Below are positions 1 to 64,000 of a stretch of 64,000 nucleotides of DNA, in pieces. The translations under genes were made by a program, and so were the position numbers. Under the pieces are notes generated by a model that saw only the letters and a program-made list of their open reading frames with translations, was not told where the DNA came from and made no database searches. Location: the NCBI RefSeq assembly GCF_001261915.1, contig NZ_CVRT01000106.1:1-64000 (forward strand), written 5' to 3'. This DNA is from Halorubrum sp. SD626R. Its GTDB lineage: Archaea > Halobacteriota > Halobacteria > Halobacteriales > Haloferacaceae. Each line of letters opens with the position of its first letter. The first letter of the stretch is position 1.

Positions 1-331
1 ATCGTGAATGAAGCCAGACCAACCCCCCATCATACGCTTCAACCCATGCTGTCGGATCGTCCAACTCTCGCTGAAGGAGCTCTCGTTCACCGGAGTATAC
101 TCCGTGTTTGTCAAACCGGACGGCGACAAGAGATTTTGAGGCGGTCTCGTAGTATATCGCTCGCTCAGCCTCATGTCCAATACCGACAAGATCGCGACCG
201 TTCTCGAACCTGAAGAGATTCTCAGCCATTTTCGCGCCGTGGACAACCGATCGTTGAATCTGGAGTTCCTCGGCAAGATTCACGAATGTATCGCGGCGCC
301 GAATCTGCTCTTCCGAATTCGTCGTTGCCAT
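1..331 (-). CDS. Hypothetical haloarchaeal protein, 3' end cut by window edge
   Basis: An open minus-strand frame starts at an ATG (329-331) and runs off the left edge without a stop, giving at least 110 residues. It begins MATTNSEEQIRRRD and is acidic, with no membrane segment or recognisable motif in the visible part. Codon use looks haloarchaeal. It lies 79 bp downstream of a winged-helix gene on the same strand, so the two may be co-transcribed in the control region of the integrated element that ends near 2586. Function unknown. Confidence 0.55.
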   Translation of the reverse strand, partial: MATTNSEEQIRRRDTFVNLAEELQIQRSVVHGAKMAENLFRFENGRDLVGIGHEAERAIYYETASKSLVAVRFDKHGVYSGERELLQRELDDPTAWVEAYDGGLVWLHSR

Positions 332-410
332 ATCAGAGAGCACGGTAATCCGTGTAAAAGGAGTGAGCCACGGGCACGGAGTGGAACTGGAAGTGGTACC
401 GATGCGAGAG

Positions 411-662
411 TTACTCCAAGTCGTCGTTGTCGAGGTCGCCGGCGAGATACGCGCGTCCGCGGTCGGTTATCTTGTAGTATCCCGAGTCCACCCTCTCGAC
501 CAGGTCGTTGTTTCGGAGCTTGCGGAGACGCTTGTTGACGTAGTTGCGGGTGTAGTCGGTGTTGTACGCTAAGACCGCGGGAGAGAGAACGATCCCACTG
601 GATTCGAGAGTTTCGAGGATCCGGTCATCTCCCTGAGTCATCCACGAAACCCTTGGGCGCAT
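411..662 (-). CDS. Winged-helix DNA-binding protein, PhiH1-repressor-like
   Basis: An 83-residue protein with a compact winged-helix fold. Helices around residues 10-45 end in a recognition segment (YTRNYVNKRLRKL), followed by a beta-hairpin wing (LVERVDSGYYKITDRG) and an acidic tail. This layout is typical of the small haloarchaeal repressors related to the PhiH1 repressor, which sit in the control region of proviruses and integrative plasmids. Its position upstream of zinc-finger and integrase genes on the opposite strand fits a repressor of the element. The operator is not identified. The family call is by overall pattern, not by a database match. Confidence 0.7.
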   Translation of the reverse strand: MRPRVSWMTQGDDRILETLESSGIVLSPAVLAYNTDYTRNYVNKRLRKLRNNDLVERVDSGYYKITDRGRAYLAGDLDNDDLE

Positions 663-1045
663 GTGGAAGTGCTTCCGATACTGACCCTATATGTGTGACG
701 AGTTAGTCCATTCAGATACACACTTAGATTACTGTAGGAACACAAACAATGTACTAAATATAAGTAGGGCCGGTGTTTTGGGTCGACTAACGGAAGCACT
801 CTCGCGGACCCGTCGCTCTCTGATGGGTCCAGTTCGAAGGAAAGCGGACCTCGCTGTTGGAGCCAGCGGGCCCGCGTGGGCTTCCGTGAGGTAGCACGAA
901 AGCCATGCTCGACCACCACGCGACGGGGTTTGAAACCCCCGATCGACCGAGGAACCGCAACACAATCGCCGCGCGCGACTACTTTCAGTTTCACTGCCCG
1001 CGTCAGGATCTTTTCTTTTTAACCACCGTCCGTCGGTCGGAAGCG
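663..1045. other. Intergenic region, probable divergent promoters
   Basis: This 383-bp stretch separates the repressor-like gene (minus) from the zinc-finger gene (plus). It contains AT-rich TATA-like sequences near 688-695 (ctatatg, usable on the minus strand) and 755-764 (aaatataagt). Frames crossing it lack normal haloarchaeal codon bias, so I see no convincing gene. A regulatory RNA cannot be excluded, but I find no clear structure. Confidence 0.4.
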
Positions 1046-1306
1046 ATGCCTCCGAAAGAAGTTGTGCGGATCGAAGACCGGCAGGATAGGTGGCGGTTCG
1101 TGTGTCCCCGCGGCCACCGCTCGTGGGAACCGACGAATCACCATTTCTGGTGTCGCAACTGCGCCGCGAGCACTGACTACGACGGCGTGTTTCAGACCCT
1201 CCGCGACCGCAAGACTGGCGCCGAGTTGCCCCGCGATCGGGTGCGGCTAGTGACGCCGGTCGGCCCATACGACCGAGATCTCGACGGTAAGGAGGGATCC
1301 GCGTGA
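1046..1306 (+). CDS. Small zinc-finger protein of an integrated element
   Basis: An 86-residue protein starting at MPPKEVVRIEDR. It has one likely zinc site formed by a Cys/His pair (CPRGH, about residues 20-24) and a CxxC pair (CRNCA, about residues 37-41). An in-frame start at 905 exists, but the extra N-terminus has no coding character. Its stop overlaps the next start by 4 nt (GTGA), which implies translational coupling. Small zinc-finger genes before an integrase are common in haloarchaeal proviruses and plasmids. The role (DNA or RNA binding) is inferred only. Confidence 0.7.
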   Translation: MPPKEVVRIEDRQDRWRFVCPRGHRSWEPTNHHFWCRNCAASTDYDGVFQTLRDRKTGAELPRDRVRLVTPVGPYDRDLDGKEGSA

Positions 1307-1416
1307 GCGACGAGAACGGACACGCCGGGCGGATCGCGGAACAGCTGGCGATGTACGACGATGAGAACGGCGAAGGCAAAGAGAGCACCGAGGAGCGCGA
1401 GAACACCGATGGGTGA
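1303..1416 (+). CDS. 37-residue acidic peptide between zinc-finger and integrase genes
   Basis: A GTG-started frame coding for a 37-residue, Glu/Asp-rich peptide (VSDENGHAGRIAEQLAM at the start). It overlaps the zinc-finger gene stop by 4 nt, and its last 8 nt overlap the integrase start at 1409. The tight overlaps on both sides suggest a real coupled cistron despite the small size. No motif is recognised. It could alternatively be a non-coding bridge. Confidence 0.5.
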   Translation: MSDENGHAGRIAEQLAMYDDENGEGKESTEERENTDG

Positions 1417-2431
1417 CGACGATCTACAGGACATCCCGCCATCGGTCGCTCGGGATCTCTACCTCGATCAACGGCGCGAGGAAGTGAGCACGTCGACGCT
1501 CAAATCGCACCGATACCGGGTGGATCAGTTCGTCGAGTGGTGCGAGGAGAACGGGATACGGAGCATTTCGGAACTCGACGGGCTCGATCTCCACAACTAC
1601 CGGATCAAGCGTCGCGAGGAAGACGGGCTCAAGACGATCTCCCTACAGGGTCAACTCTCGACGATTCGCCAGTTCCTCCGTGTTTGTGCGAACGTTGAGG
1701 CCGTCGAAGAGGGCCTTCACGAGAAGATCATCCTTCCGTCCGTCCCGAAGTCAGAGCAGTCGAACGACGAGCTGCTTGCGAAGGGGGAAGCGGAGGCCGC
1801 GCTCGAATACCTGGACCAGTATCAGTACGCCTCGCGAGAACACGTCGAGCTGCTACTCCTGTGGCGTACGTCGATGCGTCGGGGCGGACTCCGGGCGCTC
1901 GACTTAGGCGACTTCGACCGCGAAGAGTCGGTTCTCGAAGTCCGCCACCGGCCCGAGAGTGAGACGCCGCTAAAAAACGGCGAGTGGTCGGAGCGCGACG
2001 TTCAGATTCAAGATTCGGTCCGGGACGCGTTGATCGCATTCATCGAAGGCCCACGGAAGGAAGTGGTCGACGACTACGATCGCGCTCCGCTATTGACGAC
2101 GACGCACGGCCGCGTCGCCCGCGGAACGGTAAAACAGGACATGTACCGGGTGACCCGGCCCTGTATGTACGGGGTCGAGTGTCCCCACGATCGCGACCCC
2201 GACGAGTGCGAGGCGACCGAAGCGCGCAAGGCGAGCAAGTGTCCGTCCTCGCGGTCGCCGCATGCTATTCGGACAGGATCGGTCACGGCCTACCTCGACG
2301 AGGGGACGCCGAAAGCGGTCCTCGGCGACCGGGTCGACATGACCGAGAAGACGATGGAAACGCACTACGACAAGGCGAGCAAGCGCGAGCGGATGTACCG
2401 CCGGACCGACTACTTGCCGGAGGATTTCTGA
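1409..2431 (+). CDS. Tyrosine recombinase (phage-type integrase)
   Basis: A 340-residue integrase. The N-terminal SAM-like core-binding domain (about residues 10-110; LKSHRYRVDQFVEWC) is followed by a catalytic domain with the first Arg in TSMRRGGLRAL, the box II pair in SPHAIRTGS and the Tyr nucleophile in METHYDKAS. Between them lies an unusual four-Cys cluster (C-x5-C, then two more Cys, about residues 250-280) shared with the second integrase at 4637-5656. The ATG at 1409 is chosen over the upstream in-frame start at 1361 because the added residues are basic and atypical. An att-like repeat lies 75 bp downstream, so this enzyme probably integrated the element to its left. Confidence 0.9.
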   Translation: MGDDDLQDIPPSVARDLYLDQRREEVSTSTLKSHRYRVDQFVEWCEENGIRSISELDGLDLHNYRIKRREEDGLKTISLQGQLSTIRQFLRVCANVEAVEEGLHEKIILPSVPKSEQSNDELLAKGEAEAALEYLDQYQYASREHVELLLLWRTSMRRGGLRALDLGDFDREESVLEVRHRPESETPLKNGEWSERDVQIQDSVRDALIAFIEGPRKEVVDDYDRAPLLTTTHGRVARGTVKQDMYRVTRPCMYGVECPHDRDPDECEATEARKASKCPSSRSPHAIRTGSVTAYLDEGTPKAVLGDRVDMTEKTMETHYDKASKRERMYRRTDYLPEDF

Positions 2432-2433
2432 CC

Positions 2434-2601
2434 ATGAACGCGACTATCGACGAGACAAATCCGATCCCGACCGACGAGGGGCATCACCGATCATTCAGCC
2501 GCTACCCGTGTTGGCCCACCTTAATTGAATTCGGGCTCCGCCCGAATGAATTGGTGGGCTGGGACTCCCCAGCCACCCAATTTCGTTGGACAACAAACTG
2601 A
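2434..2601 (+). CDS. Short ORF truncated by the att repeat
   Basis: A 55-codon frame starts at an ATG two bases after the integrase stop (MNATIDETNPIPTDEG). The first 25 codons look haloarchaeal. The rest is read straight through the structured att repeat (2506-2586), so the present C-terminus is probably an integration product. It may be the remnant of a small gene downstream of the integrase. No function is recognisable. Confidence 0.35.
   Translation: MNATIDETNPIPTDEGHHRSFSRYPCWPTLIEFGLRPNELVGWDSPATQFRWTTN
2506..2586 (+). repeat. Structured att-like repeat, copy 1
   Basis: The 15-nt head (2506-2520, CCGTGTTGGCCCACC, like a tRNA 3' end) and the tail (about 2551-2586) recur at 5813-5894. 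The middle differs in sequence but keeps a hairpin. GCCCACC (2514-2520) can pair with GGTGGGC (2553-2559) around an inner stem ATTCGGG/CCCGAAT (2529-2535/2541-2547). The tail forms a second hairpin, GGCTGGG/CCCAGCC (2557-2563/2568-2574), with an ACTC loop. One copy follows each integrase-bearing element, so it is probably an attachment site. It could also act as a terminator. Confidence 0.6.
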
Positions 2602-3595
2602 AGAGAGGTATCTTTCTCAGTTGATTTGAACCACAATACTCGCGAGGGTCTGCGCTGTCCAACGATTAGGGCATAGCCGAGCCTCGATGCGTTACGACGC
2701 TGGGTAGGCGTCATCAGGAGTAGACACCCAGTCAAATAGTTAGATAATTTACTGTGAATTAACTCATAAAGTTCATCGAATAACTATCAGTTATAATATT
2801 AAGAGTGTTAGGATAACACCAAGCGCGATAGGCAAGATCAGATCCAGCCCAGACCTCTCATTATAGAATCCCACGGCACCGTAGCGTGAATAAAGAAAAT
2901 CAACCGGATACTGTATTATAATTGCAGAAATAAGGAACACAAATGCCTTGGCGACAGATCCTGTGGTTACTGCAAGGAACCCCCAGAACAGTCCATAAAA
3001 GATGGCAATACCCACAATTAAGAAAATTGTCATCGACTTACGATTACGTGGCTTTTCAAGTTCTTTCGGTTGTAATCTAGAAAGTACGTCGGGGATATTG
3101 TCAGCGTTTGAGAAATAAACGAACCGTCCTGTCGAATCAATTAGATAGTCAGATAGGGGTGAAAAAATAGTACCTTGAGCAGTTACCGCCGCATTATTAG
3201 CCAACATCGCAGCGTAGATGGCAAGGTCTCCAAACAACTCTTCCTGTATAACAACCCAGAAGATGAACATTAGAATAACAAAAGTAGTGACCACGAGTAA
3301 GTGAGGAACGCTACTCAGCACGTTGGAGATCATCTGACTAATTGAGAATATCTGTGCGAATATTAGCACATAACTCAAAGAGAGTATGAGAATTCGTGTT
3401 CCTTCAAAAATATTTGTGCTATCCTTCAAACTATTAGAAATCGCAATCCGTCTTAATAATGTTACAAATAGTAAGAGATATGCAAAAAACCTCAAAACGG
3501 ACAGATATTGCGTGACTGGTGTAGTTCCGAGAGTGACCGTTGCGAGTAATGCTGTAAGTGTAATCTCAAAATCAACATCCGAGGTGCTATCTTCA

Positions 3596-3603
3596 TCAAA
3601 TAT
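3596..3603. repeat. Target-site duplication, left copy
   Basis: The 8-bp sequence TCAAATAT directly abuts the left inverted repeat of the insertion sequence and is repeated exactly at 4542-4549. Confidence 0.9.
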
Positions 3604-3655
3604 GGCTTTGGTGAATCGCTGTAAGGCGGCGGGATAGGTCGTCAAATCAAAGGAA

Positions 3656-3704
3656 GTGAAGCGGGAAATCGGCGATGATCTATGTCGAAGATCTCCCGCT
3701 TCAC
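3656..3704 (+). promoter_or_regulatory. Inverted repeat enclosing the transposase start codon
   Basis: GTGAAGCGGGA at 3656-3666 is the exact reverse complement of 3694-3704. The 27-nt loop contains the transposase ATG (3682-3684). In a transcript entering from outside the IS this 11-bp stem would bury the start codon. A transcript starting inside the loop would escape it. This resembles known insertion-sequence strategies against impinging transcription, but the role here is inferred. Confidence 0.5.
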
Positions 3705-4509
3705 GAGCAAAGCGGTGTCGTTGGCTAAAAATGCTGTTGGTGGTCGAGGCGAAGCCGCCGCCCCCGAAGGGGGTGGGGGCTTCGCCGATTACGCCGTCGT
3801 TTCGCTCCACTGTCTCCGGATTTACCTAGAGAAATCCTACCGCGAGGCGCTTGATCTGCTGAGTGAGATGCCACAAATAGTGGCCGAAATTGGCTTTGGT
3901 CCGGGCGACCTCCCGCATCACTCGACGCTAGTAAAGGCGCTTGATAGGTTAGAAATAAAGATCTGGCGAGTGCTGCTGCGCCTTTCGGCGCAGCTGCACG
4001 ACACCGCCGATCACGCTGCGATGGACGCGACGTTCTTCGACCGCGAAACCGCCAGCAAGCACTACTGCCGCCGGACAAACTACCGCGTTCAAACGCTGAA
4101 AACGACCGCGCTCGTCGATACGAAAACACAAGCTGTGCTCGACGTTCACTGTACGACCGAGAAACGTCACGACACCCAGATCGGCTGGCAACTCGCCCTC
4201 CGCAACGCGGGCAAGATTGCCAGCCTCGCCGCCGACAAAGGCTACGATTGGCAGCAATTTCGCGAGAAATTGCGCGAAGAGGGCGTGAGACCGCTGATCA
4301 AGCACCGTGAGTTCCGACCCATCGACTGCGCGCATAACGCGCGCATCGATGGGTCTCTGTACGGCCAAAGAGCACTGTCTGAGACCGTCTTCTCGACGAT
4401 CAAGCGCACGCTCGGCCACACGGTGCGTGCCCGAGCGTGGTACCGCGAATTTCGTGAGATCGTTTTGATGTGTGCGGTCTACAACATCAAGCGAGCCGTG
4501 AAACCGTGA
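3682..4509 (+). CDS. IS5-family transposase
   Basis: A 275-residue DDE transposase. The catalytic acidic residues can be placed in DATFFDRE (about residue 114), in ADKGYDWQQF (about residue 193) and in LSETVFSTIKR (about residue 236). The last has the E-x6-K/R spacing typical of IS5 enzymes. The Gly/Glu-rich N-terminal segment (GGRGEAAAPEGGGGF) is unusual but common in haloarchaeal ISH1-type enzymes. It spans nearly the whole element between intact inverted repeats and has no internal stop, so it is probably active. Confidence 0.9.
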   Translation: MSKISRFTSKAVSLAKNAVGGRGEAAAPEGGGGFADYAVVSLHCLRIYLEKSYREALDLLSEMPQIVAEIGFGPGDLPHHSTLVKALDRLEIKIWRVLLRLSAQLHDTADHAAMDATFFDRETASKHYCRRTNYRVQTLKTTALVDTKTQAVLDVHCTTEKRHDTQIGWQLALRNAGKIASLAADKGYDWQQFREKLREEGVRPLIKHREFRPIDCAHNARIDGSLYGQRALSETVFSTIKRTLGHTVRARAWYREFREIVLMCAVYNIKRAVKP

Positions 4510-4541
4510 AGTCGAACGCCTTCTGGCGATTCACCAGAGCC

Positions 4542-4549
4542 TCAAATAT
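4542..4549. repeat. Target-site duplication, right copy
   Basis: TCAAATAT follows the right inverted repeat directly and equals 3596-3603. Removing the IS and one copy restores the membrane-protein frame. Confidence 0.9.
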
Positions 4550-4636
4550 TCTTTCAGGTGAAATTCTTGAAGCCGTGCCCATATCTGACGAAAGGCTGAC
4601 GATAAGAAAATAGTTGTCGGCAGAAACTCAAGTCAT

Positions 4637-5656
4637 TTAGATATCACTTAAATAGTCACGCCGTTGATTAGATTTCTCTTTCTCAGTGCGTCGATCGTAG
4701 TGTTTCTCTAAAACATCCAAACTGACATTCATCCGGTCACCAACCATCTTTTCGGGGACATCTTCTGTCAAGTGGTGCGTGATAGACCCTCTGCGGATGG
4801 CATGAGGACTAACGCTCGAAGGACATAGGCTGGCCTTGTATTGGCCCATGGCTTCACACTGGTCTATCTCGCGGTCGTGAGGACAATTGCCTGTATACAC
4901 ACAGGGACGCGTCGCACGGTAGATGCTATCTCGGAGAGAACTTTTGCTTACTCGCCCATACCTGCTGGTGAACAGAGGCTCGCGTCCGAAATCATCCTCC
5001 GCCTCGATGCGTTTGTACTCTATGTATACGTCTAAAGCATCGCATACACCATCTGATAACCCAACAAAACGTTCACCATCCTTCTTATTCTTCAGTCGCG
5101 TCTCTGTCTCTGGTCGGTGACGGATCTCGACATACTGCTCGTCAGGGTCGTAGTCATTTAGATCGAGTCCGTGTGCCGCACCAATACGCATTCCACCATA
5201 CCAGAGGAGTTCTATCAGAGCGTGGGTGCGTGTTCCCCACTCGAACTGCCGCATATATTCGAGTAGTTGTTCAGCGTCTTCAGAATCGAGCATCGCATCA
5301 CGTTGATCCTCGTGCTGGGACAAATCAGGGAGAATGATCTTGTCGTGAAGCCCGTCTTCCACGGCGTCGATGCGTTCACACCACTTGATGAATACTCGCA
5401 ATGTAGACAGTTGCGTGACCATCGTGACGTTGTTCAGGTCACCATCCTCACGCCGCCACATCGAATATCGTTGGAGATCGCGTCCCGTTAGATTGTTCAG
5501 ATTGTGTAGATCCTCTTGCTCTTCAGACCACCGGACAAAGTGCTTGAGACGGTAGTGGTGAGCCTGAATCGTTGACTCCGACACCTCCTGCTTACGCTGT
5601 TCGAGATACATTTCCTTTGCCTCAGCCACCTCGATGGGTTCGAGATCTTCGTTCAT
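4637..5656 (-). CDS. Tyrosine recombinase, paralogue of the integrase at 1409
   Basis: A 339-residue integrase clearly related to the first one. It has the same SAM-like N-terminal domain (QAHHYRLKHFVRW), the Arg in YGGMRIGAA, box II SPHAIRRGS and the nucleophile region LEKHYDRRT. The four-Cys cluster (CVYTGNC ... CEAMG ... CPSS) is conserved. The start at MNEDLEP is preferred; an in-frame ATG 21 nt upstream is possible. It is transcribed away from the right att repeat (5813-5894) and lies close to it, as expected for the integrase of a ~3.3-kb element bounded by the two repeats. Confidence 0.9.
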   Translation of the reverse strand: MNEDLEPIEVAEAKEMYLEQRKQEVSESTIQAHHYRLKHFVRWSEEQEDLHNLNNLTGRDLQRYSMWRREDGDLNNVTMVTQLSTLRVFIKWCERIDAVEDGLHDKIILPDLSQHEDQRDAMLDSEDAEQLLEYMRQFEWGTRTHALIELLWYGGMRIGAAHGLDLNDYDPDEQYVEIRHRPETETRLKNKKDGERFVGLSDGVCDALDVYIEYKRIEAEDDFGREPLFTSRYGRVSKSSLRDSIYRATRPCVYTGNCPHDREIDQCEAMGQYKASLCPSSVSPHAIRRGSITHHLTEDVPEKMVGDRMNVSLDVLEKHYDRRTEKEKSNQRRDYLSDI

Positions 5657-5733
5657 GTCTGATCGAATCCGGATCACAAAGATCGAGAGGCAAACACGGG
5701 AGCGCTCACACGCAGGATAGCCACTCGAATTGA

Positions 5734-5827
5734 GCCTCTCACGCGATAATGTCCGAAGCGCCGAAATGCCCGTTAGGGCACGCGAGAGGCGCTGAGGTCC
5801 ACGCGTTCAAATCCGTGTTGGCCCACC
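5734..5827 (+). other. Structured segment with a tRNA 3'-end-like sequence
   Basis: GCCTCTC-A-CGCG (5734-5745) pairs with CGCGAGAGGC (5781-5790), enclosing a TGCCC/GGGCA hairpin with a GTTA loop (5767-5780). It is followed by GAGGTCCACG, a GTTCAAATC T-loop and TTGGCCCA, which look like the variable region, T-arm and acceptor 3' strand of a tRNA beginning GGGCCAA. One extra base breaks the T-stem, and no matching 5' acceptor strand is present, so it is not a functional tRNA. I read it as a tRNA 3' fragment carried in an attachment site. Confidence 0.45.
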
Positions 5828-5894
5828 TGCTTCGCGGGCGGCCTTCGGCCGCTCGGGATTGGTGGGCTGGGACTCCCCAGCCACCCAATTTCGT
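5813..5894 (+). repeat. Structured att-like repeat, copy 2
   Basis: It shares the 15-nt head (5813-5827) and the 37-nt tail (about 5858-5894) with copy 1 at 2506-2586. The inner hairpin has a different sequence (GCGGCC/GGCCGC around TTC, about 5838-5852) but the same position. The GCCCACC/GGTGGGC closing stem and the GGCTGGG/CCCAGCC hairpin are identical. It marks the junction between the integrated elements and the GC-rich core genome that starts with threonine synthase. Confidence 0.6.
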
Positions 5895-6014
5895 CGTTCT
5901 AATCTCCTAGTGACGCCGCTACATCATCGAGAGCGCGTTCGGGACGTGTCCAATCGAGACGGTCGCCCGTTCCCCGTGATCAGTCATTTGTAGGCCGCGC
6001 GCAGAGGAGACGGT

Positions 6015-7214
6015 ATGGACCGACTGGCCTGTTACGACTGCGGCGAAACGTACGCGTTCGGCGACGCGGTCCGCTGTCGCTGCGGCGAGCCGCTCTGGTT
6101 CGAGGCCGACACCGCGGCGTTCGATTGGCCCGACGCGGGCGGAGCGCCGGAGAACGACGCGACGCTCGGCGGGGACACCCTCTGGCGCTACGAGCCCGTG
6201 CTCCCCGCGGCGGCGCCGACCGGGTTCGCCGCCGCTGCAGGGGGGACGCCGCTGTTCCGGGCGCCGTCGATCGAACCGCCGGACGGCCCGCGGATCCACC
6301 TCAAAGTCGAGGGGACCAACCCGACGGGGAGCTTCAAGGACCGGGGAACGGCCGTCGGTATCTGTCGGGTCGACGGCCCGGTCGGGACGGTCTCCCACGG
6401 CAACATGGCGCTGAGCGTCGCCGCTCACGCCGCCGCGGCGGACCGCGAAGCGGTCATCCTCGTGGCCGAGGACACGCCCGACTCCCGGCTCGCGATGATC
6501 GCCCAACACGACCCGCACCTGTTCCGGGTCCGCGGCGACTACGGGCGGCTCTATCACGACACCGTCGAACGCGACCTCGGCGCCGCGTTCCTCAACTCGG
6601 ACGCCCCGCTCCGGGTGGCCGGGCAGAAGACGGTCGCGTACGAGATCTGCGAGGCGTTCGCCCCCGACGCCCCCGACGCGATCGTCTTGCCGGTCAGCAG
6701 CGGCGGGCAGGCGAGCGGCGTCTGGAAGGCGCTCCGAGAGCTGGACGCGGCCGGCCTGGTCTCGTCGGTACCGCGGATCTACCTCGCGCAGGCCGCGCGG
6801 TGCGATCCGATCGCGCGAGCCTACCGATGCGGGGAGTCACGCGTCGAACCGGTCGAGGGGGAGCCGACGGCGGCCGTCTCGATCAACAACGCCGACCCCC
6901 CGAGCGGGAACCGGGCGCTGGCCGCCGTCGCGGAGACGGGCGGGAGCGTCGTCTCCGTCCCCGAGGAGGCGATGATCGACGAGACGGACCGTCTCGCGGC
7001 CGACGCCGGCGTCTCCGTCGAGCCGTCCTGCGCCGTGGCCACGGCCGCCGTGCGGGAGCTCGCTGCGGCGGGCGAGTTCGACGCCGCGGACGAGGTCGCC
7101 GCGATACTGACCGGGTCGGGGTACAAGTACGGGCCGTCCGATCCCGACACCTCGTCGGTTCGGGAGGTCGACCGGGCGGACATCCCCGCCGCGGTCCGCG
7201 ATGCGGTGTCGTGA
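6015..7214 (+). CDS. thrC: Threonine synthase-like PLP enzyme
   Basis: A 399-residue fold-type II PLP enzyme. An N-terminal rubredoxin-like zinc ribbon (CYDCG ... CRCG, residues 6-24) precedes the catalytic domain. Lys108 in NPTGSFKDRG is the expected Schiff-base lysine, SHGNMALS binds the substrate carboxylate region, and PVSSGGQASG is the phosphate-binding loop. The family converts O-phosphohomoserine to threonine. Haloarchaea carry several paralogues and some may act on other substrates, so the exact reaction is likely rather than certain. It stands alone just right of the integrated elements. Confidence 0.85.
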   Translation: MDRLACYDCGETYAFGDAVRCRCGEPLWFEADTAAFDWPDAGGAPENDATLGGDTLWRYEPVLPAAAPTGFAAAAGGTPLFRAPSIEPPDGPRIHLKVEGTNPTGSFKDRGTAVGICRVDGPVGTVSHGNMALSVAAHAAAADREAVILVAEDTPDSRLAMIAQHDPHLFRVRGDYGRLYHDTVERDLGAAFLNSDAPLRVAGQKTVAYEICEAFAPDAPDAIVLPVSSGGQASGVWKALRELDAAGLVSSVPRIYLAQAARCDPIARAYRCGESRVEPVEGEPTAAVSINNADPPSGNRALAAVAETGGSVVSVPEEAMIDETDRLAADAGVSVEPSCAVATAAVRELAAAGEFDAADEVAAILTGSGYKYGPSDPDTSSVREVDRADIPAAVRDAVS

Positions 7215-7231
7215 GCCGCCGCAACCGGTCG

Positions 7232-7684
7232 CTATCGATCTTCCCGTCGGTTAGCGGCGTCGTATCGCCGGACTAGCGCGCCGACGAACCGGAACTTCAG
7301 CCCCATCGAAACCGCGCCTGCGAGGCCGGCTCGGAGGGGTCGCCGGCGATACGCGGCGACGAACGCGTACGCCGAGACGGGGACGTTGAGCAGGTTGAGC
7401 CGGTTCGGATGCGTGAGGTCGAAGAGGCCCGCCTCCCGTTCGCGGGTCCACCAGCGTTCGGCCAGCACCGCGCGAGTCATCCGCGCGTCGTCGGTTTCCG
7501 GCGGGGAGAACAGGACCGGGTTCACCGCGGCGAACAGGAGGGCGGCGCCCGCGAGCCGCGGCTTCCGGTGATAGACGGCGAAGAGGAGCACCGGCAGCAG
7601 GACCGCGCGGCTCCAGCCGCTCTTCGGATCGGAGTGGCGGCGCCAGAACCGCTCCTCGAAGTCGTTCGGCAGGGTCGGGGCCAC
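7232..7684 (-). CDS. Small membrane protein, DUF6653-like
   Basis: A 150-residue protein beginning MAPTLPNDFEERFWRRHSDP. It has an amphipathic N-terminus, hydrophobic helices (about residues 27-60 and 100-125) and a basic tail. The FWRRHxxPxSGWxR opening is, to my recollection, characteristic of the haloarchaeal DUF6653 family, whose function is unknown. It is convergent with threonine synthase, 18 bp away. Confidence 0.65.
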   Translation of the reverse strand: MAPTLPNDFEERFWRRHSDPKSGWSRAVLLPVLLFAVYHRKPRLAGAALLFAAVNPVLFSPPETDDARMTRAVLAERWWTREREAGLFDLTHPNRLNLLNVPVSAYAFVAAYRRRPLRAGLAGAVSMGLKFRFVGALVRRYDAANRREDR

Positions 7685-7794
7685 GTTCGAACGTCTCCCC
7701 GGGTAACGAAATAACCGAGCTCCGAGAGGCGACCGATCCTCGACCGCCGAACTCTTTTACCGGCCGACAGTCATCGACGGACGCCCTCGAAACC

Positions 7795-8001
7795 ATGCTC
7801 GACGAGGTGTTCGAAGTCGTCTTCGACGTTATCCTGGAGTTGGTTCCGACCGTCATCCTCAAGATCGTCCTCCTGCTCGCCGGACTCGTGGCGGTGGCGG
7901 TCGGCGTCCCGCTGCTCGCCGACTCGCCGCTCGTCGGCGGCGCGCTGACGGTCGTCGGCGCGGCGGCGGTGATCGGCGTCCTCGCGAGCTGGGTGCTCTG
8001 A
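7795..8001 (+). CDS. Small hydrophobic membrane protein
   Basis: A 68-residue protein that is almost wholly hydrophobic after residue 15, with two predicted transmembrane helices (ILKIVLLLAGLVAVAVGVPL and a second after LVGGALT). Similar short proteins accompany many haloarchaeal genes without known function. It is transcribed towards dhaK, 127 bp away, with its own upstream spacing, so an operon with dhaKLM is possible but not shown. Confidence 0.55.
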   Translation: MLDEVFEVVFDVILELVPTVILKIVLLLAGLVAVAVGVPLLADSPLVGGALTVVGAAAVIGVLASWVL

Positions 8002-8128
8002 GCCGCGGCGGCACGCTCCACGTCGCCGCGACTAGTGCGATCGCGGTCCGGTTCGTCCGCCGCTCTACGGTCGGTAGCAGACCCCTCCACTACGTTTAAC
8101 CGGTCCGGACGAGATGTTACCAACGATC

Positions 8129-9127
8129 ATGAAGAAGCTGATCAACGACCCGGACGACGTCGTCGACGAGATGCTCGACGGGATGACCGCGGCGCACCCG
8201 GACCGCCTCAGCCGGCTCCCGGACACGCAGGTGCTCGTCCGCGACGACGGGCCGGTCGGCGACAAGGTGGCGCTGGTGACCGGCGGCGGGAGCGGCCACG
8301 AGCCGACGCACGCGGGGTACATCGGCGACGGGATGCTCGACGGGGCGGCGGCGGGCGACGTGTTCTCCTCGCCGACCGCCGACGAGTTCGAGGAACTGAT
8401 CGGCGCCTGCGACGCGGGCGACGGCGTCCTCGCGATCATCAAGAACTACGAGGGCGACGTGATGAACTTCGAGACCGCCATCGAACTCGCCGAGATGGAG
8501 GGCGTCGAGGTCGAGAGCGTCGTGGTGAACGACGACGTCGCGGTCGAGGACTCGCTGTACACCTCGGGGCGACGGGGCGTCTGCGGGACGATCCTCGTCC
8601 ACAAGGCCGCGGGCGCGAAGGCCGCGCAGGGCGCCGACCTCTCGGAGGTGAAACGCGTCGCCGAGAAGGTTGTGGACAACGTCGGCACGATGGGCACCGC
8701 GCTCACCTCCTGCGTCACCCCCGAGAAGGGCGAACCCACCTTCGACCTCGGCGACGACGAGATCGAGCTCGGGATCGGGATCCACGGCGAACCGGGTACC
8801 GAGCGCACCGAGGCGATGCCCGCCGACGAGGTCACCGAAGAGCTGACCGACGCGGTCCTCGACGACCTCGACCTCGACGAGGGGCAGGAGGTGCTCACGG
8901 TCGTCAACGGGATGGGCGCGACCCCGCAGATGGAGCTGTTCGTCGTCAACCGCCGGCTCCAGGAGATGCTCGGCGAGCGCGGTCTGGAGACGTACGACGC
9001 GTGGGTCGGCGACTACATGACCTCGCTCGACATGGCCGGCGCGTCGATCACGGTCTGTGCGGTCGACGACGAGCTGAAGGAGCTGTTCGACGCGCCGGCC
9101 GACACCCCGGCGCTAACGGTCAAATGA
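8129..9127 (+). CDS. dhaK: Dihydroxyacetone kinase, substrate-binding subunit DhaK
   Basis: A 332-residue DhaK. TGGGSGHEP is the conserved glycine-rich loop, and His219 in GIGIHGEPGTER is the residue that covalently binds dihydroxyacetone as a hemiaminal. The start MKKLINDP matches family N-termini; the in-frame ATG at 8114 adds five residues and is less likely. Together with DhaL and DhaM it phosphorylates dihydroxyacetone using a phosphoryl group from the PTS rather than ATP. It is translationally coupled to dhaL by an ATGA overlap. Confidence 0.95.
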   Translation: MKKLINDPDDVVDEMLDGMTAAHPDRLSRLPDTQVLVRDDGPVGDKVALVTGGGSGHEPTHAGYIGDGMLDGAAAGDVFSSPTADEFEELIGACDAGDGVLAIIKNYEGDVMNFETAIELAEMEGVEVESVVVNDDVAVEDSLYTSGRRGVCGTILVHKAAGAKAAQGADLSEVKRVAEKVVDNVGTMGTALTSCVTPEKGEPTFDLGDDEIELGIGIHGEPGTERTEAMPADEVTEELTDAVLDDLDLDEGQEVLTVVNGMGATPQMELFVVNRRLQEMLGERGLETYDAWVGDYMTSLDMAGASITVCAVDDELKELFDAPADTPALTVK

Positions 9128-9903
9128 GCGAGGACGACGCGGGGACCGCCGCCGGGGCCCCGGCGGGCGCGAACGCCGAGGGCGCCGCCGCCGTCGCGGC
9201 GGTCGAGGCCGTCGCCGAGCGCATCGAGGACGAGCGCGACCACCTGACCCAGCTGGACTCCGCGATCGGCGACGCCGACCACGGCGGGAACATGGCGCGC
9301 GGCTGGGCGGCGGCGGCCGACGCCGCGGGCGACCTCGCCGACCCCGACCCGGAGACCGTCGCGAAGACGGTCGGCAAGACGCTGATGGCCGAGGTCGGCG
9401 GCGCCTCCGGCCCGCTGTTCGGCGGGTCGCTCGTGTTCGCGGCCGCCGAGCTCGGCGACGGGATCACCCCCGAGAGTGCGGTCGCGTTCGCGGAGACGTA
9501 CTTGGAGAAAGTCGAGGACAGGGGCGACGCGCGCGTCGGCGACCAGACGGTGGTGGACGCGCTGACGCCCGCGGTCCACACGTTCAAGAAGTCGATCGAG
9601 GTCGACGACCTCCCGCCGATCGAGGCGCTCGCGAAGGCGGTCGACGCCGCGGAGCGCGGCGTGGCGTTCACCGTCCCGATCCGCGCCCGGAAGGGCCGCG
9701 CCTCCTACCTCGGCTGGCGCTCGGTCGGCCACCAGGACCCGGGGGCGACGAGCGCGCTGTTCATCCTCGAAGAGCTGCTCGCCGTCGCCGCCGACCGCCT
9801 CGACGTCGAGATCCCCGAGACGGACGCCTCGTCGCCGACGATCCCGGACGACGAGGCCGCCGAGGACGACCCCGCCGAGGGGGCCGGCTCGGAGGACGGC
9901 TGA
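9124..9903 (+). CDS. dhaL: Dihydroxyacetone kinase, ADP-binding subunit DhaL
   Basis: A 259-residue DhaL, longer than bacterial forms (~210) because of an Ala-rich N-terminus and an acidic C-terminal tail. Acidic residues in DSAIGDADHGGNM coordinate the magnesium-ADP cofactor, and the all-alpha barrel is recognisable through GGASGPLFGGSL. In PTS-type systems DhaL holds ADP permanently as a cofactor that DhaM rephosphorylates. It overlaps dhaK by 4 nt and dhaM by 1 nt. A longer in-frame opening upstream lies within dhaK and is not coding. Confidence 0.95.
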   Translation: MSEDDAGTAAGAPAGANAEGAAAVAAVEAVAERIEDERDHLTQLDSAIGDADHGGNMARGWAAAADAAGDLADPDPETVAKTVGKTLMAEVGGASGPLFGGSLVFAAAELGDGITPESAVAFAETYLEKVEDRGDARVGDQTVVDALTPAVHTFKKSIEVDDLPPIEALAKAVDAAERGVAFTVPIRARKGRASYLGWRSVGHQDPGATSALFILEELLAVAADRLDVEIPETDASSPTIPDDEAAEDDPAEGAGSEDG

Positions 9904-10313
9904 TGGTCGGGATCGTCGTCGTCTCGCACAGCGAGCGCGCAGCGGAGGGGATCGCGGAGATCGCCGCCGAGATGGCCGGCGATACCCGGATCGAGCCGGT
10001 CGGCGGCGACGGGAAGGGCGGGATCGGCACCGTCCCGGACGCGATCGAGGACGCAATCGACGCGGCGGCCGGTGCGGGCGGCGAAGACGGGGGAGACGGC
10101 GACGCGGACGGCGTCGTGGTCCTCGTCGACCTCGGCAGCGCGGTGATGAACGCGGACGTCGCCGTCGAACTGAGCGACGCCGAGGCGGTCATCGCGGACG
10201 CGCCCGTCCTCGAAGGCGCGGTCAACGCGGCGGTCGCGGCCACCGACCCGTCGGCCACGGTCGAGTCCGTCCGCGAGCAGGCGGAGGCGGCGCGCGACAT
10301 CGAGAAGCTCTGA
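9903..10313 (+). CDS. dhaM: PTS phosphoryl donor subunit DhaM (EIIA-mannose-like)
   Basis: A 136-residue single-domain DhaM. The active-site His lies in VVVSHSERAAEG (residue 9), and GTVPDAIEDAI and VDLGSAVMN are typical EIIA-man segments. Unlike some bacterial DhaM it has no fused HPr or EI domain; separate ptsH and ptsI genes lie just downstream on the opposite strand. It should pass phosphate from HPr to the ADP bound in DhaL. It ends 33 bp from the convergent ptsI stop. Confidence 0.92.
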   Translation: MVGIVVVSHSERAAEGIAEIAAEMAGDTRIEPVGGDGKGGIGTVPDAIEDAIDAAAGAGGEDGGDGDADGVVVLVDLGSAVMNADVAVELSDAEAVIADAPVLEGAVNAAVAATDPSATVESVREQAEAARDIEKL

Positions 10314-10346
10314 GGCGGGGCCGTTCCGCTCTCCCCTCGGTTCGGG

Positions 10347-12068
10347 TTACGGCTCGCGGTCGTCGAGCCCCAGCACGTCGAGGACCTCGCCGCGGGTCTC
10401 GCAGGCGACCGCGTCGCTCGCGAGCGACCGGGCGTCCTCGGCGTCGACCTCGCGCACCCGCGTCTTCACCGCCGGCACGGTCACCGCGCTCATGCTCAGT
10501 TCGTCGAAGCCGAGCCCGACGAGCAGCTCGGTCAGCGCCGGATCGCCGGCCATCTCGCCGCAGATTCCCAGCCACGCGTCGCGCTCCTCGACGGTCGCGG
10601 CCGTGCGGTCGAGCGCGCGCAGCACCGCCGGATGGAGCGGGTCGTGGTACTCCGCGACCGCGTCGTTCCCGCGGTCGGCCGCCATCACGTACTGCGAGAG
10701 GTCGTTCGTCCCGACGCTCAGGAAGTCGAGCCGCTCGGCGAGGGCGTCCGCGAGGAACGCCGCCGCGGGCGTCTCGACCATCGCGCCCAGCTCCGGGATC
10801 GCGTGATCCACGCCCTCGTCGGCGAGTTCGTCGGCGAGCGACTCGACGGCCGCGACCGCGCGCTCGACCTCCTCGACCCGGCTGACGAGGGGAAACATCA
10901 CGGCCAGCCCGTCGCCCGCCTCTGTCGCCGCGGCGCGCAGCAGCGCCCGGAGCTGCGTCTCGAAGAGGTCGGCGTGCTCGTCGAGCGACAACCGGATACC
11001 GCGCCGGCCGAGGAACGGGTTCTCCTCGACGGGGAGGTCGAGGTACGGGACCGGCTTGTCGCCGCCGACGTCGAGCGTCCGGACGACGACGCGGTCGTCG
11101 GGGAACGCCGACAGCGCGGCCGTGATCGCCTCGTACTGCGCCTCCTCGGTCGGCGGAGATTCGCGGTCGACGAAGAGGAACTCGGTCCGGAACAGCCCGA
11201 CCCCGTCGGCGCCGCGCTCGGCCGCCGGTCCGAGCTCGGCCTCGCCGCCGACGTTCGCGGCGACCTCGACCGGCCGGCCGTCGGCCGTCTCGACGCGCTC
11301 GCGGATCGCGTCCGGACCAGTCTCGCCCGCTCCGGCGCGGCGCGACTCGTCCGGGTCGACGACGACCTCGCCGGCCTCGCCGTCGACGAGGACGGTCTCC
11401 CCGTCCGCGACCGATTCGAGCGCCTCGCCGACGCCGACGACCGCGGGGATCGCGAGCGACCTCGCGATGATCGCGGCGTGGGAGGTGCGACCGCCCTCGA
11501 CCGTGGCGATTCCCGCGACCGCGTCCGGGTCGAGGGCGGCGGTGTCGCTCGGCGTGAGCCGCTCCGCCAGCAGGACCGTCCCGTCGGGGAGAGCTCCGAG
11601 GTCGACGCCGCCGGCCCCTCTGTCTCCCTCCGCGTCGAGGAGCGCGCGTAGCAGCCGGTCGCGCACGTCGCGCAGGTCGTCCGCGCGCTCGGCCATCCGG
11701 CCCTCCATCCCCTCGAACTGCGCGACCGCCTCGTCGAACCGGTCCGCGACGGCGTGTTCGGCGGGCGTCCCGTCGCGGACCGCGGCCTCGACGTCCTCGA
11801 CTATCGTCGGATCGTCGAGGAACCCCTCGTGGGCCTCGAACACCGCCGCCTCCTCCTCGCCGACGCGCTCGGCCGTCCGGTCGCGGGCCTCGCGAAGGGC
11901 CTCCCGCACGTCGTCGCGGGCCGCCTCGAACCGCTCCAGTTCCGCGTCGGCGTCGATGGCGTCTGGGTCGGGGCGGTCGGGGAGCGTCAGGTCGGCATCC
12001 GGCCGGTACCAGCGCGCCGTGCCGACCCCCGCACGTGGCGTGCTGCCGACGCCGCTGAGCGTCCTCAC
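10347..12068 (-). CDS. ptsI: PEP-protein phosphotransferase (PTS enzyme I)
   Basis: A 573-residue enzyme I. The phosphorylated His197 is in GGRTSHAAIIARS, followed by the PEP-binding barrel (LFRTEFLF, GTNDLSQYV) and the Cys in LGICGEMAGDP near the C-terminus. The start is GTG at 12066-12068, overlapping the ptsH stop by 4 nt. It moves phosphate from PEP to HPr. With dhaKLM alongside and no sugar permease here, the main client is probably dihydroxyacetone kinase, though PTS permeases elsewhere in the genome could share it. Confidence 0.95.
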   Translation of the reverse strand: MRTLSGVGSTPRAGVGTARWYRPDADLTLPDRPDPDAIDADAELERFEAARDDVREALREARDRTAERVGEEEAAVFEAHEGFLDDPTIVEDVEAAVRDGTPAEHAVADRFDEAVAQFEGMEGRMAERADDLRDVRDRLLRALLDAEGDRGAGGVDLGALPDGTVLLAERLTPSDTAALDPDAVAGIATVEGGRTSHAAIIARSLAIPAVVGVGEALESVADGETVLVDGEAGEVVVDPDESRRAGAGETGPDAIRERVETADGRPVEVAANVGGEAELGPAAERGADGVGLFRTEFLFVDRESPPTEEAQYEAITAALSAFPDDRVVVRTLDVGGDKPVPYLDLPVEENPFLGRRGIRLSLDEHADLFETQLRALLRAAATEAGDGLAVMFPLVSRVEEVERAVAAVESLADELADEGVDHAIPELGAMVETPAAAFLADALAERLDFLSVGTNDLSQYVMAADRGNDAVAEYHDPLHPAVLRALDRTAATVEERDAWLGICGEMAGDPALTELLVGLGFDELSMSAVTVPAVKTRVREVDAEDARSLASDAVACETRGEVLDVLGLDDREP

Positions 12069-12367
12069 GGCGCGTCCTCCGCGTCCTCGTCCGCGGAGCC
12101 TTCGACGGGACTCGTGAGCAGTTCACAAACTGCGTCCAGCGCCGGCTCGGCGTCCGGCCCCTCGGCGACGACGCGGACCGACTCGCCGTGCTCGACGTTC
12201 AGCCCGCTGACGGAGAGCATGCTGTCGGCGCGGACGAGGCCGTCGTCGCCGTCGTCGTCGCGTCCGATCGACACGTCGGCGTCGAATCGGTTCGCCGTCT
12301 GTACCAGCTTCGAGGCGGGGCGCGCGTGGAGGCCGGCCTCGGGTTCGACCGTCACGGTCCGTTCCAT
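12065..12367 (-). CDS. ptsH: Phosphocarrier protein HPr
   Basis: A 100-residue HPr. The active-site His14 lies in EAGLHARPASKLV, and the LSVSGLNVEHGESV segment fits the second half of the fold. The C-terminus has a short acidic extension typical of halophile proteins. It is the first gene of a two-gene operon with ptsI (overlap of 4 nt), convergent with dhaKLM. It receives phosphate from EI and donates it to DhaM. Confidence 0.95.
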   Translation of the reverse strand: MERTVTVEPEAGLHARPASKLVQTANRFDADVSIGRDDDGDDGLVRADSMLSVSGLNVEHGESVRVVAEGPDAEPALDAVCELLTSPVEGSADEDAEDAP

Positions 12368-12451
12368 GAGGCCCGGTTGGACCTCGGCGGGTAATAGCTG
12401 ATCGGGGGTCGCCCGGGGTGGGCGGTCCGACGACGACGCCGCTCCGCCCGC

Positions 12452-13654
12452 TCAGGGGGCCGCCTGCTTCGTGGAGACGAGCTCGATCACGTCGCGGTGG
12501 GAGAGCTCGCGGTCGGTCCCGACTTGGCGCCCGCTCCGGCAGTCGGTGCCGTGGAGGAGCCCCTCGCCGATGTCCGAGTGGATGTGGAACGCGAAGTCCT
12601 CGGTCGTCGACCCCTCGGGGAGGATGAAGCAGTCGCGGAAGACGCCCTTCTCGTCACTGCTCCCGTTCGCGGAGCCCGGGAAGACGGCGATACAGCCGAG
12701 CACGTCGAAGACGGCCTCCTCCAGCGCGCCCTGGACGCCGGTCCCGTCGTACTCGGCGACGAACTCGCCGATCCGGTCGAGACCGGCGGCCTGCTCGCCG
12801 GAGACGTCGCCGACGACCTCGAAGTCGCTCTCGCCGGGGGCGTAGTCGACGACGCCGGCGTCGTCCGCGTTCTTCAGCGCCTTCTCCGCGTGGGCGCTCG
12901 CGGGGACGAACGAGAGGTGGTCGTAGTCGGGATCGGTGGTGATCTCCTCCCAGTTCGCCTGCGCCTCGGGCGTGTCCATCTTGTTGGCGGCGACGACCAT
13001 CGGCTTCGTTCGTTTGCGGATCTCACGGGCGAGGTCGGCCCGGTCCGTCTCGTCCCACGTCTCGGGGTCGAGTTCGAGCCCCTCGGCGAGGATCACCCGT
13101 TTCATCCGGTCCTTGTCGATGCCGAACGCGGACATCTGGTCGGCGAGCTCCGCCTCGATGGCCGCGTCCGCGCCGTGATACCGGGTTTCGAACTTCTCTA
13201 ACCCCTTCTCTAACACGTCGAGGTACCACTCGTCGAGCTCCTCCTCCAAGAAGTCGATGTCCTCGCGCGGGTCGTGGCCCTCGGTCGCCTCGCCCTCGAT
13301 GTCCGTCTTCCCCGAGAAGTCGACGACGTGGATGAGCACGTCGGTCTCGTTGAGGTCGGTGAGGAACTGGTTTCCGAGCCCGCGCCCCTCGTGGGCGCCC
13401 GGGACGAGGCCCGCCACGTCGACCAGCTTCACGGGGACGAACCGCGTTCCCTCGCGGCAGACGCCGACGCTCGGCGTGCAGGTCTCGTCGAACTCGGGCG
13501 CGGCGCAGTCGACGCGGACGTACGCCTCGCCGACGGTCGGGTCGATCGTGGTGAACGGGTACGCGCCCTCGGGCACATCGTTCATGGTCGCGGCGTTGAA
13601 GAACGTCGACTTCCCCACGGAGGGCTTGCCGACGAGGCCGATCCGATAGCTCAT
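12452..13654 (-). CDS. YchF/OBG-family GTPase
   Basis: A 400-residue P-loop GTPase. G1 is GLVGKPSVGKSTF at the N-terminus, G3 is VDVAGLVPGAHEGRG, and G4 is NKMD near residue 235. An OBG-type linker and a C-terminal TGS-like domain (AFHIHSDIGEGLLHGTD) follow. YchF-type proteins bind ribosomes and often prefer ATP. The archaeal form is conserved and probably acts in translation. The start MSYRIG is preferred over an ATG two codons earlier. Confidence 0.88.
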   Translation of the reverse strand: MSYRIGLVGKPSVGKSTFFNAATMNDVPEGAYPFTTIDPTVGEAYVRVDCAAPEFDETCTPSVGVCREGTRFVPVKLVDVAGLVPGAHEGRGLGNQFLTDLNETDVLIHVVDFSGKTDIEGEATEGHDPREDIDFLEEELDEWYLDVLEKGLEKFETRYHGADAAIEAELADQMSAFGIDKDRMKRVILAEGLELDPETWDETDRADLAREIRKRTKPMVVAANKMDTPEAQANWEEITTDPDYDHLSFVPASAHAEKALKNADDAGVVDYAPGESDFEVVGDVSGEQAAGLDRIGEFVAEYDGTGVQGALEEAVFDVLGCIAVFPGSANGSSDEKGVFRDCFILPEGSTTEDFAFHIHSDIGEGLLHGTDCRSGRQVGTDRELSHRDVIELVSTKQAAP

Positions 13655-13751
13655 TACCACCGGTGGGCGACGCGGCGTAAAAAGCGATGCGAGACGCGGC
13701 GTGGCGTGGGTGTCGGTGACGAAGGAGACGCGGAGGCGGACGCGGGCCCGG

Positions 13752-14009
13752 TCAGGCGTCGCCGTCGGACTGTCCCGGCTCGCCGAGCGCCTCGACGGGG
13801 AGAACGTTCTGGAGCGCGGCGAACGCGTCTTCGGCGCTCTCGAACCGCTCCTGCTCGATCGACGCGAAGAGCTCGCCGAGGTCCGCGTCGCCGTCGGCGA
13901 ACAGCACGGTCGTCCCGGTACACGACTCGGCGAGCGCCTCGCGGGCCACCGGGTACGAGTGGTCCTCGAACTCGTCTTGGACGTGCGAGAGGTTGACTTC
14001 GGATGTCAT
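13752..14009 (-). CDS. Small conserved haloarchaeal protein, DUF5789-like
   Basis: An 85-residue acidic protein starting MTSEVNLSHVQDEFEDHSYPV. The FExHxYPVxREAL pattern is typical of the haloarchaeal DUF5789 family (related to DUF2795), small soluble proteins of unknown function. It lies alone between the YchF-like GTPase and the divergent stress-protein gene. Confidence 0.7.
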   Translation of the reverse strand: MTSEVNLSHVQDEFEDHSYPVAREALAESCTGTTVLFADGDADLGELFASIEQERFESAEDAFAALQNVLPVEALGEPGQSDGDA

Positions 14010-14147
14010 GGGGAAATATCGTCGCCCAGAGGCTTAAACACGCTCCACGGCCGAACGCGGATCGGCAGGGGAGCCGGACCGCCGCGAAAGAACCGGCAAA
14101 CGCTGCAAAGAGTTATGCGCCGGCGGCTCCTTGTCCCATGTGAACAG

Positions 14148-14690
14148 ATGACATTATACGACCGAATCCTGGTTCCGACCGACGGTTCGGCCGAGGGGGA
14201 GCGAGCGGTCGCGCACGCCCTGGACCTCGCCGCGGTCCACGGCGCGGCGGTCCACGCCATCCACGTGGTCGACTCGGCGCGGTACGCGGGGATGCCGATG
14301 GAGGCCTCGTGGGAGGGCGTCGGCGAACTCCTGCGGGGCGACGCCGACGAGGCCGTGGACGCGGTCGAGGGGCTCGCGGCGGGGACCGACGTCGACGTGG
14401 AGACGGCGGTCGTCGAGGGGTCGCCCAGCCGCGAGATCGTCCGATACGCCGAGGGCAACGACTGCGACCTCGTCGTGATGGGGACCCACGGCCGCGGGGG
14501 GATCGACCGGCTCCTCCTCGGGAGCGTCGCGGAGAAGGTCGTCCGGGGATCGGCCGTTCCCGTCCTGACGGTCCGGATCGACGGCGACGACCCGCCGGAG
14601 CCGGCCACCGCGGAGAGCGCCGGTGAGGAGACGACGCCGGGCGAGGCGTCGACCGACGACGCCGAGTCGGAAGCGACGGGACGGACGTAG
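14148..14690 (+). CDS. Universal stress protein (UspA family)
   Basis: A 180-residue single-domain Usp. The N-terminal strand ILVPTDGSAEGE and the ATP-binding signature GTHGRGGIDRLLLGSVAEKV (G-x2-G-x9-G-S/T) are both intact, so it probably belongs to the ATP-binding class. The last 35 residues are an acidic, disordered tail rich in Glu, Thr and Ala. The start at 14148 gives the standard family N-terminus; longer in-frame openings upstream are antisense shadows. Confidence 0.9.
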   Translation: MTLYDRILVPTDGSAEGERAVAHALDLAAVHGAAVHAIHVVDSARYAGMPMEASWEGVGELLRGDADEAVDAVEGLAAGTDVDVETAVVEGSPSREIVRYAEGNDCDLVVMGTHGRGGIDRLLLGSVAEKVVRGSAVPVLTVRIDGDDPPEPATAESAGEETTPGEASTDDAESEATGRT

Positions 14691-14699
14691 CCCGCGGGG

Positions 14700-15662
14700 T
14701 CAGTCGTCGGCGTCGCGGAGGTGCTCGCAGTCGCCCGCGTGGACCCGTCGCGTCCCCTCGTCGGTGTCGATCACGAGCGCCCCCGGCGGCTCGACGTCGA
14801 CCGCGGTCCCGGTCACCGCCCCCCCTGGGGTCTCCACCCGGACCCGCCGCCCGAGCGTGCTCGCCCGGTCGCGCCACGCTGAGAGGATCCGGTCGGAGCG
14901 GTCCGCCGTCCCCGCGAGCGACGCGAACCGTTCGAGGAGCGTCGCCGCGAACCGCCGCCTGTCGACGTCAGCGCCCACCTCGGCGCGCATCGAGGTCGCG
15001 TCCGCGGGCAGCCCGTCGGGGTCGAGGTTCGCGTTGACGCCGACGCCGACGACGAGCCACGACACCCGGTCGGCCTCGCCCTCCATCTCGGTGAGCACCC
15101 CGGCGAGCTTGCGGCCGCCGCGGCCGGAGCCCTCGGGTTCGCTCCCCACTAGCACGTCGTTCGGCCACTTGATGTGCGCGTCGACGCCGGCCTCGCGGCA
15201 GGCGTCGACCGTCGCGACCGCCGCGGCGAGGGTGAAGAGTGGCGCCCGTGCCGGCGGCGCCGTCGGGCGCGTGACGAGCGAGAGCCAGACGCCGCCGCTC
15301 GGCGCGACCCACTCGCGGTCCAACCGCCCGCGGCCGCCGGTCTGCTCGTCGGCGACGACGGCGACGTCGGCGGCGCCCTCGGCCGCCAGCTCGCGGGCGC
15401 GGTCGTTCGTCGACGGGAGCCGCTCGCGGTACTCGACCCGGTACGGCGCGTCCAGCCCGAACTCGATCCCGGCCGCGCAGTAAGCGGGGTCCGCGGGCGC
15501 GGCGTAGCCGTCCGGCGTCGACTCGACGGCGAACCCCTCCTCGCGGAGCGCCTCGACCGCCTTCCACACCGCGGCCCGGGAGACGTCGAGCTCGGCGGCG
15601 AGCGCCGGGCCCGAGACCGGCCCGTTCTCCAAGGCGTCGAGCAGCGCGCGACGCGTGTCCAT
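14700..15662 (-). CDS. birA: Biotin--[acetyl-CoA-carboxylase] ligase with repressor-type HTH
   Basis: A 320-residue BirA. An N-terminal winged helix (LAAELDVSRAAVWKAVEALREEGF, about residues 18-42) is followed by the ligase core with the biotinyl-5'-AMP loop GGRGRLDREW, KWPNDVLVG, and a C-terminal SH3-like domain. It attaches biotin to carboxylase carrier proteins. The HTH suggests it may also repress biotin genes, although none are adjacent. It is convergent with the stress-protein gene. Confidence 0.92.
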   Translation of the reverse strand: MDTRRALLDALENGPVSGPALAAELDVSRAAVWKAVEALREEGFAVESTPDGYAAPADPAYCAAGIEFGLDAPYRVEYRERLPSTNDRARELAAEGAADVAVVADEQTGGRGRLDREWVAPSGGVWLSLVTRPTAPPARAPLFTLAAAVATVDACREAGVDAHIKWPNDVLVGSEPEGSGRGGRKLAGVLTEMEGEADRVSWLVVGVGVNANLDPDGLPADATSMRAEVGADVDRRRFAATLLERFASLAGTADRSDRILSAWRDRASTLGRRVRVETPGGAVTGTAVDVEPPGALVIDTDEGTRRVHAGDCEHLRDADD

Positions 15663-15778
15663 ATCGACGGGGTCGGCGCCGGCGTGCAAAGCCGTTCCGG
15701 GTCGCTCGCGGGAGGCCCTCCAGGAGCTCGCGCCGACCGCCCGACCTATGGGTCCGCGGACGTAACCACGGGCGTCAT

Positions 15779-16120
15779 ATGACCGACGCCGACACCGTCC
15801 CCGTGATCGTCGTCGACGGCGACGAACGCACCGAGCTGACGGTCGAGGTCGGACGGAACCTGCGACGCGTCCTCCTCGACGCCGACCTGTCGCCGTACGC
15901 GGCCGCGACGCGTCGCCTGAACTGCGGCGGGCGCGGAATCTGCGCCACCTGCGGCGTTCGGATCCGCGAGGGACCGCCGCCGGATCACTGGCACGGCGGG
16001 CTCGCGGCCCGCTTCGGCTACCCGCGGCTCTCCTGTCAGGTGACCGTCGACGGGGCGATGACGGTCGAGCTCGTCGACAAGCGCGTGTGGGGGTCGCGCG
16101 AGGCCGGCGGGGACGACTGA
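15779..16120 (+). CDS. 2Fe-2S ferredoxin-like protein
   Basis: A 113-residue plant-type 2Fe-2S ferredoxin fold. The cluster ligands are Cys49, Cys55, Cys58 (CGGRGICATC) and Cys86 (LSC). The C-x5-C-x2-C spacing and the later fourth Cys are standard for the beta-grasp family. Between them is a Pro/His/Trp-rich insertion (PPPDHWHGG). It is an electron carrier of unknown partner, divergent from birA. Confidence 0.88.
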   Translation: MTDADTVPVIVVDGDERTELTVEVGRNLRRVLLDADLSPYAAATRRLNCGGRGICATCGVRIREGPPPDHWHGGLAARFGYPRLSCQVTVDGAMTVELVDKRVWGSREAGGDD

Positions 16121-16297
16121 GGGCCGAGACCGAGCGTCGGAACCGACCGCGACCGAGAGCCGGGACCGCTCGCACCCTTCCTCGTCGCCGTCGCTCGCCC
16201 GCCAGACACCGCGTTTCCGGTGAAATCGGTCGGCGAGGCGGCGAACGGATCCGCCCGTGGGCACAAGACACAAGGTCTCACGGGCGAACGCTCCGGT

Positions 16298-16867
16298 ATG
16301 CAACCCTCCAAGGAGGAGTCGTCCGACGGCGACCCGATGGACGACCTCGACGACCTCCTCGACGACGACCTCGCCGACGGCGAGCCGACCGCGTCGTCGG
16401 ACGGCGCCGGGACCGACGCCGCGCCGGCGGATTCGTCCGAGTCGGCGGCCGTCGCGGACGGCGACAGCGGTCGCCTCGGGGCGAGCGGTCGCTGGTTCTC
16501 GGCGAAGGCGTTCGCCCTCTCGGTCGTCGCCGTCGCGGTCGGCGTCTTCGTCGGCGGCGCGATCCCCCTCATCGGCGGCACGATCGGCTCGGCCGGGGGC
16601 GTGTTCCTCGCCGCGTTCCTGATCGGGCTGGCCCTCTCCGCCCGCCGGTACGTCGAGACCGGGCTCGCCGGCGGCGCGGCCGGAGCGCTCGTCGCCGTGA
16701 CGAACGTCCTCGGGGTGGGCTTCCTTCCGATCGGTATCGACTACCTCCAACAGTGGGGGCTCCCCTTGCTCGCCGTCGGCGGCGGGCTCGGGCTCGCCGT
16801 CGCGCTCCTGGGCCACTACCTCGGGCGCGACCTCCGCGCCGGGCTCACCGCGGACATCGACGGCTGA
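16298..16867 (+). CDS. Haloarchaeal membrane protein (DUF456-like)
   Basis: A 189-residue protein. Residues 1-65 are disordered and strongly acidic (DDLDDLLDDDLADGE). They are followed by four hydrophobic segments, including AFALSVVAVAVGVFVGGAIP and a Gly-rich IGGTIGSAGGVFLAAFLIG. The Gly-rich helical pair resembles DUF456-type membrane proteins. The Met at 16298 is preferred to an in-frame start at 16220. Function unknown. Confidence 0.6.
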   Translation: MQPSKEESSDGDPMDDLDDLLDDDLADGEPTASSDGAGTDAAPADSSESAAVADGDSGRLGASGRWFSAKAFALSVVAVAVGVFVGGAIPLIGGTIGSAGGVFLAAFLIGLALSARRYVETGLAGGAAGALVAVTNVLGVGFLPIGIDYLQQWGLPLLAVGGGLGLAVALLGHYLGRDLRAGLTADIDG

Positions 16868-16910
16868 GAGCGGGTCGCCCCGACGGCCGTCGGTCGCTCG
16901 TGCGGGGCCG

Positions 16911-17867
16911 TCACTTCCGCCCGATCAGCGCGGGCCAGTGGTAGGCGTCGAACCCGACGTACGCGGCGATCTCGCGGCGTTCCAGCGCGAGGAAGCCGGC
17001 GAGGATCGCGACGAACCCGAGCACCGCCTCCGCCTCGATCAGGCTGCCGAGCAGGAGCCAGCTCCCGGCCGCGGCGACGACGGGTTCGGCGTACCCGACG
17101 AGGTGCAGCTGCGCCGGCCCGACCGCGTCGAGCAGCGCGAAGTAGATCAGGAACGCGAGGACGCCCGACAGCAGCGTGAGGTACGCGAGCGAGGCGATCG
17201 CGGTGTCGTTCCAGACGATCGAGGCGGGCGACTCGCCGAACAGGGCGGCGCCGACGAACAGGAGCCCGGCGCCGAGCACCATCGCCCACCCTTGGAGGGC
17301 GGCGATCGGGAGGTCGGTCCGGAGCGGCCGGAGCAGCACCGCCCCCAGCGAGAAGGCGACGGCGCCGGCGAACGCGAGTCCGACGCCGAGCAGGGCCGAG
17401 CTCCCGACGCCCGCTCCCGTCGGGTCGGCGATCACGACCACGCCCAGGATACCGAGCGCGAAGCCGCCGATCTCGACGGGTCCGAGCCGCTCGCTCGGGA
17501 GGAGGAGGGCGGCGAACACCGCGGTCAACACCGGCGCGAGGCTCACGACGACGGCGGCGACCGCCCCGGAGATACGGAGTTCGCCGACGTACAACAGCCC
17601 GTGGTAGGCGGCGATCACGAAGGTCCCCGCCACGGCGACGCCGAGCCACTCGTCGCGACCGCGGGGGACGGTCCGGCCGGACGCGATTGCGGCGATCCCC
17701 AACACGATCACCCCCGCGACCGCGTACCGGACACCGGCGAACAGCAGCGGCGGGAAGTAGTGCAGCCCGGCCTCGATGGCGACGAAGGAGGTTCCCCAGA
17801 GGACCGCGAGGAGGACGAACGCGACGACGACGGATTCCGGAGTAGAGAGGAGGTTCCGTAGCTTCAT
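16911..17867 (-). CDS. EamA/DMT-superfamily transporter
   Basis: A 318-residue protein with ten predicted transmembrane helices in two repeats of five. Each half has the EamA pattern (VLLAVLWGTSFVAIEAGL in the first, LTLLSGVLAFLIYFALLDAVG in the second). The superfamily exports amino acids, nucleotides or related metabolites by proton exchange. A divergent Lrp/AsnC regulator starts 182 bp away, which suggests control by an amino acid and hints at amino-acid export. Confidence 0.88.
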   Translation of the reverse strand: MKLRNLLSTPESVVVAFVLLAVLWGTSFVAIEAGLHYFPPLLFAGVRYAVAGVIVLGIAAIASGRTVPRGRDEWLGVAVAGTFVIAAYHGLLYVGELRISGAVAAVVVSLAPVLTAVFAALLLPSERLGPVEIGGFALGILGVVVIADPTGAGVGSSALLGVGLAFAGAVAFSLGAVLLRPLRTDLPIAALQGWAMVLGAGLLFVGAALFGESPASIVWNDTAIASLAYLTLLSGVLAFLIYFALLDAVGPAQLHLVGYAEPVVAAAGSWLLLGSLIEAEAVLGFVAILAGFLALERREIAAYVGFDAYHWPALIGRK

Positions 17868-18049
17868 TGAGTGTTAGTTCGAAGATTTCTGAGACAGTTA
17901 AACTATTCTCTCAGAACTGGTGGTATTCAGGATGAACAATCACACATACGAACGAACTGCAATACGCTCTCGAATCGACCTCGATTCTTGGAGCCGAGTA
18001 CAACCCTGTCGGTCGGAATATACAACAATCCCTCACGCGAAGGCGGGGT

Positions 18050-18532
18050 ATGGACGAGCGCGACGTGCGGCTGTTGAAGGCGATCTCGGACCTCGGGACC
18101 GGGAGCCCCGAGCGGCTCCACGAGGAGACGGGGATCCCGGTGTCGACGATCCACTACCGGCTGAACAACCTCCGCGACGACGGCGTGATCGAGAACGACC
18201 TGTACGACCTCGACCACGAGGCGCTGGGACTCGGCGTCACCGTGATCGTCGAGGTGCTCGCCGACTACGAAGGACCGTACGAGGCGTTCGCCGACGAGCT
18301 GCTCGCCGTCGAGGGGGTCACGGAGGCGTTCTTCACGATGGGCGAGACCGACTTCGTCGTGCTCGCGCGGCTCTCCTCGTCGGACACCGTCGAGCGCCTC
18401 ATCAGCGACTTCGAGGCGATCCCGGAGGTCGAGCGCACGAACTCGACGTTCACCATCGCGACCCTCCGCGACGAACCGCGCGCGCCGGCGACGTACGAAC
18501 TCGACACGCTGCTCGCGGAGCTGACGGACTGA
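18050..18532 (+). CDS. Lrp/AsnC-family transcriptional regulator
   Basis: A 160-residue regulator. An N-terminal HTH (ERLHEETGIPVSTIHYRLNNLRDDGVI) is followed by a RAM ligand-binding domain (VIVEVLADYEGPYEAFADEL ... VLARLSSSD). Such proteins form dimers or octamers and sense amino acids. It is divergent from the EamA transporter gene, its most likely target. A TATA-like stretch (aatatacaac) sits about 30 nt upstream. Confidence 0.9.
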   Translation: MDERDVRLLKAISDLGTGSPERLHEETGIPVSTIHYRLNNLRDDGVIENDLYDLDHEALGLGVTVIVEVLADYEGPYEAFADELLAVEGVTEAFFTMGETDFVVLARLSSSDTVERLISDFEAIPEVERTNSTFTIATLRDEPRAPATYELDTLLAELTD

Positions 18533-18539
18533 CCGGGAG

Positions 18540-19064
18540 TCAGTCGGCGAGCAGCGAGGTGCCGACCGAGCGCTCGACGAACAGGAGGGCCACCAGCCCG
18601 CCGATGATGATGGTGTACGACACCGCGGCGAACAGCGCGTCCTGCGTCGTGGCGTACTCCGTGGTGCGGAAGATGATCACCTTCCGGACCATCGCGATGA
18701 CGCCGGTGTAGATCACCAGCCTGACGATCCGGCGCGTGTCGCTCTGTTCGATGTAGGCGACGACCGTCTCGTACACCTCGACGATGATGAGCAGCAGCAG
18801 GCCGGTCTCGATGAAGCCGATGACCGTGTTCGGATCGGTGATGGCGCCGGTCGGGACCGACTCGGCGATCTGTATCGCGAGATCGACGACGCCGATGCCG
18901 AACAGGAGCGCGAACAGCGCCGCCGCCGCGAGCTCGACGCCGTGGATGAACCGGTTCGTCGCGTCGGAGACCCGATCGCCGCGCGTCCTCGCGACGTTCG
19001 GGTCGGGCGTGGGGTCCGGCGCGGACGGGTCGTCCGAGGGGTCGGTCGCGGGCGAGTCTACCAT
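18540..19064 (-). CDS. PsiE-family membrane protein
   Basis: A 174-residue protein with an acidic Pro/Asp-rich N-terminus (about 35 residues) and four transmembrane helices. The layout and the segment VIYTGVIAMVRKVIIFRTTEY match the phosphate-starvation-inducible PsiE family, whose biochemical role is not known. It is convergent with the Lrp gene (7 bp apart) and downstream of gatE on the same strand, with a 70-bp gap. Confidence 0.8.
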   Translation of the reverse strand: MVDSPATDPSDDPSAPDPTPDPNVARTRGDRVSDATNRFIHGVELAAAALFALLFGIGVVDLAIQIAESVPTGAITDPNTVIGFIETGLLLLIIVEVYETVVAYIEQSDTRRIVRLVIYTGVIAMVRKVIIFRTTEYATTQDALFAAVSYTIIIGGLVALLFVERSVGTSLLAD

Positions 19065-19134
19065 CTAGTGTCCCTCGAATCAATACAGTGGCTCGCGACA
19101 CGTAAAGAGCGGGCCTGACCGACCGGCGAACTCG

Positions 19135-21018
19135 CTACGACCGCTTGCCGATCTCCTCCCGGAGCGCGTCCGAGACGACCTCGCCGTCCGCCTTCCCGCG
19201 GAGCGCGCCCATCGCCTCGCCCATCAGGCCGGAGAAGGCGCCCATCCCCTCGGCCTCGACCTGGTCGGCGTTTCGCTCGACGACCTCGACGACCGCCTCC
19301 CGGACCTCGGCCTCGCTCACGCCGGAGAGCCCGGCCTCCTCGACCGCCTCGGCCGCGGACAGCGACGGCTCCTCCGCCAGCGTCGCCAGCACCTCGGGGA
19401 CGCCCTCCTTCGCGAGGTCGCCGTCCTCGACGAGATCGAACAGGTCCAGGAAGTGGTCGTCGGTCAGGTCCTCGACCGGCTCCCCGTCGCGGCGGATCTC
19501 CGTCGTGGTCGACTCCAGCGTCGAGGCCGCGAAGGTGGGGTCGACGCCGCGGTCGACCGCGGTCTCGAACAGCGGGAAGCGCCGGCCGAACGCGACCTGC
19601 TCGGCGAGCCCGCGGTCGAGCCCGAAGGCGTCGACGTAGCGGTCGGTCTTCTCGTCGAGCAGCTCCGGGCGGTCCACGTCGGACGGGTCCGGCTCGACCG
19701 GCGGCACGTCCGTCTCGGGGTACATCCGCGCCGCGCCCGGCAGGGGCCGGAGGTAGCGGGTGGTCCAGTCGTCGTTGGCGCCGCGGGTCTCCTCGGGGAC
19801 GCCCTCGATCGCGGTCTCGGCGCGGTCGGCGGCGGCCTCGATCGCGAGGTCCGCGGTCTCCGGGTCGGCGGCGACGATGGCGACCGCGTCGCCCTCGTCC
19901 GCGCCGACCGCCTCGCGGAGGGCCTCGACTTCCGGCTCGGTGACGCCGTAGGCCGGCAGCTCGTCCGTGTGGAAGATCCCGCCCGCGCCGTGGCGCTTCG
20001 CGTGGTCCGACAGCTCGGTGCCGAGCCGCCGATCCGGCTGGATCTCGCGGCCGACGAGGCCGTCGAAGCCGAACAGCGGGACCGCGGTGACCTTCCCGCC
20101 GGCGTCGAGCGCGCCCCGGATGACGCCCGACTCGGTGTCGGCGAAGACGTCGGTCGCGTCCGAAATATCGCCCACGCTCGCGCCGCGCTCGCGGAGTTCG
20201 TCGCGGATTTCGAGCAGCTCGGCCTGTCGCCCGACCTCGCCGCGGACGATGTCCTCGATCCCCTGGAGATCCTGGACGCCCTTCACCTCGACGCGGGCGC
20301 CGTCCGCGATGGAGACGTTCACGTCCTGGCGGATCGTGCCGAGCCCGCGCTTGACCGCGCCCGTCGACCGGAGCAGCATGCCGATCCGCTCGGCGGCCTC
20401 GCGGGCGCCCTCGGGGCTCCGGATGTCCGGGCCCGTCCCGATCTCGACGAGGGGGACGCCGAGCCGGTCGAGCGAGTAGACCACGCCCTCGTCCGTCTCC
20501 TCGACGCGTTTGGCCGACTCCTCCTCCAGCATGAGGTCGACGATCGACACGCGGCCCTCGCTCGTCTCGATCTCGCCCGCCTGTCCGAGCAGGATCGAGC
20601 GCTGGAAGCCGGAGGTGTTCGAGCCGTCGATGACGAGCTTCCGCATGACGTGGGCCTGATCGACGACGGACACGTCGAGCAGGTCGGCGATCTGCAGCGC
20701 CACCGAGAGCGCCTCGCCGTCGACGCGCCGGGGCGGTTCGTCGTCCTCCTCGACGAGGCAGGTGGTGTCGTACGCGAGGTAGGTGAACTCGCGGTCGACG
20801 CGGCTCTCCTCCATCGCCGCGTCGTCGAGCTCGCCCAGCTCGCTCTTCGTCGGGTGGAGCCGCCGGGTGATCGACCGTTCGGCCTCGTCGGGGTCGCGCT
20901 CGACGGTGGGGGAGTCGCAGAACAGCTTCGTCTCCGTGTCGAGCTGCTGGTGGATCTCCAGCCCCGCGACGAGCCCCAGCTCCTCGTAGTCGTACTCGGG
21001 GGTCGCGTCCGTACTCAT
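19135..21018 (-). CDS. gatE: Glutamyl-tRNA(Gln) amidotransferase subunit E
   Basis: A 627-residue GatE, the archaea-specific subunit that with GatD converts Glu-tRNA(Gln) to Gln-tRNA(Gln). The GatB-like catalytic core shows GLEIHQQLDTETKLFC and DVNVSI. An AspRS-like insertion (about residues 290-400) and a C-terminal YqeY-type tail domain (LMGEAMGALRGKADG) follow. GatD is not in this window. The length is standard for the family. Confidence 0.95.
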   Translation of the reverse strand: MSTDATPEYDYEELGLVAGLEIHQQLDTETKLFCDSPTVERDPDEAERSITRRLHPTKSELGELDDAAMEESRVDREFTYLAYDTTCLVEEDDEPPRRVDGEALSVALQIADLLDVSVVDQAHVMRKLVIDGSNTSGFQRSILLGQAGEIETSEGRVSIVDLMLEEESAKRVEETDEGVVYSLDRLGVPLVEIGTGPDIRSPEGAREAAERIGMLLRSTGAVKRGLGTIRQDVNVSIADGARVEVKGVQDLQGIEDIVRGEVGRQAELLEIRDELRERGASVGDISDATDVFADTESGVIRGALDAGGKVTAVPLFGFDGLVGREIQPDRRLGTELSDHAKRHGAGGIFHTDELPAYGVTEPEVEALREAVGADEGDAVAIVAADPETADLAIEAAADRAETAIEGVPEETRGANDDWTTRYLRPLPGAARMYPETDVPPVEPDPSDVDRPELLDEKTDRYVDAFGLDRGLAEQVAFGRRFPLFETAVDRGVDPTFAASTLESTTTEIRRDGEPVEDLTDDHFLDLFDLVEDGDLAKEGVPEVLATLAEEPSLSAAEAVEEAGLSGVSEAEVREAVVEVVERNADQVEAEGMGAFSGLMGEAMGALRGKADGEVVSDALREEIGKRS

Positions 21019-21119
21019 TACGCTTCACTCCGACGGCGCGCGACTAAAAGGATGGTAGTTCGCGCGAGCGACGTGCGATTCAAACCGGCGACGTGATTTA
21101 TAAATCACAGATGCGGTCG

Positions 21120-21350
21120 GCGCGCGCCTCCGAGTGCCCGGAGGGCACGAGGAGCGCGTGCGAGGGAGTCGCTGGCGGCGGCAGCCGCCAGCGACGAGGC
21201 CGGGGAGGTATGAGGCTGCGGTGCGGTCTCGGGCGGGCGGGATTCAAAGGGGCTGCCGCGAGGGCGGCGCAGGCGACGCAAGGACCGCAGGGAACGAGCG
21301 GAGCGAGTGACCGAGGACCGCAGCGAGCGTGCGCCGCCCTCGCGGCAGGG
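21120..21350. repeat. Palindrome-rich extragenic block
   Basis: This region downstream of nothing and upstream of gatE carries nested inverted repeats. A 12-bp perfect stem lies at 21167-21178/21183-21194 (GTCGCTGGCGGC) with a GGCA loop. A 19-bp perfect inverted repeat lies at 21253-21271/21330-21348. Its 58-nt loop contains a smaller palindrome (ACGAGCGGAGCGAGT). Blocks with this look are, to my recollection, repeated extragenically in Halorubrum genomes. Several frames cross it, but none looks coding. Confidence 0.5.
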
Positions 21351-21478
21351 GCTTTGGAGGTGTTCACCACTGCGATCCGATCGTCGCCGTCACTTCTCAC
21401 GTAGCATCGAAAGGAATTGTGCGTGGGTGCTGTCGTAGAGACAACACCGTGCATCGTGGCGGGTGTGCCGCCGTGCGA

Positions 21479-21551
21479 TGCGTGGGACCGGATTTGAACC
21501 GGCGGACCTCTACAGGACAGCGCCCTCAACGCTGCTTGGCTTGCGACCCCC
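21479..21551 (-). pseudogene. tRNA-Leu(GAG)-like remnant
   Basis: Read on the minus strand, the 3' part is a canonical tRNA-Leu: an anticodon arm CAGCG-TTGAGGG-CGCTG (anticodon GAG), a long variable arm, a T-arm CCGG-TTCAAAT-CCGG, and the acceptor 3' strand CCCACGC plus A. The 5' side keeps only part of a D-arm (GCAAGCCAAG), and no GCGTGGG acceptor strand is found. It is probably a tRNA fragment left by, or carried with, site-specific integration. A functional gene cannot be ruled out without structure scoring. Confidence 0.55.
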
Positions 21552-21737
21552 TGCTGGCGGTCACGGGGTGTCCGCGCGTTTCGGTCGGAACCACGGGGAT
21601 TCCGGGCGTACTGCGCCTGGAACCGGTGTTTTCTTTTGCTCCCGTCTCGCAGTCGATGCCTGTTGAACAGAGTATCTCACGGTGTTTACTTAAGTACTGT
21701 GACCGGCACAGCGTTCTACGCTGTCGACACTCAAACC

Positions 21738-21794
21738 GGCGTTGAGGGGACTCATTGCTCGTCCGGTCCGCCGCTTCAAATCCGGTCCCACGCA
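21738..21794 (+). pseudogene. Second tRNA-Leu(GAG)-like 3' fragment, opposite orientation
   Basis: GCGTTGAGGG, GGTCCGCCG, TTCAAATCCGG and TCCCACGCA match the 3' half of the fragment at 21479-21551. The sequence is on the plus strand and the middle is degenerate. The pair forms an inverted duplication about 190 bp apart, at the change from GC-rich core DNA to the AT-richer island. It looks like an old attachment-site copy that has been inverted or truncated. Confidence 0.5.
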
Positions 21795-22003
21795 GCGCTT
21801 GCGCGCACTTACCTTTCCGTCGATGCACGGGGATTCGTTCCCTGTTGATGCCGGCACCCACGGGAGTTGGGACGGTCCAAGTCTGCCCAACTTTGTTGTT
21901 GACCGGACATCCAATGTATCATGTCAAATTAAAATATATTGAGAACTCATAATGTTCTGTGCGTTGCTTACCCTAACCTTTGAAGATTACGTGGTGTGTT
22001 CTC

Positions 22004-22537
22004 ATGAGTATGGTTAAAATCAACATTAACCCGGATGACCTCAAGGAATACAAGAAACGAGGCGCTCCGACCGAACATCCGACAAAACGAGTTGCAAAAT
22101 CAACGACAGTCCGGGTAGGTGACGGAATGGGTACGAGTGATGATACTGAGGATGAGATATTCGAACGGTGGGTTAGTACGGCTGATCTCGGCGGAGATGT
22201 GTTTCGCTCTGACGAGAAAACATTCCCACCGGTGTCAAGGCTGGCAGATTTCGTTGTCGTGTACAAGGAAGTTGACGTTGGCGGGTATCGTGTTGATGCG
22301 GTGCTCCGCCACCCGAATGGAGCGTGGGAGCTTATTGAGGTGAAGCGCGGCGGGAACGTTGGTCTCTCTGTTCTCGGACACCTCGTTGGAAAAAATATTC
22401 TGTTTGAGGATCAATTCAGAGTTAGCAACCCAGTATCCTGTACCGTGCTTTCTGAGTCGATCCCATCACGATTTGAAGACGTTCTCGACAAGGTAGCAGC
22501 GCCATCTGATGTAGCCTTCACCGCGAAGTGTCCTTGA
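22004..22537 (+). CDS. PD-(D/E)XK nuclease-like protein
   Basis: A 177-residue protein, first gene of the island after the tRNA-like fragments. The segment YRVDAVLRHPNGAWELIEVKRGG (split here as VDAVLRHP and WELIEVKRG, about residues 97-118) has the D-x(n)-E-x-K layout of the PD-(D/E)XK core, followed by a helix GLSVLGHLVGKNILF. The N-terminus is basic and variable. A TTG start 24 nt upstream is possible, but the ATG at 22004 is preferred. It may be a restriction-like or repair nuclease; the substrate is unknown. Confidence 0.5.
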   Translation: MSMVKININPDDLKEYKKRGAPTEHPTKRVAKSTTVRVGDGMGTSDDTEDEIFERWVSTADLGGDVFRSDEKTFPPVSRLADFVVVYKEVDVGGYRVDAVLRHPNGAWELIEVKRGGNVGLSVLGHLVGKNILFEDQFRVSNPVSCTVLSESIPSRFEDVLDKVAAPSDVAFTAKCP

Positions 22538-22608
22538 CTTCTGTTGTTCAACATGCTGCTTGCGTACCCTGAACTCAGCACCCGCCAGTGTCAGGGTTAC
22601 TTACTTGA

Positions 22609-23514
22609 TCATACTTGCTCTGGGTCAACACCGTACAAATTCGGGCGCTTAAGTGCATTAGCGATGGTTTTCCTCGCACATCCGAGTTTATCAGCTGCAG
22701 CTGACTGACTCATTTCGCTGCGCGCCACCCGGCGGAGCGCGTCTCGCACATCGGTGTAGTTGTCGTCGGGTTTCAGAACTCCTGCTTCACTAGTGCAGCC
22801 AATCGGCGGGCGGCCAGCATCCCATTCAATACCAGCGAGGAGCTCTTCTCCAGAGAGATTGTCCAGTTCTTCACTGGGGGATTCGTCAATACTGCCCGTG
22901 TGCGAATCCTGTTCATGACTATCTTCAGAACTGGATTCGGTGCCTGGTCCGGATTCTGTAGCCCCAGTACCGTCGGCTTCCCATTCCTCTCTGACATCGT
23001 CCTGCTCGCTGGATTCAGTGTCATCGGCATCTGCTTCAGTGTCGATGCCGAGCGCGCGGCGCTGCCCATCGGAAAGCGCGTTGGTTCCGTGGTCTCCGCG
23101 AATTGTGAGTCCATCATTAAGACCGACAACGTGAGTGCTCTGATGGACAACATATTCGATGGCTTGTGGTGAAATCGCCTCGATATTCGGGGTCATAAGA
23201 CGATTGCATGTCTCCGTTTCAATCGCTGCAGTCACTTCGTCGCACCACTCTCTCGCTACCCACAGCATATACTCGCTAGTTTTCCTCGTTGGTCGGACGA
23301 TGTCGTATGCGTTGTTCGTCTCATCAAAATGATATTCAACATCTTGGATCTCCTGGCGGTCAAGCCGCGGTATTACCTCAATCATCTCTTGTGCGTATTG
23401 GATCCATTCCGTTTGTTCTCGGGGAAGGAGTAGAATCGCATCTGGGGCAGGCGTCCCGTCAATTGACTCTCGATTTTTTGTGCTCAGGGAGTTTGATGTG
23501 ACTATTGTGTTCAT
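22609..23514 (-). CDS. Hypothetical protein with C-terminal helix-turn-helix
   Basis: A 301-residue protein. The N-terminal ~150 residues are unrecognised. A Ser/Glu/Asp-rich disordered linker spans about residues 155-225, and the last 45 residues form an HTH (SEMSQSAAADKLGCARKTIANAL) of the resolvase/sigma-like type. This suggests DNA binding by a flexible tail, with the N-terminal domain sensing or interacting. It converges on the nuclease-like gene with 71 bp between stops. Confidence 0.55.
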   Translation of the reverse strand: MNTIVTSNSLSTKNRESIDGTPAPDAILLLPREQTEWIQYAQEMIEVIPRLDRQEIQDVEYHFDETNNAYDIVRPTRKTSEYMLWVAREWCDEVTAAIETETCNRLMTPNIEAISPQAIEYVVHQSTHVVGLNDGLTIRGDHGTNALSDGQRRALGIDTEADADDTESSEQDDVREEWEADGTGATESGPGTESSSEDSHEQDSHTGSIDESPSEELDNLSGEELLAGIEWDAGRPPIGCTSEAGVLKPDDNYTDVRDALRRVARSEMSQSAAADKLGCARKTIANALKRPNLYGVDPEQV

Positions 23515-23855
23515 ACGTAGATGTTAGGTTTTTACACACATATGCCTGGTGGGTGTGTACTTACACATAGAGTTTCTAAGACCGCGAAATATTTTTTCGA
23601 CTGTTCTAAGGACGTGATTGATGATATTTTATTGGGGTAAATACCCGAATGATTTTCCTTAGGTGTCTAGGGGAATAGACGGATGAGGGGATTCACCCCT
23701 TATCTACACAACCTGTGCGCTTACTATGACTGACTTACTTTTTTCTAAATCTATACAACAACTGGTACTCCGACAAGGGGTGCTCAGTCGCCGCGCAGCT
23801 CAAATACTACTTCGGACGGACTCCGAATTTAAGACCGTACCTCTACCGATTATAT
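23515..23855. other. Intergenic region with divergent promoters
   Basis: This 341-bp AT-rich region separates two divergent genes. It holds TATA-like stretches on both sides (ttatatatga just before the plus-strand start at 23856) and a small GGGG-ATTCA-CCCC hairpin (about 23687-23699). A 62-codon frame at 23726-23914 lacks coding character and overlaps the next gene. I see no convincing gene here. Confidence 0.4.
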
Positions 23856-24464
23856 ATGAATACAGACATACCATCATCAGACTCCACACAAAGTCTTCCG
23901 ATCACCGACACTGAGAGAATCTACTACCTTATCGACGAACACACCAATATACTTGATCTCCCGTCAACTGTCGTCAAGACGACAAGCAACCTGTTTCGAA
24001 GCGCATACGAACGAACCAGTTTGGCAGGCCGTGGATCTACGATCGGCGTCGCCGCAGCAGTCAGAGTCGCGTGCCAAATGAGGGGAGTTGCCCGGTCCCT
24101 TGACGAAATCGCTACAGTAACAGACTCAGATCCAACCCTTATCGCTCGGGAAGCTCAGAAAATCAGAGATGTCACTGGAAATCATACAACACCTGTCTCC
24201 CCTGCGTTCTTTGTTAACCACTGGGGACAGAAGCTTGGGATTGACCATAACACTCGTCAAGAAGCTACCGAGTTGCTCGCTGACATCCGTTTTGGACGTT
24301 CACCAGCAGCGGCCGCGGCAGGTGCGCTGTGGACTGTGATTGCGTCACGAGATGATCAGGATATGACGCAAAACGAGATCAGCAGGAAAACACACACAAG
24401 TACGTTTACGCTCCGTGAGGTACAACAAGACCTGAGCAGAACAAATGTAGAACCTGATGGTTAA
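23856..24464 (+). CDS. TFB-like protein lacking the zinc ribbon
   Basis: A 202-residue protein resembling the core of archaeal transcription factor B. Two cyclin-like repeats can be placed at about residues 25-110 (GRGSTIGVAAAVRVACQMRG) and 115-200 (SPAAAAAGALWTVIASRD, then an HTH-like TQNEISRKTHTSTFTLREV). Normal TFB has about 320 residues and an N-terminal zinc ribbon that recruits RNA polymerase; here there are no Cys pairs. It could compete with TFB at promoters or work with another factor. A TATA-like element (ttatatat) abuts the start, so the transcript is probably leaderless or near so. Confidence 0.65.
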   Translation: MNTDIPSSDSTQSLPITDTERIYYLIDEHTNILDLPSTVVKTTSNLFRSAYERTSLAGRGSTIGVAAAVRVACQMRGVARSLDEIATVTDSDPTLIAREAQKIRDVTGNHTTPVSPAFFVNHWGQKLGIDHNTRQEATELLADIRFGRSPAAAAAGALWTVIASRDDQDMTQNEISRKTHTSTFTLREVQQDLSRTNVEPDG

Positions 24465-24472
24465 CGAAAATT

Positions 24473-25273
24473 GCCTCTGTTGAAATCCCTTGGAAGTGAC
24501 ACAGACTGACCGAGTGTGGTCAGTACAGAGTAGTCGTATTTCGTGATGAGCGTGGTGTTAGACCTCGCGTTCAATCGTCTTCGCTAATACTTGGTAAGCG
24601 AGCTAATGTAATTAGCACCGTGAATTTTCCTCGAATGGTGGCCTAATTCAGAGGTACTGTATGTTATTAGGAAGGTGAGCGTCGACGGCATTTTCCACGG
24701 CTATGGGGACGTTGGAACTGGTGTCGCGGGTGCCATCGATACTAACCTCGACATAGTTCCTATTGAAGACATCAAAGGTGTACTTAGTACCATTCCTCTC
24801 GACGGTGAGGGTGGCGTCCTCACGTTGGAAATCCTGTACCGGGTTGCCAGTGATGGGTAGGCCGAGCGCATTGCCGTCAACGTAGATGTCGAAAACATCT
24901 GCTATTCGACCAGGAATGTTTCCGCTCGGGACGGTTTCATTACGGAACATCGTCGTGTTGGAATCGGTGTTCGGTTTCTCGAATGAGCGGAATACAGCCA
25001 CTGCGTGGTTCGGGCGGTCAACCAAGGTGTATTCGTCGTTCCATCCGGTATCATGCTTACTTTCTGTGTCTCGAACAGTAACGCGGACGACGGTGTCTGG
25101 TTGCTGAGTACTCATGTTTATTTGAAATTAGTATGCCGGTATAAGTGGTGTGGTGGTTCAAGAGGCCTCACAAATCGGGCAGTACAGGAGAATCACAGAT
25201 TGGTCATTACGTAACTCCCATTGGCTGGCTGTTTCTGGCAGAGATCTATCCGAAAAGGGATTTCAACGGAGCC
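24473..25273. mobile_element. Inverted-repeat-bounded segment, IS-like ends without transposase
   Basis: GCCTCTGTTGAAATCCCTT (24473-24491) and the reverse complement of 25255-25273 agree at 17 of 19 positions, giving an 801-bp inverted-repeat-bounded unit. The same terminal motif recurs at 27265-27279 and, inverted, at 59572-59589. The unit encodes a 155-residue protein but no transposase. No clear target duplication is seen. It may be an IS derivative with a passenger gene or two remnants of the same IS. Confidence 0.4.
24648..25115 (-). CDS. Hypothetical protein inside the inverted-repeat unit
   Basis: A 155-residue acidic protein (MSTQQPDTVVRVTVRDTESK), predicted mostly beta-strand with a compact pattern (ATLTVERNGTKYTFDVFN, YVEVSIDG). 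No Cys, no membrane segment, no recognised motif. Codon use is haloarchaeal. It is the only gene between the IS-like inverted repeats, so it may have moved with them. Function unknown. Confidence 0.6.
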   Translation of the reverse strand: MSTQQPDTVVRVTVRDTESKHDTGWNDEYTLVDRPNHAVAVFRSFEKPNTDSNTTMFRNETVPSGNIPGRIADVFDIYVDGNALGLPITGNPVQDFQREDATLTVERNGTKYTFDVFNRNYVEVSIDGTRDTSSNVPIAVENAVDAHLPNNIQYL

Positions 25274-25308
25274 GAATATCTAACTTGACGTGAAATCTAC
25301 GCCGATTT

Positions 25309-25446
25309 ATGACTGAGAATGAGACCCTACAGTTCATTATACTAGTAATCCTGGTGCTATTCGGAGCACTAGTATTCTATGTTGGGTATAGTGTTGTTAT
25401 TGGATGGATATGCGGTACAGTTGGAGATGGTCTGGCAGCTTGCTGA
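25309..25446 (+). CDS. 45-residue single-pass membrane peptide
   Basis: A short frame (MTENETLQFIILVILVLFG at the start) with one or two hydrophobic helices (about residues 8-40) and a Cys at each end of the last segment. It lies 68 bp upstream of a larger membrane-protein gene on the same strand, so the two may be co-transcribed. The hydrophobic pattern argues for a real peptide, but the size leaves doubt. Confidence 0.45.
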   Translation: MTENETLQFIILVILVLFGALVFYVGYSVVIGWICGTVGDGLAAC

Positions 25447-25514
25447 GTGTATGCCAATCTGGCCATATTTTATATAGCTATTGAGGAAATAGGTATTCAA
25501 TTGGATTAACGACT

Positions 25515-27014
25515 ATGCCGGAACTATTCGTTTTTACAATCTTTGCAGCCGTTGTGACATTGTATTCGGTTTTACCCAAACATCGACAACTACGTACCGA
25601 CTTTGCTATCTCCCGTCGCGCCAAATGTGCGGCTACAATAGGTGGATTTAGTATTATTCTACTCTATCTATCTGAGTTATACCTAGAAACCGCATCTCTA
25701 AGCTTTAGTTGGGGTTGTAGTCTGATCTGCCTTCCCGCCCAATTCTGGGTAGGAAGTTCTCAGGTTCTTATCGCAACCTCTCTAGCCGGGTATACGTGTT
25801 ACGTGTTCTTACAAGATGAAGCAACAATCTATGATGACGAAGTTCTCGAAACAAGACTCCGAAACCTCTTTGCGACTCAGCAGTTCAATACACTCTCAGC
25901 TTTAATAGAGGACAACTACTCAGTATTTTTTTCGACCAACTCAAGTTCTCAAGCTCTGCGTAGTCGTGAGACGGCTACAGAATTGTTGACGGCGAAAAGT
26001 TTCCTTGAAAACCATAGTGAGCTGAATCCCTCTTTAGCAGCTAAAATAATTGGTGACCCAAATTGTACACTTGACCGTACAGTATTCGCTCGTGAGTATC
26101 TAAAAGCCCTACATCGTGATCATATGAGTCTTCTCTATCACGAGGTAGAGGCTATCGAGGGACAACATGCTGATCGAAAGGTTCCAGAGTCGAGTTTATT
26201 ATTGGCTTCTCTCTTCGGAGATTCAAGTATTGCTACTGAATTGCGGATATGGGACCCAATCAGAGAGAGTGTCAAGTCTTATCTCCGTACATTATCGGAA
26301 CAACCAGACGACAAATATATCGGCCGTTCAGAAGATTTCCCACTCACCAGCCCCGAGCGTCCCTCGCATGATCCCATACTGGTTGGAATTGAATTATTTG
26401 ACCTCTTTGCTTCTCAGGCCTTGAGACAAGATATTGATAGCCACATATTTTTACACTTCCTTGCCGAGATTGTTGAGGAAATTTGCTCCAATTTTGAGTT
26501 AGACTCAACGGCTGATCCAACTGCAGAGTTCCCTAATGCGTACGCATATTTGTTAAAACACGCAATTGCTGTCTATCGTTCACTAGTCACTTTGCCAACC
26601 CAGCAGAGTCGGGATTTCAGGATGTCAATTTTAAAAGTCGATACAGAGGTCGAGTCAGACATATTGAAAAATGCTGCTTGGGGGTTTGTACGCTCACAGA
26701 AGGCAATTCTACTCACAAATTCAGTACCAGATCAATTCAAATCAGATGTTGTGAATGACCTTATTCAAGCATATATTGAATTAGCTCAGACTAATGATCG
26801 AATGGGTCAAGCATATTATGCGACCCTACATAAGCACATTCTCTATGGTACTGGATCCAGCCAGACTCCCAGTGATGAACATTTAGAATTTTTGCGTGAA
26901 CTGGATACTCAGATCAGTCAATTAAATCAGGCAAATTTCAGTCTAGGTAGTCGAGGAAACTATTATCGACGCCTATCAGCTGATATACAGTCAGTTCTCA
27001 ATAACTATCCATGA
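25515..27014 (+). CDS. Hypothetical membrane-anchored helical protein
   Basis: A 499-residue protein. Three N-terminal hydrophobic segments (about residues 1-20, 37-57 and 70-98; FVFTIFAAVVTLYSVLP is the first) anchor a ~390-residue soluble part. That part is almost all alpha-helical and rich in Leu, Ser and Glu, with no motif I recognise. GC content is well below the core genome. Possibly a membrane-tethered sensor or effector of the accessory region; nothing in the sequence fixes a role. Confidence 0.7.
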   Translation: MPELFVFTIFAAVVTLYSVLPKHRQLRTDFAISRRAKCAATIGGFSIILLYLSELYLETASLSFSWGCSLICLPAQFWVGSSQVLIATSLAGYTCYVFLQDEATIYDDEVLETRLRNLFATQQFNTLSALIEDNYSVFFSTNSSSQALRSRETATELLTAKSFLENHSELNPSLAAKIIGDPNCTLDRTVFAREYLKALHRDHMSLLYHEVEAIEGQHADRKVPESSLLLASLFGDSSIATELRIWDPIRESVKSYLRTLSEQPDDKYIGRSEDFPLTSPERPSHDPILVGIELFDLFASQALRQDIDSHIFLHFLAEIVEEICSNFELDSTADPTAEFPNAYAYLLKHAIAVYRSLVTLPTQQSRDFRMSILKVDTEVESDILKNAAWGFVRSQKAILLTNSVPDQFKSDVVNDLIQAYIELAQTNDRMGQAYYATLHKHILYGTGSSQTPSDEHLEFLRELDTQISQLNQANFSLGSRGNYYRRLSADIQSVLNNYP

Positions 27015-27036
27015 GCAGTTACCCTCTAGAAATCAG

Positions 27037-27306
27037 ATGCGGGTGCATAGAACGGCACTATACCTTGTTATCCGAACTGGGAATCGCTCAGGGGCTACAA
27101 CCAGCGTAATAACGGGTTCAAAGGTACACGATCTAGTTCGTTATAAACACGGGAATTATGAATTACTCCATACAGGTGGAGTACAGATCAGTCAGTACAG
27201 TGAATTTAAACGTAGTTTAATCCCGCCTCACTTGTGGATGATAAAGACAAAAATACGAGAGAACGGCTCTGTTGAAATCTTATTCTTGAGATACACCGTC
27301 GTCTGA
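27037..27306 (+). CDS. Small hypothetical protein
   Basis: An 89-residue basic protein starting 22 bp after the preceding gene, so possibly its second cistron. It is mainly beta-like, with no motif. Its last 14 codons read through GGCTCTGTTGAAATC (27265-27279), the same 15-nt motif found at IS-like ends elsewhere in the window. The present C-terminus could therefore be an insertion scar. Confidence 0.4.
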   Translation: MRVHRTALYLVIRTGNRSGATTSVITGSKVHDLVRYKHGNYELLHTGGVQISQYSEFKRSLIPPHLWMIKTKIRENGSVEILFLRYTVV

Positions 27307-27392
27307 ATAATCGGAATTCAACTGAACCTTTGAACAACATTTACTGGTTGTAGAATTGAAAATACAATACGCGACGACAGAGATATACACTA

Positions 27393-28118
27393 ATGAGACT
27401 GTATATTTCGTCAGGAGCCCACGTCGACGAAGTTGATGAACGGATTGTGGAAATAACCGACCACCTTGAGGCTCCGGATATGGTCTTTGGAGAAGGTGGA
27501 GAAGCTTCGCTGATTAAGCAGTCAATCACGATCGCTTACTTGTTCCCGAGGGCACCACTAATCGCGCTAGCAGCTGCAATTCAGGTGATTCTTATTTTGG
27601 GTTTTTTCGGCAGGATCGTCTCGATTGTGACCGGGGGTACAAAAGGTAAAGATACAGAGATTATGGAACGAATCGCTTCAAAATACAACGCTAAGATTTG
27701 TGAGATTGATTCAATACATACTGCCCGTCCAGTATATGACCGACCAATACTCTGGGGGCTGGCAAATTGGATTCCCACTATAGGACTTATAGTGGCGCTT
27801 GTATTGGATGCTCAACCACTGAGCGTGGTAATTGTCTCGTTATTAATCGGATATATTCTGCTCCACACCATGCTCTACCTCGTGAACTCGAAGCGAGAAG
27901 AAAAAATGGCTGAGACGGTCCAGTCACGAGTTGAGAACGTGGAAACCGCCTGTGTCGTGTTAGGAGAATCTCACCACGTGGGCGTCGGAAAAAGACTCAT
28001 TGACTCTGGTAAGATTGATGTTCTCAATCCAATACCGGATGATTTGGGGCTGTTGGCCAAGTGTAATATCTATGTGTGGGGCGTTATTGATTCTGCTAGG
28101 GATCGACTCAGAGGATAA
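27393..28118 (+). CDS. TraB-like membrane protein
   Basis: A 241-residue protein. It begins with a soluble part containing FGEGGEASL and ends with VVLGESHHVGVGKRLIDSG, which resemble the GExH and GxxHxxG signatures of TraB/PrgY proteins. Three hydrophobic segments (about residues 52-75, 124-160) lie between. TraB/PrgY proteins bind or cleave peptide pheromones in bacteria, and archaeal members are uncharacterised. The match is partial, so the family is a suggestion. Confidence 0.5.
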   Translation: MRLYISSGAHVDEVDERIVEITDHLEAPDMVFGEGGEASLIKQSITIAYLFPRAPLIALAAAIQVILILGFFGRIVSIVTGGTKGKDTEIMERIASKYNAKICEIDSIHTARPVYDRPILWGLANWIPTIGLIVALVLDAQPLSVVIVSLLIGYILLHTMLYLVNSKREEKMAETVQSRVENVETACVVLGESHHVGVGKRLIDSGKIDVLNPIPDDLGLLAKCNIYVWGVIDSARDRLRG

Positions 28119-28232
28119 TACAGTTTTCACGCTTGTTGAGGGTTCCAATGGCTAATACGACCTACCTGTAGAACAAAACCGTATATCCAGCACGGTTGCT
28201 CAACACGTGGTTGTGTTAGTCTGCTAGCTTAG

Positions 28233-28904
28233 TTACTGTTTCTTCAATTTCAATCCTAAAACTCCACCTAAAACCATACCTGAAATATGAGAGATACTGT
28301 TTGCTGATCCACCTGAATACAAGTCTACAAGTGGCACTATAATCGGCAGCGCGAGTCCGAACAACACAATCACACACTCGAACCAATATGATAAATCGCC
28401 CCACTCATCCACACTAATCCACACACGCCACTTCCGTACTACATCAGACCGATAGATCGAAGCGAACACCCACAGACCGTACACTCCCCCACTCGCACCT
28501 GCTACGAGCCATTCCCCATCTACAAACAGGATGAGACCAATTACGGGGATGATAATACTGAACGCCAGAGTCATCAGGAAAATTGTCACATACTGTCGTG
28601 TTTTCAGATGCGGTTCGATAAGAAATCCAGCAAGCAACAAACTAGCTAAATTTCCAAGTAAATGCCCAGCATCCTGCATATCGTGCGAGAAGGGAGCAGC
28701 TATCCACCCCATTCCTAAATCCGGCGTAAAGTAGAACCACTTTTGCGCGGCCTCAAAACCAATCTTATGAGCAATAAAAAGTTGGACAAAATACCATGCG
28801 GTGAGGAATAATGCCAACCCAATAGTGAATTTCCGGCGTTCCAGCCATACTATAATCCTTGCTGTCACTTGGTTGAATGAACTATCCGTTATGACTTCAG
28901 CCAT
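28233..28904 (-). CDS. Rhomboid-family intramembrane serine protease
   Basis: A 223-residue protein with about six transmembrane helices. The oxyanion/loop motif GHLLGN (residues 80-85), the nucleophile motif GASGG (Ser138) and the catalytic His in ISHISGMVLGG (His206) are all present, so it should be active. Rhomboids cleave transmembrane helices near the membrane surface. The start MAEVITDS is preferred over an in-frame start 87 nt upstream, because a TATA-like tatattaa lies in between. A TraB-like gene is convergent with it. Confidence 0.88.
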   Translation of the reverse strand: MAEVITDSSFNQVTARIIVWLERRKFTIGLALFLTAWYFVQLFIAHKIGFEAAQKWFYFTPDLGMGWIAAPFSHDMQDAGHLLGNLASLLLAGFLIEPHLKTRQYVTIFLMTLAFSIIIPVIGLILFVDGEWLVAGASGGVYGLWVFASIYRSDVVRKWRVWISVDEWGDLSYWFECVIVLFGLALPIIVPLVDLYSGGSANSISHISGMVLGGVLGLKLKKQ

Positions 28905-29086
28905 AGCCAACGAATATGAAAGAGAGATATTGTATATTAAAACACTCCCTTGAACTGGTAGGGATCCCCGTGACTCACACCCAGTTTTCACCGATCTACT
29001 TAGTCAGCCTACTTGGTATCTAAAAGGTTAGGTTTTCAGATTTGACTATAATTATACGGGTTTTCGCGGGATGGGTAACATACTGG

Positions 29087-29108
29087 GGGAGAGGGGGGAC
29101 CCTCTCCC
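29087..29108 (-). terminator. GC-rich hairpin downstream of the 29184-29558 gene
   Basis: GGGAGAGGG (29087-29095) and CCCTCTCCC (29100-29108) form a perfect 9-bp stem with a GGGA loop. On the minus strand it lies 76 nt after the stop of the 124-residue gene. It could end that transcript or, on either strand, protect an RNA end. There is no long T-run next to it. Confidence 0.35.
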
Positions 29109-29183
29109 ATACATGAATGTACCCCTAAAAGACCGTATAGAATATACCGGCTGGAGAGTAGTTAAACCACATTTTGTCGTGGA

Positions 29184-29558
29184 TTATGAGTGATCGCTGA
29201 GTACGCTCGTGATTTCTGCGGAATCTCGGGTTGGTTCGCTCCAGTCATCGTTTTCAGGCGATTCAATGTAGAGCTGCAATTTGTGGGATCCCTCAAGCAA
29301 AAAAAGAGACGCTCTCTTGTCCGGGTCCGACTTGTGCTGGAACCCCACGAGAAACCAGTCTTGAGTCTCATCCTGTGCCATCTCGACATCCGTCTCAATC
29401 ACAGTCCAGTCAGCCGGAATACTGAGTTCAGAAAGCAGCGTATCACGCGTCTGTTCAGCCGCATTAGCATCGGGATCGGTGAGATTTGACAACTGCTTCT
29501 GAAGTGTCCTCATGCGATATTCACGATCAGAACTCACAATTGTGTATATCTTGTGCAT
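29184..29558 (-). CDS. Hypothetical protein
   Basis: A 124-residue acidic protein starting MHKIYTIVSSDREYRM. An N-terminal helical stretch with Asp/Glu/Gln (about residues 15-45) is followed by beta-like segments (DWFLVGFQHKSD, ASLFLLEG, LQLYIESPE). No Cys, no hydrophobic helix and no known motif. It stands alone between the rhomboid gene and the divergent small operon at 29.7 kb. Function unknown. Confidence 0.55.
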   Translation of the reverse strand: MHKIYTIVSSDREYRMRTLQKQLSNLTDPDANAAEQTRDTLLSELSIPADWTVIETDVEMAQDETQDWFLVGFQHKSDPDKRASLFLLEGSHKLQLYIESPENDDWSEPTRDSAEITSVLSDHS

Positions 29559-29659
29559 CAAATAGCCAATTAACAGTCATATTTTGACGGGTGTCCTTCG
29601 AGACTAACGTAGATAGTGTTCTAACTACAATATTCACAGGGTAATGTGGAGAGACCGGG

Positions 29660-29698
29660 GGGTCGTTTATACCTTTATTTTAGTAAGAATAAGATGTG
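29660..29698 (+). promoter_or_regulatory. Promoter of the tRNA-element operon
   Basis: The AT-rich stretch tttatacctttattttag (29668-29685) offers TATA-like sequences 15-30 nt before the ATG at 29699. With so little room the mRNA is probably leaderless or has a very short leader. This is the only clear promoter before the four-gene group that ends at 32212. Confidence 0.5.
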
Positions 29699-30241
29699 AT
29701 GAGCAGAATAAACACGAACGACGACGAATTAGCGATCAAACACCCACTAGCGGACATTAACGAGATCGTCATCTCTCCCGACGACGTAGCCGACTGTATC
29801 CAGCGGAACCACAAACAGAGCAACCGCGGGACATACGTGCTTCGCGTCACCCCGCCATTCCGTGGGAGCGTCGAAGCGAACCTATTCTTTAGTGAACCGG
29901 AGACACGATATGCTGATAATATAGATCCTGTTCCGATCCATATTGACCCGTTTGCGTTCCTGTGTGGGCACGCAGACGGACTAGATTCACACGCGTACTA
30001 CCATAACGTCCACAGCGCTGCGAAATATCCGAACTGTCTCGAAGATAAGGACATCTATGAGCGTGACGCTGACGATGACACGACCTGGGACGAGTGGCGC
30101 GAAACCACCATAGAGATTTGGCGCAACGAGGCACGCGCGTGTGTTAAGGAAGTGACCACAATCACATTCCCGCCGATGGAAGTCGGACCGAATCGTGTCG
30201 CTGGAACCGCCGTCCCAATCACGATCCAGTATGACGAGTGA
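29699..30241 (+). CDS. Hypothetical haloarchaeal protein, first gene of the tRNA-element operon
   Basis: A 180-residue acidic protein. The segments GTYVLRVTPPFRGSVEANLF and VPIHIDPFAFL resemble uncharacterised haloarchaeal proteins that I associate with DUF8009, but I am not certain. His-rich HNVHS and a Trp-rich helix follow. No catalytic motif is visible. A GTG one codon upstream is possible. The next gene is 168 bp away, and the gap holds a tRNA-like minihelix. Confidence 0.6.
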   Translation: MSRINTNDDELAIKHPLADINEIVISPDDVADCIQRNHKQSNRGTYVLRVTPPFRGSVEANLFFSEPETRYADNIDPVPIHIDPFAFLCGHADGLDSHAYYHNVHSAAKYPNCLEDKDIYERDADDDTTWDEWRETTIEIWRNEARACVKEVTTITFPPMEVGPNRVAGTAVPITIQYDE

Positions 30242-30346
30242 CTGCCATGTGAGCAGGAATACGATCCTGCTACGAATGATTTGTCGGGCAACGAAGATGA
30301 CGTACCGAACCAACCGCGAGAATAGTATCGATAAACATAGCTATAT

Positions 30347-30391
30347 GCACGTGAGCGGCGGCGGAACCAAGGATCGTACCCTTGGGCGTGC
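30347..30391 (+). ncRNA. tRNA-like acceptor/T-arm element 1
   Basis: An outer stem GCACGT/GCGTGC (30347-30352/30386-30391) stacks directly on an inner stem CCAAGG/CCTTGG (30367-30372/30380-30385). The inner stem closes a 7-nt loop, ATCGTAC. The continuous 12-bp helix and 7-nt loop equal the tRNA acceptor-plus-T-arm half, with a 14-nt linker replacing the D, anticodon and variable arms. Exactly 18 nt separate it from the next start codon. Related elements follow at 30846, 31423 and 32215. Confidence 0.55.
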
Positions 30392-30409
30392 CTCAAGGTG
30401 ACACAACCT

Positions 30410-30832
30410 ATGGTAGCAACAGACCCAGACTACGTTAGTGGATGCACCCTCTGCGGATCAGACACCGGTCACTGGCTGAATGATTATTGCGAGGACTGTC
30501 GAACCTGCCCGCGGTGTGGCGGCGGGACTGAGGATCCAGGCGGCATCTGTCGTGGCTGCTTCGCCAGCGACAGTCGGCAGATCATTCGGGATTCCCCAGT
30601 TGGTGACGGTGACTTCGTCCGGTATGACGGAGAGATTTGGACTGCACACATCGGGGAATGGCACATGGTGCATCTCACACCGGTCACAGTACCCCGCGTC
30701 GAGCGCGAATGGGGCGTGGACATACGTGATGTTGACCCAGTTGATGAGTCTGAAGTCTCCAGTAACGCTGACTGGTGCATCAATCATCAGACTGCACGGT
30801 TAGTTGATCCGGAGATCCGAACTAGCATATAA
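30410..30832 (+). CDS. Zinc-ribbon protein
   Basis: A 140-residue protein with eight or more Cys in paired CxxC motifs near the N-terminus (CTLCG, CEDCRTCPRCG, CRGCF; about residues 11-55), enough for two zinc sites. The rest is acidic and beta-like (DGEIWTAHIGEWHMVHL). The ATG at 30410 lies 18 nt after tRNA-like element 1; an in-frame GTG 12 nt upstream exists. Such multi-zinc proteins of plasmids and viruses often bind nucleic acid or act as adaptors. Role unknown. Confidence 0.65.
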   Translation: MVATDPDYVSGCTLCGSDTGHWLNDYCEDCRTCPRCGGGTEDPGGICRGCFASDSRQIIRDSPVGDGDFVRYDGEIWTAHIGEWHMVHLTPVTVPRVEREWGVDIRDVDPVDESEVSSNADWCINHQTARLVDPEIRTSI

Positions 30833-30845
30833 ATTCCACTACACA

Positions 30846-30889
30846 CCCGCAGGCGGTTCCTGATACCGGCGTTCGATTCGCCGGGCGGG
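30846..30889 (+). ncRNA. tRNA-like acceptor/T-arm element 2
   Basis: It begins 13 nt after the previous stop codon. The outer stem CCCGC/GCGGG (30846-30850/30885-30889) is continuous with the T-stem CCGGCG/CGCCGG (30866-30871/30879-30884). The loop TTCGATT is a perfect tRNA T-loop with the G53-C61-type closing pair. An 15-nt linker replaces the other arms. The next ATG is exactly 18 nt downstream, the same spacing as element 1. Confidence 0.65.
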
Positions 30890-30907
30890 CATCAATCGAG
30901 ACCAACT

Positions 30908-31417
30908 ATGTCAAGCATGAAAGCGCTACACAAGATGACGATCGAGTGCGTCCCGGTTGACGCTCCGGAGTACTACCAATCCCTGCGAGACGAGGATCAT
31001 TTCGTCTGTACGCGGTGGGTGAGAGGCGAAGACAATGGTGGACGGCTAGTTGGTGGTGGCGTAGATGTCGTTCGCGTACCGGTGCTGTCGGTACCGAACG
31101 ATGTTGCTGTGTCACTGACAAACGGTGACCGAGTCGATGTAGCTTCAGAGCTTTCTGCTGGCGAATTTAATGAGTTCGTGGACGAATGCGAGACGGTACT
31201 AGATGATGTTGAGAAGCCGTTGCCACCGTACTGCGAGGCGCACTTATACGGTGAGCCGGCCGTGGTTCAGCGAACGTTGAACAATCTGTACGAGGTGTAC
31301 GTCAACGACAACATGGTGTTTGTCGCGGCGTATGGGTTCGACGACGGGTGGGTAAGGCAAGGGCTTGATCGGCACACTGCTGAAGGATTGTTCACCGGCG
31401 ATTGGCCGGGAGAGTGA
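30908..31417 (+). CDS. Hypothetical protein, third gene of the tRNA-element operon
   Basis: A 169-residue acidic protein (MSSMKALHKMTIECVPVDAPE). It is predicted alpha/beta, with a central acidic helix (AGEFNEFVDECETVLDDVE) and a C-terminal beta-rich part (NLYEVYVNDNMVFVAAYGF). No catalytic or zinc motif is seen. It is flanked on both sides by tRNA-like elements, 18 nt before the start and 5 nt after the stop. Function unknown. Confidence 0.6.
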   Translation: MSSMKALHKMTIECVPVDAPEYYQSLRDEDHFVCTRWVRGEDNGGRLVGGGVDVVRVPVLSVPNDVAVSLTNGDRVDVASELSAGEFNEFVDECETVLDDVEKPLPPYCEAHLYGEPAVVQRTLNNLYEVYVNDNMVFVAAYGFDDGWVRQGLDRHTAEGLFTGDWPGE

Positions 31418-31422
31418 TCACA

Positions 31423-31468
31423 CGCGTCCCTGGTGGGTTCTCTCACCGGGTTCGATTCCCGGAACGCG
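31423..31468 (+). ncRNA. tRNA-like acceptor/T-arm element 3
   Basis: It begins 5 nt after the previous stop. The outer stem CGCGT/ACGCG (31423-31427/31464-31468) is separated by one unpaired A from a T-stem CCGGG/CCCGG (31446-31450/31458-31462) closing the canonical T-loop TTCGATT. The T-arm is indistinguishable from that of a real tRNA, but no D-arm, anticodon arm or variable arm fits the 18-nt linker. The next ATG is 36 nt downstream, twice the spacing of elements 1 and 2. Confidence 0.65.
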
Positions 31469-31504
31469 CCTCGGCCCGGAACGGTTCACCACAACTAACC
31501 AACT

Positions 31505-32212
31505 ATGGCACGAAACACCACAAACGTAGATAACATAGAGGAAAACGTTCCGCTGGAATACTTTGAGGAAGCTAAGCCGCGAGAAAAGAAAACACTTGCC
31601 GCAATCATCACAGAAGATGCAGTCCCAACCGGGACGCGTTGGGGCGACGGCGGATACAGGCACCGCCCGGCAGATGTTCACCGCATCCTCACGGAAGCAA
31701 TCAACGCAGCCGCGCCCAACAGTAAATTACTACGTGAAGAGATAGACCGGGACAGAACGACATATAGTGCTGGGGTGACCGGCTGCGAAGGATACTCTGC
31801 AGAATATAGCATCCGCGGATACATCCCGGAAGATGACGTTGACGAGGCAGAAACGGCCGTTCGGAGCACTATCAGCGACCGCGATAGGCTTACCATGTGC
31901 GGGTACGAGACAAGATCCATAGACCAAATCCGCAGTGAAACCATCGAACTTGCCAACGAGTACTACCCAACTAACGCGATCACCGGCGAAGAACTCGTCT
32001 CAGCTGTTGAAATCGGATACACGCCAGATGCAGAATCACTCGGCTTATCTCAACACTCGGGCAGGGATCTCACAGATAAAGAGAAAGAAATGATGGCGAA
32101 TCTCCGATGGCTACTTCAAAAGGGCTGTCATGGCACGCTCACCAACGATGAAAGGTGGGTACATTTCACGGTCAGAGTCAAGATTAAAGCCAGCAAACCG
32201 TACTACGCGTAA
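31505..32212 (+). CDS. Hypothetical protein, fourth gene of the tRNA-element operon
   Basis: A 235-residue soluble protein (MARNTTNVDNIEENVPLEYF). The N-terminal third is helical and basic-acidic mixed. The middle is alpha/beta (YSAEYSIRGYIPEDDVDEAE) and the C-terminus ends in a beta-strand VHFTVRVKIKASKPYYA. No known motif. Two nucleotides after its stop a fourth, degenerate tRNA-like element begins. Function unknown. Confidence 0.6.
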   Translation: MARNTTNVDNIEENVPLEYFEEAKPREKKTLAAIITEDAVPTGTRWGDGGYRHRPADVHRILTEAINAAAPNSKLLREEIDRDRTTYSAGVTGCEGYSAEYSIRGYIPEDDVDEAETAVRSTISDRDRLTMCGYETRSIDQIRSETIELANEYYPTNAITGEELVSAVEIGYTPDAESLGLSQHSGRDLTDKEKEMMANLRWLLQKGCHGTLTNDERWVHFTVRVKIKASKPYYA

Positions 32213-32214
32213 CA

Positions 32215-32265
32215 CCCACACGCGCGGCTGGTGCCTCTCCAACCGGATTCAATTCGCTGGGCGGG
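32215..32265 (+). ncRNA. Degenerate tRNA-like acceptor/T-arm element 4
   Basis: It sits 2 nt after the stop of the fourth gene. CCCAC/GCGGG (32215-32219/32261-32265, one A-C mismatch) would form the outer stem. CCGG (32243-32246) pairs with CTGG (32257-32260, one G-U) around a loop holding TTCAATT. Pairing is poorer than in elements 1-3, and no clear gene follows within 18 nt (a GTG frame at 32287 is weak). It may be decayed after loss of its downstream gene. Confidence 0.4.
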
Positions 32266-32321
32266 AATCAAGGTGAGACAACCAGAGTGATTGAGGGTGT
32301 AGATCTGGACGGGGTTTTTGT

Positions 32322-32347
32322 GTTTCAGGGGCTGGCATCCCTGAAAC
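32322..32347 (+). terminator. Perfect 9-bp hairpin after the tRNA-element operon
   Basis: GTTTCAGGG (32322-32330) and CCCTGAAAC (32339-32347) flank an 8-nt loop. It lies 110 nt after the last gene of the operon and 62 nt before the AbrB-like gene. It could be a terminator or an operator-like palindrome for the downstream gene. Confidence 0.4.
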
Positions 32348-32408
32348 AGAGACTTACCTTATTAGATCAAATATTCAAATCAATATTGTTGGTGGGTGAC
32401 TTAGAACG

Positions 32409-32570
32409 ATGCCAAAAACCACGACAACAACCGTTACTCGGAACGCCGAAGGACAGTACCAGGTAACCATCCCCAAAGCGCTCGCAGACGCGATGGATCT
32501 CGCAGATGAGAAAGTTGAGTGGGATGTGATCAGTTCTAGGAAACTCGAAATAGCGGTGAAAGATGATTGA
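32409..32570 (+). CDS. AbrB/SpoVT-type swapped-hairpin DNA-binding protein
   Basis: A 53-residue protein. TVTRNAEGQYQVTIPKALADAMDL has the strand-turn-strand and IPKALxxAxxL signature of the AbrB/MazE fold, ending in a beta segment (KLEIAVKDD). Such proteins dimerise and serve as autoregulators or antitoxins. No toxin gene is adjacent, since the next gene is a recombinase. The ATG at 32409 gives a complete domain. Confidence 0.7.
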   Translation: MPKTTTTTVTRNAEGQYQVTIPKALADAMDLADEKVEWDVISSRKLEIAVKDD

Positions 32571-32732
32571 ATTATAGAATCTAGAACGAGCAATACTGCG
32601 GATACCTATAGTTCAGCATCTTGTTCCCGTTCACAAGGACAGAGGGGGACGTGCTGACCGATAGATGAAGCACATCGAGGGACTTCAGAGCACAGACTCC
32701 AAACAACTTGATCTAGAGTAAGTGGACAGACT

Positions 32733-33482
32733 ATGACACAGAACGCAATCGGTTACACACGACTCAGTCAAAAGAGCGACACGAGCTTAGGAAATCAGAA
32801 GCAGAACATCCGGGAGTACTGTGATGAACACGGCATGAAGCTCGATCGAATCTACGATGACGGCCAGCAAGCTTCCGGATGGGACGACTCCCGCGATGAA
32901 TACCGTGAACTCAAGCAGCGGCTTCGTGAGGACGATGATTTGGATGTGATCGTACTACACGACAAGCGTCGGATCGCCCGGGACGTTGACGAGGTGATGC
33001 GCCTCATCCCGGATTTCCGTGAGTACAACGTAGAATTACACACCGTGTTGGATGGACAGTTGGACTTAGCGGATCCGATGCATGCGGCAATCGAGATATT
33101 AAAGGCAGCCGCAGCACACCAAGAAAAACTCAAAGAGATTGAGAAGGGATTGGAAATTACTGAAGCTCGTCGAGACAATGGATACTGGATGGGAGAAGCC
33201 CCATACGGGCTGAGGTTCGGTGTAACTGAAGAGTATGGAAAGAGGCTCGTGCCGGACCGAGGTGAGTGGTCCGACGTGGAACGCGTGTTAGCACTTCGAG
33301 ACGACGGCATTAGTTACAGAGAGATCGAGGAAGAGACAGACGTTGCGTACACGACGGCATACAGGATCGTCCAGCGAGAAGAAGTATACAAACAAGCACG
33401 TGCACGTGCGGACCGGCACGGGCTCAACATCTCAGACCAGACCGATATGGACGGTGAGACTGCCGACGAGGCGGGTGTATGA
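32733..33482 (+). CDS. Serine recombinase (resolvase/invertase family)
   Basis: A 249-residue recombinase. The N-terminal catalytic domain has Tyr8, Arg10 and the nucleophile Ser12 (GYTRLSQKSDTSLGNQ). The VIVLHDKRRIARDVDEVMRL segment carries the conserved arginines, and a long E-helix (AAIEILKAAAAHQEKLKEIEKG) follows. A DNA-binding HTH lies at about residues 185-215 (RDDGISYREIEEETDVAYTTAYRIV). It is smaller than phage large serine integrases, so resolution or inversion is more likely than integration. Part of the mobile character of the island. Confidence 0.88.
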   Translation: MTQNAIGYTRLSQKSDTSLGNQKQNIREYCDEHGMKLDRIYDDGQQASGWDDSRDEYRELKQRLREDDDLDVIVLHDKRRIARDVDEVMRLIPDFREYNVELHTVLDGQLDLADPMHAAIEILKAAAAHQEKLKEIEKGLEITEARRDNGYWMGEAPYGLRFGVTEEYGKRLVPDRGEWSDVERVLALRDDGISYREIEEETDVAYTTAYRIVQREEVYKQARARADRHGLNISDQTDMDGETADEAGV

Positions 33483-33526
33483 GATTCTTGGATACCCACC
33501 AGACTCGCATACCGGTGTCGATATTG

Positions 33527-34726
33527 TTACTTTTCGTGTTCCAGGAGTTCGTCTATTTCAGCGAGTGTTTGCTGAGCGAACGCAACAGTCCCAGCGACGT
33601 GAGTTTTTGACGGGATGGTTTCATCGCCCCTTCTCGTTCTGTCCTGGGAAAGCGCGTATTCCTGTTCAATCACACCTGTAGTGAAGGCAATCCGATCACG
33701 AACACGTTTGAGCTCCTCGATAGGAATTGAAGTACGCTGTGACTGGATTTTCTCGTCCGAAGTGGAAATTCTGTGTTGATTGTGTTCGGTACCCTCACTT
33801 CGAACTTCCGAATTGGCATTGTCTTTACAATTGGAATCGTCCCGTGGCTCACTCTTTAACTCTCGCAAAGCTTTGAGAAAAGCCGTATCCTCTGACCCTA
33901 TTATTGAGACGTAGGCACGACTGACTGATTTATCACTCGGAAGGTTTTCCGAAGCAATCTCTGCGATGCGTGTATCCGTTAGATCTGGATTCTCCATAAT
34001 CGCATCAACAATTGCTCGTTGCTTCTCTGTCAACGCATTATACCACTGCCGTAATTCTTCTTCATCTACGCTACCTTTGGACTTGGTACCTTCTGGATAG
34101 TCGTCAGAGCCGTTGTTCGTATCTACGTCTGGGTTTTTCTGAGAGGGTGTGGTTTGCTCGATTCCGATATTGTTCGTTTCGGAGTCAGAGTGTCCGTCAC
34201 ACGTACTGGAATCACGGGTTTGAGTCTCGTCCGGAGCAGCGGACATAAACGAACTCTGACTCGTGACAGGTCGATCAGCGGGGATACTGTCACCATCACT
34301 AGTGTTATTTAGATCTGCTGTACCCTCTCTACTGTTGCTTCCATTCTGGCCGGTGTATTTCTTGGTGAGTTTCGTGTTAACTCGGTCAAGCAGGCCGCAG
34401 TCGACAATTTCGATTATTTCTTGCTGGCTGAGTTCTCGTTCAATCACGTCGGCTACGCCGTCACCGGTTTCGAGTTGTTTGCGTAGCGCGTCAACCACAT
34501 CTCTATGGTTATCAACGACCTGGGATGGGTAGGATTGTGCGCTTCCGACACGCGTAGCAATAGAGACTGCGGGTTCGTCCGGGTGTTCAAGTGTGGCGAT
34601 GATTATGGCTTGTTGTTTCGTCGTTAAGTCCGCAAGACGTGAACCAGATTCATCGCCAGTTCCGGTGGTTTTAGCCTGATCGCTACTGCTATTACGGTCG
34701 CGGGTTGAATCAATGTTTGCTGTCAT
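33527..34726 (-). CDS. Hypothetical protein with two HTH-like repeats
   Basis: A 399-residue, highly polar protein. Two similar segments, LTTKQQAIIIATLEHPDEPA (about residue 35) and LTEKQRAIVDAIMENPDLTD (about residue 235), each begin an HTH-like unit. They are separated by a Ser/Thr/Asp/Asn-rich linker of about 120 residues. The C-terminus is helical and may form a coiled coil (VAGTVAFAQQTLAEIDELLE). It suggests a flexible two-headed DNA-binding protein. The start at 34726 is preferred over one 30 nt upstream. It is convergent with the recombinase. Confidence 0.55.
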   Translation of the reverse strand: MTANIDSTRDRNSSSDQAKTTGTGDESGSRLADLTTKQQAIIIATLEHPDEPAVSIATRVGSAQSYPSQVVDNHRDVVDALRKQLETGDGVADVIERELSQQEIIEIVDCGLLDRVNTKLTKKYTGQNGSNSREGTADLNNTSDGDSIPADRPVTSQSSFMSAAPDETQTRDSSTCDGHSDSETNNIGIEQTTPSQKNPDVDTNNGSDDYPEGTKSKGSVDEEELRQWYNALTEKQRAIVDAIMENPDLTDTRIAEIASENLPSDKSVSRAYVSIIGSEDTAFLKALRELKSEPRDDSNCKDNANSEVRSEGTEHNQHRISTSDEKIQSQRTSIPIEELKRVRDRIAFTTGVIEQEYALSQDRTRRGDETIPSKTHVAGTVAFAQQTLAEIDELLEHEK

Positions 34727-34895
34727 ACTTGGCAGCCCGGGTCTACGGGTGTCCAAGCACCCGTGACTCGTTTCGATAGAGCCAATTCCCGGTACTCAGG
34801 TTCTTGCGATTCACTAACTTAAATAGTGGTTTTTCACAAAATTACGTATTGATGACATTATGTTAACTAAGACAGTGGAAATGGCAGGTGATGCT

Positions 34896-35732
34896 TTACT
34901 GGAGAAACACAGGTACGTTAGAGTCTGTTAACGCACTGGGATCAATCACACTCTCCGACAACCGTGTACCAAGTGTTAATGAGGACAGATCGCCCGATAC
35001 AGCACGTGTTTTGTCGAATCGACCAACCCGAACTGGTACCGTTGCGGCATCCTGTAACCATACCTCGATTTTACTTGGATCGTACCGCCCATCAACGTCA
35101 AACACGAGGTACGCATCGTATCCGGCATCAAACAGTACCGTGAGACGCCGACTGAGATCGAGTTGACTAATCTCAGAGAACACCTCAACTGCAATAGGTG
35201 GAGAACTCAGATGCAGGTCTGTTTCGATCCACTGGTCGTTACTTGGGGCAGTCACACGTCTTTCTGGTTCGATACGTGGCACGGAACTGGTTCGATCACC
35301 CGAGATCCAGTCACGGGTTAGCTGCTGAGAAGCACGAGCGAGTCGATGTGCAGCGAGTTCAACTGCTGCCCGGTGTGAAGCCCCCATCGATCCATCTCCA
35401 AAACAATCCGCGTCACCGTTCGTATGTTCAAACCATTTAAATACGCCTTCAAGATGATCAACCTCTTGATTTCGAACGCTGTTCCGGGTAACTGGTTTCC
35501 CACAAACAACACACTCATACCGTGAATCGTCGTTATCACCTACCGCGTCCCCTGTATCCTTACGCTGGGAATTGTGCTTGGGGATGAATTGGGGTGATGT
35601 AGGACATTGTAGTTCAACGCCACCATCAGTCAGTATCCCTTCATGTACATCGTGTGATTGAGATTCTGGATCTGGTAAGGATTCTGGGCCGGTAACAACG
35701 ATTCCACAAGTTGTATCGAAAGCGATCAGCAT
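34896..35732 (-). CDS. CoiA-like protein with zinc finger and nuclease-like domain
   Basis: A 278-residue protein. A CxxC pair (YECVVCGKPV, about residues 71-80), a downstream His/Cys (about residues 92-110) and then a beta-alpha core containing PPIAVEVFSEISQLDLSRR and YDAYLVFDV recall the competence protein CoiA and other PD-(D/E)XK-like proteins with a D/E-x-E core. The motif is degenerate, so activity is uncertain. A strong TATA-like stretch (atatataatatataa) abuts the start, predicting a leaderless transcript. It lies downstream of the BREX operon on the same strand but has its own promoter. Confidence 0.5.
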   Translation of the reverse strand: MLIAFDTTCGIVVTGPESLPDPESQSHDVHEGILTDGGVELQCPTSPQFIPKHNSQRKDTGDAVGDNDDSRYECVVCGKPVTRNSVRNQEVDHLEGVFKWFEHTNGDADCFGDGSMGASHRAAVELAAHRLARASQQLTRDWISGDRTSSVPRIEPERRVTAPSNDQWIETDLHLSSPPIAVEVFSEISQLDLSRRLTVLFDAGYDAYLVFDVDGRYDPSKIEVWLQDAATVPVRVGRFDKTRAVSGDLSSLTLGTRLSESVIDPSALTDSNVPVFLQ

Positions 35733-35957
35733 ATATAATATATAAACGCAGATTATAATAATTCTTGTCTATCCTACACTCCAATAACACGCAATATAGA
35801 GTGTGTGGAGTCAATAATCACAGACTGTGGGTCCATCAGACGTGTGCTACTCTCGGAATTAAGTTACAAGCTCAAACGGAGCATCAATGCCGAAAGTTAC
35901 ACGGTCGGGAATAGGCTCTTCTGTGAATTAGTTAACACCCTGTGAATTAGTTGAGTG

Positions 35958-37985
35958 TTATTCCAGTTCAATCGCTTTACTAGCTGCATCCAAAGGATTG
36001 GTATAGAACACGAGTTGGAGCTGATCAAGGAGTTCATCGGGAATTTTCGGTAAGTCTTCTTTATTTTTCGCTGGAAGGAGCACCGTTTTGCCCCCAGAGT
36101 CCGCAGACAGCTGGAGTTTATCGATCAACGAACTCACTGAGACTAATTCGCCCATCAAACTCATCGATCCCAGTACGACCGTCTGTGGTCGAACTGGTCG
36201 ATCAAGAATGCCCGAAACAATACCGACGAGAAGCCCGACGCTCGTTTCACCACCCTCATTCGCGTCTGAGGGGTTGAGAATTTGGACGTTGATGTCATAC
36301 TCTCCCAGCGTCTCTTCACGACTGAGCTCCCGCATATTCGCCTGAAGATAGTCACAAGCGGTTTCGAACGATTCTTTCATCCGCTTTCCAGGTGTCCCTG
36401 AAATGTTCGTCTTCCCCGAACCAGGGAGTGTCTGTGTCTCTATCCGGAAGGGAGCGTGGCGTCCCTCACTCTCGCCTATTGTGTAGACTGTACCCGCCTG
36501 CTGTGTTCCGGGGGGGATGAGTGCCTCGTCTGCTTCTTCGGGGACTGAGACATAGATCTCCTCTTTCGTATCCAAGTCGAGGTAGGAGAATTCGACGGCG
36601 CGATATTCCATGCCACCAATCCGCTTCAATTGCTCTTTGACTCGGCGGCGACCTTCCATCGCAAATTCGAGATACTCTCGGAGTTCTTCTTTCGTGTACT
36701 CTCCGTGTGGGTGGAGTAGCTTGAGTAGACCAGAGACGGTCTTGCGTACAGCCTTCTCGTCCCGTTGGTTCAGGTGGTCACCGAACGCGAACTCCTCGTT
36801 AATCGCATCACCGTATGACTCCTTTCGGAGTTCCCGGACGAACTCAGCGAAGTAGTCGACGATGAACCCGAACTGGTCGCCAAAGAACTCGGACCGCATT
36901 TTCGGGACTTCCCAACCGGGAAGGTAGTAGTGAAACCGGTCGATGAGTGCGAGATCCTGCATATCCTCGGGGAACGGTTCGAAGAGGTGTGAGCTCTTGA
37001 GAACGCCTTCAACGTCGAGATCGATGTTCCCGACGTAGACCATCGAGGCTTGGGCGGTGAGCTCTTCAGTCCCACGAGAGAAGCTTCCGGACTCCATGTA
37101 GTCTTTGAGCATCTGGACGGCTTCCGAATCGCTGAACTGGAGCCCCCCGACCTCGTCGAACGCGACGACATCCCAGCGACCGACGAGTCCGATCCGCCCT
37201 GTATTCAGGTTCAAGAAGAGTTTCGCAACGGTGGTTTTACCGCCGGAGATGAGGATCGAGTGGGGACTGATTTCACGGTAGAGATAGCTCTTTCCTGTCC
37301 CACGTGGTCCCAATTCGACGTAGTTGTAATTCGACTCGACAAGCGGGATACACCGAGCTAAGAAGAGGAATTTCTCGCGGTCGCTAAACGAGGAAGGGTC
37401 GTATCCGACGGTCTGAAGGAGAAGATCCATCCATTCATCGCGTGTGAAATCTTTACGCCGATCCTTCAGTTGGTCAAGGTCAAGATTCGATACCTGAATG
37501 GGTTTGAACGAGTCGATGCCGAAGAGGCTCTTTGGACTGTTCGCATTCTCGGGAAGATACTCCAGATCGATGATAGCCCAGACGCCACCCCCGAGGAGTT
37601 TGGGATGCTTGCTGACGAGATGTTCGTTGATCTCGACATCGCTCAAGCCGAGGTTGACGAACGAGCCGATGTAGGCGTCCTGTTGTTCATCGAGCCTGAC
37701 GGTGACCTTGTCGATGACGCGATAACGCCCCCGCTCTCGAACCTCGCTCTTGACGAATTCAGCTTCGTCGGGACGAACGTAGTGCTTCGACAGAATCTCT
37801 TTGACCTTTTCGAGACCCTCTTCCAGAGATTCCTCGTCATCAGTCGCACAGTACTGTCCGATCAGATATTCAAGAACGTAGGTGGGGACATTCACCCCGG
37901 ATTTGATGTCCTGAACGAGGTCTTTCCGGACGACGCGCCCGGAGAAGACATCCAGGGCTTTCCGATCCACGTCCTCAGTCGTCAT
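35958..37985 (-). CDS. brxL: BREX Lon-like AAA+ protein BrxL
   Basis: A 675-residue BrxL. The AAA+ domain has Walker A GPRGTGKS (residues 226-233) and Walker B VVAFDEV (about 273-279). The C-terminal Lon-like domain (about 530-670) keeps a candidate Ser in GGETSVGLLVGIVSG and a Lys in SSLIDKLQLSADSGGKTVLLP. BrxL is the hallmark of type 1 BREX. Characterised members assemble as DNA-binding rings needed for phage restriction but not for methylation. It is the last gene of the operon, 121 bp after pglZ, and may be separately regulated. Confidence 0.92.
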   Translation of the reverse strand: MTTEDVDRKALDVFSGRVVRKDLVQDIKSGVNVPTYVLEYLIGQYCATDDEESLEEGLEKVKEILSKHYVRPDEAEFVKSEVRERGRYRVIDKVTVRLDEQQDAYIGSFVNLGLSDVEINEHLVSKHPKLLGGGVWAIIDLEYLPENANSPKSLFGIDSFKPIQVSNLDLDQLKDRRKDFTRDEWMDLLLQTVGYDPSSFSDREKFLFLARCIPLVESNYNYVELGPRGTGKSYLYREISPHSILISGGKTTVAKLFLNLNTGRIGLVGRWDVVAFDEVGGLQFSDSEAVQMLKDYMESGSFSRGTEELTAQASMVYVGNIDLDVEGVLKSSHLFEPFPEDMQDLALIDRFHYYLPGWEVPKMRSEFFGDQFGFIVDYFAEFVRELRKESYGDAINEEFAFGDHLNQRDEKAVRKTVSGLLKLLHPHGEYTKEELREYLEFAMEGRRRVKEQLKRIGGMEYRAVEFSYLDLDTKEEIYVSVPEEADEALIPPGTQQAGTVYTIGESEGRHAPFRIETQTLPGSGKTNISGTPGKRMKESFETACDYLQANMRELSREETLGEYDINVQILNPSDANEGGETSVGLLVGIVSGILDRPVRPQTVVLGSMSLMGELVSVSSLIDKLQLSADSGGKTVLLPAKNKEDLPKIPDELLDQLQLVFYTNPLDAASKAIELE

Positions 37986-38106
37986 TATATAACGGCACTG
38001 TAGCCGGGGGCATATTGGTGTCGGTCATCAGGAGTGAGAACTCAAAATAGTGAATGAACTCTGCCCGGATTTGACTACGACAGCCCGTTGTTGTATCCGA
38101 GATCAC

Positions 38107-40533
38107 TCACACGTCAAATCCCATATCGTCGTCTCCGAAGAGTAAATCCAGACCCACAGTTTGTCTCGTAATCGTTTCTCTAGTGTCAGTGTCGACGACC
38201 TCAAATTGAACGGTATCTTCACCCGAGACAGCTCCCTGCTTGAGCCGAACACGGGCACTATTGTCGCCAGGTGAAATTTCCATCGTTACAGGGTCTGCGA
38301 CTGGCTCACCATCGATGGTCGCACGAACCTCTAATATTGGTGCGGGGTCGAAGGCAACTTGACCGCTCTTGGCCTCGATCTCTACAGTGAGTATCGAGTT
38401 CGTAATCGGGTCCGAAATTGAGACATCGTAGCTGATCGATGCGCTCTCTTCGATCTCGCCTGTGGTCACAGTGAGGCATGGGACGAGTAGTTCTTGAAGC
38501 GAAATCCCACCGTGGAAGTACCGCATATTCCCACCTCGTGACTTGAAGCACGCGACACTACGAGGGAACAGCAACTTGATCTCGGGGCCATCAATGCCGA
38601 GTTTCGACAGTGCCTCGTGATCGATCTCGACGAACTCATCTGTATCAACGAGTGGCGTCTCGTGGTCGGCAGCAGCGAACCGACGTTTGACGATCGGGGC
38701 AAGGTCAGGTGCCTCGACTTTGTGATCGTCGCTCAGACGATCCGTGTACAGGAACCCGTGGTCGCTGGTGATCACGAAGCGGGTGTAGCCAGCTTGCTTC
38801 AGACGTTGTACCGTTCGTTCGACATCGTCGACGTGAGATGCGACTTGGCTGAATGCGGCATCGTCATCAAGACTCTCACCGAGTTTGTCGATCGTACCGG
38901 AGTAGACGACACGCGGAACAGGATCGGACTCGGTCAGCTCTTCCAGTGAAATGTCGCCAACTTCGTCTATGTCGACGACCTCGAAGCCCGCAGCACTGAG
39001 TCGTTCGACACGGTCCGCCTTTCCAGTCATTTGCTCACCCCCGCTGGTGACCACGAGTTCGTCGTCGTCGAGCGAGAGTCCGAGTTCCCCCGGTAGGTGT
39101 GCGGCCATACCGACCTCGGTGATCGACGGTAGTGCGGCGCTCATCGCACTAAGGTCCTGCTCGAAGTCGGTTCGTCGCCCGAGGTTTTCACGGATAGCCT
39201 CAGCGAGCTCGTAGCGAAGCCCGTCACAGATGATGATCGCTGTTCCGTCCTCTAAGTCAGCGAACTCCTCGTAGAACGATGTTTGCGGCGTACCGAGTGT
39301 CGGATCGTCACTCAGACCCTCTGCAAGCGGTCGGTTTACACCTTGAAGGAAGGCCATGTAGTGTTTGGTGACCTGCCGTTTCACCGTGGTTTCCTTCGGA
39401 TAGGGATATGTGGCCGTCTGGGTCGCGTTGATGTACCGACGATAGGCTGCGTCAACCTTCCACCAGCCGTCATCACTCGTATATTGCTGTGCGAGTTCCG
39501 TTGAGCCCATTCCCTTTGCGTCGTCGACATCCACGGTTCCGATCCGGCGGAGCGTCTGGACCGCCTGGGCGGGGACCGACCAGTCGACGAGATCCTCGTT
39601 GCTCCAGAAGCTGTCTTGGCGTTTGGTGACAGTTCGGTGGAGTTCTGCTGCCGTCTCTGGGAGATCGGCATACGTCCCTTCCGCAAGTCGCTCCATCACG
39701 AGCCGAATGAGGCCCGTGTCGATACCCTTGAACGCAGTGGCATCCCACCGCGTTTGATTGGAGTCGAGTACGGCCTCTGTGAGATCGTAGTCTGACTCAA
39801 TCTCCCGCGAATAACGCGTGAACTCGGCGGGAGCGTACTGCTGCCAATCGTCGCAGAACTTCGCTGCTGCTTGGGCGTCGTCCGCGGCGAGATTGTCGTA
39901 CTGTGCCGTCGGGGACCGACTCGTCACTTCACCAAAGAGGAGCTGGATCGCCAGCTCCTTCGGATCCAGCCCGGCGTCGATACCGTACTCTTCGCGGAGC
40001 TGCGCGTCCCACGCGTCAGCCATCGCGTTGTTCTCGATCGTCTCGCGGTACGCTTCGGGATCAGCGAGGTAGGCCCGAACCCACTGGTCAGTAGCTGGGC
40101 CTGCAGTACCGAAAAGGACACAAAAGAACGCCTTGCGCTGCATCTCGCGGTTCTGTCCCCAGTCCTCGTATGCGTCCGGGATCTCTTCGTCGTGTTCGAC
40201 GAGGAACTGTGTCACCGGTGTGTCGTCGATGTTCTGGCCGACGCGGTACTGTCGGCCGAGTGCGTGGACATCTCGGAACCACTCGGCATCGTTTCGGGAC
40301 TCGGGGATGTAGAACAGCCAGTTCTTCTCGTAGTCCGGATCCTCGTTTTGGAGACGTAGCTTCAGCTCGAAGTAACTGCCGTCGTAGCGGGCAAGTGTGA
40401 CATCGTCAAGTGCAGTTTCGACCTCGTCAAGAACACCTTTGTACTTCTCCTGAGCGTCGTACCACACCCAGACCGGGTGACGGTCGAATTTCTGCTGAAG
40501 TTCCGTGATAATGCTGTCCGCAAGATCTCCCAT
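38107..40533 (-). CDS. pglZ: BREX alkaline-phosphatase-superfamily protein PglZ
   Basis: An 808-residue PglZ. A helical N-terminal half is followed by the phosphatase-like core: IIICDGLRYE (about 433-442) carries the metal-binding Asp, ALPSITEVGMAAHLPG the nucleophile region, and FVITSDHGFLY (about 587-597) the DHG metal site. A beta-rich C-terminal domain ends the protein. PglZ is present in every BREX type and is the family signature. It is needed for methylation and defence in characterised systems. It lies 7 bp after pglX, so the two are co-transcribed. Confidence 0.95.
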   Translation of the reverse strand: MGDLADSIITELQQKFDRHPVWVWYDAQEKYKGVLDEVETALDDVTLARYDGSYFELKLRLQNEDPDYEKNWLFYIPESRNDAEWFRDVHALGRQYRVGQNIDDTPVTQFLVEHDEEIPDAYEDWGQNREMQRKAFFCVLFGTAGPATDQWVRAYLADPEAYRETIENNAMADAWDAQLREEYGIDAGLDPKELAIQLLFGEVTSRSPTAQYDNLAADDAQAAAKFCDDWQQYAPAEFTRYSREIESDYDLTEAVLDSNQTRWDATAFKGIDTGLIRLVMERLAEGTYADLPETAAELHRTVTKRQDSFWSNEDLVDWSVPAQAVQTLRRIGTVDVDDAKGMGSTELAQQYTSDDGWWKVDAAYRRYINATQTATYPYPKETTVKRQVTKHYMAFLQGVNRPLAEGLSDDPTLGTPQTSFYEEFADLEDGTAIIICDGLRYELAEAIRENLGRRTDFEQDLSAMSAALPSITEVGMAAHLPGELGLSLDDDELVVTSGGEQMTGKADRVERLSAAGFEVVDIDEVGDISLEELTESDPVPRVVYSGTIDKLGESLDDDAAFSQVASHVDDVERTVQRLKQAGYTRFVITSDHGFLYTDRLSDDHKVEAPDLAPIVKRRFAAADHETPLVDTDEFVEIDHEALSKLGIDGPEIKLLFPRSVACFKSRGGNMRYFHGGISLQELLVPCLTVTTGEIEESASISYDVSISDPITNSILTVEIEAKSGQVAFDPAPILEVRATIDGEPVADPVTMEISPGDNSARVRLKQGAVSGEDTVQFEVVDTDTRETITRQTVGLDLLFGDDDMGFDV

Positions 40534-40540
40534 ATTTGAA

Positions 40541-43500
40541 TTACCTCGAATAACTCGATTTTAGCTTCGGAAGGCCAGTTTCGAGAACTTCGTACTGATC
40601 CCACTCCTTGAGGTTCTCCCAGATTCCCTTTTCAACATCAACAGTGACACCGTCATCAATCATTTCGTCGATGGTATCACGGAATTCCCTGATGTCGTCA
40701 AGGTCGTTTTGCACTTCTTCCTTCCTCTTCAGGAGCTCCTTGTCCGGATCATCGCCGCTGGTTTGAGCGTTGAGTGTTTCAAGCTCATTTTCGAGTTCAC
40801 CGATTCGTGAATCGAGATACTGTCCACGGAGTTTCGGGAGTGTATTGGAACCAATATTATGGTAATAAATAAAACAACTAAATGAACCATTGGGACTTTC
40901 AAGCTGCCAATAAATCGGAATGCGCTGGCCGCGGCGGCGATATTCTTTGCAGTGATAATAACGGAAGTAATCATCTGAGAGCCACTGACCAACCGATTCC
41001 CCAAGAATACCTGAAAAGTAATCAAGTGTATCGTCTGGATCTTTTACGACCTCATCTAAAGCTGTTCTAAAGAGGTTATCAACGTCGGATTCAGCAGTAA
41101 CATCAATAATTTCATCGCGCTGGATCGGCGCTTCAGGCATCCACCGTCCGAATAGCACCCCTAATATCACACTGATGAAACGCTTACAAACTGCTTCTTT
41201 CTCTTTGTCTCGATAGAGATTATTCCCTTTGCGGAAATGAGCGAGATCGGTGGGCGAGAGACCTAAACGAGTGTAAATGTCTTCCAGACTTTTCCCGTTC
41301 TCAATCATAGACTTGATCTCTGATCGAACTTCCTCTGGATCTGTTTCTATTGAAGCGAAGTCTGTTTGGTAGGATCTATTCAATTCTGATACCAGTTCCT
41401 CAGAAACAGAGATCATCGAATATATTTCCTTATCAATCTTTGAATGATTCTCAACAATAGTAGCTTCAGATATATCCTTTTCAAAGAGTGCTGTCCTCAC
41501 CCATTCACGGATATTATTTATTTCACTATATTTATCTATGTCAAATGACCGAGCTACTTCCGTATAACTGAAGTTTGACTGTTGTGCCTCTATATTTTCT
41601 TGAACATAATTGGAAATCGTTGTTTCCGTCTCTTCCGATGTCGGTACAGGGATTTCACCGGCGTCACTTGGGTTGAAATTTACTGTAGGATTAATCCCAT
41701 TTGCTAAATATCTGAACAGGTTTGAATTCACATATCCTAGAATATAGTAGAGTGATAATTCATCTGGATGGATACTATAAACGCTCTTATCATAGACGCA
41801 ATCCCCTGGATAGTACTTCGCCATAAATTCATTACTAAAGCTTCTAAATGCTATTCCTTCTTGAAAATATTTGGAAGTATCAGAGAGTCCCTGATAGTTT
41901 TTCCCGTGTTTATCCCCATACTCAGTAATATTTTGTCCGTCATTTTCCCACCGGATAGTATAGTCAATAATATCGTAATATGGATTTCTATCACCACCCC
42001 TTACATGCCATTGATATTTTTCGCCAAGGTCATCGAAATCTACTTCCCAGTATTTGCGCAGGTGATGATCGTTATCTCCCGAAGCAACTCCCCCCGATAT
42101 ATCTGAGAGTTGATCTAGAGGTGGATACTCAGAAAAGAGGTTCAAAACCTCGTCACCAAACCAATAAGCAAATGGCGATCTTCTAATTTCGTTAAAAAGT
42201 TCCGGGCTGGTCAAATAAACATTATCTAAGTCGCGTCCATCGGCAAGTCCGGAATAGGTTTCCCGAAGACGGTCTACCTTGTTGTCAGATTCGACCAGAG
42301 AAATGAATCTAGCTTGATCAATTGTCCTGCCGGTAAAGCAAAAAGCAGTGTTCATATATCCCTCATCTCTATGCTCAAAATGAGCCATTTCAGTAATTCC
42401 GGAATTAGAGAGGAACCATTCTCGGAACTGTTCATAGCTGGATAGAAACATAAATGTCTCCATAGTAATCATTGAAACATATCCTGTTTCCTGAACAAAA
42501 TTCCTACACCGCTGAATGAACGCTGAATAAAGGTCTCGTTTCCCAATATAGTGATCTTTAACATATTGGTTTAATTCATCCCCCATTTTACTACTAGCAA
42601 GATACGGTGGATTAGATACAACAACATCATATGTTCCGCTTATCAGATCCAGGATTTCTATCGTCTTACCGACCTCAGAAGCGAACATTTCTTCAATTGG
42701 ATCATCCTGCTCAAGAGCCTCTTGAGCAAGTTGATGAGCATTTTCAAGCAATCGTTCTTTGATTTGATCCCATGACTCCACTTCACCCCCCACTACGAAT
42801 GTTGATTGAGATGTTAATTTCCCATCATTTGTGAACTGCGCTTGACCTGTTTCTTCGAATCTCTCACGATGATCGCTAATTACAGAATCAATCTGCTCTT
42901 CAATTTCAACGAGACTCCCCACCTCACGAATATTTGCGAAACTTCGCCAGACCTGCTCTAAAATTTCTTCCTCTAATTCAGATTGTGCCCGATCAAGAAT
43001 CTCTCGTTTTCGATCGCCATTAACCAGTACTGCATCAGCGGATATTATATTTAGCTGTGGAATTTCGACATCAGGAGAATATTCTTTAGCTTTTAGATAT
43101 AACGAAAGTGCCGCGATTTGTGCTGCACCGGAGTCAATATCTATCCCGTACAAGTTGTTACGTAATATCTCTCTAGGAATGTACTGCTCGGGGATTGATC
43201 CGTCTTCAAGATACATCTGATAGAGGACATCAAACGAATATAAGAGCATATGTCCACTACCACAGGCTGGGTCAAGTACTGTGATTTCTTCGGCTGGTTT
43301 AGATTTGCGTGTAGTTAATGAGCCTTCATTCGGAGATAGATAGAAGCACATATCCTTGCTGTCTATGTTAGTGCGTCCATCCTGCATTTCCAGCCATATC
43401 CGGCCGAGCGAATTATCTACCATCCACTCGACGATATGTCTCGGGGTAAACAGTTGTGTTTTCGTGGCGATGTCCGTCCCGGCGATCTTGTAGTTCTCTT

Positions 43501-44170
43501 TATCGACGCGTTCGTCAATCTCTTCACGTTCTTCCTCACCGAAGTACTGGTACACCCAGCCAAGTGCTTCGTCACTCTCCCATGCCTGGTCGTCAATCGC
43601 ATCCAGTTCGTCGAGAACTTCCTCTCGAACTTGTGCGTCAAGGTCGATGGCAGTGTGTTCGGATTCCTCGAAAATCATCCGAATCTCTGCACCGATCTCT
43701 TGATACGCGAGATCGAGTGCGGCACCGAAGCCGTCATCCGGTGCGTTAGTTAGCTCGCCGGCAATCTCAGCCACAGTGTGGTGCATATACGACCGATTTC
43801 CGTACTCCGGACGCTCGGTGATAGTTTCCTCGACGAGGCCACGAACTTCGATGGTTTTCAGCGCGACGAATCGGTTGAGATAGGTCTTGGTCGCCTCACG
43901 GACGTAGTTAGTAATTGACCGCTTCAGATCCCCTTCCGTGGATTCAAGTTCGCGTTCGATAGCGGCATCCAGCGTTCTCCGGGTGTGAATCTCCTCAACG
44001 GAGAGGTGCATCAGGTTCTCCAGTGGGAGTCTCTTGTCCTCATAGATGCCGTACTTTTCGAGCTGTCGTCGAAGCTCGTCTTCGAGCGTGTGACGCGTGC
44101 TGAGGATGGTACTTCGAATGGTCGAGCGCTGATCCGACGAGAGACCGGGTTGACCGTGTTTTGTGGACAT
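40541..44170 (-). CDS. pglX: BREX N6-adenine DNA methyltransferase PglX
   Basis: A 1209-residue methyltransferase. The SAM-binding motif VLDPACGSGHM (about residues 298-308) and the catalytic motif SNPPYL (about 519-524) define an N6-adenine enzyme. Large helical regions before and after should recognise DNA and partners. In BREX, PglX methylates one strand of a non-palindromic site to mark self DNA. The start MSTKHGQ is chosen; an in-frame start 84 nt upstream adds a segment without coding character. It is preceded by a 187-bp gap after brxC. Confidence 0.95.
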   Translation of the reverse strand: MSTKHGQPGLSSDQRSTIRSTILSTRHTLEDELRRQLEKYGIYEDKRLPLENLMHLSVEEIHTRRTLDAAIERELESTEGDLKRSITNYVREATKTYLNRFVALKTIEVRGLVEETITERPEYGNRSYMHHTVAEIAGELTNAPDDGFGAALDLAYQEIGAEIRMIFEESEHTAIDLDAQVREEVLDELDAIDDQAWESDEALGWVYQYFGEEEREEIDERVDKENYKIAGTDIATKTQLFTPRHIVEWMVDNSLGRIWLEMQDGRTNIDSKDMCFYLSPNEGSLTTRKSKPAEEITVLDPACGSGHMLLYSFDVLYQMYLEDGSIPEQYIPREILRNNLYGIDIDSGAAQIAALSLYLKAKEYSPDVEIPQLNIISADAVLVNGDRKREILDRAQSELEEEILEQVWRSFANIREVGSLVEIEEQIDSVISDHRERFEETGQAQFTNDGKLTSQSTFVVGGEVESWDQIKERLLENAHQLAQEALEQDDPIEEMFASEVGKTIEILDLISGTYDVVVSNPPYLASSKMGDELNQYVKDHYIGKRDLYSAFIQRCRNFVQETGYVSMITMETFMFLSSYEQFREWFLSNSGITEMAHFEHRDEGYMNTAFCFTGRTIDQARFISLVESDNKVDRLRETYSGLADGRDLDNVYLTSPELFNEIRRSPFAYWFGDEVLNLFSEYPPLDQLSDISGGVASGDNDHHLRKYWEVDFDDLGEKYQWHVRGGDRNPYYDIIDYTIRWENDGQNITEYGDKHGKNYQGLSDTSKYFQEGIAFRSFSNEFMAKYYPGDCVYDKSVYSIHPDELSLYYILGYVNSNLFRYLANGINPTVNFNPSDAGEIPVPTSEETETTISNYVQENIEAQQSNFSYTEVARSFDIDKYSEINNIREWVRTALFEKDISEATIVENHSKIDKEIYSMISVSEELVSELNRSYQTDFASIETDPEEVRSEIKSMIENGKSLEDIYTRLGLSPTDLAHFRKGNNLYRDKEKEAVCKRFISVILGVLFGRWMPEAPIQRDEIIDVTAESDVDNLFRTALDEVVKDPDDTLDYFSGILGESVGQWLSDDYFRYYHCKEYRRRGQRIPIYWQLESPNGSFSCFIYYHNIGSNTLPKLRGQYLDSRIGELENELETLNAQTSGDDPDKELLKRKEEVQNDLDDIREFRDTIDEMIDDGVTVDVEKGIWENLKEWDQYEVLETGLPKLKSSYSR

Positions 44171-44357
44171 GGATATTAGAAGACTGTGAGCCGCTGCGAA
44201 GCGAGTGGGATGGCGGCTCGCTGTGTCGTGACTCCCACCCGCGATGACATACAACGGTCAAGCAGTCGGTGTGTCTTATAATTGTGGGAGTAGCTACGCT
44301 GGGAGCTCTGGCTCGGATACGAGCAGTGTGAAAACGTCGCTGCCGTCAGAGGATTTG

Positions 44358-47300
44358 CTATCGGAAGCGGATCTCTATGTCACCATCTTGATCGAGAAGT
44401 TCTTCGACCTCTGCGCGAAGCTCCGAAATCGGCTGATCGATGTCGTCCGGGTCGGTGACGACGACGGATCCGAAGATGGAGTTGAGGTCCACGCTTTCTC
44501 GAACCGTTCCGTCGTCTTCGTCATCTTCTAGGTTGTCAATGTCGGTCTTCGCGGCATCTTCGTATGAATCAACGGTCTGGATATGCTCGATGAGCCGTGG
44601 AAGCGACGGTGTCGGATTGATGTGCTCCTCGTTGGAGATATTCAGATCAACCGATCCATCACCCTGCCGTTCCGTCAGATCGGACAGAGCAGCGTCGAGG
44701 TCGGTCTCATCGATGTCGGAGCCAGCATACGCCCGAACCGCTTCGATGGACTCAGTGTACGTCTCGTGGCGTTTCTCGTACAGGAATTCGTATGTGGTAG
44801 TGAACGCTTCCGCTGCAGTTCGGTAATCCGTTTTGACGTTGTTCCACTGACTGATGACGCCTTCCGTGTCCAGGGTATCAGTAACACGCTGTGCCGCCTC
44901 ACGCGCCTCATCGCTGATGTCGACGAGCCCAGGATGGTCATCCGCCTCGTCGACGAGGGATTCCCACTCGGTGGTGATGAACCGCTGGATGGTTTCGTAC
45001 GTCTCCAGCCGATTCTCACCACCGGTCTCACCGCAGAACTGGGCTACGTCTTTTGCTGTTTTCGTGAGCCCTTCCAGTTCGTCTTCGAAGTCAACGAACT
45101 GTTTGATGCGCTTGGCCGACGTAGGCTGTTGCAGCAGGTTCTGTAATTGCGTCTGGAATTGCTCTACGTCGTCTGTCAGCGGGAAGTCGACCCGCTGGAG
45201 TTGCGAGAGGAGTGTGCTCGTGGTCGAAACCCAGTCGTTCGCTGCCTCTCTGATCCCTTCGTCAACGGCTTGGTCGGTCGATTTGACCTTCCGGTCGAAC
45301 AGCCGATCGAGTAGCTGCTTCGCATCGGTTCGCGTTTCGACATCGACGGTCTCCCGCTCGTCGAACGAGGTGGATTTGAATTTCGTGACCTGCGTGAACA
45401 GCTCTTGTGCCCCGTCCTCGGAATACGTCTCGTACGTTCGCTCCTTGTGTGTCGGTATGACGGAGCCGTTTCTAAAGAGCACGGCAGCGGCCAGGCGAAC
45501 GACTTCCCGGCTCCACCCGTACGGTGGTTCAGCGAAGTGGTCGATCAGTTCGCTTCCAGAGCGAGATTCTCCGGCTGTCTCGCGTCGCTGAATTTCGTCT
45601 TCGACTTCGGAAGCGATGCGGGCCTCTGCGATGAGATCACCGTCTTGGACGACGCCGAGGTCGGAGAACACAGATGGGTTCGACGAGCCTTGGAGATCTC
45701 CGAATATCTGCTCGATGTGACGATCTTTGACCGTGGGTGACCCGTGTTTGAAACTGGAGAAGACTTTGGGAATGGCGTTGTTCGTCTTCCGCGACACAAG
45801 CGAGCTAAGTGACGTGCTTGTTGTGTCGAATTCCTCGGTGTCACCGTTGTAGATGAGTGTTCCACGCTGGAAGCTTCGTTTGAACTCGCGTTCGACCTCG
45901 TTTCGGAGACGTTGGAGATCTTCCTGTTTTTGTCCGAGAGCTTCCTGCTCTTCTTGGCTGAGCTCGTTCCCACGCTTTGATTTAACGACGGTGTTGATCT
46001 GGTAGATCGATTTCAGCTTCTCGTAGATGCTGTGTTGCTTCTCGTCGTCGGCAATCCAGTACAGCGTATCGTCTTCACTGAAGCTCTGTGTTTTCAGCCC
46101 ATCCGGGTCGAGATCTTCGTACCGCTGGTGGATCGGTGAGTAGGTTTTGAGATCGACGTGTCCGTTCGACGTGATGGTTTCTCCGTCGATACTCAGATTC
46201 AACTGGAACGTTTTCCCCTCGTAATTGACGCGTGAGGTTTCGTCGAGAATGTCGTTCAGGAACCGTTTCGAAGAGCGACGGATGTCCCCAGGGCCGACCT
46301 CGATACTCTTGATTTCGTTTTCGAGTTCACGCTCGGTCTCTCGAAGGAACCGGTAGCCCTCTTCGCTTCGTCCGACGAGGCCGGCTTCGACGAGTGCATC
46401 GAGCGTGTCGTGTACGTCGTTTTCTAACTGCTTCGTGGGGCCGAGCTCCGTCTGGAGTGAAGTTGCAATGTTATCGGCGGTGTTCGGGATCCAGGGGAGT
46501 TGTTGGAGTAGGTAGAGTGACTTGAGAACGCGGCGGGCGATTTCTGGGTCGGCGTTCTTGGGTGTCGCTTCCCGGATGGATTTGACATCGTTGCTCGGGA
46601 TGTCGTTGCTGATCTCGTCGAAGATCATATCGAGCGTGACGAGCGCCCCGAGCTCGTCGTCGTAGAGGTGGGCCTCGTCTTTCAGCACGCTCTGTGTGAC
46701 ATCAATGAGTGTTCGCTCGCTGCCCGCGAGTTGGTCATCCGAGCCTTTGCCCAGCGCTTTGAACATTTCCGGGAGAATGTCGAGCTGGTACGGAAGGAAC
46801 GGGTAGCAATCGATGAAGTTCTCTCTCGTGATTGGCTTCAGACTCTGACCGGAATCCAGCTTGTACCTGGCGGAAAGGATGCCTTCGTGCTGATCGTACA
46901 GATTGCCGATGGCTTCCCTGGCGTCGCCTTTCTTGCTGAGAACACGGTCGCGGACGACCTTGTCGAGGTTTTCGGACGTGAGGTCGAACCGGTGCGGGAA
47001 CCGATCGATGACCTTCGACTCCTCGGCTTCTTTTTCGAGCACGCCGGGGATGAGCTGCTGGAGCTGTTCCTGGGACGTGACTCCGAGGTACACTTTCCCC
47101 TTGCCTTTCTGGCCGAACTCCTCAACGATACTCTGGAGCTCTAAGAGGAGTTGCCCGTCATCTCCAATGAATTGGGAGATTTCGTCGATGAAGACGAAGT
47201 ATCGGGAGTTGTTCCCCGTTTCACGTTCCTGCTGTTCGACGTATTCGACGATGTCTTCCGCGAGGGTTGAAGCGTTGATCAGAACATTGTCCTGAACATC

Positions 47301-48002
47301 GTCGATCGCACGGGCTGCGTCTTCCTCGTCGTCAAACTCGCCTGTCGCCTCTACGAGTGCGGTCTCCATGTCCGACCGCACGAACATCGCATCCTTCCGA
47401 GCCTCTGTCCAGTCTTTCCCAGTGTTTGACTCGATGGTAGCGACGAAGTCGTCGTACACGCCTCGTGATTCGAGTTCCTGTTCCATCTGGGCGACCCAAG
47501 GCATAGAAGCGTACCCGCGGGACGTGTTGAATTCACGGTGAATGATCTCGGTGATGGATTCACTCCCAGATGCATCGGCTTTCGCGCCGATCTGGAACAT
47601 CAGCACCTCGGAATCGAATTTGTTCGTGACCGACGAGACGGCCCCGTCGAGCATCTCGTTAGCCTCGATTCGATCCCGAAACATCTCTGCCGCATACGTA
47701 TCCCCGAACTCCCGGTTTTCCAGGACGTGCCCGAGGATTTTCATGAAGTGGCTTTTCCCGGATCCGAAGAATCCGGAAACCCACATTCCAACGTCCTCTG
47801 TTTGGGCGTGTTCTGTGTCGATGACGGCTTCTAAGGCGTCCGAGAAGTGCCGTTCGAGCTGCGGTGTGAGGATGTATTCTTCGAGTTCTTTCTTGACGAC
47901 GCTCGGGTCATCGTTATCGACTTTGACGACCCGGTCGATCTTCCGGTTGATCGGCCGGTAGAAGATCTCGTTGATTTGGTAGGTAGAAGTAGTGTCACTC
48001 AT
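44358..48002 (-). CDS. brxC: BREX ATPase BrxC
   Basis: A 1214-residue P-loop ATPase, the largest BREX component. Walker A is GFFGSGKSH (residues 77-85) and Walker B FVFIDE (about 269-274). The N-terminus YQINEIFYRPINRKIDRVV is characteristic of BrxC (DUF499/PglY-like relatives). The C-terminal half is helical and coiled-coil rich. BrxC is required for restriction and methylation in type 1 systems. Its start overlaps the brxB stop by 8 nt. Only one BrxC/PglY copy is present, unlike type 5. Confidence 0.94.
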   Translation of the reverse strand: MSDTTSTYQINEIFYRPINRKIDRVVKVDNDDPSVVKKELEEYILTPQLERHFSDALEAVIDTEHAQTEDVGMWVSGFFGSGKSHFMKILGHVLENREFGDTYAAEMFRDRIEANEMLDGAVSSVTNKFDSEVLMFQIGAKADASGSESITEIIHREFNTSRGYASMPWVAQMEQELESRGVYDDFVATIESNTGKDWTEARKDAMFVRSDMETALVEATGEFDDEEDAARAIDDVQDNVLINASTLAEDIVEYVEQQERETGNNSRYFVFIDEISQFIGDDGQLLLELQSIVEEFGQKGKGKVYLGVTSQEQLQQLIPGVLEKEAEESKVIDRFPHRFDLTSENLDKVVRDRVLSKKGDAREAIGNLYDQHEGILSARYKLDSGQSLKPITRENFIDCYPFLPYQLDILPEMFKALGKGSDDQLAGSERTLIDVTQSVLKDEAHLYDDELGALVTLDMIFDEISNDIPSNDVKSIREATPKNADPEIARRVLKSLYLLQQLPWIPNTADNIATSLQTELGPTKQLENDVHDTLDALVEAGLVGRSEEGYRFLRETERELENEIKSIEVGPGDIRRSSKRFLNDILDETSRVNYEGKTFQLNLSIDGETITSNGHVDLKTYSPIHQRYEDLDPDGLKTQSFSEDDTLYWIADDEKQHSIYEKLKSIYQINTVVKSKRGNELSQEEQEALGQKQEDLQRLRNEVEREFKRSFQRGTLIYNGDTEEFDTTSTSLSSLVSRKTNNAIPKVFSSFKHGSPTVKDRHIEQIFGDLQGSSNPSVFSDLGVVQDGDLIAEARIASEVEDEIQRRETAGESRSGSELIDHFAEPPYGWSREVVRLAAAVLFRNGSVIPTHKERTYETYSEDGAQELFTQVTKFKSTSFDERETVDVETRTDAKQLLDRLFDRKVKSTDQAVDEGIREAANDWVSTTSTLLSQLQRVDFPLTDDVEQFQTQLQNLLQQPTSAKRIKQFVDFEDELEGLTKTAKDVAQFCGETGGENRLETYETIQRFITTEWESLVDEADDHPGLVDISDEAREAAQRVTDTLDTEGVISQWNNVKTDYRTAAEAFTTTYEFLYEKRHETYTESIEAVRAYAGSDIDETDLDAALSDLTERQGDGSVDLNISNEEHINPTPSLPRLIEHIQTVDSYEDAAKTDIDNLEDDEDDGTVRESVDLNSIFGSVVVTDPDDIDQPISELRAEVEELLDQDGDIEIRFR

Positions 48003-48564
48003 GTCCGATCACCTTTGCGCGGTAATATGTTCCTTCAGATTCATCGAGGAATCTTAAACTCTTGTCATCAACGGTCGCCGGATAGCAAAACACGATTGGG
48101 GTGTCATCTGGCGTGTTCGTCTCTAACTGCCCCATCAGCGTAGATGCACTAGCGAACGGATACAGGATACCCATTCGATATACAACAACGGTGTCTGCGT
48201 CTTCGGCCTGCGTGGCAATAGCCGACGCCAGTTGCCCCATCTCACCGTCATCCAGTAGTGAGGACTTCAAACCGCTGAGCAACTGTTCACGGTCCCGCCG
48301 TTCGAGGTCGATTACGTTGTCGAGGATACCTCGCTCCTCAAGTACACTGAAGACGAGGTCACGCATATCGATCGCGGCAACCGTTTGGTCGTGGTACTCC
48401 AGTTTCTCAATCAGACTCCGAATTTCCCCATCCACGTCGATTTCGTCGGCGGGATCGTACGTGAACACGATGAATGGAACACCCGCTCGCTTTCCGACTT
48501 CCTCTCTGTCCTCACGAACGAGTCGTTCGACTTCTTCGAGTCGTGTTTGAAAGTCAGAAAGCAT
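47995..48564 (-). CDS. brxB: BREX protein BrxB (DUF1788)
   Basis: A 189-residue protein typical of BrxB. A helical N-terminus (LSDFQTRLEEVERLVREDRE) precedes alternating alpha/beta segments, including VVVYRMGILYPFASASTLMGQL and PIVFCYPATVDDKSLRFLD, which match the family pattern of a Gly-x-x-(Y)PF stretch and a (F/C)YP strand. BrxB interacts with other BREX proteins and is required for activity; its biochemistry is unclear. It overlaps brxA by 11 nt and brxC by 8 nt, so translation is coupled. Confidence 0.9.
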   Translation of the reverse strand: MLSDFQTRLEEVERLVREDREEVGKRAGVPFIVFTYDPADEIDVDGEIRSLIEKLEYHDQTVAAIDMRDLVFSVLEERGILDNVIDLERRDREQLLSGLKSSLLDDGEMGQLASAIATQAEDADTVVVYRMGILYPFASASTLMGQLETNTPDDTPIVFCYPATVDDKSLRFLDESEGTYYRAKVIGHE

Positions 48565-49363
48565 CGATCAACTCGTCTATTGTGTCGTGTTTCATTCTCA
48601 ATCGTTCTGTCGATCCGCGTTTCTCATAGTTAATGTACTGTGGCGAAATATCGCGGATTCGGCGCTGGACTTCGGATTCATCCATCAAGAAGAGTTTCCA
48701 GTCATCGTGTTCGATCACTTCAGATGCGGATGTAGCCTCTTCATCGAAGAGTCGATACACGACGTACGCGATCGTTTCGTCAGGAATGTAGGTGACTGCG
48801 AATTCTTTTTTTTGCCTTCCTTCTAACAAGCCAAAGTTTCGAAGTGCAGTAAGATACGACGATGCGGCTTGAGTAATCGTCTCGTCGGATCGATCACAAA
48901 GGTCAGAATAGTTGTCTTTGATTGATTGAATGAACGTAACAATGTCTTCACCGTTGACAGAGAGAGTTCCCCGCTCAAACTCGGGATAGAGGAATTCGAT
49001 CGTAATGAGACGGATAAATGGGTCTTGTGCGAATTCATAATAGAGACACCAATCGGCTACATCACTTCGAACGTCATCTGAGAGAATCCGCATCAACGAG
49101 GTCTCAGAGTACTCATCTTTGCTTGGGATGTGTCTCCGGGTGACCTCGCGGAGAATGTTCGCCCGGTACTCGTCGGTATTTTTATTCAGAATATTGTCTT
49201 CGACCACCATTCGCTCCAGTTCATCGTACGATTGGCAGTCAGAATATGCCTGCAGAATGCGCTTTGTTTCATCAATATAGCTGCTGTGATGGGCGATTTT
49301 CGGGTCGATGCTCGTGGCTTGAACGGCGTCTCCGTCTTCAGATTCCAGGTGCTCGTTGCTCAT
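48554..49363 (-). CDS. brxA: BREX protein BrxA (DUF1819)
   Basis: A 269-residue BrxA, slightly longer than bacterial members (~200) through an acidic N-terminal extension. Helical segments such as SLMRILSDDVRSDVADWCLYYEF and ITQAASSYLTALRNFGLLEGRQKKEF match the DUF1819 pattern. Structures of bacterial BrxA show a small helical DNA-binding protein related to NusB. It lies 9 bp downstream of the BrxE-like gene and overlaps brxB, in the conserved BREX order. Confidence 0.88.
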   Translation of the reverse strand: MSNEHLESEDGDAVQATSIDPKIAHHSSYIDETKRILQAYSDCQSYDELERMVVEDNILNKNTDEYRANILREVTRRHIPSKDEYSETSLMRILSDDVRSDVADWCLYYEFAQDPFIRLITIEFLYPEFERGTLSVNGEDIVTFIQSIKDNYSDLCDRSDETITQAASSYLTALRNFGLLEGRQKKEFAVTYIPDETIAYVVYRLFDEEATSASEVIEHDDWKLFLMDESEVQRRIRDISPQYINYEKRGSTERLRMKHDTIDELIDAF

Positions 49364-49372
49364 ATGTACTCT

Positions 49373-50020
49373 TCACGCGTTTTCCGGTTTAAGCTCCGAG
49401 TTGAGTTGGTAGTACGGCACACGTAGCCGATCCGTATTCTGCCCGTACCCTCGCAGAAGAGTTACCAGCAGACGCCATTTTTCCGGATCGATTTCTGACT
49501 GCCCATACCCCTCTTCGCTGAGCTGATACGAATCAGCCGCTGGTTCTGGAAGTGAAATAGAAGACGCGGTGATATTCGAGGCAGTATGTTCAATAATTGG
49601 GTCCGTCCAATTGCTCTCCAGAGACTGGACGGAGAGTTCTTCAAGAGCAGTCAACGAAGGTTTATCGGGAACGTTGAGATCTTCGATGGCGGCTCCGAGT
49701 TGCGCTTCGAGTTTTGGACCGAAGGAAAACAGCGATATGGAATCGGCAGGGAGAACGTCTGACTCCGCTTTCCGACCGACCTTCATTGCGAGGTTGAGTT
49801 GCGACTGTAACCGTGTTTTAGGGGTCACTTCTTCTAGTCTTGCTCGACCGGTTTCTGAGAGGACGCGTGAGTCCCACCATCCTTGATTATTCGATTCACC
49901 AACGCGTTCGATCAATAACCGAGATGCGATGAGATCCAGAAAGAAGTCATCTTCCAGTCCCGTCTCGCGGAGATTCTGCCGTGTTGAGGTGAATACCTCG
50001 ACGAGATCTTGTGAAGCCAT
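49373..50020 (-). CDS. brxE: BrxE-like protein, first gene of the BREX operon
   Basis: A 215-residue protein. SRLLIERVGESNNQGWWDSR, followed by LSETGRARLEEVTPKTR and a helical LNLAMKVGRKAES, matches what I recall of BrxE (L-x-R-VGE ... GWWDS ... PRT). BrxE is the defining small protein of type 6 BREX, where it heads the operon exactly as here. Its role is unknown. The assignment rests on motif memory and gene position. It is divergent from the metallophosphoesterase gene. Confidence 0.75.
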   Translation of the reverse strand: MASQDLVEVFTSTRQNLRETGLEDDFFLDLIASRLLIERVGESNNQGWWDSRVLSETGRARLEEVTPKTRLQSQLNLAMKVGRKAESDVLPADSISLFSFGPKLEAQLGAAIEDLNVPDKPSLTALEELSVQSLESNWTDPIIEHTASNITASSISLPEPAADSYQLSEEGYGQSEIDPEKWRLLVTLLRGYGQNTDRLRVPYYQLNSELKPENA

Positions 50021-50137
50021 ATGTACATCCTCAAGTGGGGATGGCTTAGAACCAGCGTCTCAACTCTTAGAGCACGTCTGTCGTGTCAAGACGGTACGGA
50101 ACAAATATCCCCATACGACGGGGAGTTAGCGAGTACG
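50021..50137. promoter_or_regulatory. Shared divergent promoter region of the BREX operon and nuclease/helicase genes
   Basis: This 117-bp gap separates the BREX operon (minus) from the metallophosphoesterase gene (plus). On the plus strand aaatatcc (about 50103-50110) lies about 30 nt before the ATG and could be a TATA box. On the minus strand the candidate (ggcttagaac reversed, about 50044-50053) is weak. Sharing one control region makes coordinated expression of both arms possible. Confidence 0.45.
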
Positions 50138-51454
50138 ATGGCTTCTGGGAACGAGTTGATGGAGTTGTACGACAGCCTTTCTGGTCTCTATAACTCGCTG
50201 CCTGAGGAGACGGATGTGGAGTGGAAGCGGGCAGTAAAATCGGTGTTGTACGGTGGTGAACTGCTGGCTGAAGGGGCGTCGAGTTACGGGAAGCAACAGA
50301 ATAAGCGGAATAATGTGACGCGGAAAGAGTACGTACGTCAGTATGGGGATGGGTCGCGGGTTACGGAGTTTTCAGCGATTACAGTGGCAGAACCACGACC
50401 ACGGGATCTACAGTATATCTCGTCCGGTGTGGTGATCCCGGTTGCGCCGGAGTCTGGAGAGGTACTCCCGGTACACGTTTCGACGAACGAAGTCGATCAG
50501 GCCATCTCGCTACTGGCGGAGTTCCCACCGGAGCCCACAGCGGACCGGCCAGGAGATGGTGTCGACGTGCTGCTTGATCCGGCTCGTGTTCGTCGTGCTC
50601 AGGAGAATACGGGACGGGAGCCAGAAGGCGATGCGGTAACGGTGCTGTTTGTGAGTGATACGCACTTGGGGTACGAGAATCGGGCGGTGACGGGGAGCGG
50701 CAAGACGGTGTCGTGGATCAGTGAAGTGTCGAGTACCGACGCGTTCACGCGTATCGCAACGATTGCGATTGAACAGGATGTTGATGCGGTTATTCATACG
50801 GGCGATATTGTCGACCACGAGGTTGATCAGGAAACGCTCGATAGCGCTGCGTCGAGGCTGGAGATCTTATCCAAGGTAGGTATCCCAGTCTACTGTATCA
50901 TCGGCTCTCATGACCGAACTTCGTACGCACCGCAGCATGAGAATTCGGTGAACGGAATTGCGTGGTTACAACAGCAGGTTAGAAAGGGCACCCTCGTGGA
51001 ACTCTCGACGAGTCCGACGCCGGTTGCCGGTGGGCCGCTCGACGCGTATGGGATTCCAGCGGGCAATACTGGGATTGACGACGTTGCGAAGTTCAACCCG
51101 CTGGGATGGGAAGCATCCAATATGGAGTTCGGTTCGTCATCACCTGGGCCGAACGTACTCTGTCTCCATGACGGCGTCACACCATACCGAGATCGATCGA
51201 CTGCTGATATTGATCTGGATCAGTTGCTCACCCGATCCGGAATCTCGTTCGATTGTGTATTGGTCGGGGATGAGCATCGACCGAAAGACGATGACTTCGA
51301 GAACGGGTATTCGTTCAAAGCGAGAGACGGAACACCAGTACTCTACACCGGACCAGCTATACGAATTAGTGAGCCATACCGTAATCATGAATCACTTGTG
51401 ACAGAACTGACGTTCGCTGCTGATGGAGTCACGATGACTCAACACTCAGTATGA
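50138..51454 (+). CDS. Calcineurin-like metallophosphoesterase with unique N-terminal domain
   Basis: A 438-residue protein. Residues 1-165 form an unrecognised domain. The rest is a metallophosphoesterase with motif I SDTHLGY (174-179), motif II GDIVDH (222-227), motif III GSHD (256-259, usually GNHD), a later His in LCLHDG and a GDEHRP near the C-terminus. This set resembles Mre11/SbcD-type nucleases. The start at 50138 is preferred over upstream in-frame codons. It could be the nuclease part of a DNA-end-processing defence module, or a cyclic-nucleotide phosphodiesterase. Confidence 0.8.
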   Translation: MASGNELMELYDSLSGLYNSLPEETDVEWKRAVKSVLYGGELLAEGASSYGKQQNKRNNVTRKEYVRQYGDGSRVTEFSAITVAEPRPRDLQYISSGVVIPVAPESGEVLPVHVSTNEVDQAISLLAEFPPEPTADRPGDGVDVLLDPARVRRAQENTGREPEGDAVTVLFVSDTHLGYENRAVTGSGKTVSWISEVSSTDAFTRIATIAIEQDVDAVIHTGDIVDHEVDQETLDSAASRLEILSKVGIPVYCIIGSHDRTSYAPQHENSVNGIAWLQQQVRKGTLVELSTSPTPVAGGPLDAYGIPAGNTGIDDVAKFNPLGWEASNMEFGSSSPGPNVLCLHDGVTPYRDRSTADIDLDQLLTRSGISFDCVLVGDEHRPKDDDFENGYSFKARDGTPVLYTGPAIRISEPYRNHESLVTELTFAADGVTMTQHSV

Positions 51455-51597
51455 ACGTGGAATATACTCACTTCGTGGAAATTCTACTTCAGATGAAGCC
51501 GACAAACCGGGCACGTGATCCTGTGAATCCGATCCGGATAGGTCTCTCGTGTTTTTCCATCATCGCGGGACGGAACTACGGAGCTGCTTTCAACTGA
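51451..51597 (+). CDS. 48-residue ORF coupled to the metallophosphoesterase
   Basis: The ATG overlaps the preceding stop (ATGA at 51451-51454), a classic coupling arrangement. The 48-residue product (MNVEYTHFVEILLQMKPTNR at its start) has no motif. For a phosphoesterase of Mre11/SbcD type a larger ATPase partner would be expected here, so this may be the N-terminal remnant of one, or an independent micro-gene. Confidence 0.4.
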   Translation: MNVEYTHFVEILLQMKPTNRARDPVNPIRIGLSCFSIIAGRNYGAAFN

Positions 51598-51690
51598 TTT
51601 TACGAGGTGTGAAAATAGCGATGACGATCGTGCTTATCGGTTTGGTACTCGGTCACAGGTTCTAAGCAAGTTAACCCGGAACGCATCAGT

Positions 51691-52737
51691 ATGACTACTG
51701 GCGTCACGGATTTCATCAAGATTGGAGAGGTGCGGCAGGAGATTGATTCTACGTATCCAAACCCCGGAGAGGACGTGACAGGAGAATTAGCGGTTTCTAA
51801 CAATGGGTACAGCCATCGGCTTGTCGGACACGCATTCGAGTTTCTGTGCCGAGCGCTTCTCTATCGCCGTTGTGACGAGATTCTGCGGCCGTGGTCTCGA
51901 TTTGGAGAATATCGACGACAGACGGATGGTGAGGTCCCTTGGATCGGCGTGGAGCGGTATGATGGAATGAAGTGGGAAGACCACCCGAATATTTCTAGTC
52001 AAGAAGAGTGGGAAGCGCTACAGGATGAACGTCCTGTGTGGGAGCGTGAGCGGAGTGCGGTGCAGTGGACGGAAGATGAGGAGTTGACGAGAGTCGTTAA
52101 TCAGTATATCGAGACGGGGATGAATACTGACGGGGTTGTTCGGGCTGCGTTGGTTAATGCCGGGTGGAAGCCTGATGAAACCGTGCAGTCTTGGATTGAC
52201 CGGGCTGCGTTTGCGGATGATATTCTCGATGAGATGAGCGAGTTGTTTGAGTTGGTGCGCGAGGCGTCATGGACATGCGGGGAGACGGTGATTGAAAAGC
52301 CGCAGTTTGGCAATCATCGCTACGTACTCCCTGGAGAAGGCGATTTCATCGTGGATGATCTGCTGGTGGATATTAAGACAACAGAACGTCGGGCCTTCAC
52401 GAATGCGTTCTGGCGGCAGTTGCTACTCTATTATGTACTGACTGATGTCCAGCGAGTGTTGTACAACGAACGAGACGGCGATGAGGATCATAGTTCGTCA
52501 GTTGAATACCCGGAAATCAACAGAGTTGGAGTCTATTTTGCCCGGTACGGAGAGCTCCAGACGGTGGAGATAGACAGTGTCATCGACGACCGAGAGCGGT
52601 ATGAAGAGTTCAGGGCATGGATTGTTGATCGTGGGATTGAGGAGAATCGACACGCACAGAAAAACTACGAGAGGGTTCGAGGAACCTTGACTGAACCTTA
52701 TGATTACAAACGGCAACAAACGTTCTCGGATTTCTAG
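51691..52737 (+). CDS. PD-(D/E)XK nuclease
   Basis: A 348-residue protein. The nuclease core is visible as GEGDFIVDDLLVDIKTTE (about residues 215-232): an acidic pair, then D-I-K on the next strand, followed by a helix with Gln-Leu-Leu (FWRQLLLYYVL) as in RecB-like nucleases. A glutamate-containing helix (GHAFEFLCRALL, about 46-57) completes the site. Two helical inserts precede it. It probably cuts DNA. It is encoded between the metallophosphoesterase and the helicase on the same strand. Confidence 0.75.
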   Translation: MTTGVTDFIKIGEVRQEIDSTYPNPGEDVTGELAVSNNGYSHRLVGHAFEFLCRALLYRRCDEILRPWSRFGEYRRQTDGEVPWIGVERYDGMKWEDHPNISSQEEWEALQDERPVWERERSAVQWTEDEELTRVVNQYIETGMNTDGVVRAALVNAGWKPDETVQSWIDRAAFADDILDEMSELFELVREASWTCGETVIEKPQFGNHRYVLPGEGDFIVDDLLVDIKTTERRAFTNAFWRQLLLYYVLTDVQRVLYNERDGDEDHSSSVEYPEINRVGVYFARYGELQTVEIDSVIDDRERYEEFRAWIVDRGIEENRHAQKNYERVRGTLTEPYDYKRQQTFSDF

Positions 52738-52921
52738 CACCGATAATTGAGCGGATACTGGTGGCCTATTTCCTTCGTCGTTACCTCGGTAGGTGATTGA
52801 GAAGCGTACATCAGGTGATTTTAGAGAAGTTTCACAGGCGTGGAGACGATTCCTGCGAGCGATACTATCCTACTCAGGAGCGTCTACGATGTGTACAATC
52901 GTGAGAGTGGGATTAACCACC

Positions 52922-52957
52922 ACACATATATGACATGACACGTGACTATTCATAGTG
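52922..52957 (+). promoter_or_regulatory. Promoter and leaderless GTG start of the helicase gene
   Basis: The TATA-like acatatat (52924-52931) lies about 24-27 nt before the GTG at 52955, the usual distance from a haloarchaeal TATA box to the transcription start. The mRNA therefore probably begins at the start codon, which supports GTG 52955 as the true start. Confidence 0.55.
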
Positions 52958-55546
52958 CGACACTTTGGGAATCCTGAGTACTGGTCATTCACTGAGTACC
53001 GCGAGGATTTCCTTTCAGACCGCCCCACTATTGAGCAGCTTGCGATACTTGATGAGGAGATCGTCACTAAGGCACTTCTGTCACGGTACCAGGGCCCGAT
53101 CGGTCCGAACGAGTGGTCCTTTCTCGGGGGGTACTACGGTGAACTCTTCGGGAGCTTCGTATCCGAGCGCGTTGCAGGGCTCATCGATACGACACCGATT
53201 GAAACCAGGGAAGATCAGTTCCACGCGTTCCGGAAAGCGATCATCAATCTGAATCAGCAGTTACCGTCAGGTAGAACTGCAGACGGCACGACGATTTCAC
53301 GTCCAGCGGAACGCGTACTTCTCAAGCGACTGCGTCAGGAGCGGTACGATCCGTCTGACCTAGACGTCTCTCATATTAGTCGCGGCAGTGGGTTGTATTT
53401 GCTTGAATTGTTCGCCACGGCAGCTCAGCAGTCAGCTACGACAGAGACGGACCTGCTCAAAACGTTACTGGCACAGACTACTGCGTTCAAGAAGCTTGAC
53501 GAAGCGGAAGCTCGTGCGTTACTGACCCGACCTGTGCTGATGGTGTCTCTCTGGGAGAATCAGCGGGAAGGGCTTGACCACTGGCTTGCGAGCGACGGCG
53601 AAGGGATTCTCGAAATGGCGACGGCGACAGGGAAGACGGTTGCTGGCATCGCAGCGATCGCTAATCTGTGCGGTGACGTGCCGGAGAATCCTGAGCAGAC
53701 CCCCCAGACTGACGATGCAGAGATCATGATCGTCGCGCACTCGAACGCGATCCTCAGCCAGTGGGAGCGAGAAATTCGGGATAAGCTTGGATTGACGACA
53801 CGGGCGGGCAGCGGTAGCGGACGCCCGGACAGGTTGTCGTTTTCGACGGCGACGGTGGAGTTTTATACGGCTCAGTCGCTGCTCCCCCGCTATGACCGTG
53901 ATTTAGCCGATCAATACGACCTCGTGATTTACGATGAGGTGCATCACTATTCGAATCTTGACGGTGGGTACGGCGAGGCGATACGCCGGCCGAATTACGA
54001 CCGTGCGATGGGGTTATCAGCGACGATCGGGGAGCAAACAGACCCGAAGCGAGACCGGCTTGAAGAGATCCTCGCACCAGTCGTCTATACGTATGACTTA
54101 CAGGACGCTCAACGTGATGGAGTGATCCCTGACTTTGATTGGACTGTTCATCCGATTGGGTTGGACCCGTACGAGCGTGAAGAGTGGGAGCAAGCGACTA
54201 AGTCGATCACGAATCAGTTCCGAGCGCTCAAACACGACGATACGACAACGAAAATGCTTCGCCAGTTGAGTGTACCGTTCACTCAACTTGAGGACCTCGG
54301 TGACTTCATCCGCGCACACCGGGCGGCAGAACTCGAACTCGACGATGTGCCGGACTCGTGGGGGCAGCTCCAAGCGGCGATTCAGAGTCGGAACTGGATC
54401 CGGCACCGATCACAGCCGAAAATAGAGGGTGCGGTAGCGCTGGCTCGTGAGTACCTCACCGGCGTCGATGACGGTGTCAAGCTGGTGATGTTTGCTATGG
54501 ACATCGATACCGCAGAGCAACTTGGTGAGGAGTTGTCCGACGCGACAGAGAACGTGTTCGTGGTACACAGCAAAATCGCTGCCTCTAGTAATAAGAAAGA
54601 CCGGATGGTTAATCGCCGGATAGAGCAGTTCTCAGCGGCTGATCACGGTGTCCTCATCGCGCCAAAGCTTCTCGACGAAGGAATTGACGTTCCGGATGCT
54701 GAGGTCGGGATTAACGTCTCGGGGACGAAGACGAAACTCCAACTCGTACAGCGGATGGGTCGAGTGCTCCGCCGACACGGCGATCAGGAACCCCATTTCC
54801 ATCACTTCGTCGCTGTGCCCGAAGGCGACGATCACCTCGCCGGGTTAGACGACAAGCAGTACGTCCAGCAGCGTCACTGGGTGCGTGAGCTCGGTGAAAA
54901 GATCGGGCAACAGCCGACGATCGATGAGGCGAACGTCGACGACGCGTTGCTCGCTCGTGCTGAGGCCCGCGGGAACGAACTGTGGGCTCAGGACCTGCTG
55001 GATGATCTTGAAATCGAAACTGTCCAGGGGTCGGTTCGGATGGACGAGATCGTCGAGGGACTAACGCCATCGGCTGTTGAGACATTACTCGACACTGTTG
55101 ATTTCGACCACGATACGGTGGTTGAATCTGATTGGGAGACAGCAATGACACTACTCCGCACGAATGAGTCCCTACCCCCAAATGCACTGCAACGGACGTG
55201 GTGGCTGTTCCCGGTTTACCGTAACCGACCGGACGAACTCCAGGAACTGCTCCGTAAGGTAGCTCAATATCGTACTGCGTCAGATACAGCTGATGACGAC
55301 AGTACACCAACAGAAACGACGAGCCAGACGAGCACGCGCGGAACCAGTGACACGTCCCCGACAGACTCAGGGAGCACAGATGACACAGGAGAGCTATCAA
55401 CCAAAGGTACTCCCGAGACAACTGACTCGCCATCGACGGATAACAAGGGGACTTCCGTCGAGCCTGATAACCAAGATGACGATGATTCTGGAGAGCAGTC
55501 CGATGACGGAAGTGTCGTTAGTCGGATCATGAGTCTCTTTTCATAG
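52955..55546 (+). CDS. DEAH-box SF2 helicase
   Basis: An 863-residue helicase. An N-terminal domain (about 1-190) is followed by Walker A MATATGKT (about 221-228), DEVH (327-330), GLSAT (motif III) and the C-terminal RecA domain with QRMGRVLRRHG (motif VI, about residue 610). This set is closest to XPB/RadD-like DNA helicases. The last ~90 residues are a Ser/Thr/Asp-rich disordered tail. It lacks any DUF1998-type region. Together with the two upstream nuclease-like genes it may process or destroy foreign DNA beside BREX. Confidence 0.88.
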   Translation: MRHFGNPEYWSFTEYREDFLSDRPTIEQLAILDEEIVTKALLSRYQGPIGPNEWSFLGGYYGELFGSFVSERVAGLIDTTPIETREDQFHAFRKAIINLNQQLPSGRTADGTTISRPAERVLLKRLRQERYDPSDLDVSHISRGSGLYLLELFATAAQQSATTETDLLKTLLAQTTAFKKLDEAEARALLTRPVLMVSLWENQREGLDHWLASDGEGILEMATATGKTVAGIAAIANLCGDVPENPEQTPQTDDAEIMIVAHSNAILSQWEREIRDKLGLTTRAGSGSGRPDRLSFSTATVEFYTAQSLLPRYDRDLADQYDLVIYDEVHHYSNLDGGYGEAIRRPNYDRAMGLSATIGEQTDPKRDRLEEILAPVVYTYDLQDAQRDGVIPDFDWTVHPIGLDPYEREEWEQATKSITNQFRALKHDDTTTKMLRQLSVPFTQLEDLGDFIRAHRAAELELDDVPDSWGQLQAAIQSRNWIRHRSQPKIEGAVALAREYLTGVDDGVKLVMFAMDIDTAEQLGEELSDATENVFVVHSKIAASSNKKDRMVNRRIEQFSAADHGVLIAPKLLDEGIDVPDAEVGINVSGTKTKLQLVQRMGRVLRRHGDQEPHFHHFVAVPEGDDHLAGLDDKQYVQQRHWVRELGEKIGQQPTIDEANVDDALLARAEARGNELWAQDLLDDLEIETVQGSVRMDEIVEGLTPSAVETLLDTVDFDHDTVVESDWETAMTLLRTNESLPPNALQRTWWLFPVYRNRPDELQELLRKVAQYRTASDTADDDSTPTETTSQTSTRGTSDTSPTDSGSTDDTGELSTKGTPETTDSPSTDNKGTSVEPDNQDDDDSGEQSDDGSVVSRIMSLFS

Positions 55547-55667
55547 TTAGGATAGATAGAGGGCATTATAGAGCTATTCGCAAGGGTTCTCTTCACACCG
55601 TTAACTCAGAATCACCTTTTAGGACGCTCTTGCTTATTGCTCCGTGAGCCGACGACTACCGTACTCA

Positions 55668-55853
55668 TTATCGGTGCAGTTGGTGTCGGACAGCTGCCAG
55701 AGTGCTTTGTTGTTTGTTTGGAGAGCAGCCAAGGTTAGTCGCACATTCGTAGCACGTGGTGTGATCGTAGAAGCCATCCAGTTCGTCTCCGCCTTCAGTT
55801 AATGCGTTCGCTTCAACGGATCGTTCGGTCGGACCGAAGCACATCTCAATCAT
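55668..55853 (-). CDS. Small CxxC protein
   Basis: A 61-residue frame with a single CxxC (TTCYECATNLGC, about residues 32-43) and a third Cys close by, which could bind zinc in a dimer. It begins MIEMCFGPTERSVEAN. It lies in the 423-bp gap between the helicase and the PH-like gene, on the opposite strand. Size and lone position leave it as a candidate only. Confidence 0.4.
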   Translation of the reverse strand: MIEMCFGPTERSVEANALTEGGDELDGFYDHTTCYECATNLGCSPNKQQSTLAAVRHQLHR

Positions 55854-55969
55854 TGTAATGTGGAACCCTTCTCTAGTGATGCGCTCTAATTTGAGTTTGA
55901 TGACTAATTTATACAGCCTGTATCATTGCTGGGATGGTATTATGATACAAAAGAACGATATGCTACTTG

Positions 55970-56968
55970 ATGGTTGATTATGATGAGTCAGCTCTTCGGC
56001 AGATGGCTCAGGCTGCACGACATGATTCAGTAACTGTGGAGAATTTGAAATTGAAGAAGAAGTCGGGAATTATATTCACAAAAAAGTGGTTGTCTGCCCC
56101 CGTTGTATCTTACCTGACTGCCTCTGAACAGCCGCATGTTATTCTCAAGAGTAGAGATCCTGTTACGATTAATGGCGAAAATGTTGGTGACCGAGGCTAT
56201 GGTACCGTCTTGGTGATTACTGATGAACGGTTCCTTTTCATTATTGGCGAAGAAAACACTGACCGCGTCATCTCAATCCCTTTTCAGTCAGATGTCGGGT
56301 TCGAGTTTGAACCGACTACAAGTGCCCAAAATCAATCGCTGCTTGATGTTTACTTCAGTGTCTCATTTTGGATTCGGCATGAGAACGGAGAAATCGAGAT
56401 TAAGCCCTCTAATGATCTTGACTATGAGGATATTTGGACGATAGGAGACACGGTTCTTGATTTCAGCAAAGGGGATGTCGATTGGATACAAGAAGAGTGG
56501 TGGGAAGACCGTGCAGGAGAACATGATGCACTCTACGAGATGGCTGACGGTGCTCAGAGTGATACCGTAACGGCTCGTCGACTGGAACGCATTTTTTCTT
56601 ACTTACAAGAGGGCGAGACTCCAGCGTTCATATTAACAGAGGGGGACGTTGGTATTGGGATTGCAGAGGGCACCGGTGATGAATCGACAATCCGCTGGCA
56701 ACAGGACGATTACTTTGACTGGGTTGCCATCACCTCTGAAAGAATCTTAATTGCATTTGATGAAGAGATTGAGAGCCTCATGTACACTGAACTCGATTCG
56801 GTGAAGATCTCGATCCAAGAACACCATGACGAGTATGACGATGAATACTATGAGGTACCCTATCTCTGTATTCTCCTTAACGATTTTATCTATTTTATTG
56901 AGGGGAGTGACTTCACGGAAACCGACTTACGTCGTGCGGTAAGGTATATTCGCAATCGGACTCCGTAG
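55970..56968 (+). CDS. Tandem PH-like domain protein
   Basis: A 332-residue acidic protein made of two similar halves. Each half has the pattern (L/T)xxxExPxxIL, then a central strand VLVITDERFLFIIGE in the first and VAITSERILIAFDEE in the second, followed by a beta-strand and a final amphipathic helix. This is the bacterial PH-like (bPH/YokE) layout, usually of unknown ligand. The ATG at 55970 follows a TTG in frame. Its place in a defence island suggests a sensor or scaffold, but that is inference only. Confidence 0.6.
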   Translation: MVDYDESALRQMAQAARHDSVTVENLKLKKKSGIIFTKKWLSAPVVSYLTASEQPHVILKSRDPVTINGENVGDRGYGTVLVITDERFLFIIGEENTDRVISIPFQSDVGFEFEPTTSAQNQSLLDVYFSVSFWIRHENGEIEIKPSNDLDYEDIWTIGDTVLDFSKGDVDWIQEEWWEDRAGEHDALYEMADGAQSDTVTARRLERIFSYLQEGETPAFILTEGDVGIGIAEGTGDESTIRWQQDDYFDWVAITSERILIAFDEEIESLMYTELDSVKISIQEHHDEYDDEYYEVPYLCILLNDFIYFIEGSDFTETDLRRAVRYIRNRTP

Positions 56969-57174
56969 GCGGAATCCTTCGTGCTTATTGTCCCAATTTC
57001 GACCAGTTAATTGGAAGTAGTCATGAATGATTTTGGCTCGGAATGGAACGTTGAGTGGGCGACACCGAGACCACAGGATCATGGGGTTCTCGACATCTTA
57101 ATGTTGTATTGATCGCACAGACTCAAAATCAGTCACCCTGTGTGGATTTCAACAAAGCCGGATCAGCAATTCAA

Positions 57175-57588
57175 CTACTCGTAGTAGCTGACGCGCTCAA
57201 CAACTTCTGCGAAGGCGACATTCTCGCGTACATCGGTGATCTCGATGGTGACACGCTCGCTCTGTTTGGTGTCGGGAACAATAACGACGAACCCGCGTTC
57301 AACACGCGTGATACCGTCGCCTTGGTCGCCAATATCTTCGATTTCAACGGTGCGTTGTTCGCCTTCCTGGACAGGGGGCGTCTGTGTCACTTGCTCGGGC
57401 TGTGGATCGGCTTCAGTATCGTTGGTCTCGTTGGTCGCGGAAGACGGTAGAACAGCCACACGGTACGTCTCGTCTGCCTGTAGCTCGCCAAGGCGGATCT
57501 CTTGCTCCGGTACCTCAACCACATATGACCTATCACGCTCTTCGACCTTTCCTGAGAACAGACACCGAAGTTCATCTGAAATTTCCAT
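57175..57588 (-). CDS. TRAM-domain protein
   Basis: A 137-residue protein. The last ~65 residues form a TRAM beta-barrel (RTVEIEDIGDQGDGITRVERGFVVIVP ... VTIEITDVRENVAFAEVV), written here in parts; the Gly-Asp-x-Gly-Asp-Gly core is diagnostic. An acidic linker precedes it, with a short beta-rich N-terminus. TRAM proteins bind structured RNA, and archaeal single-TRAM proteins are cold-shock-like RNA chaperones. It might serve the tRNA-like elements of this island or be unrelated. Confidence 0.8.
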   Translation of the reverse strand: MEISDELRCLFSGKVEERDRSYVVEVPEQEIRLGELQADETYRVAVLPSSATNETNDTEADPQPEQVTQTPPVQEGEQRTVEIEDIGDQGDGITRVERGFVVIVPDTKQSERVTIEITDVRENVAFAEVVERVSYYE

Positions 57589-57643
57589 TTGAAGACCTTA
57601 CACCGGGTACGCGACGAAGAACACTTTACTCTGCTGTCTGCGG

Positions 57644-57796
57644 CTACTCCGGCGCTACAACGTCCTCACACGCCGGAGACTCGGTCCACACGCCTTCGGT
57701 GCCGTCTGCCTTCTTGTACTCAACAAGAATCCACGCTACCGAGATGTCCTCACCACTTTCTGGGCAGCGACCGAGAAACGATTCGTCAGCATTCAT
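57644..57796 (-). CDS. 50-residue hypothetical protein
   Basis: Starting at MNADESFLGRCPESGED, this short acidic protein has two Cys (CPES and PACEDV) and a central beta-hairpin (ISVAWILVEYKK). A longer in-frame start exists at 57892, but the extra N-terminus is basic and unlike a halophile protein. It lies 56 bp upstream of the TRAM gene on the same strand. Function unknown. Confidence 0.45.
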   Translation of the reverse strand: MNADESFLGRCPESGEDISVAWILVEYKKADGTEGVWTESPACEDVVAPE

Positions 57797-57956
57797 GGAA
57801 AGGGGGGAAGGAGCGTATGACAGTATTCCTTCCAAATGAGTCTTAATCGATCTTGAACGTAAGCTTTTGGCGGCTTTGCGGGTCGAACACACCGGATTTC
57901 CGGTGGGTGCGGACCACCAGTAACATTAATTCACGGTCAGCAAAACGTCTGATCGT

Positions 57957-58112
57957 ATGAGTGTCCGCACAGTACTTACTCGGCTCCTGCCCGGTGATGA
58001 GACAGAAGTAGTCGTGGAGTGCCGCCAGTGCGGTGAGACTCTTTCGTCGGGCGAAGATGAGTGTCCCACGTGTGGATCAGATGAGATAGAACACTTTCAG
58101 ATTTCAGAGTAG
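57957..58112 (+). CDS. Small two-CxxC zinc ribbon protein
   Basis: A 51-residue protein. VECRQCGETL and DECPTCGSDE supply four Cys in two CxxC knuckles 13 residues apart, a standard rubredoxin-like zinc ribbon. The N-terminus (MSVRTVLTRLLPGDE) is short and helical. Many such micro-proteins occur in haloarchaea and affect adhesion, stress or metabolism; the target here is unknown. Confidence 0.65.
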   Translation: MSVRTVLTRLLPGDETEVVVECRQCGETLSSGEDECPTCGSDEIEHFQISE

Positions 58113-58255
58113 ATTGGTGCGATTGGAATTCATTCGCCTATAGGGTGTCACAGAGCAGTTCACGGACCCGCTGTATGGCGATCTATCTACTCTTGTGAGA
58201 TGGGTCTAACTAATCCGCATAGATCTCTGAGTAGCTCAGCGTCTGGTGATTTTTT

Positions 58256-58465
58256 TTATGGATCATCAGAGTGATCCGCACCCGAGTCACCGGGCTCGTC
58301 CGAATCTCCATCGGCATCGAAGGAATTCCCATCGCTCAGGGCAGCCCATTGGCCTTCATACTCGGGGACTTCATCGATACTTTCACGCTCCGCTGAGTCC
58401 GCTGAAGAAGCGGTTTGGTCGGGCAGATCGCCGTCCGTCTCTCCACTACAGTTCTCGTCGCTCAC
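58256..58465 (-). CDS. Acidic micropeptide with VPEYEGQ motif (69 residues)
   Basis: A GTG-started 69-residue, highly acidic and probably disordered protein. Its centre has DEVPEYEGQWAALSDG. The VPEYEGQ heptad is shared with the 35-residue peptide encoded 6 nt upstream. It is the third gene of a unit with the membrane protein at 58606-59274. The repeated motif argues for function, perhaps binding of the membrane partner. Confidence 0.5.
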   Translation of the reverse strand: MSDENCSGETDGDLPDQTASSADSAERESIDEVPEYEGQWAALSDGNSFDADGDSDEPGDSGADHSDDP

Positions 58466-58471
58466 AGTGTC

Positions 58472-58579
58472 TTATTCGTCGTCTTCGTCGAAATCGCCCT
58501 TGAATATGACCTGGCCTTCGTACTCAGGCACATCCTCTTCGGACTCCCGATCCTCAGAGGTGCTGGAATCTGCGCTCAT
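58472..58579 (-). CDS. Acidic micropeptide with VPEYEGQ motif (35 residues)
   Basis: A 35-residue peptide, MSADSSTSEDRESEEDVPEY at its start, ending EGQVIFKGDFDEDDE. It shares VPEYEGQ with the next gene. It starts 26 nt after the membrane-protein stop and ends 6 nt before the next start, so all three are probably co-transcribed. No known family. Confidence 0.45.
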   Translation of the reverse strand: MSADSSTSEDRESEEDVPEYEGQVIFKGDFDEDDE

Positions 58580-58605
58580 ACCTGTATAATACTCGTCCGA
58601 CGGTA

Positions 58606-59274
58606 TTAGTGTTCTCCCCGGAGCCGCAAATACCGTTGTACCTGTCCTTTGATCCCAGTAAGAGCTATGTATATTATAATGAATACCAAGGCGACGGCGT
58701 TCTCGTACCACTGTACGGTACGAATTGTCTCGATCCCACCGAGTGTAAACAGCACTACAGCGGACACTAAGAAGATGAGCGTGAGTGTGGCGAATGGGGC
58801 ATTATAGGCGTTCGTGCGGTAATTCTGTTCAATCCATTTTGAGTAGCTGCGAGTGAGGCCGCGGAGACGTTTACGATCTGGAGTATCACCTTCGAAGACG
58901 ATTCGGCGGAGACTCCCGCCCGTCACACCGATGCGGAGCGCTGAGGCAGTATATGTGAGCGCGGCTACTCCTGTTGAGAGTAGGAGTGCGAAAAGGCCCA
59001 GCTCAGTGTATATATTGATGACATCCGGGAGAACTTCTTGTACTGGGTCACCCTGTCCCCCAGTTCCAGTTGCAACCGAGAGACCTGTGAGAATGAGGCC
59101 GACAATTACTAAGTTGATGCGTAGAATCCGAGCCGCCTTGTCGTCGATGTTATTCAGTATCTCGTTTTGCTTATCTATCGTGCGGCGACCCTCTTCGAGA
59201 GCGACAAGATCGAGATCGAACTCCTCAGTCGAAGTAGCTCCAGCATCATCATCACCGGTTTCACCACCCGACAT
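58606..59274 (-). CDS. Four-helix membrane protein with N-terminal coiled segment
   Basis: A 222-residue protein. An acidic N-terminus (1-20), a helical segment (EEGRRTIDKQNEILNNIDDKAARIL), then two pairs of transmembrane helices (about 50-70, 88-112 and 165-187, 193-212) with a basic loop between. The helix-TM-TM layout recalls SLATT-type effector membrane proteins of prokaryotic conflict systems, but the similarity is architectural only. It is first of a three-gene unit with two acidic micropeptides. Confidence 0.6.
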   Translation of the reverse strand: MSGGETGDDDAGATSTEEFDLDLVALEEGRRTIDKQNEILNNIDDKAARILRINLVIVGLILTGLSVATGTGGQGDPVQEVLPDVINIYTELGLFALLLSTGVAALTYTASALRIGVTGGSLRRIVFEGDTPDRKRLRGLTRSYSKWIEQNYRTNAYNAPFATLTLIFLVSAVVLFTLGGIETIRTVQWYENAVALVFIIIYIALTGIKGQVQRYLRLRGEH

Positions 59275-59686
59275 TATGTTTATGCTATGTCGAGGAGCGT
59301 TTCTATTTTAATCCTTACTCCGCGTCGGCAAGTATTCGATTATCTGTATTGACTGTAGTGCCGCGTCAAGTTTGAACTGCTAGAATTGACCGAGAGACGC
59401 TTTATCGGATGAATCTAGCGATTTACGGCTGAAGCGGCAGTAGCCGGGTCAGAATAAATCGCCTGCTAAAGGTCTCATCAATGCCGATCGTTGGGACGAC
59501 ATTTACAGGATCGACACCATACGCGTCCAGGTTCACTGACCGCCTGCTGCAGCCCAGTGCTTGTCCAAAGAGAGGATTTCAACAGAGCCTGGCAACTATG
59601 ATCTGACTCAGCCACATCTGATTTCAGTAGCCGATGATTCGCAAGACTGCTCCCCAACAACAACGCACTCACCAAGAGCGTTCAGT
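59275..59686. other. Gene-poor gap with an IS-like end
   Basis: This 412-bp gap contains the promoter of the membrane-protein gene (minus strand, tttattttaa-type sequence near 59305-59320). It also holds GAGGATTTCAACAGAGCC (59572-59589), the inverse of the IS-like terminal motif at 24473 and 27265. A minus-strand frame reading FGQALGCSRRSVNLDAYG just inside that end looks protein-like but has no good start, so it may be a gene remnant. No intact gene is seen. Confidence 0.4.
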
Positions 59687-59986
59687 CTAGTCTTTTCTGG
59701 GCTTGGTGCCGGTCCGTAGGTTCTCACGGTACTCACCTAACCCATTATAGTACTCTCTTTGTTCTTCGGCAGTCATCGTTTCGTGCACATCTGGGTCGTA
59801 GAATGGGCGTTCCTCGACATCAGGCACATCCATTATCACCCCGAGTTGGGCGACTTTCGGATGATAGTGTTCGATCACCCAGTCTTCACCGTGTTCGTCG
59901 ACTGCATCCCAGATGTACGGGGCTGCTTCAGGGTACTGTTCGGTCAACGGATCAGTCACGACTGAATGTTCGGGGTCCAATAGCAA
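59687..59986 (-). CDS. Hypothetical protein
   Basis: A 99-residue acidic protein (MLLDPEHSVVTDPLTEQYPE). It is rich in Tyr, Pro and Glu, with a helical C-terminus (TMTAEEQREYYNGLGEYRENL). No Cys pairs or hydrophobic helix. It follows the 91-residue gene at 60051 on the same strand, with 64 bp between. Function unknown. Confidence 0.55.
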   Translation of the reverse strand: MLLDPEHSVVTDPLTEQYPEAAPYIWDAVDEHGEDWVIEHYHPKVAQLGVIMDVPDVEERPFYDPDVHETMTAEEQREYYNGLGEYRENLRTGTKPRKD

Positions 59987-60050
59987 TAATAGTTCGAGGC
60001 ACCGCGATAGTACGTCGCGCTACTTGTCGGAGAGTCCGTTAGGGTGAGAT

Positions 60051-60326
60051 CTACTCGTTAACGACTTCGGTGATCGCAACGAGTTCATCCTTCCGGAACG
60101 CTCGGTCGATGTTCCCTGTCTCATCCTCGTCACGTTCACCAGTTCTTTCGAGGATTTCAGCTCGCATCCGTGATTTTGGTGGCAGCGACCCAGTGTTGGC
60201 ATTATAGTCGACGGCGTCGCAGATTGCGGCGAGATCCTCTTTCGTGAACGTCGTCGAGATCTCCCGCTCAAACCGTCCTGTTGCTCTCCGGATTTCATTC
60301 CTGAGCTCGTTGACAGTCCGTGTCAT
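60051..60326 (-). CDS. Hypothetical basic-acidic helical protein
   Basis: A 91-residue protein starting MTRTVNELRNEIRRATGRFE. Two similar helical segments can be aligned: FTKEDLAAICDAVDYN and FRKDELVAITEVVNE, each with the F-x-K-(E/D)-(D/E)-L-x-A-I pattern, suggesting a short internal repeat. Such repeats occur in haloarchaeal element-borne proteins that probably bind DNA or protein partners. The start 12 nt inside the longest frame is preferred. Confidence 0.55.
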   Translation of the reverse strand: MTRTVNELRNEIRRATGRFEREISTTFTKEDLAAICDAVDYNANTGSLPPKSRMRAEILERTGERDEDETGNIDRAFRKDELVAITEVVNE

Positions 60327-60400
60327 ACTGAGTAGCACGCTGGCTTAGGTGAAGGCCCTGAGGGTTAGGGATTGTGTGGTGCCCTGGCATTGAAATATGG

Positions 60401-63325
60401 TTAGTTGTCTGTAAAGTAGAATAGGAGCATTTCTTTCGGGTGGATGTAGAGCGGATCGTACGATTCAATGACGAAGGTTTCGGCTGTGTGTTCAGCTGCT
60501 TGTTTGAATTCATTCAAATCAAACTCACCAATGAATTGTGTGAGATCCACGTCTGGTTCGGCTGGCGAGTCTGTGACCTGTCGGGTGTCGTGGTCGAGCT
60601 TAACCTGTAGGCCATTGGCTGATTCTGTGACAGACAGTTCGAAGTTGATGGCGGTCTCAGTGTAGATTGTTGTCTTGGCTGGGCCGCCACTGAGCCACAG
60701 GCGGAGTGTGAGCGTTCGTGTTTCCCCGAGGTGTTGGCCTAATATCGGGATGCAAAGCACACCGTCGTCGCGGGCAACGTCGAAGATTTCGTTTCTGACT
60801 GGTTCTGTGTCAACGTAGAGCCTTGGCGTGATACACTCGGTCACGTCACTTGCTCGGGGTCGCAGAAGGGTGTCCTGTTGAATCGTCGCCCACCCCAGCA
60901 AGGTGTCCGATCGGAGTCGGCCGAGTGGCTGTTCTGTGGGGACGCCAATTAATGAGGCGGTGAGCTCGTCAACGAATGGTTGTTCCTTGACGATGTACGA
61001 GCCACCAGGGAGCCAGATATTGACCGGTCCGTTAGCGCCGGTGAGTTGAACGATACCGCGATACGTAACATGTGTCCGCATCTCTTGTGGTGGAATCGGT
61101 GTTGAAACCGGTTGAGTGGTTCCTGAGCGGAACACACCTGATGGGCGCCACCAGACGGCGAGTTGGTCGTGTTCGACCTGCTCCAGCAAAGTGTCTGGTG
61201 GGGTGATTGTCACCGGAATCTCTGTTGAGATCTGGTCTTCTGGCGACGGTTCTTTCTCAGCCAAGAAGGGATTGTTCGGGCTGTTTGGGTATCGGTTGCG
61301 GCTGAGAACTGGGTTGAGGTCGTTAGGGGTGGCTCTCCACTGGTCAGTCGAGAAGTGCGGCTCCAAATCAACTGGCGTGTCTGACTCCAGTTCGGGTAAT
61401 GTGATTTCGCCGTTGGTCTGCGTGATGTAGTGAGTTAACGAGCCGTCGATAGCGACGGTGAGTGTCTTGGCTGCGTGTTCGGGGGATATGTAGTAGTCTT
61501 GTATGTTGGCCTGGGTTTGTGGTGCGAAGCCGATGGGATTGATTCGTTCGTCCCGGTCGGTGTAGAAGGCAATGTGCTGCGGGTTGGGTTCAATCGCAGG
61601 ATGGGTTTCGACGCGGACTTTGAGTAACGTACCGAGGGGCTCGACGTGTTCTTCGGCGGTGGTGATGCGGTGGAACAGTTGGTCGATGTGTGGTTGCGCA
61701 TCCGGTTCGATGATCGCATAGTATGTTTCGGGAGTGTCGCTGGTTGCGCGGAGCTGTACGGAGTGAATTGTCTCGACATCTTGGAAGGATGCGTTTTCGA
61801 CAGGGGTACTACGACTTCCGTTCCAGATGATTTCGTCGTAGTTAGCCCACTCGTTTGGGAGCGGATCTTCGGGCCCTTCGATGCCTTCTTCTGCGCGAAG
61901 CTCACGGATTTCGTGGCCTGTATACTCCAGTTCAGGTGGGGAGTGTCTCGTATCGGCTGTCAGTCGGACAAAGTCGATGATTCGGTTCGACTGCCCGTTT
62001 AACGACGGGAATGGAGCCTCGAAGCCGTCGTCGATCCGGGTGAAATCGAGGTCGTATTCGGAGCGGTCGCCTGATGACAAGTCTCGAATACGGAGTGTTC
62101 CGGACAGTGAGTCGAGGGTGGGGAATGAGTCGTCCCACGCAACGGTGACTGAGTCGTGTTTGAGTGTGGTATTATGTCGGAGTTGTGTGTCTAACCACGT
62201 CTCTGTACCTCGTGTCTGCGGTGTGCCGGTCCCGCCGGCTGTGACTATCTCTCGGTCGGACGGATCGGTGTAGGCCTGGGGAAGGAGATCAGTAAATAGG
62301 TGATGTAGCCGTTCGTTGTCGGGTGTTCCTTCTAATGCGACGCCGATTTCGAACCCGGCTGATTTCCGGCTCCAGGCTCGCCAACTGAGGTTGGCTGACG
62401 TGAGGATAGTTCCAAGGGATCGAGCGTCACCGTCTGGGTAATCAGTTAGCGTGATTGCTTTCAGGTGGGCCATCCCGTCCCGGATTTCACGACCATCGCC
62501 CAGGTGGTTTCCTTGTTCGCCTGGCGCTCGGGCGCGAAACTGGAACGTGCCGAATTTGTCGTTAAGTTCTGTGATTTGGGCGGGGGAAAGCTTCGTTTCG
62601 TCAGCCTGCATCCGTGAGAGGCGCTTCGTATAGACTGTGAATTCGATGTCCGATGCGGTGAGGGTGTCGGGAAGATACGAGCTGAATTCCTCGATGCCCT
62701 CATAGGACACAAACGGTGAGTAATACTTGATTTCGAGTGGCGGTTCTGTATCTTGTAGCAGCTCGGTAAATGCTGACTGGAGCGTGTTTGACGTGAGCGT
62801 GTGTACGACACCTTCACCGAGACCGGTGTTTGCAACCCACGAGTCGGCTGCGTGGGTATCGTTACCGGTCATTGATGCACCGACGATAGTGGCAATCTGC
62901 TCAATGATCGGTGAGGACGAGAGCTCTGCTGGCGCTTCACCGTCGATGAGCGATTTGGGTGTCGGAGAGTGTGTTAATTCGCCCTCGTACCGAGCACCCC
63001 ATTCAACGCCGCCATAGAGACCGTTCCGTGTGAAATTAAACGATCCGAGATACGCGACAATCCGTGACTCGTTGTATAGCAGATAGATTTTCGCGTGTGT
63101 TTTGCGATTGTACTCCGATAGTGTCGGCTGTGTGTTCGCGTCTCTGACGGTCCGAACGGTTTCGCTTGGTCCGCAGATTGCCACTTGGTCTTGTGGGTCG
63201 AACCAGTCCAAATACTGCTCGGAGATACCGTGTGTGAATATGACGAAGCGATTGAACGGTCCGTGTTCAATTTCTTCACGCAGCCGATCTCCGACCCCCA
63301 ATATCTCGACGGGACTATGACTCAT
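60401..63325 (-). CDS. Large PLD-superfamily protein
   Basis: A 974-residue protein. Two HKD-type half-sites are visible: HAKIYLL ... GSFNFT (residues 77-99) and HLKAITL ... TSANLS (about 287-313), which together make one phosphodiesterase active site. The C-terminal ~600 residues are beta-rich and unrecognised. PLD-type enzymes in defence loci act as nucleases. Its start overlaps the stop of the upstream gene by 11 nt, so the two products are made together and probably work together. The conserved Asp of the second HKD cannot be fixed by eye. Confidence 0.7.
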   Translation of the reverse strand: MSHSPVEILGVGDRLREEIEHGPFNRFVIFTHGISEQYLDWFDPQDQVAICGPSETVRTVRDANTQPTLSEYNRKTHAKIYLLYNESRIVAYLGSFNFTRNGLYGGVEWGARYEGELTHSPTPKSLIDGEAPAELSSSPIIEQIATIVGASMTGNDTHAADSWVANTGLGEGVVHTLTSNTLQSAFTELLQDTEPPLEIKYYSPFVSYEGIEEFSSYLPDTLTASDIEFTVYTKRLSRMQADETKLSPAQITELNDKFGTFQFRARAPGEQGNHLGDGREIRDGMAHLKAITLTDYPDGDARSLGTILTSANLSWRAWSRKSAGFEIGVALEGTPDNERLHHLFTDLLPQAYTDPSDREIVTAGGTGTPQTRGTETWLDTQLRHNTTLKHDSVTVAWDDSFPTLDSLSGTLRIRDLSSGDRSEYDLDFTRIDDGFEAPFPSLNGQSNRIIDFVRLTADTRHSPPELEYTGHEIRELRAEEGIEGPEDPLPNEWANYDEIIWNGSRSTPVENASFQDVETIHSVQLRATSDTPETYYAIIEPDAQPHIDQLFHRITTAEEHVEPLGTLLKVRVETHPAIEPNPQHIAFYTDRDERINPIGFAPQTQANIQDYYISPEHAAKTLTVAIDGSLTHYITQTNGEITLPELESDTPVDLEPHFSTDQWRATPNDLNPVLSRNRYPNSPNNPFLAEKEPSPEDQISTEIPVTITPPDTLLEQVEHDQLAVWWRPSGVFRSGTTQPVSTPIPPQEMRTHVTYRGIVQLTGANGPVNIWLPGGSYIVKEQPFVDELTASLIGVPTEQPLGRLRSDTLLGWATIQQDTLLRPRASDVTECITPRLYVDTEPVRNEIFDVARDDGVLCIPILGQHLGETRTLTLRLWLSGGPAKTTIYTETAINFELSVTESANGLQVKLDHDTRQVTDSPAEPDVDLTQFIGEFDLNEFKQAAEHTAETFVIESYDPLYIHPKEMLLFYFTDN

Positions 63326-64000
63326 AGGCTTCTAGAAGTGTTTCTGTCCAGTTGCGAAGCGGGCCGATACCGTAAAAACTCGCGCTATTGGTGTTTGAGG
63401 GGAATTCCCGGATCCGGTAGGTCTCTTGGTCGTCGGTTTCAGGTTCGATCGTCCCGTTTGTTTCGAGCAGGTCAAGCAGTACCTGTGGGGGGTCGGTACC
63501 TTGTTCAAAATTCGTTCGCAGTTGCGTGAGGAACCGATGAATGCGTGGTGATTCGTTGGGATCGATTTCTGAGAGCAGCCGCGGCAGGTAGTTGAGACCA
63601 TCGTCCGGTCGGGAGAGGAACTCCTCAAACGTCCCTGTTCGGTCTGCTCTGTTCTCAAAATGCGCTTCAACGGTTACCCGTTCGAGGATCGGGGCGTCGG
63701 TATCTAGTAACTCTCGGCTGATCGTTTCGCCATCCGCCATGAAGAAATTCAACAGCCAGTAGTAACTCGTCTCATCGAGATCGGTGGTCGCACTCGAAGG
63801 AAGGTCTGACAGCTCAACGAGATTCGTCCCGCTCTCTAGGATAGTTTCTGGAGCAGAGGTAACGATGTCGTGGATGCGACGCATTTCCCGATCAAACTCG
63901 TTCCCGGAGTGTTTCAACGGACCGATATGAGCGACGAACAAAATTGATCGCACGAAATGTTCACCATGTTCGATGGTGGCAACTGCTTGGAACAACGCGG
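63315..64000 (-). CDS. Hypothetical protein coupled to the PLD gene, 5' end outside the window
   Basis: An open minus-strand frame of at least 228 codons reaches the right edge with no stop, so the gene continues beyond the window; an internal TTG at 63995 is unlikely to be the real start. The visible part is acidic and helical (HDIVTSAPETILESGTNLVE, IHRFLTQLRTNFEQG) with no known motif. Its last 11 nt overlap the PLD-gene start. It may be a regulatory or targeting partner of the PLD protein. Confidence 0.6.
   Translation of the reverse strand, partial: ALFQAVATIEHGEHFVRSILFVAHIGPLKHSGNEFDREMRRIHDIVTSAPETILESGTNLVELSDLPSSATTDLDETSYYWLLNFFMADGETISRELLDTDAPILERVTVEAHFENRADRTGTFEEFLSRPDDGLNYLPRLLSEIDPNESPRIHRFLTQLRTNFEQGTDPPQVLLDLLETNGTIEPETDDQETYRIREFPSNTNSASFYGIGPLRNWTETLLEAYES

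Follow-up and report, generated by a model that had tools for sequence, protein, structure and literature searches.

What are the short tRNA-like hairpins that separate the small genes of a haloarchaeal genomic island, and what purpose do they serve there? We analysed a window of 64,000 nucleotides from Halorubrum sp. SD626R (contig NZ_CVRT01000106.1, positions 1 to 64,000), for which the original prediction had described four acceptor/T-arm minihelices lying between genes, the last of them degenerate, and direct reading of the letters together with a check of the pairings bears out this description. The layout is GCACGT-14 nt-CCAAGG/ATCGTAC/CCTTGG-GCGTGC in element E1, ACCCGC-15 nt-CCGGCG/TTCGATT/CGCCGG-GCGGGC in E2, and ACGCGT-17 nt-ACCGGG/TTCGATT/CCCGGA-ACGCGC in E3, and E4 can be aligned with them by structure (Table 1). 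In this alignment, made by MAFFT with N-padded linkers, the acceptor stem and the T-arm are common to all four, as are a linker GG and a T located two bases past the acceptor; the GG, which is D-loop-like, has a constant spacing, 4 nt past the acceptor strand. The features of a t-element, an acceptor stem plus a T-arm with a 7-nt loop of the TTCRA type, are complete in E2 and E3, are limited to the stems in E1 and are degenerate in E4, and linkers of 14–17 nt hold no full D and anticodon arms. The T-loop of E1 is devoid of the usual T54 and A58 and the T-stem of E4 is broken, so that these two elements may be poor substrates. When the four window elements were folded one by one, the drawn structure was the single-sequence minimum free energy fold for E2 only, and thus the case for these elements is a comparative one.

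The spacing to the genes is also as predicted, with the next ATG lying 18, 18, and 36 nt past positions 30391, 30889, and 31468, respectively, and with three of the elements placed 2–13 nt past a stop codon, the exception being E1, which lies about 105 nt past the stop of ORF1. No function could be assigned to ORF1–ORF4 from Pfam or PHROGs, nor to ORF2–ORF4 from NCBIfam; the region has no DNA match in phage or plasmid collections, and ORF1, ORF3, and ORF4 have no relatives in viral contigs. The relative of ORF4, from a congeneric genome, has a T-arm-like hairpin downstream. The leaders that follow E1, E2, and E4 are related, those of E1 and E4 both including TCAAGGTGASACAACC, and E4 is followed by its E1-like leader and then by no convincing gene. 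A BREX cluster (BrxL, PglZ, PglX, BrxC, BrxA) adjoins the array on the minus strand (window 35958–49363).

Table 1. Genes, leaders, minihelix elements, and flanking features of the array, in window coordinates.
Feature	Coordinates	Strand	Remarks
ORF1, first gene, fixed flank of island	29699..30241	+	80% identical in Halopenitus persicus
Element E1, minihelix	30347..30392	+	T-loop ATCGTAC, atypical; predicted tRNase Z cut 30392/30393
Leader of ORF2, 17 nt	30393..30409	+	AGGT..ACCT hairpin; SD-like AAGGTGA
ORF2, zinc-ribbon-like orphan	30410..30832	+	Relatives in other element-flanked arrays
Element E2, perfect minihelix	30845..30891	+	T-loop TTCGATT; predicted cut 30891/30892
Leader of ORF3, 16 nt	30892..30907	+	
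ORF3, orphan	30908..31417	+	
Element E3, minihelix	31422..31470	+	T-loop TTCGATT; predicted cut 31470/31471
Leader of ORF4, 34 nt	31471..31504	+	
ORF4, orphan	31505..32212	+	One relative, 29% identity
Element E4, degenerate, layout as E1–E3, T-stem broken	32220..32267	+	Last element of array
Inverted repeat GTTTCAGGGG..CCCTGAAAC	32322..32347	+	Homology with H. persicus restarts; right edge of variable region
MazE-like protein, fixed flank	32409..32570	+	89% in H. persicus
Small serine recombinase (resolvase family), fixed flank	32733..33482	+	90% in H. persicus

The stems had been described as differing in sequence while keeping their pairing, in a covariation-like manner, and this holds both for the window and beyond it. 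In the four window elements alone 86.4% of the paired cells are indeed paired, with a covariation of 0.439 vs 0.212 in shuffles. Among 77 non-5S elements the paired cells reach 98.9% and two-sided changes occur in 10 of the 11 pairs; there are 166 double changes, where shuffles give 33 and slid controls no more than 21, the paired cells of the slid controls falling to 37–53%. These figures lean towards structure, since the 77-element alignment was fitted to the model, and the set includes a few elements from loci that were not screened by eye and at least one element (L101) that precedes 5S rRNA. The loop TTCGA and the linker GG are conserved across the set.

To which family the elements belong is indicated by the covariance models. 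A model built only from the four window elements plus leader (R1), run on 97 related genomes, gave as its best outside matches intergenic pairs in two congeners (G013, G046) and a t-element directly 5' of a 5S rRNA gene (G071), the latter scoring 30.6 bits. A second model, built from 13 elements without the leader (R2), has matches (E ≤ 0.01) in 204 of the 392 genomes that represent the order, and in a sample of 295 genomes of the phylum its matches at E ≤ 0.001 are confined to this same order. The check that had been proposed, a search of haloarchaeal genomes, plasmids, and viruses with such a model, was therefore strongly positive, recovering the 5S t-element and many intercistronic homologues. 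In a pair of congeners (G038, G018), elements are found with no clear adjoining gene start (L041 and L042). The genome of the window encodes tRNase Z and RNase P RNA, as well as a 5S t-element of its own (L142 1436–1498), which was recognised by eye and is missed by R2 because of an extra hairpin in its linker. For Haloferax volcanii, a t-element 5' of the 5S rRNA is described (Hoelzle et al. 2008, 2012, as cited in PMC4326828 and PMC7714728), and Haloferax t-elements placed around a crRNA are cut in vivo by tRNase Z and RNase P (PMC4326828). The elements of the window resemble that of the H. volcanii 5S rRNA in the acceptor/T-arm minihelix, the linker GG, the T past the predicted cut, the recovery by a model of window elements, and the presence of tRNase Z in the host. 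In contrast, they lie between protein genes, several per operon, are very diverse in sequence, and are followed by short leaders and hairpins, and their cleavage is a predicted one.

The elements found with the structure-based models are placed in a recurrent manner relative to genes. An upstream ORF stops within 100 nt in 59 of 72 non-5S elements and a downstream start lies within 80 nt in 52 of 72, against 1 and 3, respectively, on the mirror strand; both stop and start are present on the same strand in 43 of 72, compared with none on the mirror strand and 3.5% at random places. Since the loci were partly picked for clustered matches, these fractions do not describe a random sample. Two groups of genes follow the elements. 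The first, located in chromosomal operons that hold as many as five elements each, encodes either TafA/TafE-like fimbrial proteins or surface proteins whose signal peptide is of the SipW type (TIGR04088), and the second is made up of small orphan genes carried by mobile islands and viruses. In the SipW-type operons of L076, L082, L083, L085, L086, and L088, CCCC..GGGG hairpins are found 3' of the predicted cut.

Several simpler identities were considered. A full tRNA gene is rejected, as there is no cloverleaf with anticodon and the linker is too short, and as placement and covariation speak against it too; ARAGORN found no tRNA gene in the window, and no Rfam family matched the window at the gathering threshold. 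An intrinsic terminator is also rejected, by the lack of a T-run 3' of any window element as well as by placement and covariation, and placement and covariation likewise dismiss simple tRNA debris. A broader version of the last idea, in which the elements would be what is left of former tRNA genes, or attP copies deposited on integration of mobile DNA, with no function in RNA processing, draws on the occurrence of some elements in viruses and islands and on the tRNA-derived attP sites of HF2-group viruses (PMC8707807). We regard it as highly unlikely, given the double compensatory changes, the constant GG, the constant T past the acceptor, the recurrent position between stop and start, the several different elements per operon, and the lack of a cloverleaf. 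The tRNA-like attP sites of HF1-group haloviruses (PMC8707807, PMC7230728) are similar in being truncated tRNA sequences in haloviral genomes, but those copies correspond to the 3' portion of a host tRNA and adjoin an integrase, whereas window-type elements vary with their pairing kept, and precede genes.

By analogy with the 5S t-elements, tRNase Z should cut directly after the discriminator, and the bases past this point are not arbitrary. A T is found directly 3' of the predicted cut in 76 of 77 elements, and TT or TA follows it in the 5S copies, which we take to be the 5' end of mature 5S rRNA. The predicted leaders have a median of 22 nt among those counted, and some are as short as 2–5 nt, so that nearly leaderless mRNAs would result. 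Among leaders of at least 14 nt, a hairpin starts no more than 5 nt from the predicted cut in 38 of 44, against 17.1 ± 2.9 in shuffled leaders (maximum 27 in 300), the pattern having been noticed before the statistic was computed; the same loose hairpin criterion is satisfied by 44% of other upstream regions. Such a 5'-terminal hairpin could protect the processed mRNA.

In the haloviruses, the same arrangement can be followed between orthologues. The HF2 genome has elements at 2902–2948 and 4372–4417, both with a stop on one side and a start on the other, and the first element is conserved, and unannotated, in 43 phage records. In HF2-group orthologues the hairpin past the cut changes in a compensatory way (AGTAGC/GCTACT, GGTAGC/GCTACC, CGATAGC/GCTATCG). 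The site 5' of the prohibitin gene is occupied by a complete tRNA-Arg in some HF1-group viruses (HF2, L158:1510–1584), and by a minihelix with identical downstream sequence in Serpecor1, HRTV-8, HSTV-3, and HJTV-2 (L163–L166), with a T following both forms; the form in Serpecor1 and HRTV-8 has been described as a tRNA that has lost 28 nt by deletion (PMC7230728). This interchange of tRNA and minihelix at one viral site suggests both an origin and a role for the elements. Upstream of the large terminase gene of HF2, a conserved 'tRNA-Pro' with an aberrant fold was reported (PMC7230728), and this might be another punctuation element. Evidence to the contrary comes from a 5' end of HF2 mapped by primer extension, T-4384, which falls inside the second element instead of at the predicted cut, 4416, and was read as a promoter start; the paper that read it so also suggested that the long HF2 transcripts are processed. 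Among six haloarchaeal plasmids, three with distant relatives of ORF1 or the recombinase and three other named ones, the only model match was in pNPA70 (NZ_CP040639), where an element at 12643–12691 is followed almost directly by an ATG, such that a cut here would leave the mRNA with almost no leader.

These data bear on whether the elements act in RNA by being cut or in some other way, by terminating or attenuating transcription, by blocking exonucleases, or by bringing ribosomes, or proteins that bind tRNA, to the start codon that follows. The constant, short spacing from element to ATG and the SD-like leaders would be in line with such roles. Nevertheless, we consider an action without cleavage unlikely, because the elements are kin to the 5S t-elements, whose known role is cleavage by tRNase Z, because the hairpins start at the predicted cut, and because a real tRNA takes the place of the minihelix at the viral prohibitin site; as for termination, the T-run that a terminator would need is not found past the elements.

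A further aspect of the window is the turnover of its genes, documented in one comparison, that with H. persicus. This organism retains ORF1 and E1 (82–84%), the latter with a compensatory T-stem change, and the segment corresponding to window 32322–35854 (88%), while the intervening 1.9 kb is wholly different (L118 10611–12177 vs window 30402–32321). The H. persicus array holds other genes, yet again presents an element at each boundary. The breakpoints of the exchange are at the 3' edge of E1 on the left and just past E4 on the right. The presence of other genes between matching flanks indicates that genes enter and leave the array while its flanks stay fixed, and the stretch at the position of the BREX cluster in the H. 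persicus island, which has no homology to it, points to a hypervariable defence island. ORF2-like zinc-ribbon genes are found in three element-flanked arrays, and a five-gene array in another genome (G168) has an element at 4 of 4 boundaries, one of them divergent. Unrelated genes of these arrays share the first codons MVAT.. or MTQN.. (window 30410 and 32733, L080, L081), which is perhaps a trace of exchange at leader and start codon. The exchange may be the work of the serine recombinase or of ordinary homologous exchange.

This turnover raises the question of whether the elements are instead DNA recombination sites with an attC-like function, on which the nearby serine recombinase would act, their likeness to tRNA coming from tRNA-derived att sites. 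The replaced content between E1 and E4, flanked by segments 84–88% identical that include the recombinase, the position of the breaks at the edges of the element array, and the ORF2-like genes in different element-flanked arrays would all suit such sites. However, the stem sequences differ with their pairing kept, which means that there is no common DNA core, and serine recombinases normally require near-identical sites. In addition, elements are also found 5' of chromosomal SipW-type operons and of 5S rRNA, where no such exchange is seen, and their orientation follows that of the gene. We therefore judge it very unlikely that recombination is what the elements are for. The array resembles integron cassettes in its exchangeable genes that each bring a folded element, its conserved flanks, a recombinase nearby, and content that has been exchanged with respect to H. 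persicus; the differences are that the only recombinase identified by the array is of the serine type and not an IntI-type tyrosine recombinase, that no attC core sites are shown, and that most relatives of the window elements lie outside such arrays.

The reading that we consider best, and quite probable, is that we are dealing with haloarchaeal t-elements, at which tRNase Z, and probably RNase P as well, divides the transcript into single-gene mRNAs. The proposal that t-element-like sites cut polycistronic mRNA is thus supported by the relation to 5S t-elements, by covariation, and by the same-strand order of stop, element, and start, from which we infer that cleavage takes place, which enzymes carry it out, and how expression is affected. 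The elements would be minimal tRNA mimics, an acceptor stem stacked on a T-arm, in which the D-loop-like GG of the linker could dock with the T-loop in the manner of the tRNA elbow, and they would be recognised by the tRNA maturation enzymes within a polycistronic transcript. Cutting past the discriminator, tRNase Z would give the downstream gene a defined 5' end that is short, and often hairpin-capped or nearly leaderless, and RNase P would probably cut on the 5' side, such that the upstream message ends just past its stop codon. With cuts at the elements, one promoter could yield several single-gene mRNAs. In the window, the elements would punctuate a hypervariable array whose genes are exchanged, each newcomer arriving with its own element.

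In mitochondria, tRNAs located between genes release single mRNAs through the action of RNase P and tRNase Z, a process known as tRNA punctuation. The haloarchaeal case is alike in having a tRNA or tRNA-like fold between genes, to the point that HF1-group viruses carry the full tRNA-Arg at one such site, but differs in that the elements are minihelices of about 42–57 nt with no anticodon, which uncouples punctuation from the making of tRNA. The t-elements themselves, tRNA punctuation, and the action of tRNase Z on 5S precursors are already known, and so is the processing of operon mRNAs in archaea, the signals that define the cuts being largely open. In the open papers we found no report of t-elements between archaeal protein genes, the H. 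volcanii elements of Hoelzle 2012, which may include intergenic cases, lying outside this scope; the widespread use of t-elements to punctuate mRNAs appears to be new.

If this is true, a recognisable signal for tRNase Z used across a whole order would mean that, in a prokaryote, the maturation of mRNA is linked to that of tRNA, would account for the greater length of haloviral primary transcripts relative to the RNAs detected on blots, and would provide a ready-made tool for multi-gene constructs in archaea. Because the predicted cut sites are exact, the proposal can be directly tested in laboratory haloarchaea and in virus HF2. On balance, we lean towards the wider view that minimal tRNA mimics serve haloarchaea and their viruses as a general punctuation of mRNA, where the tRNA maturation machinery produces single-gene messages that are hairpin-capped or nearly leaderless, so that in mobile islands an operon could take up or swap foreign genes with their independent expression preserved.
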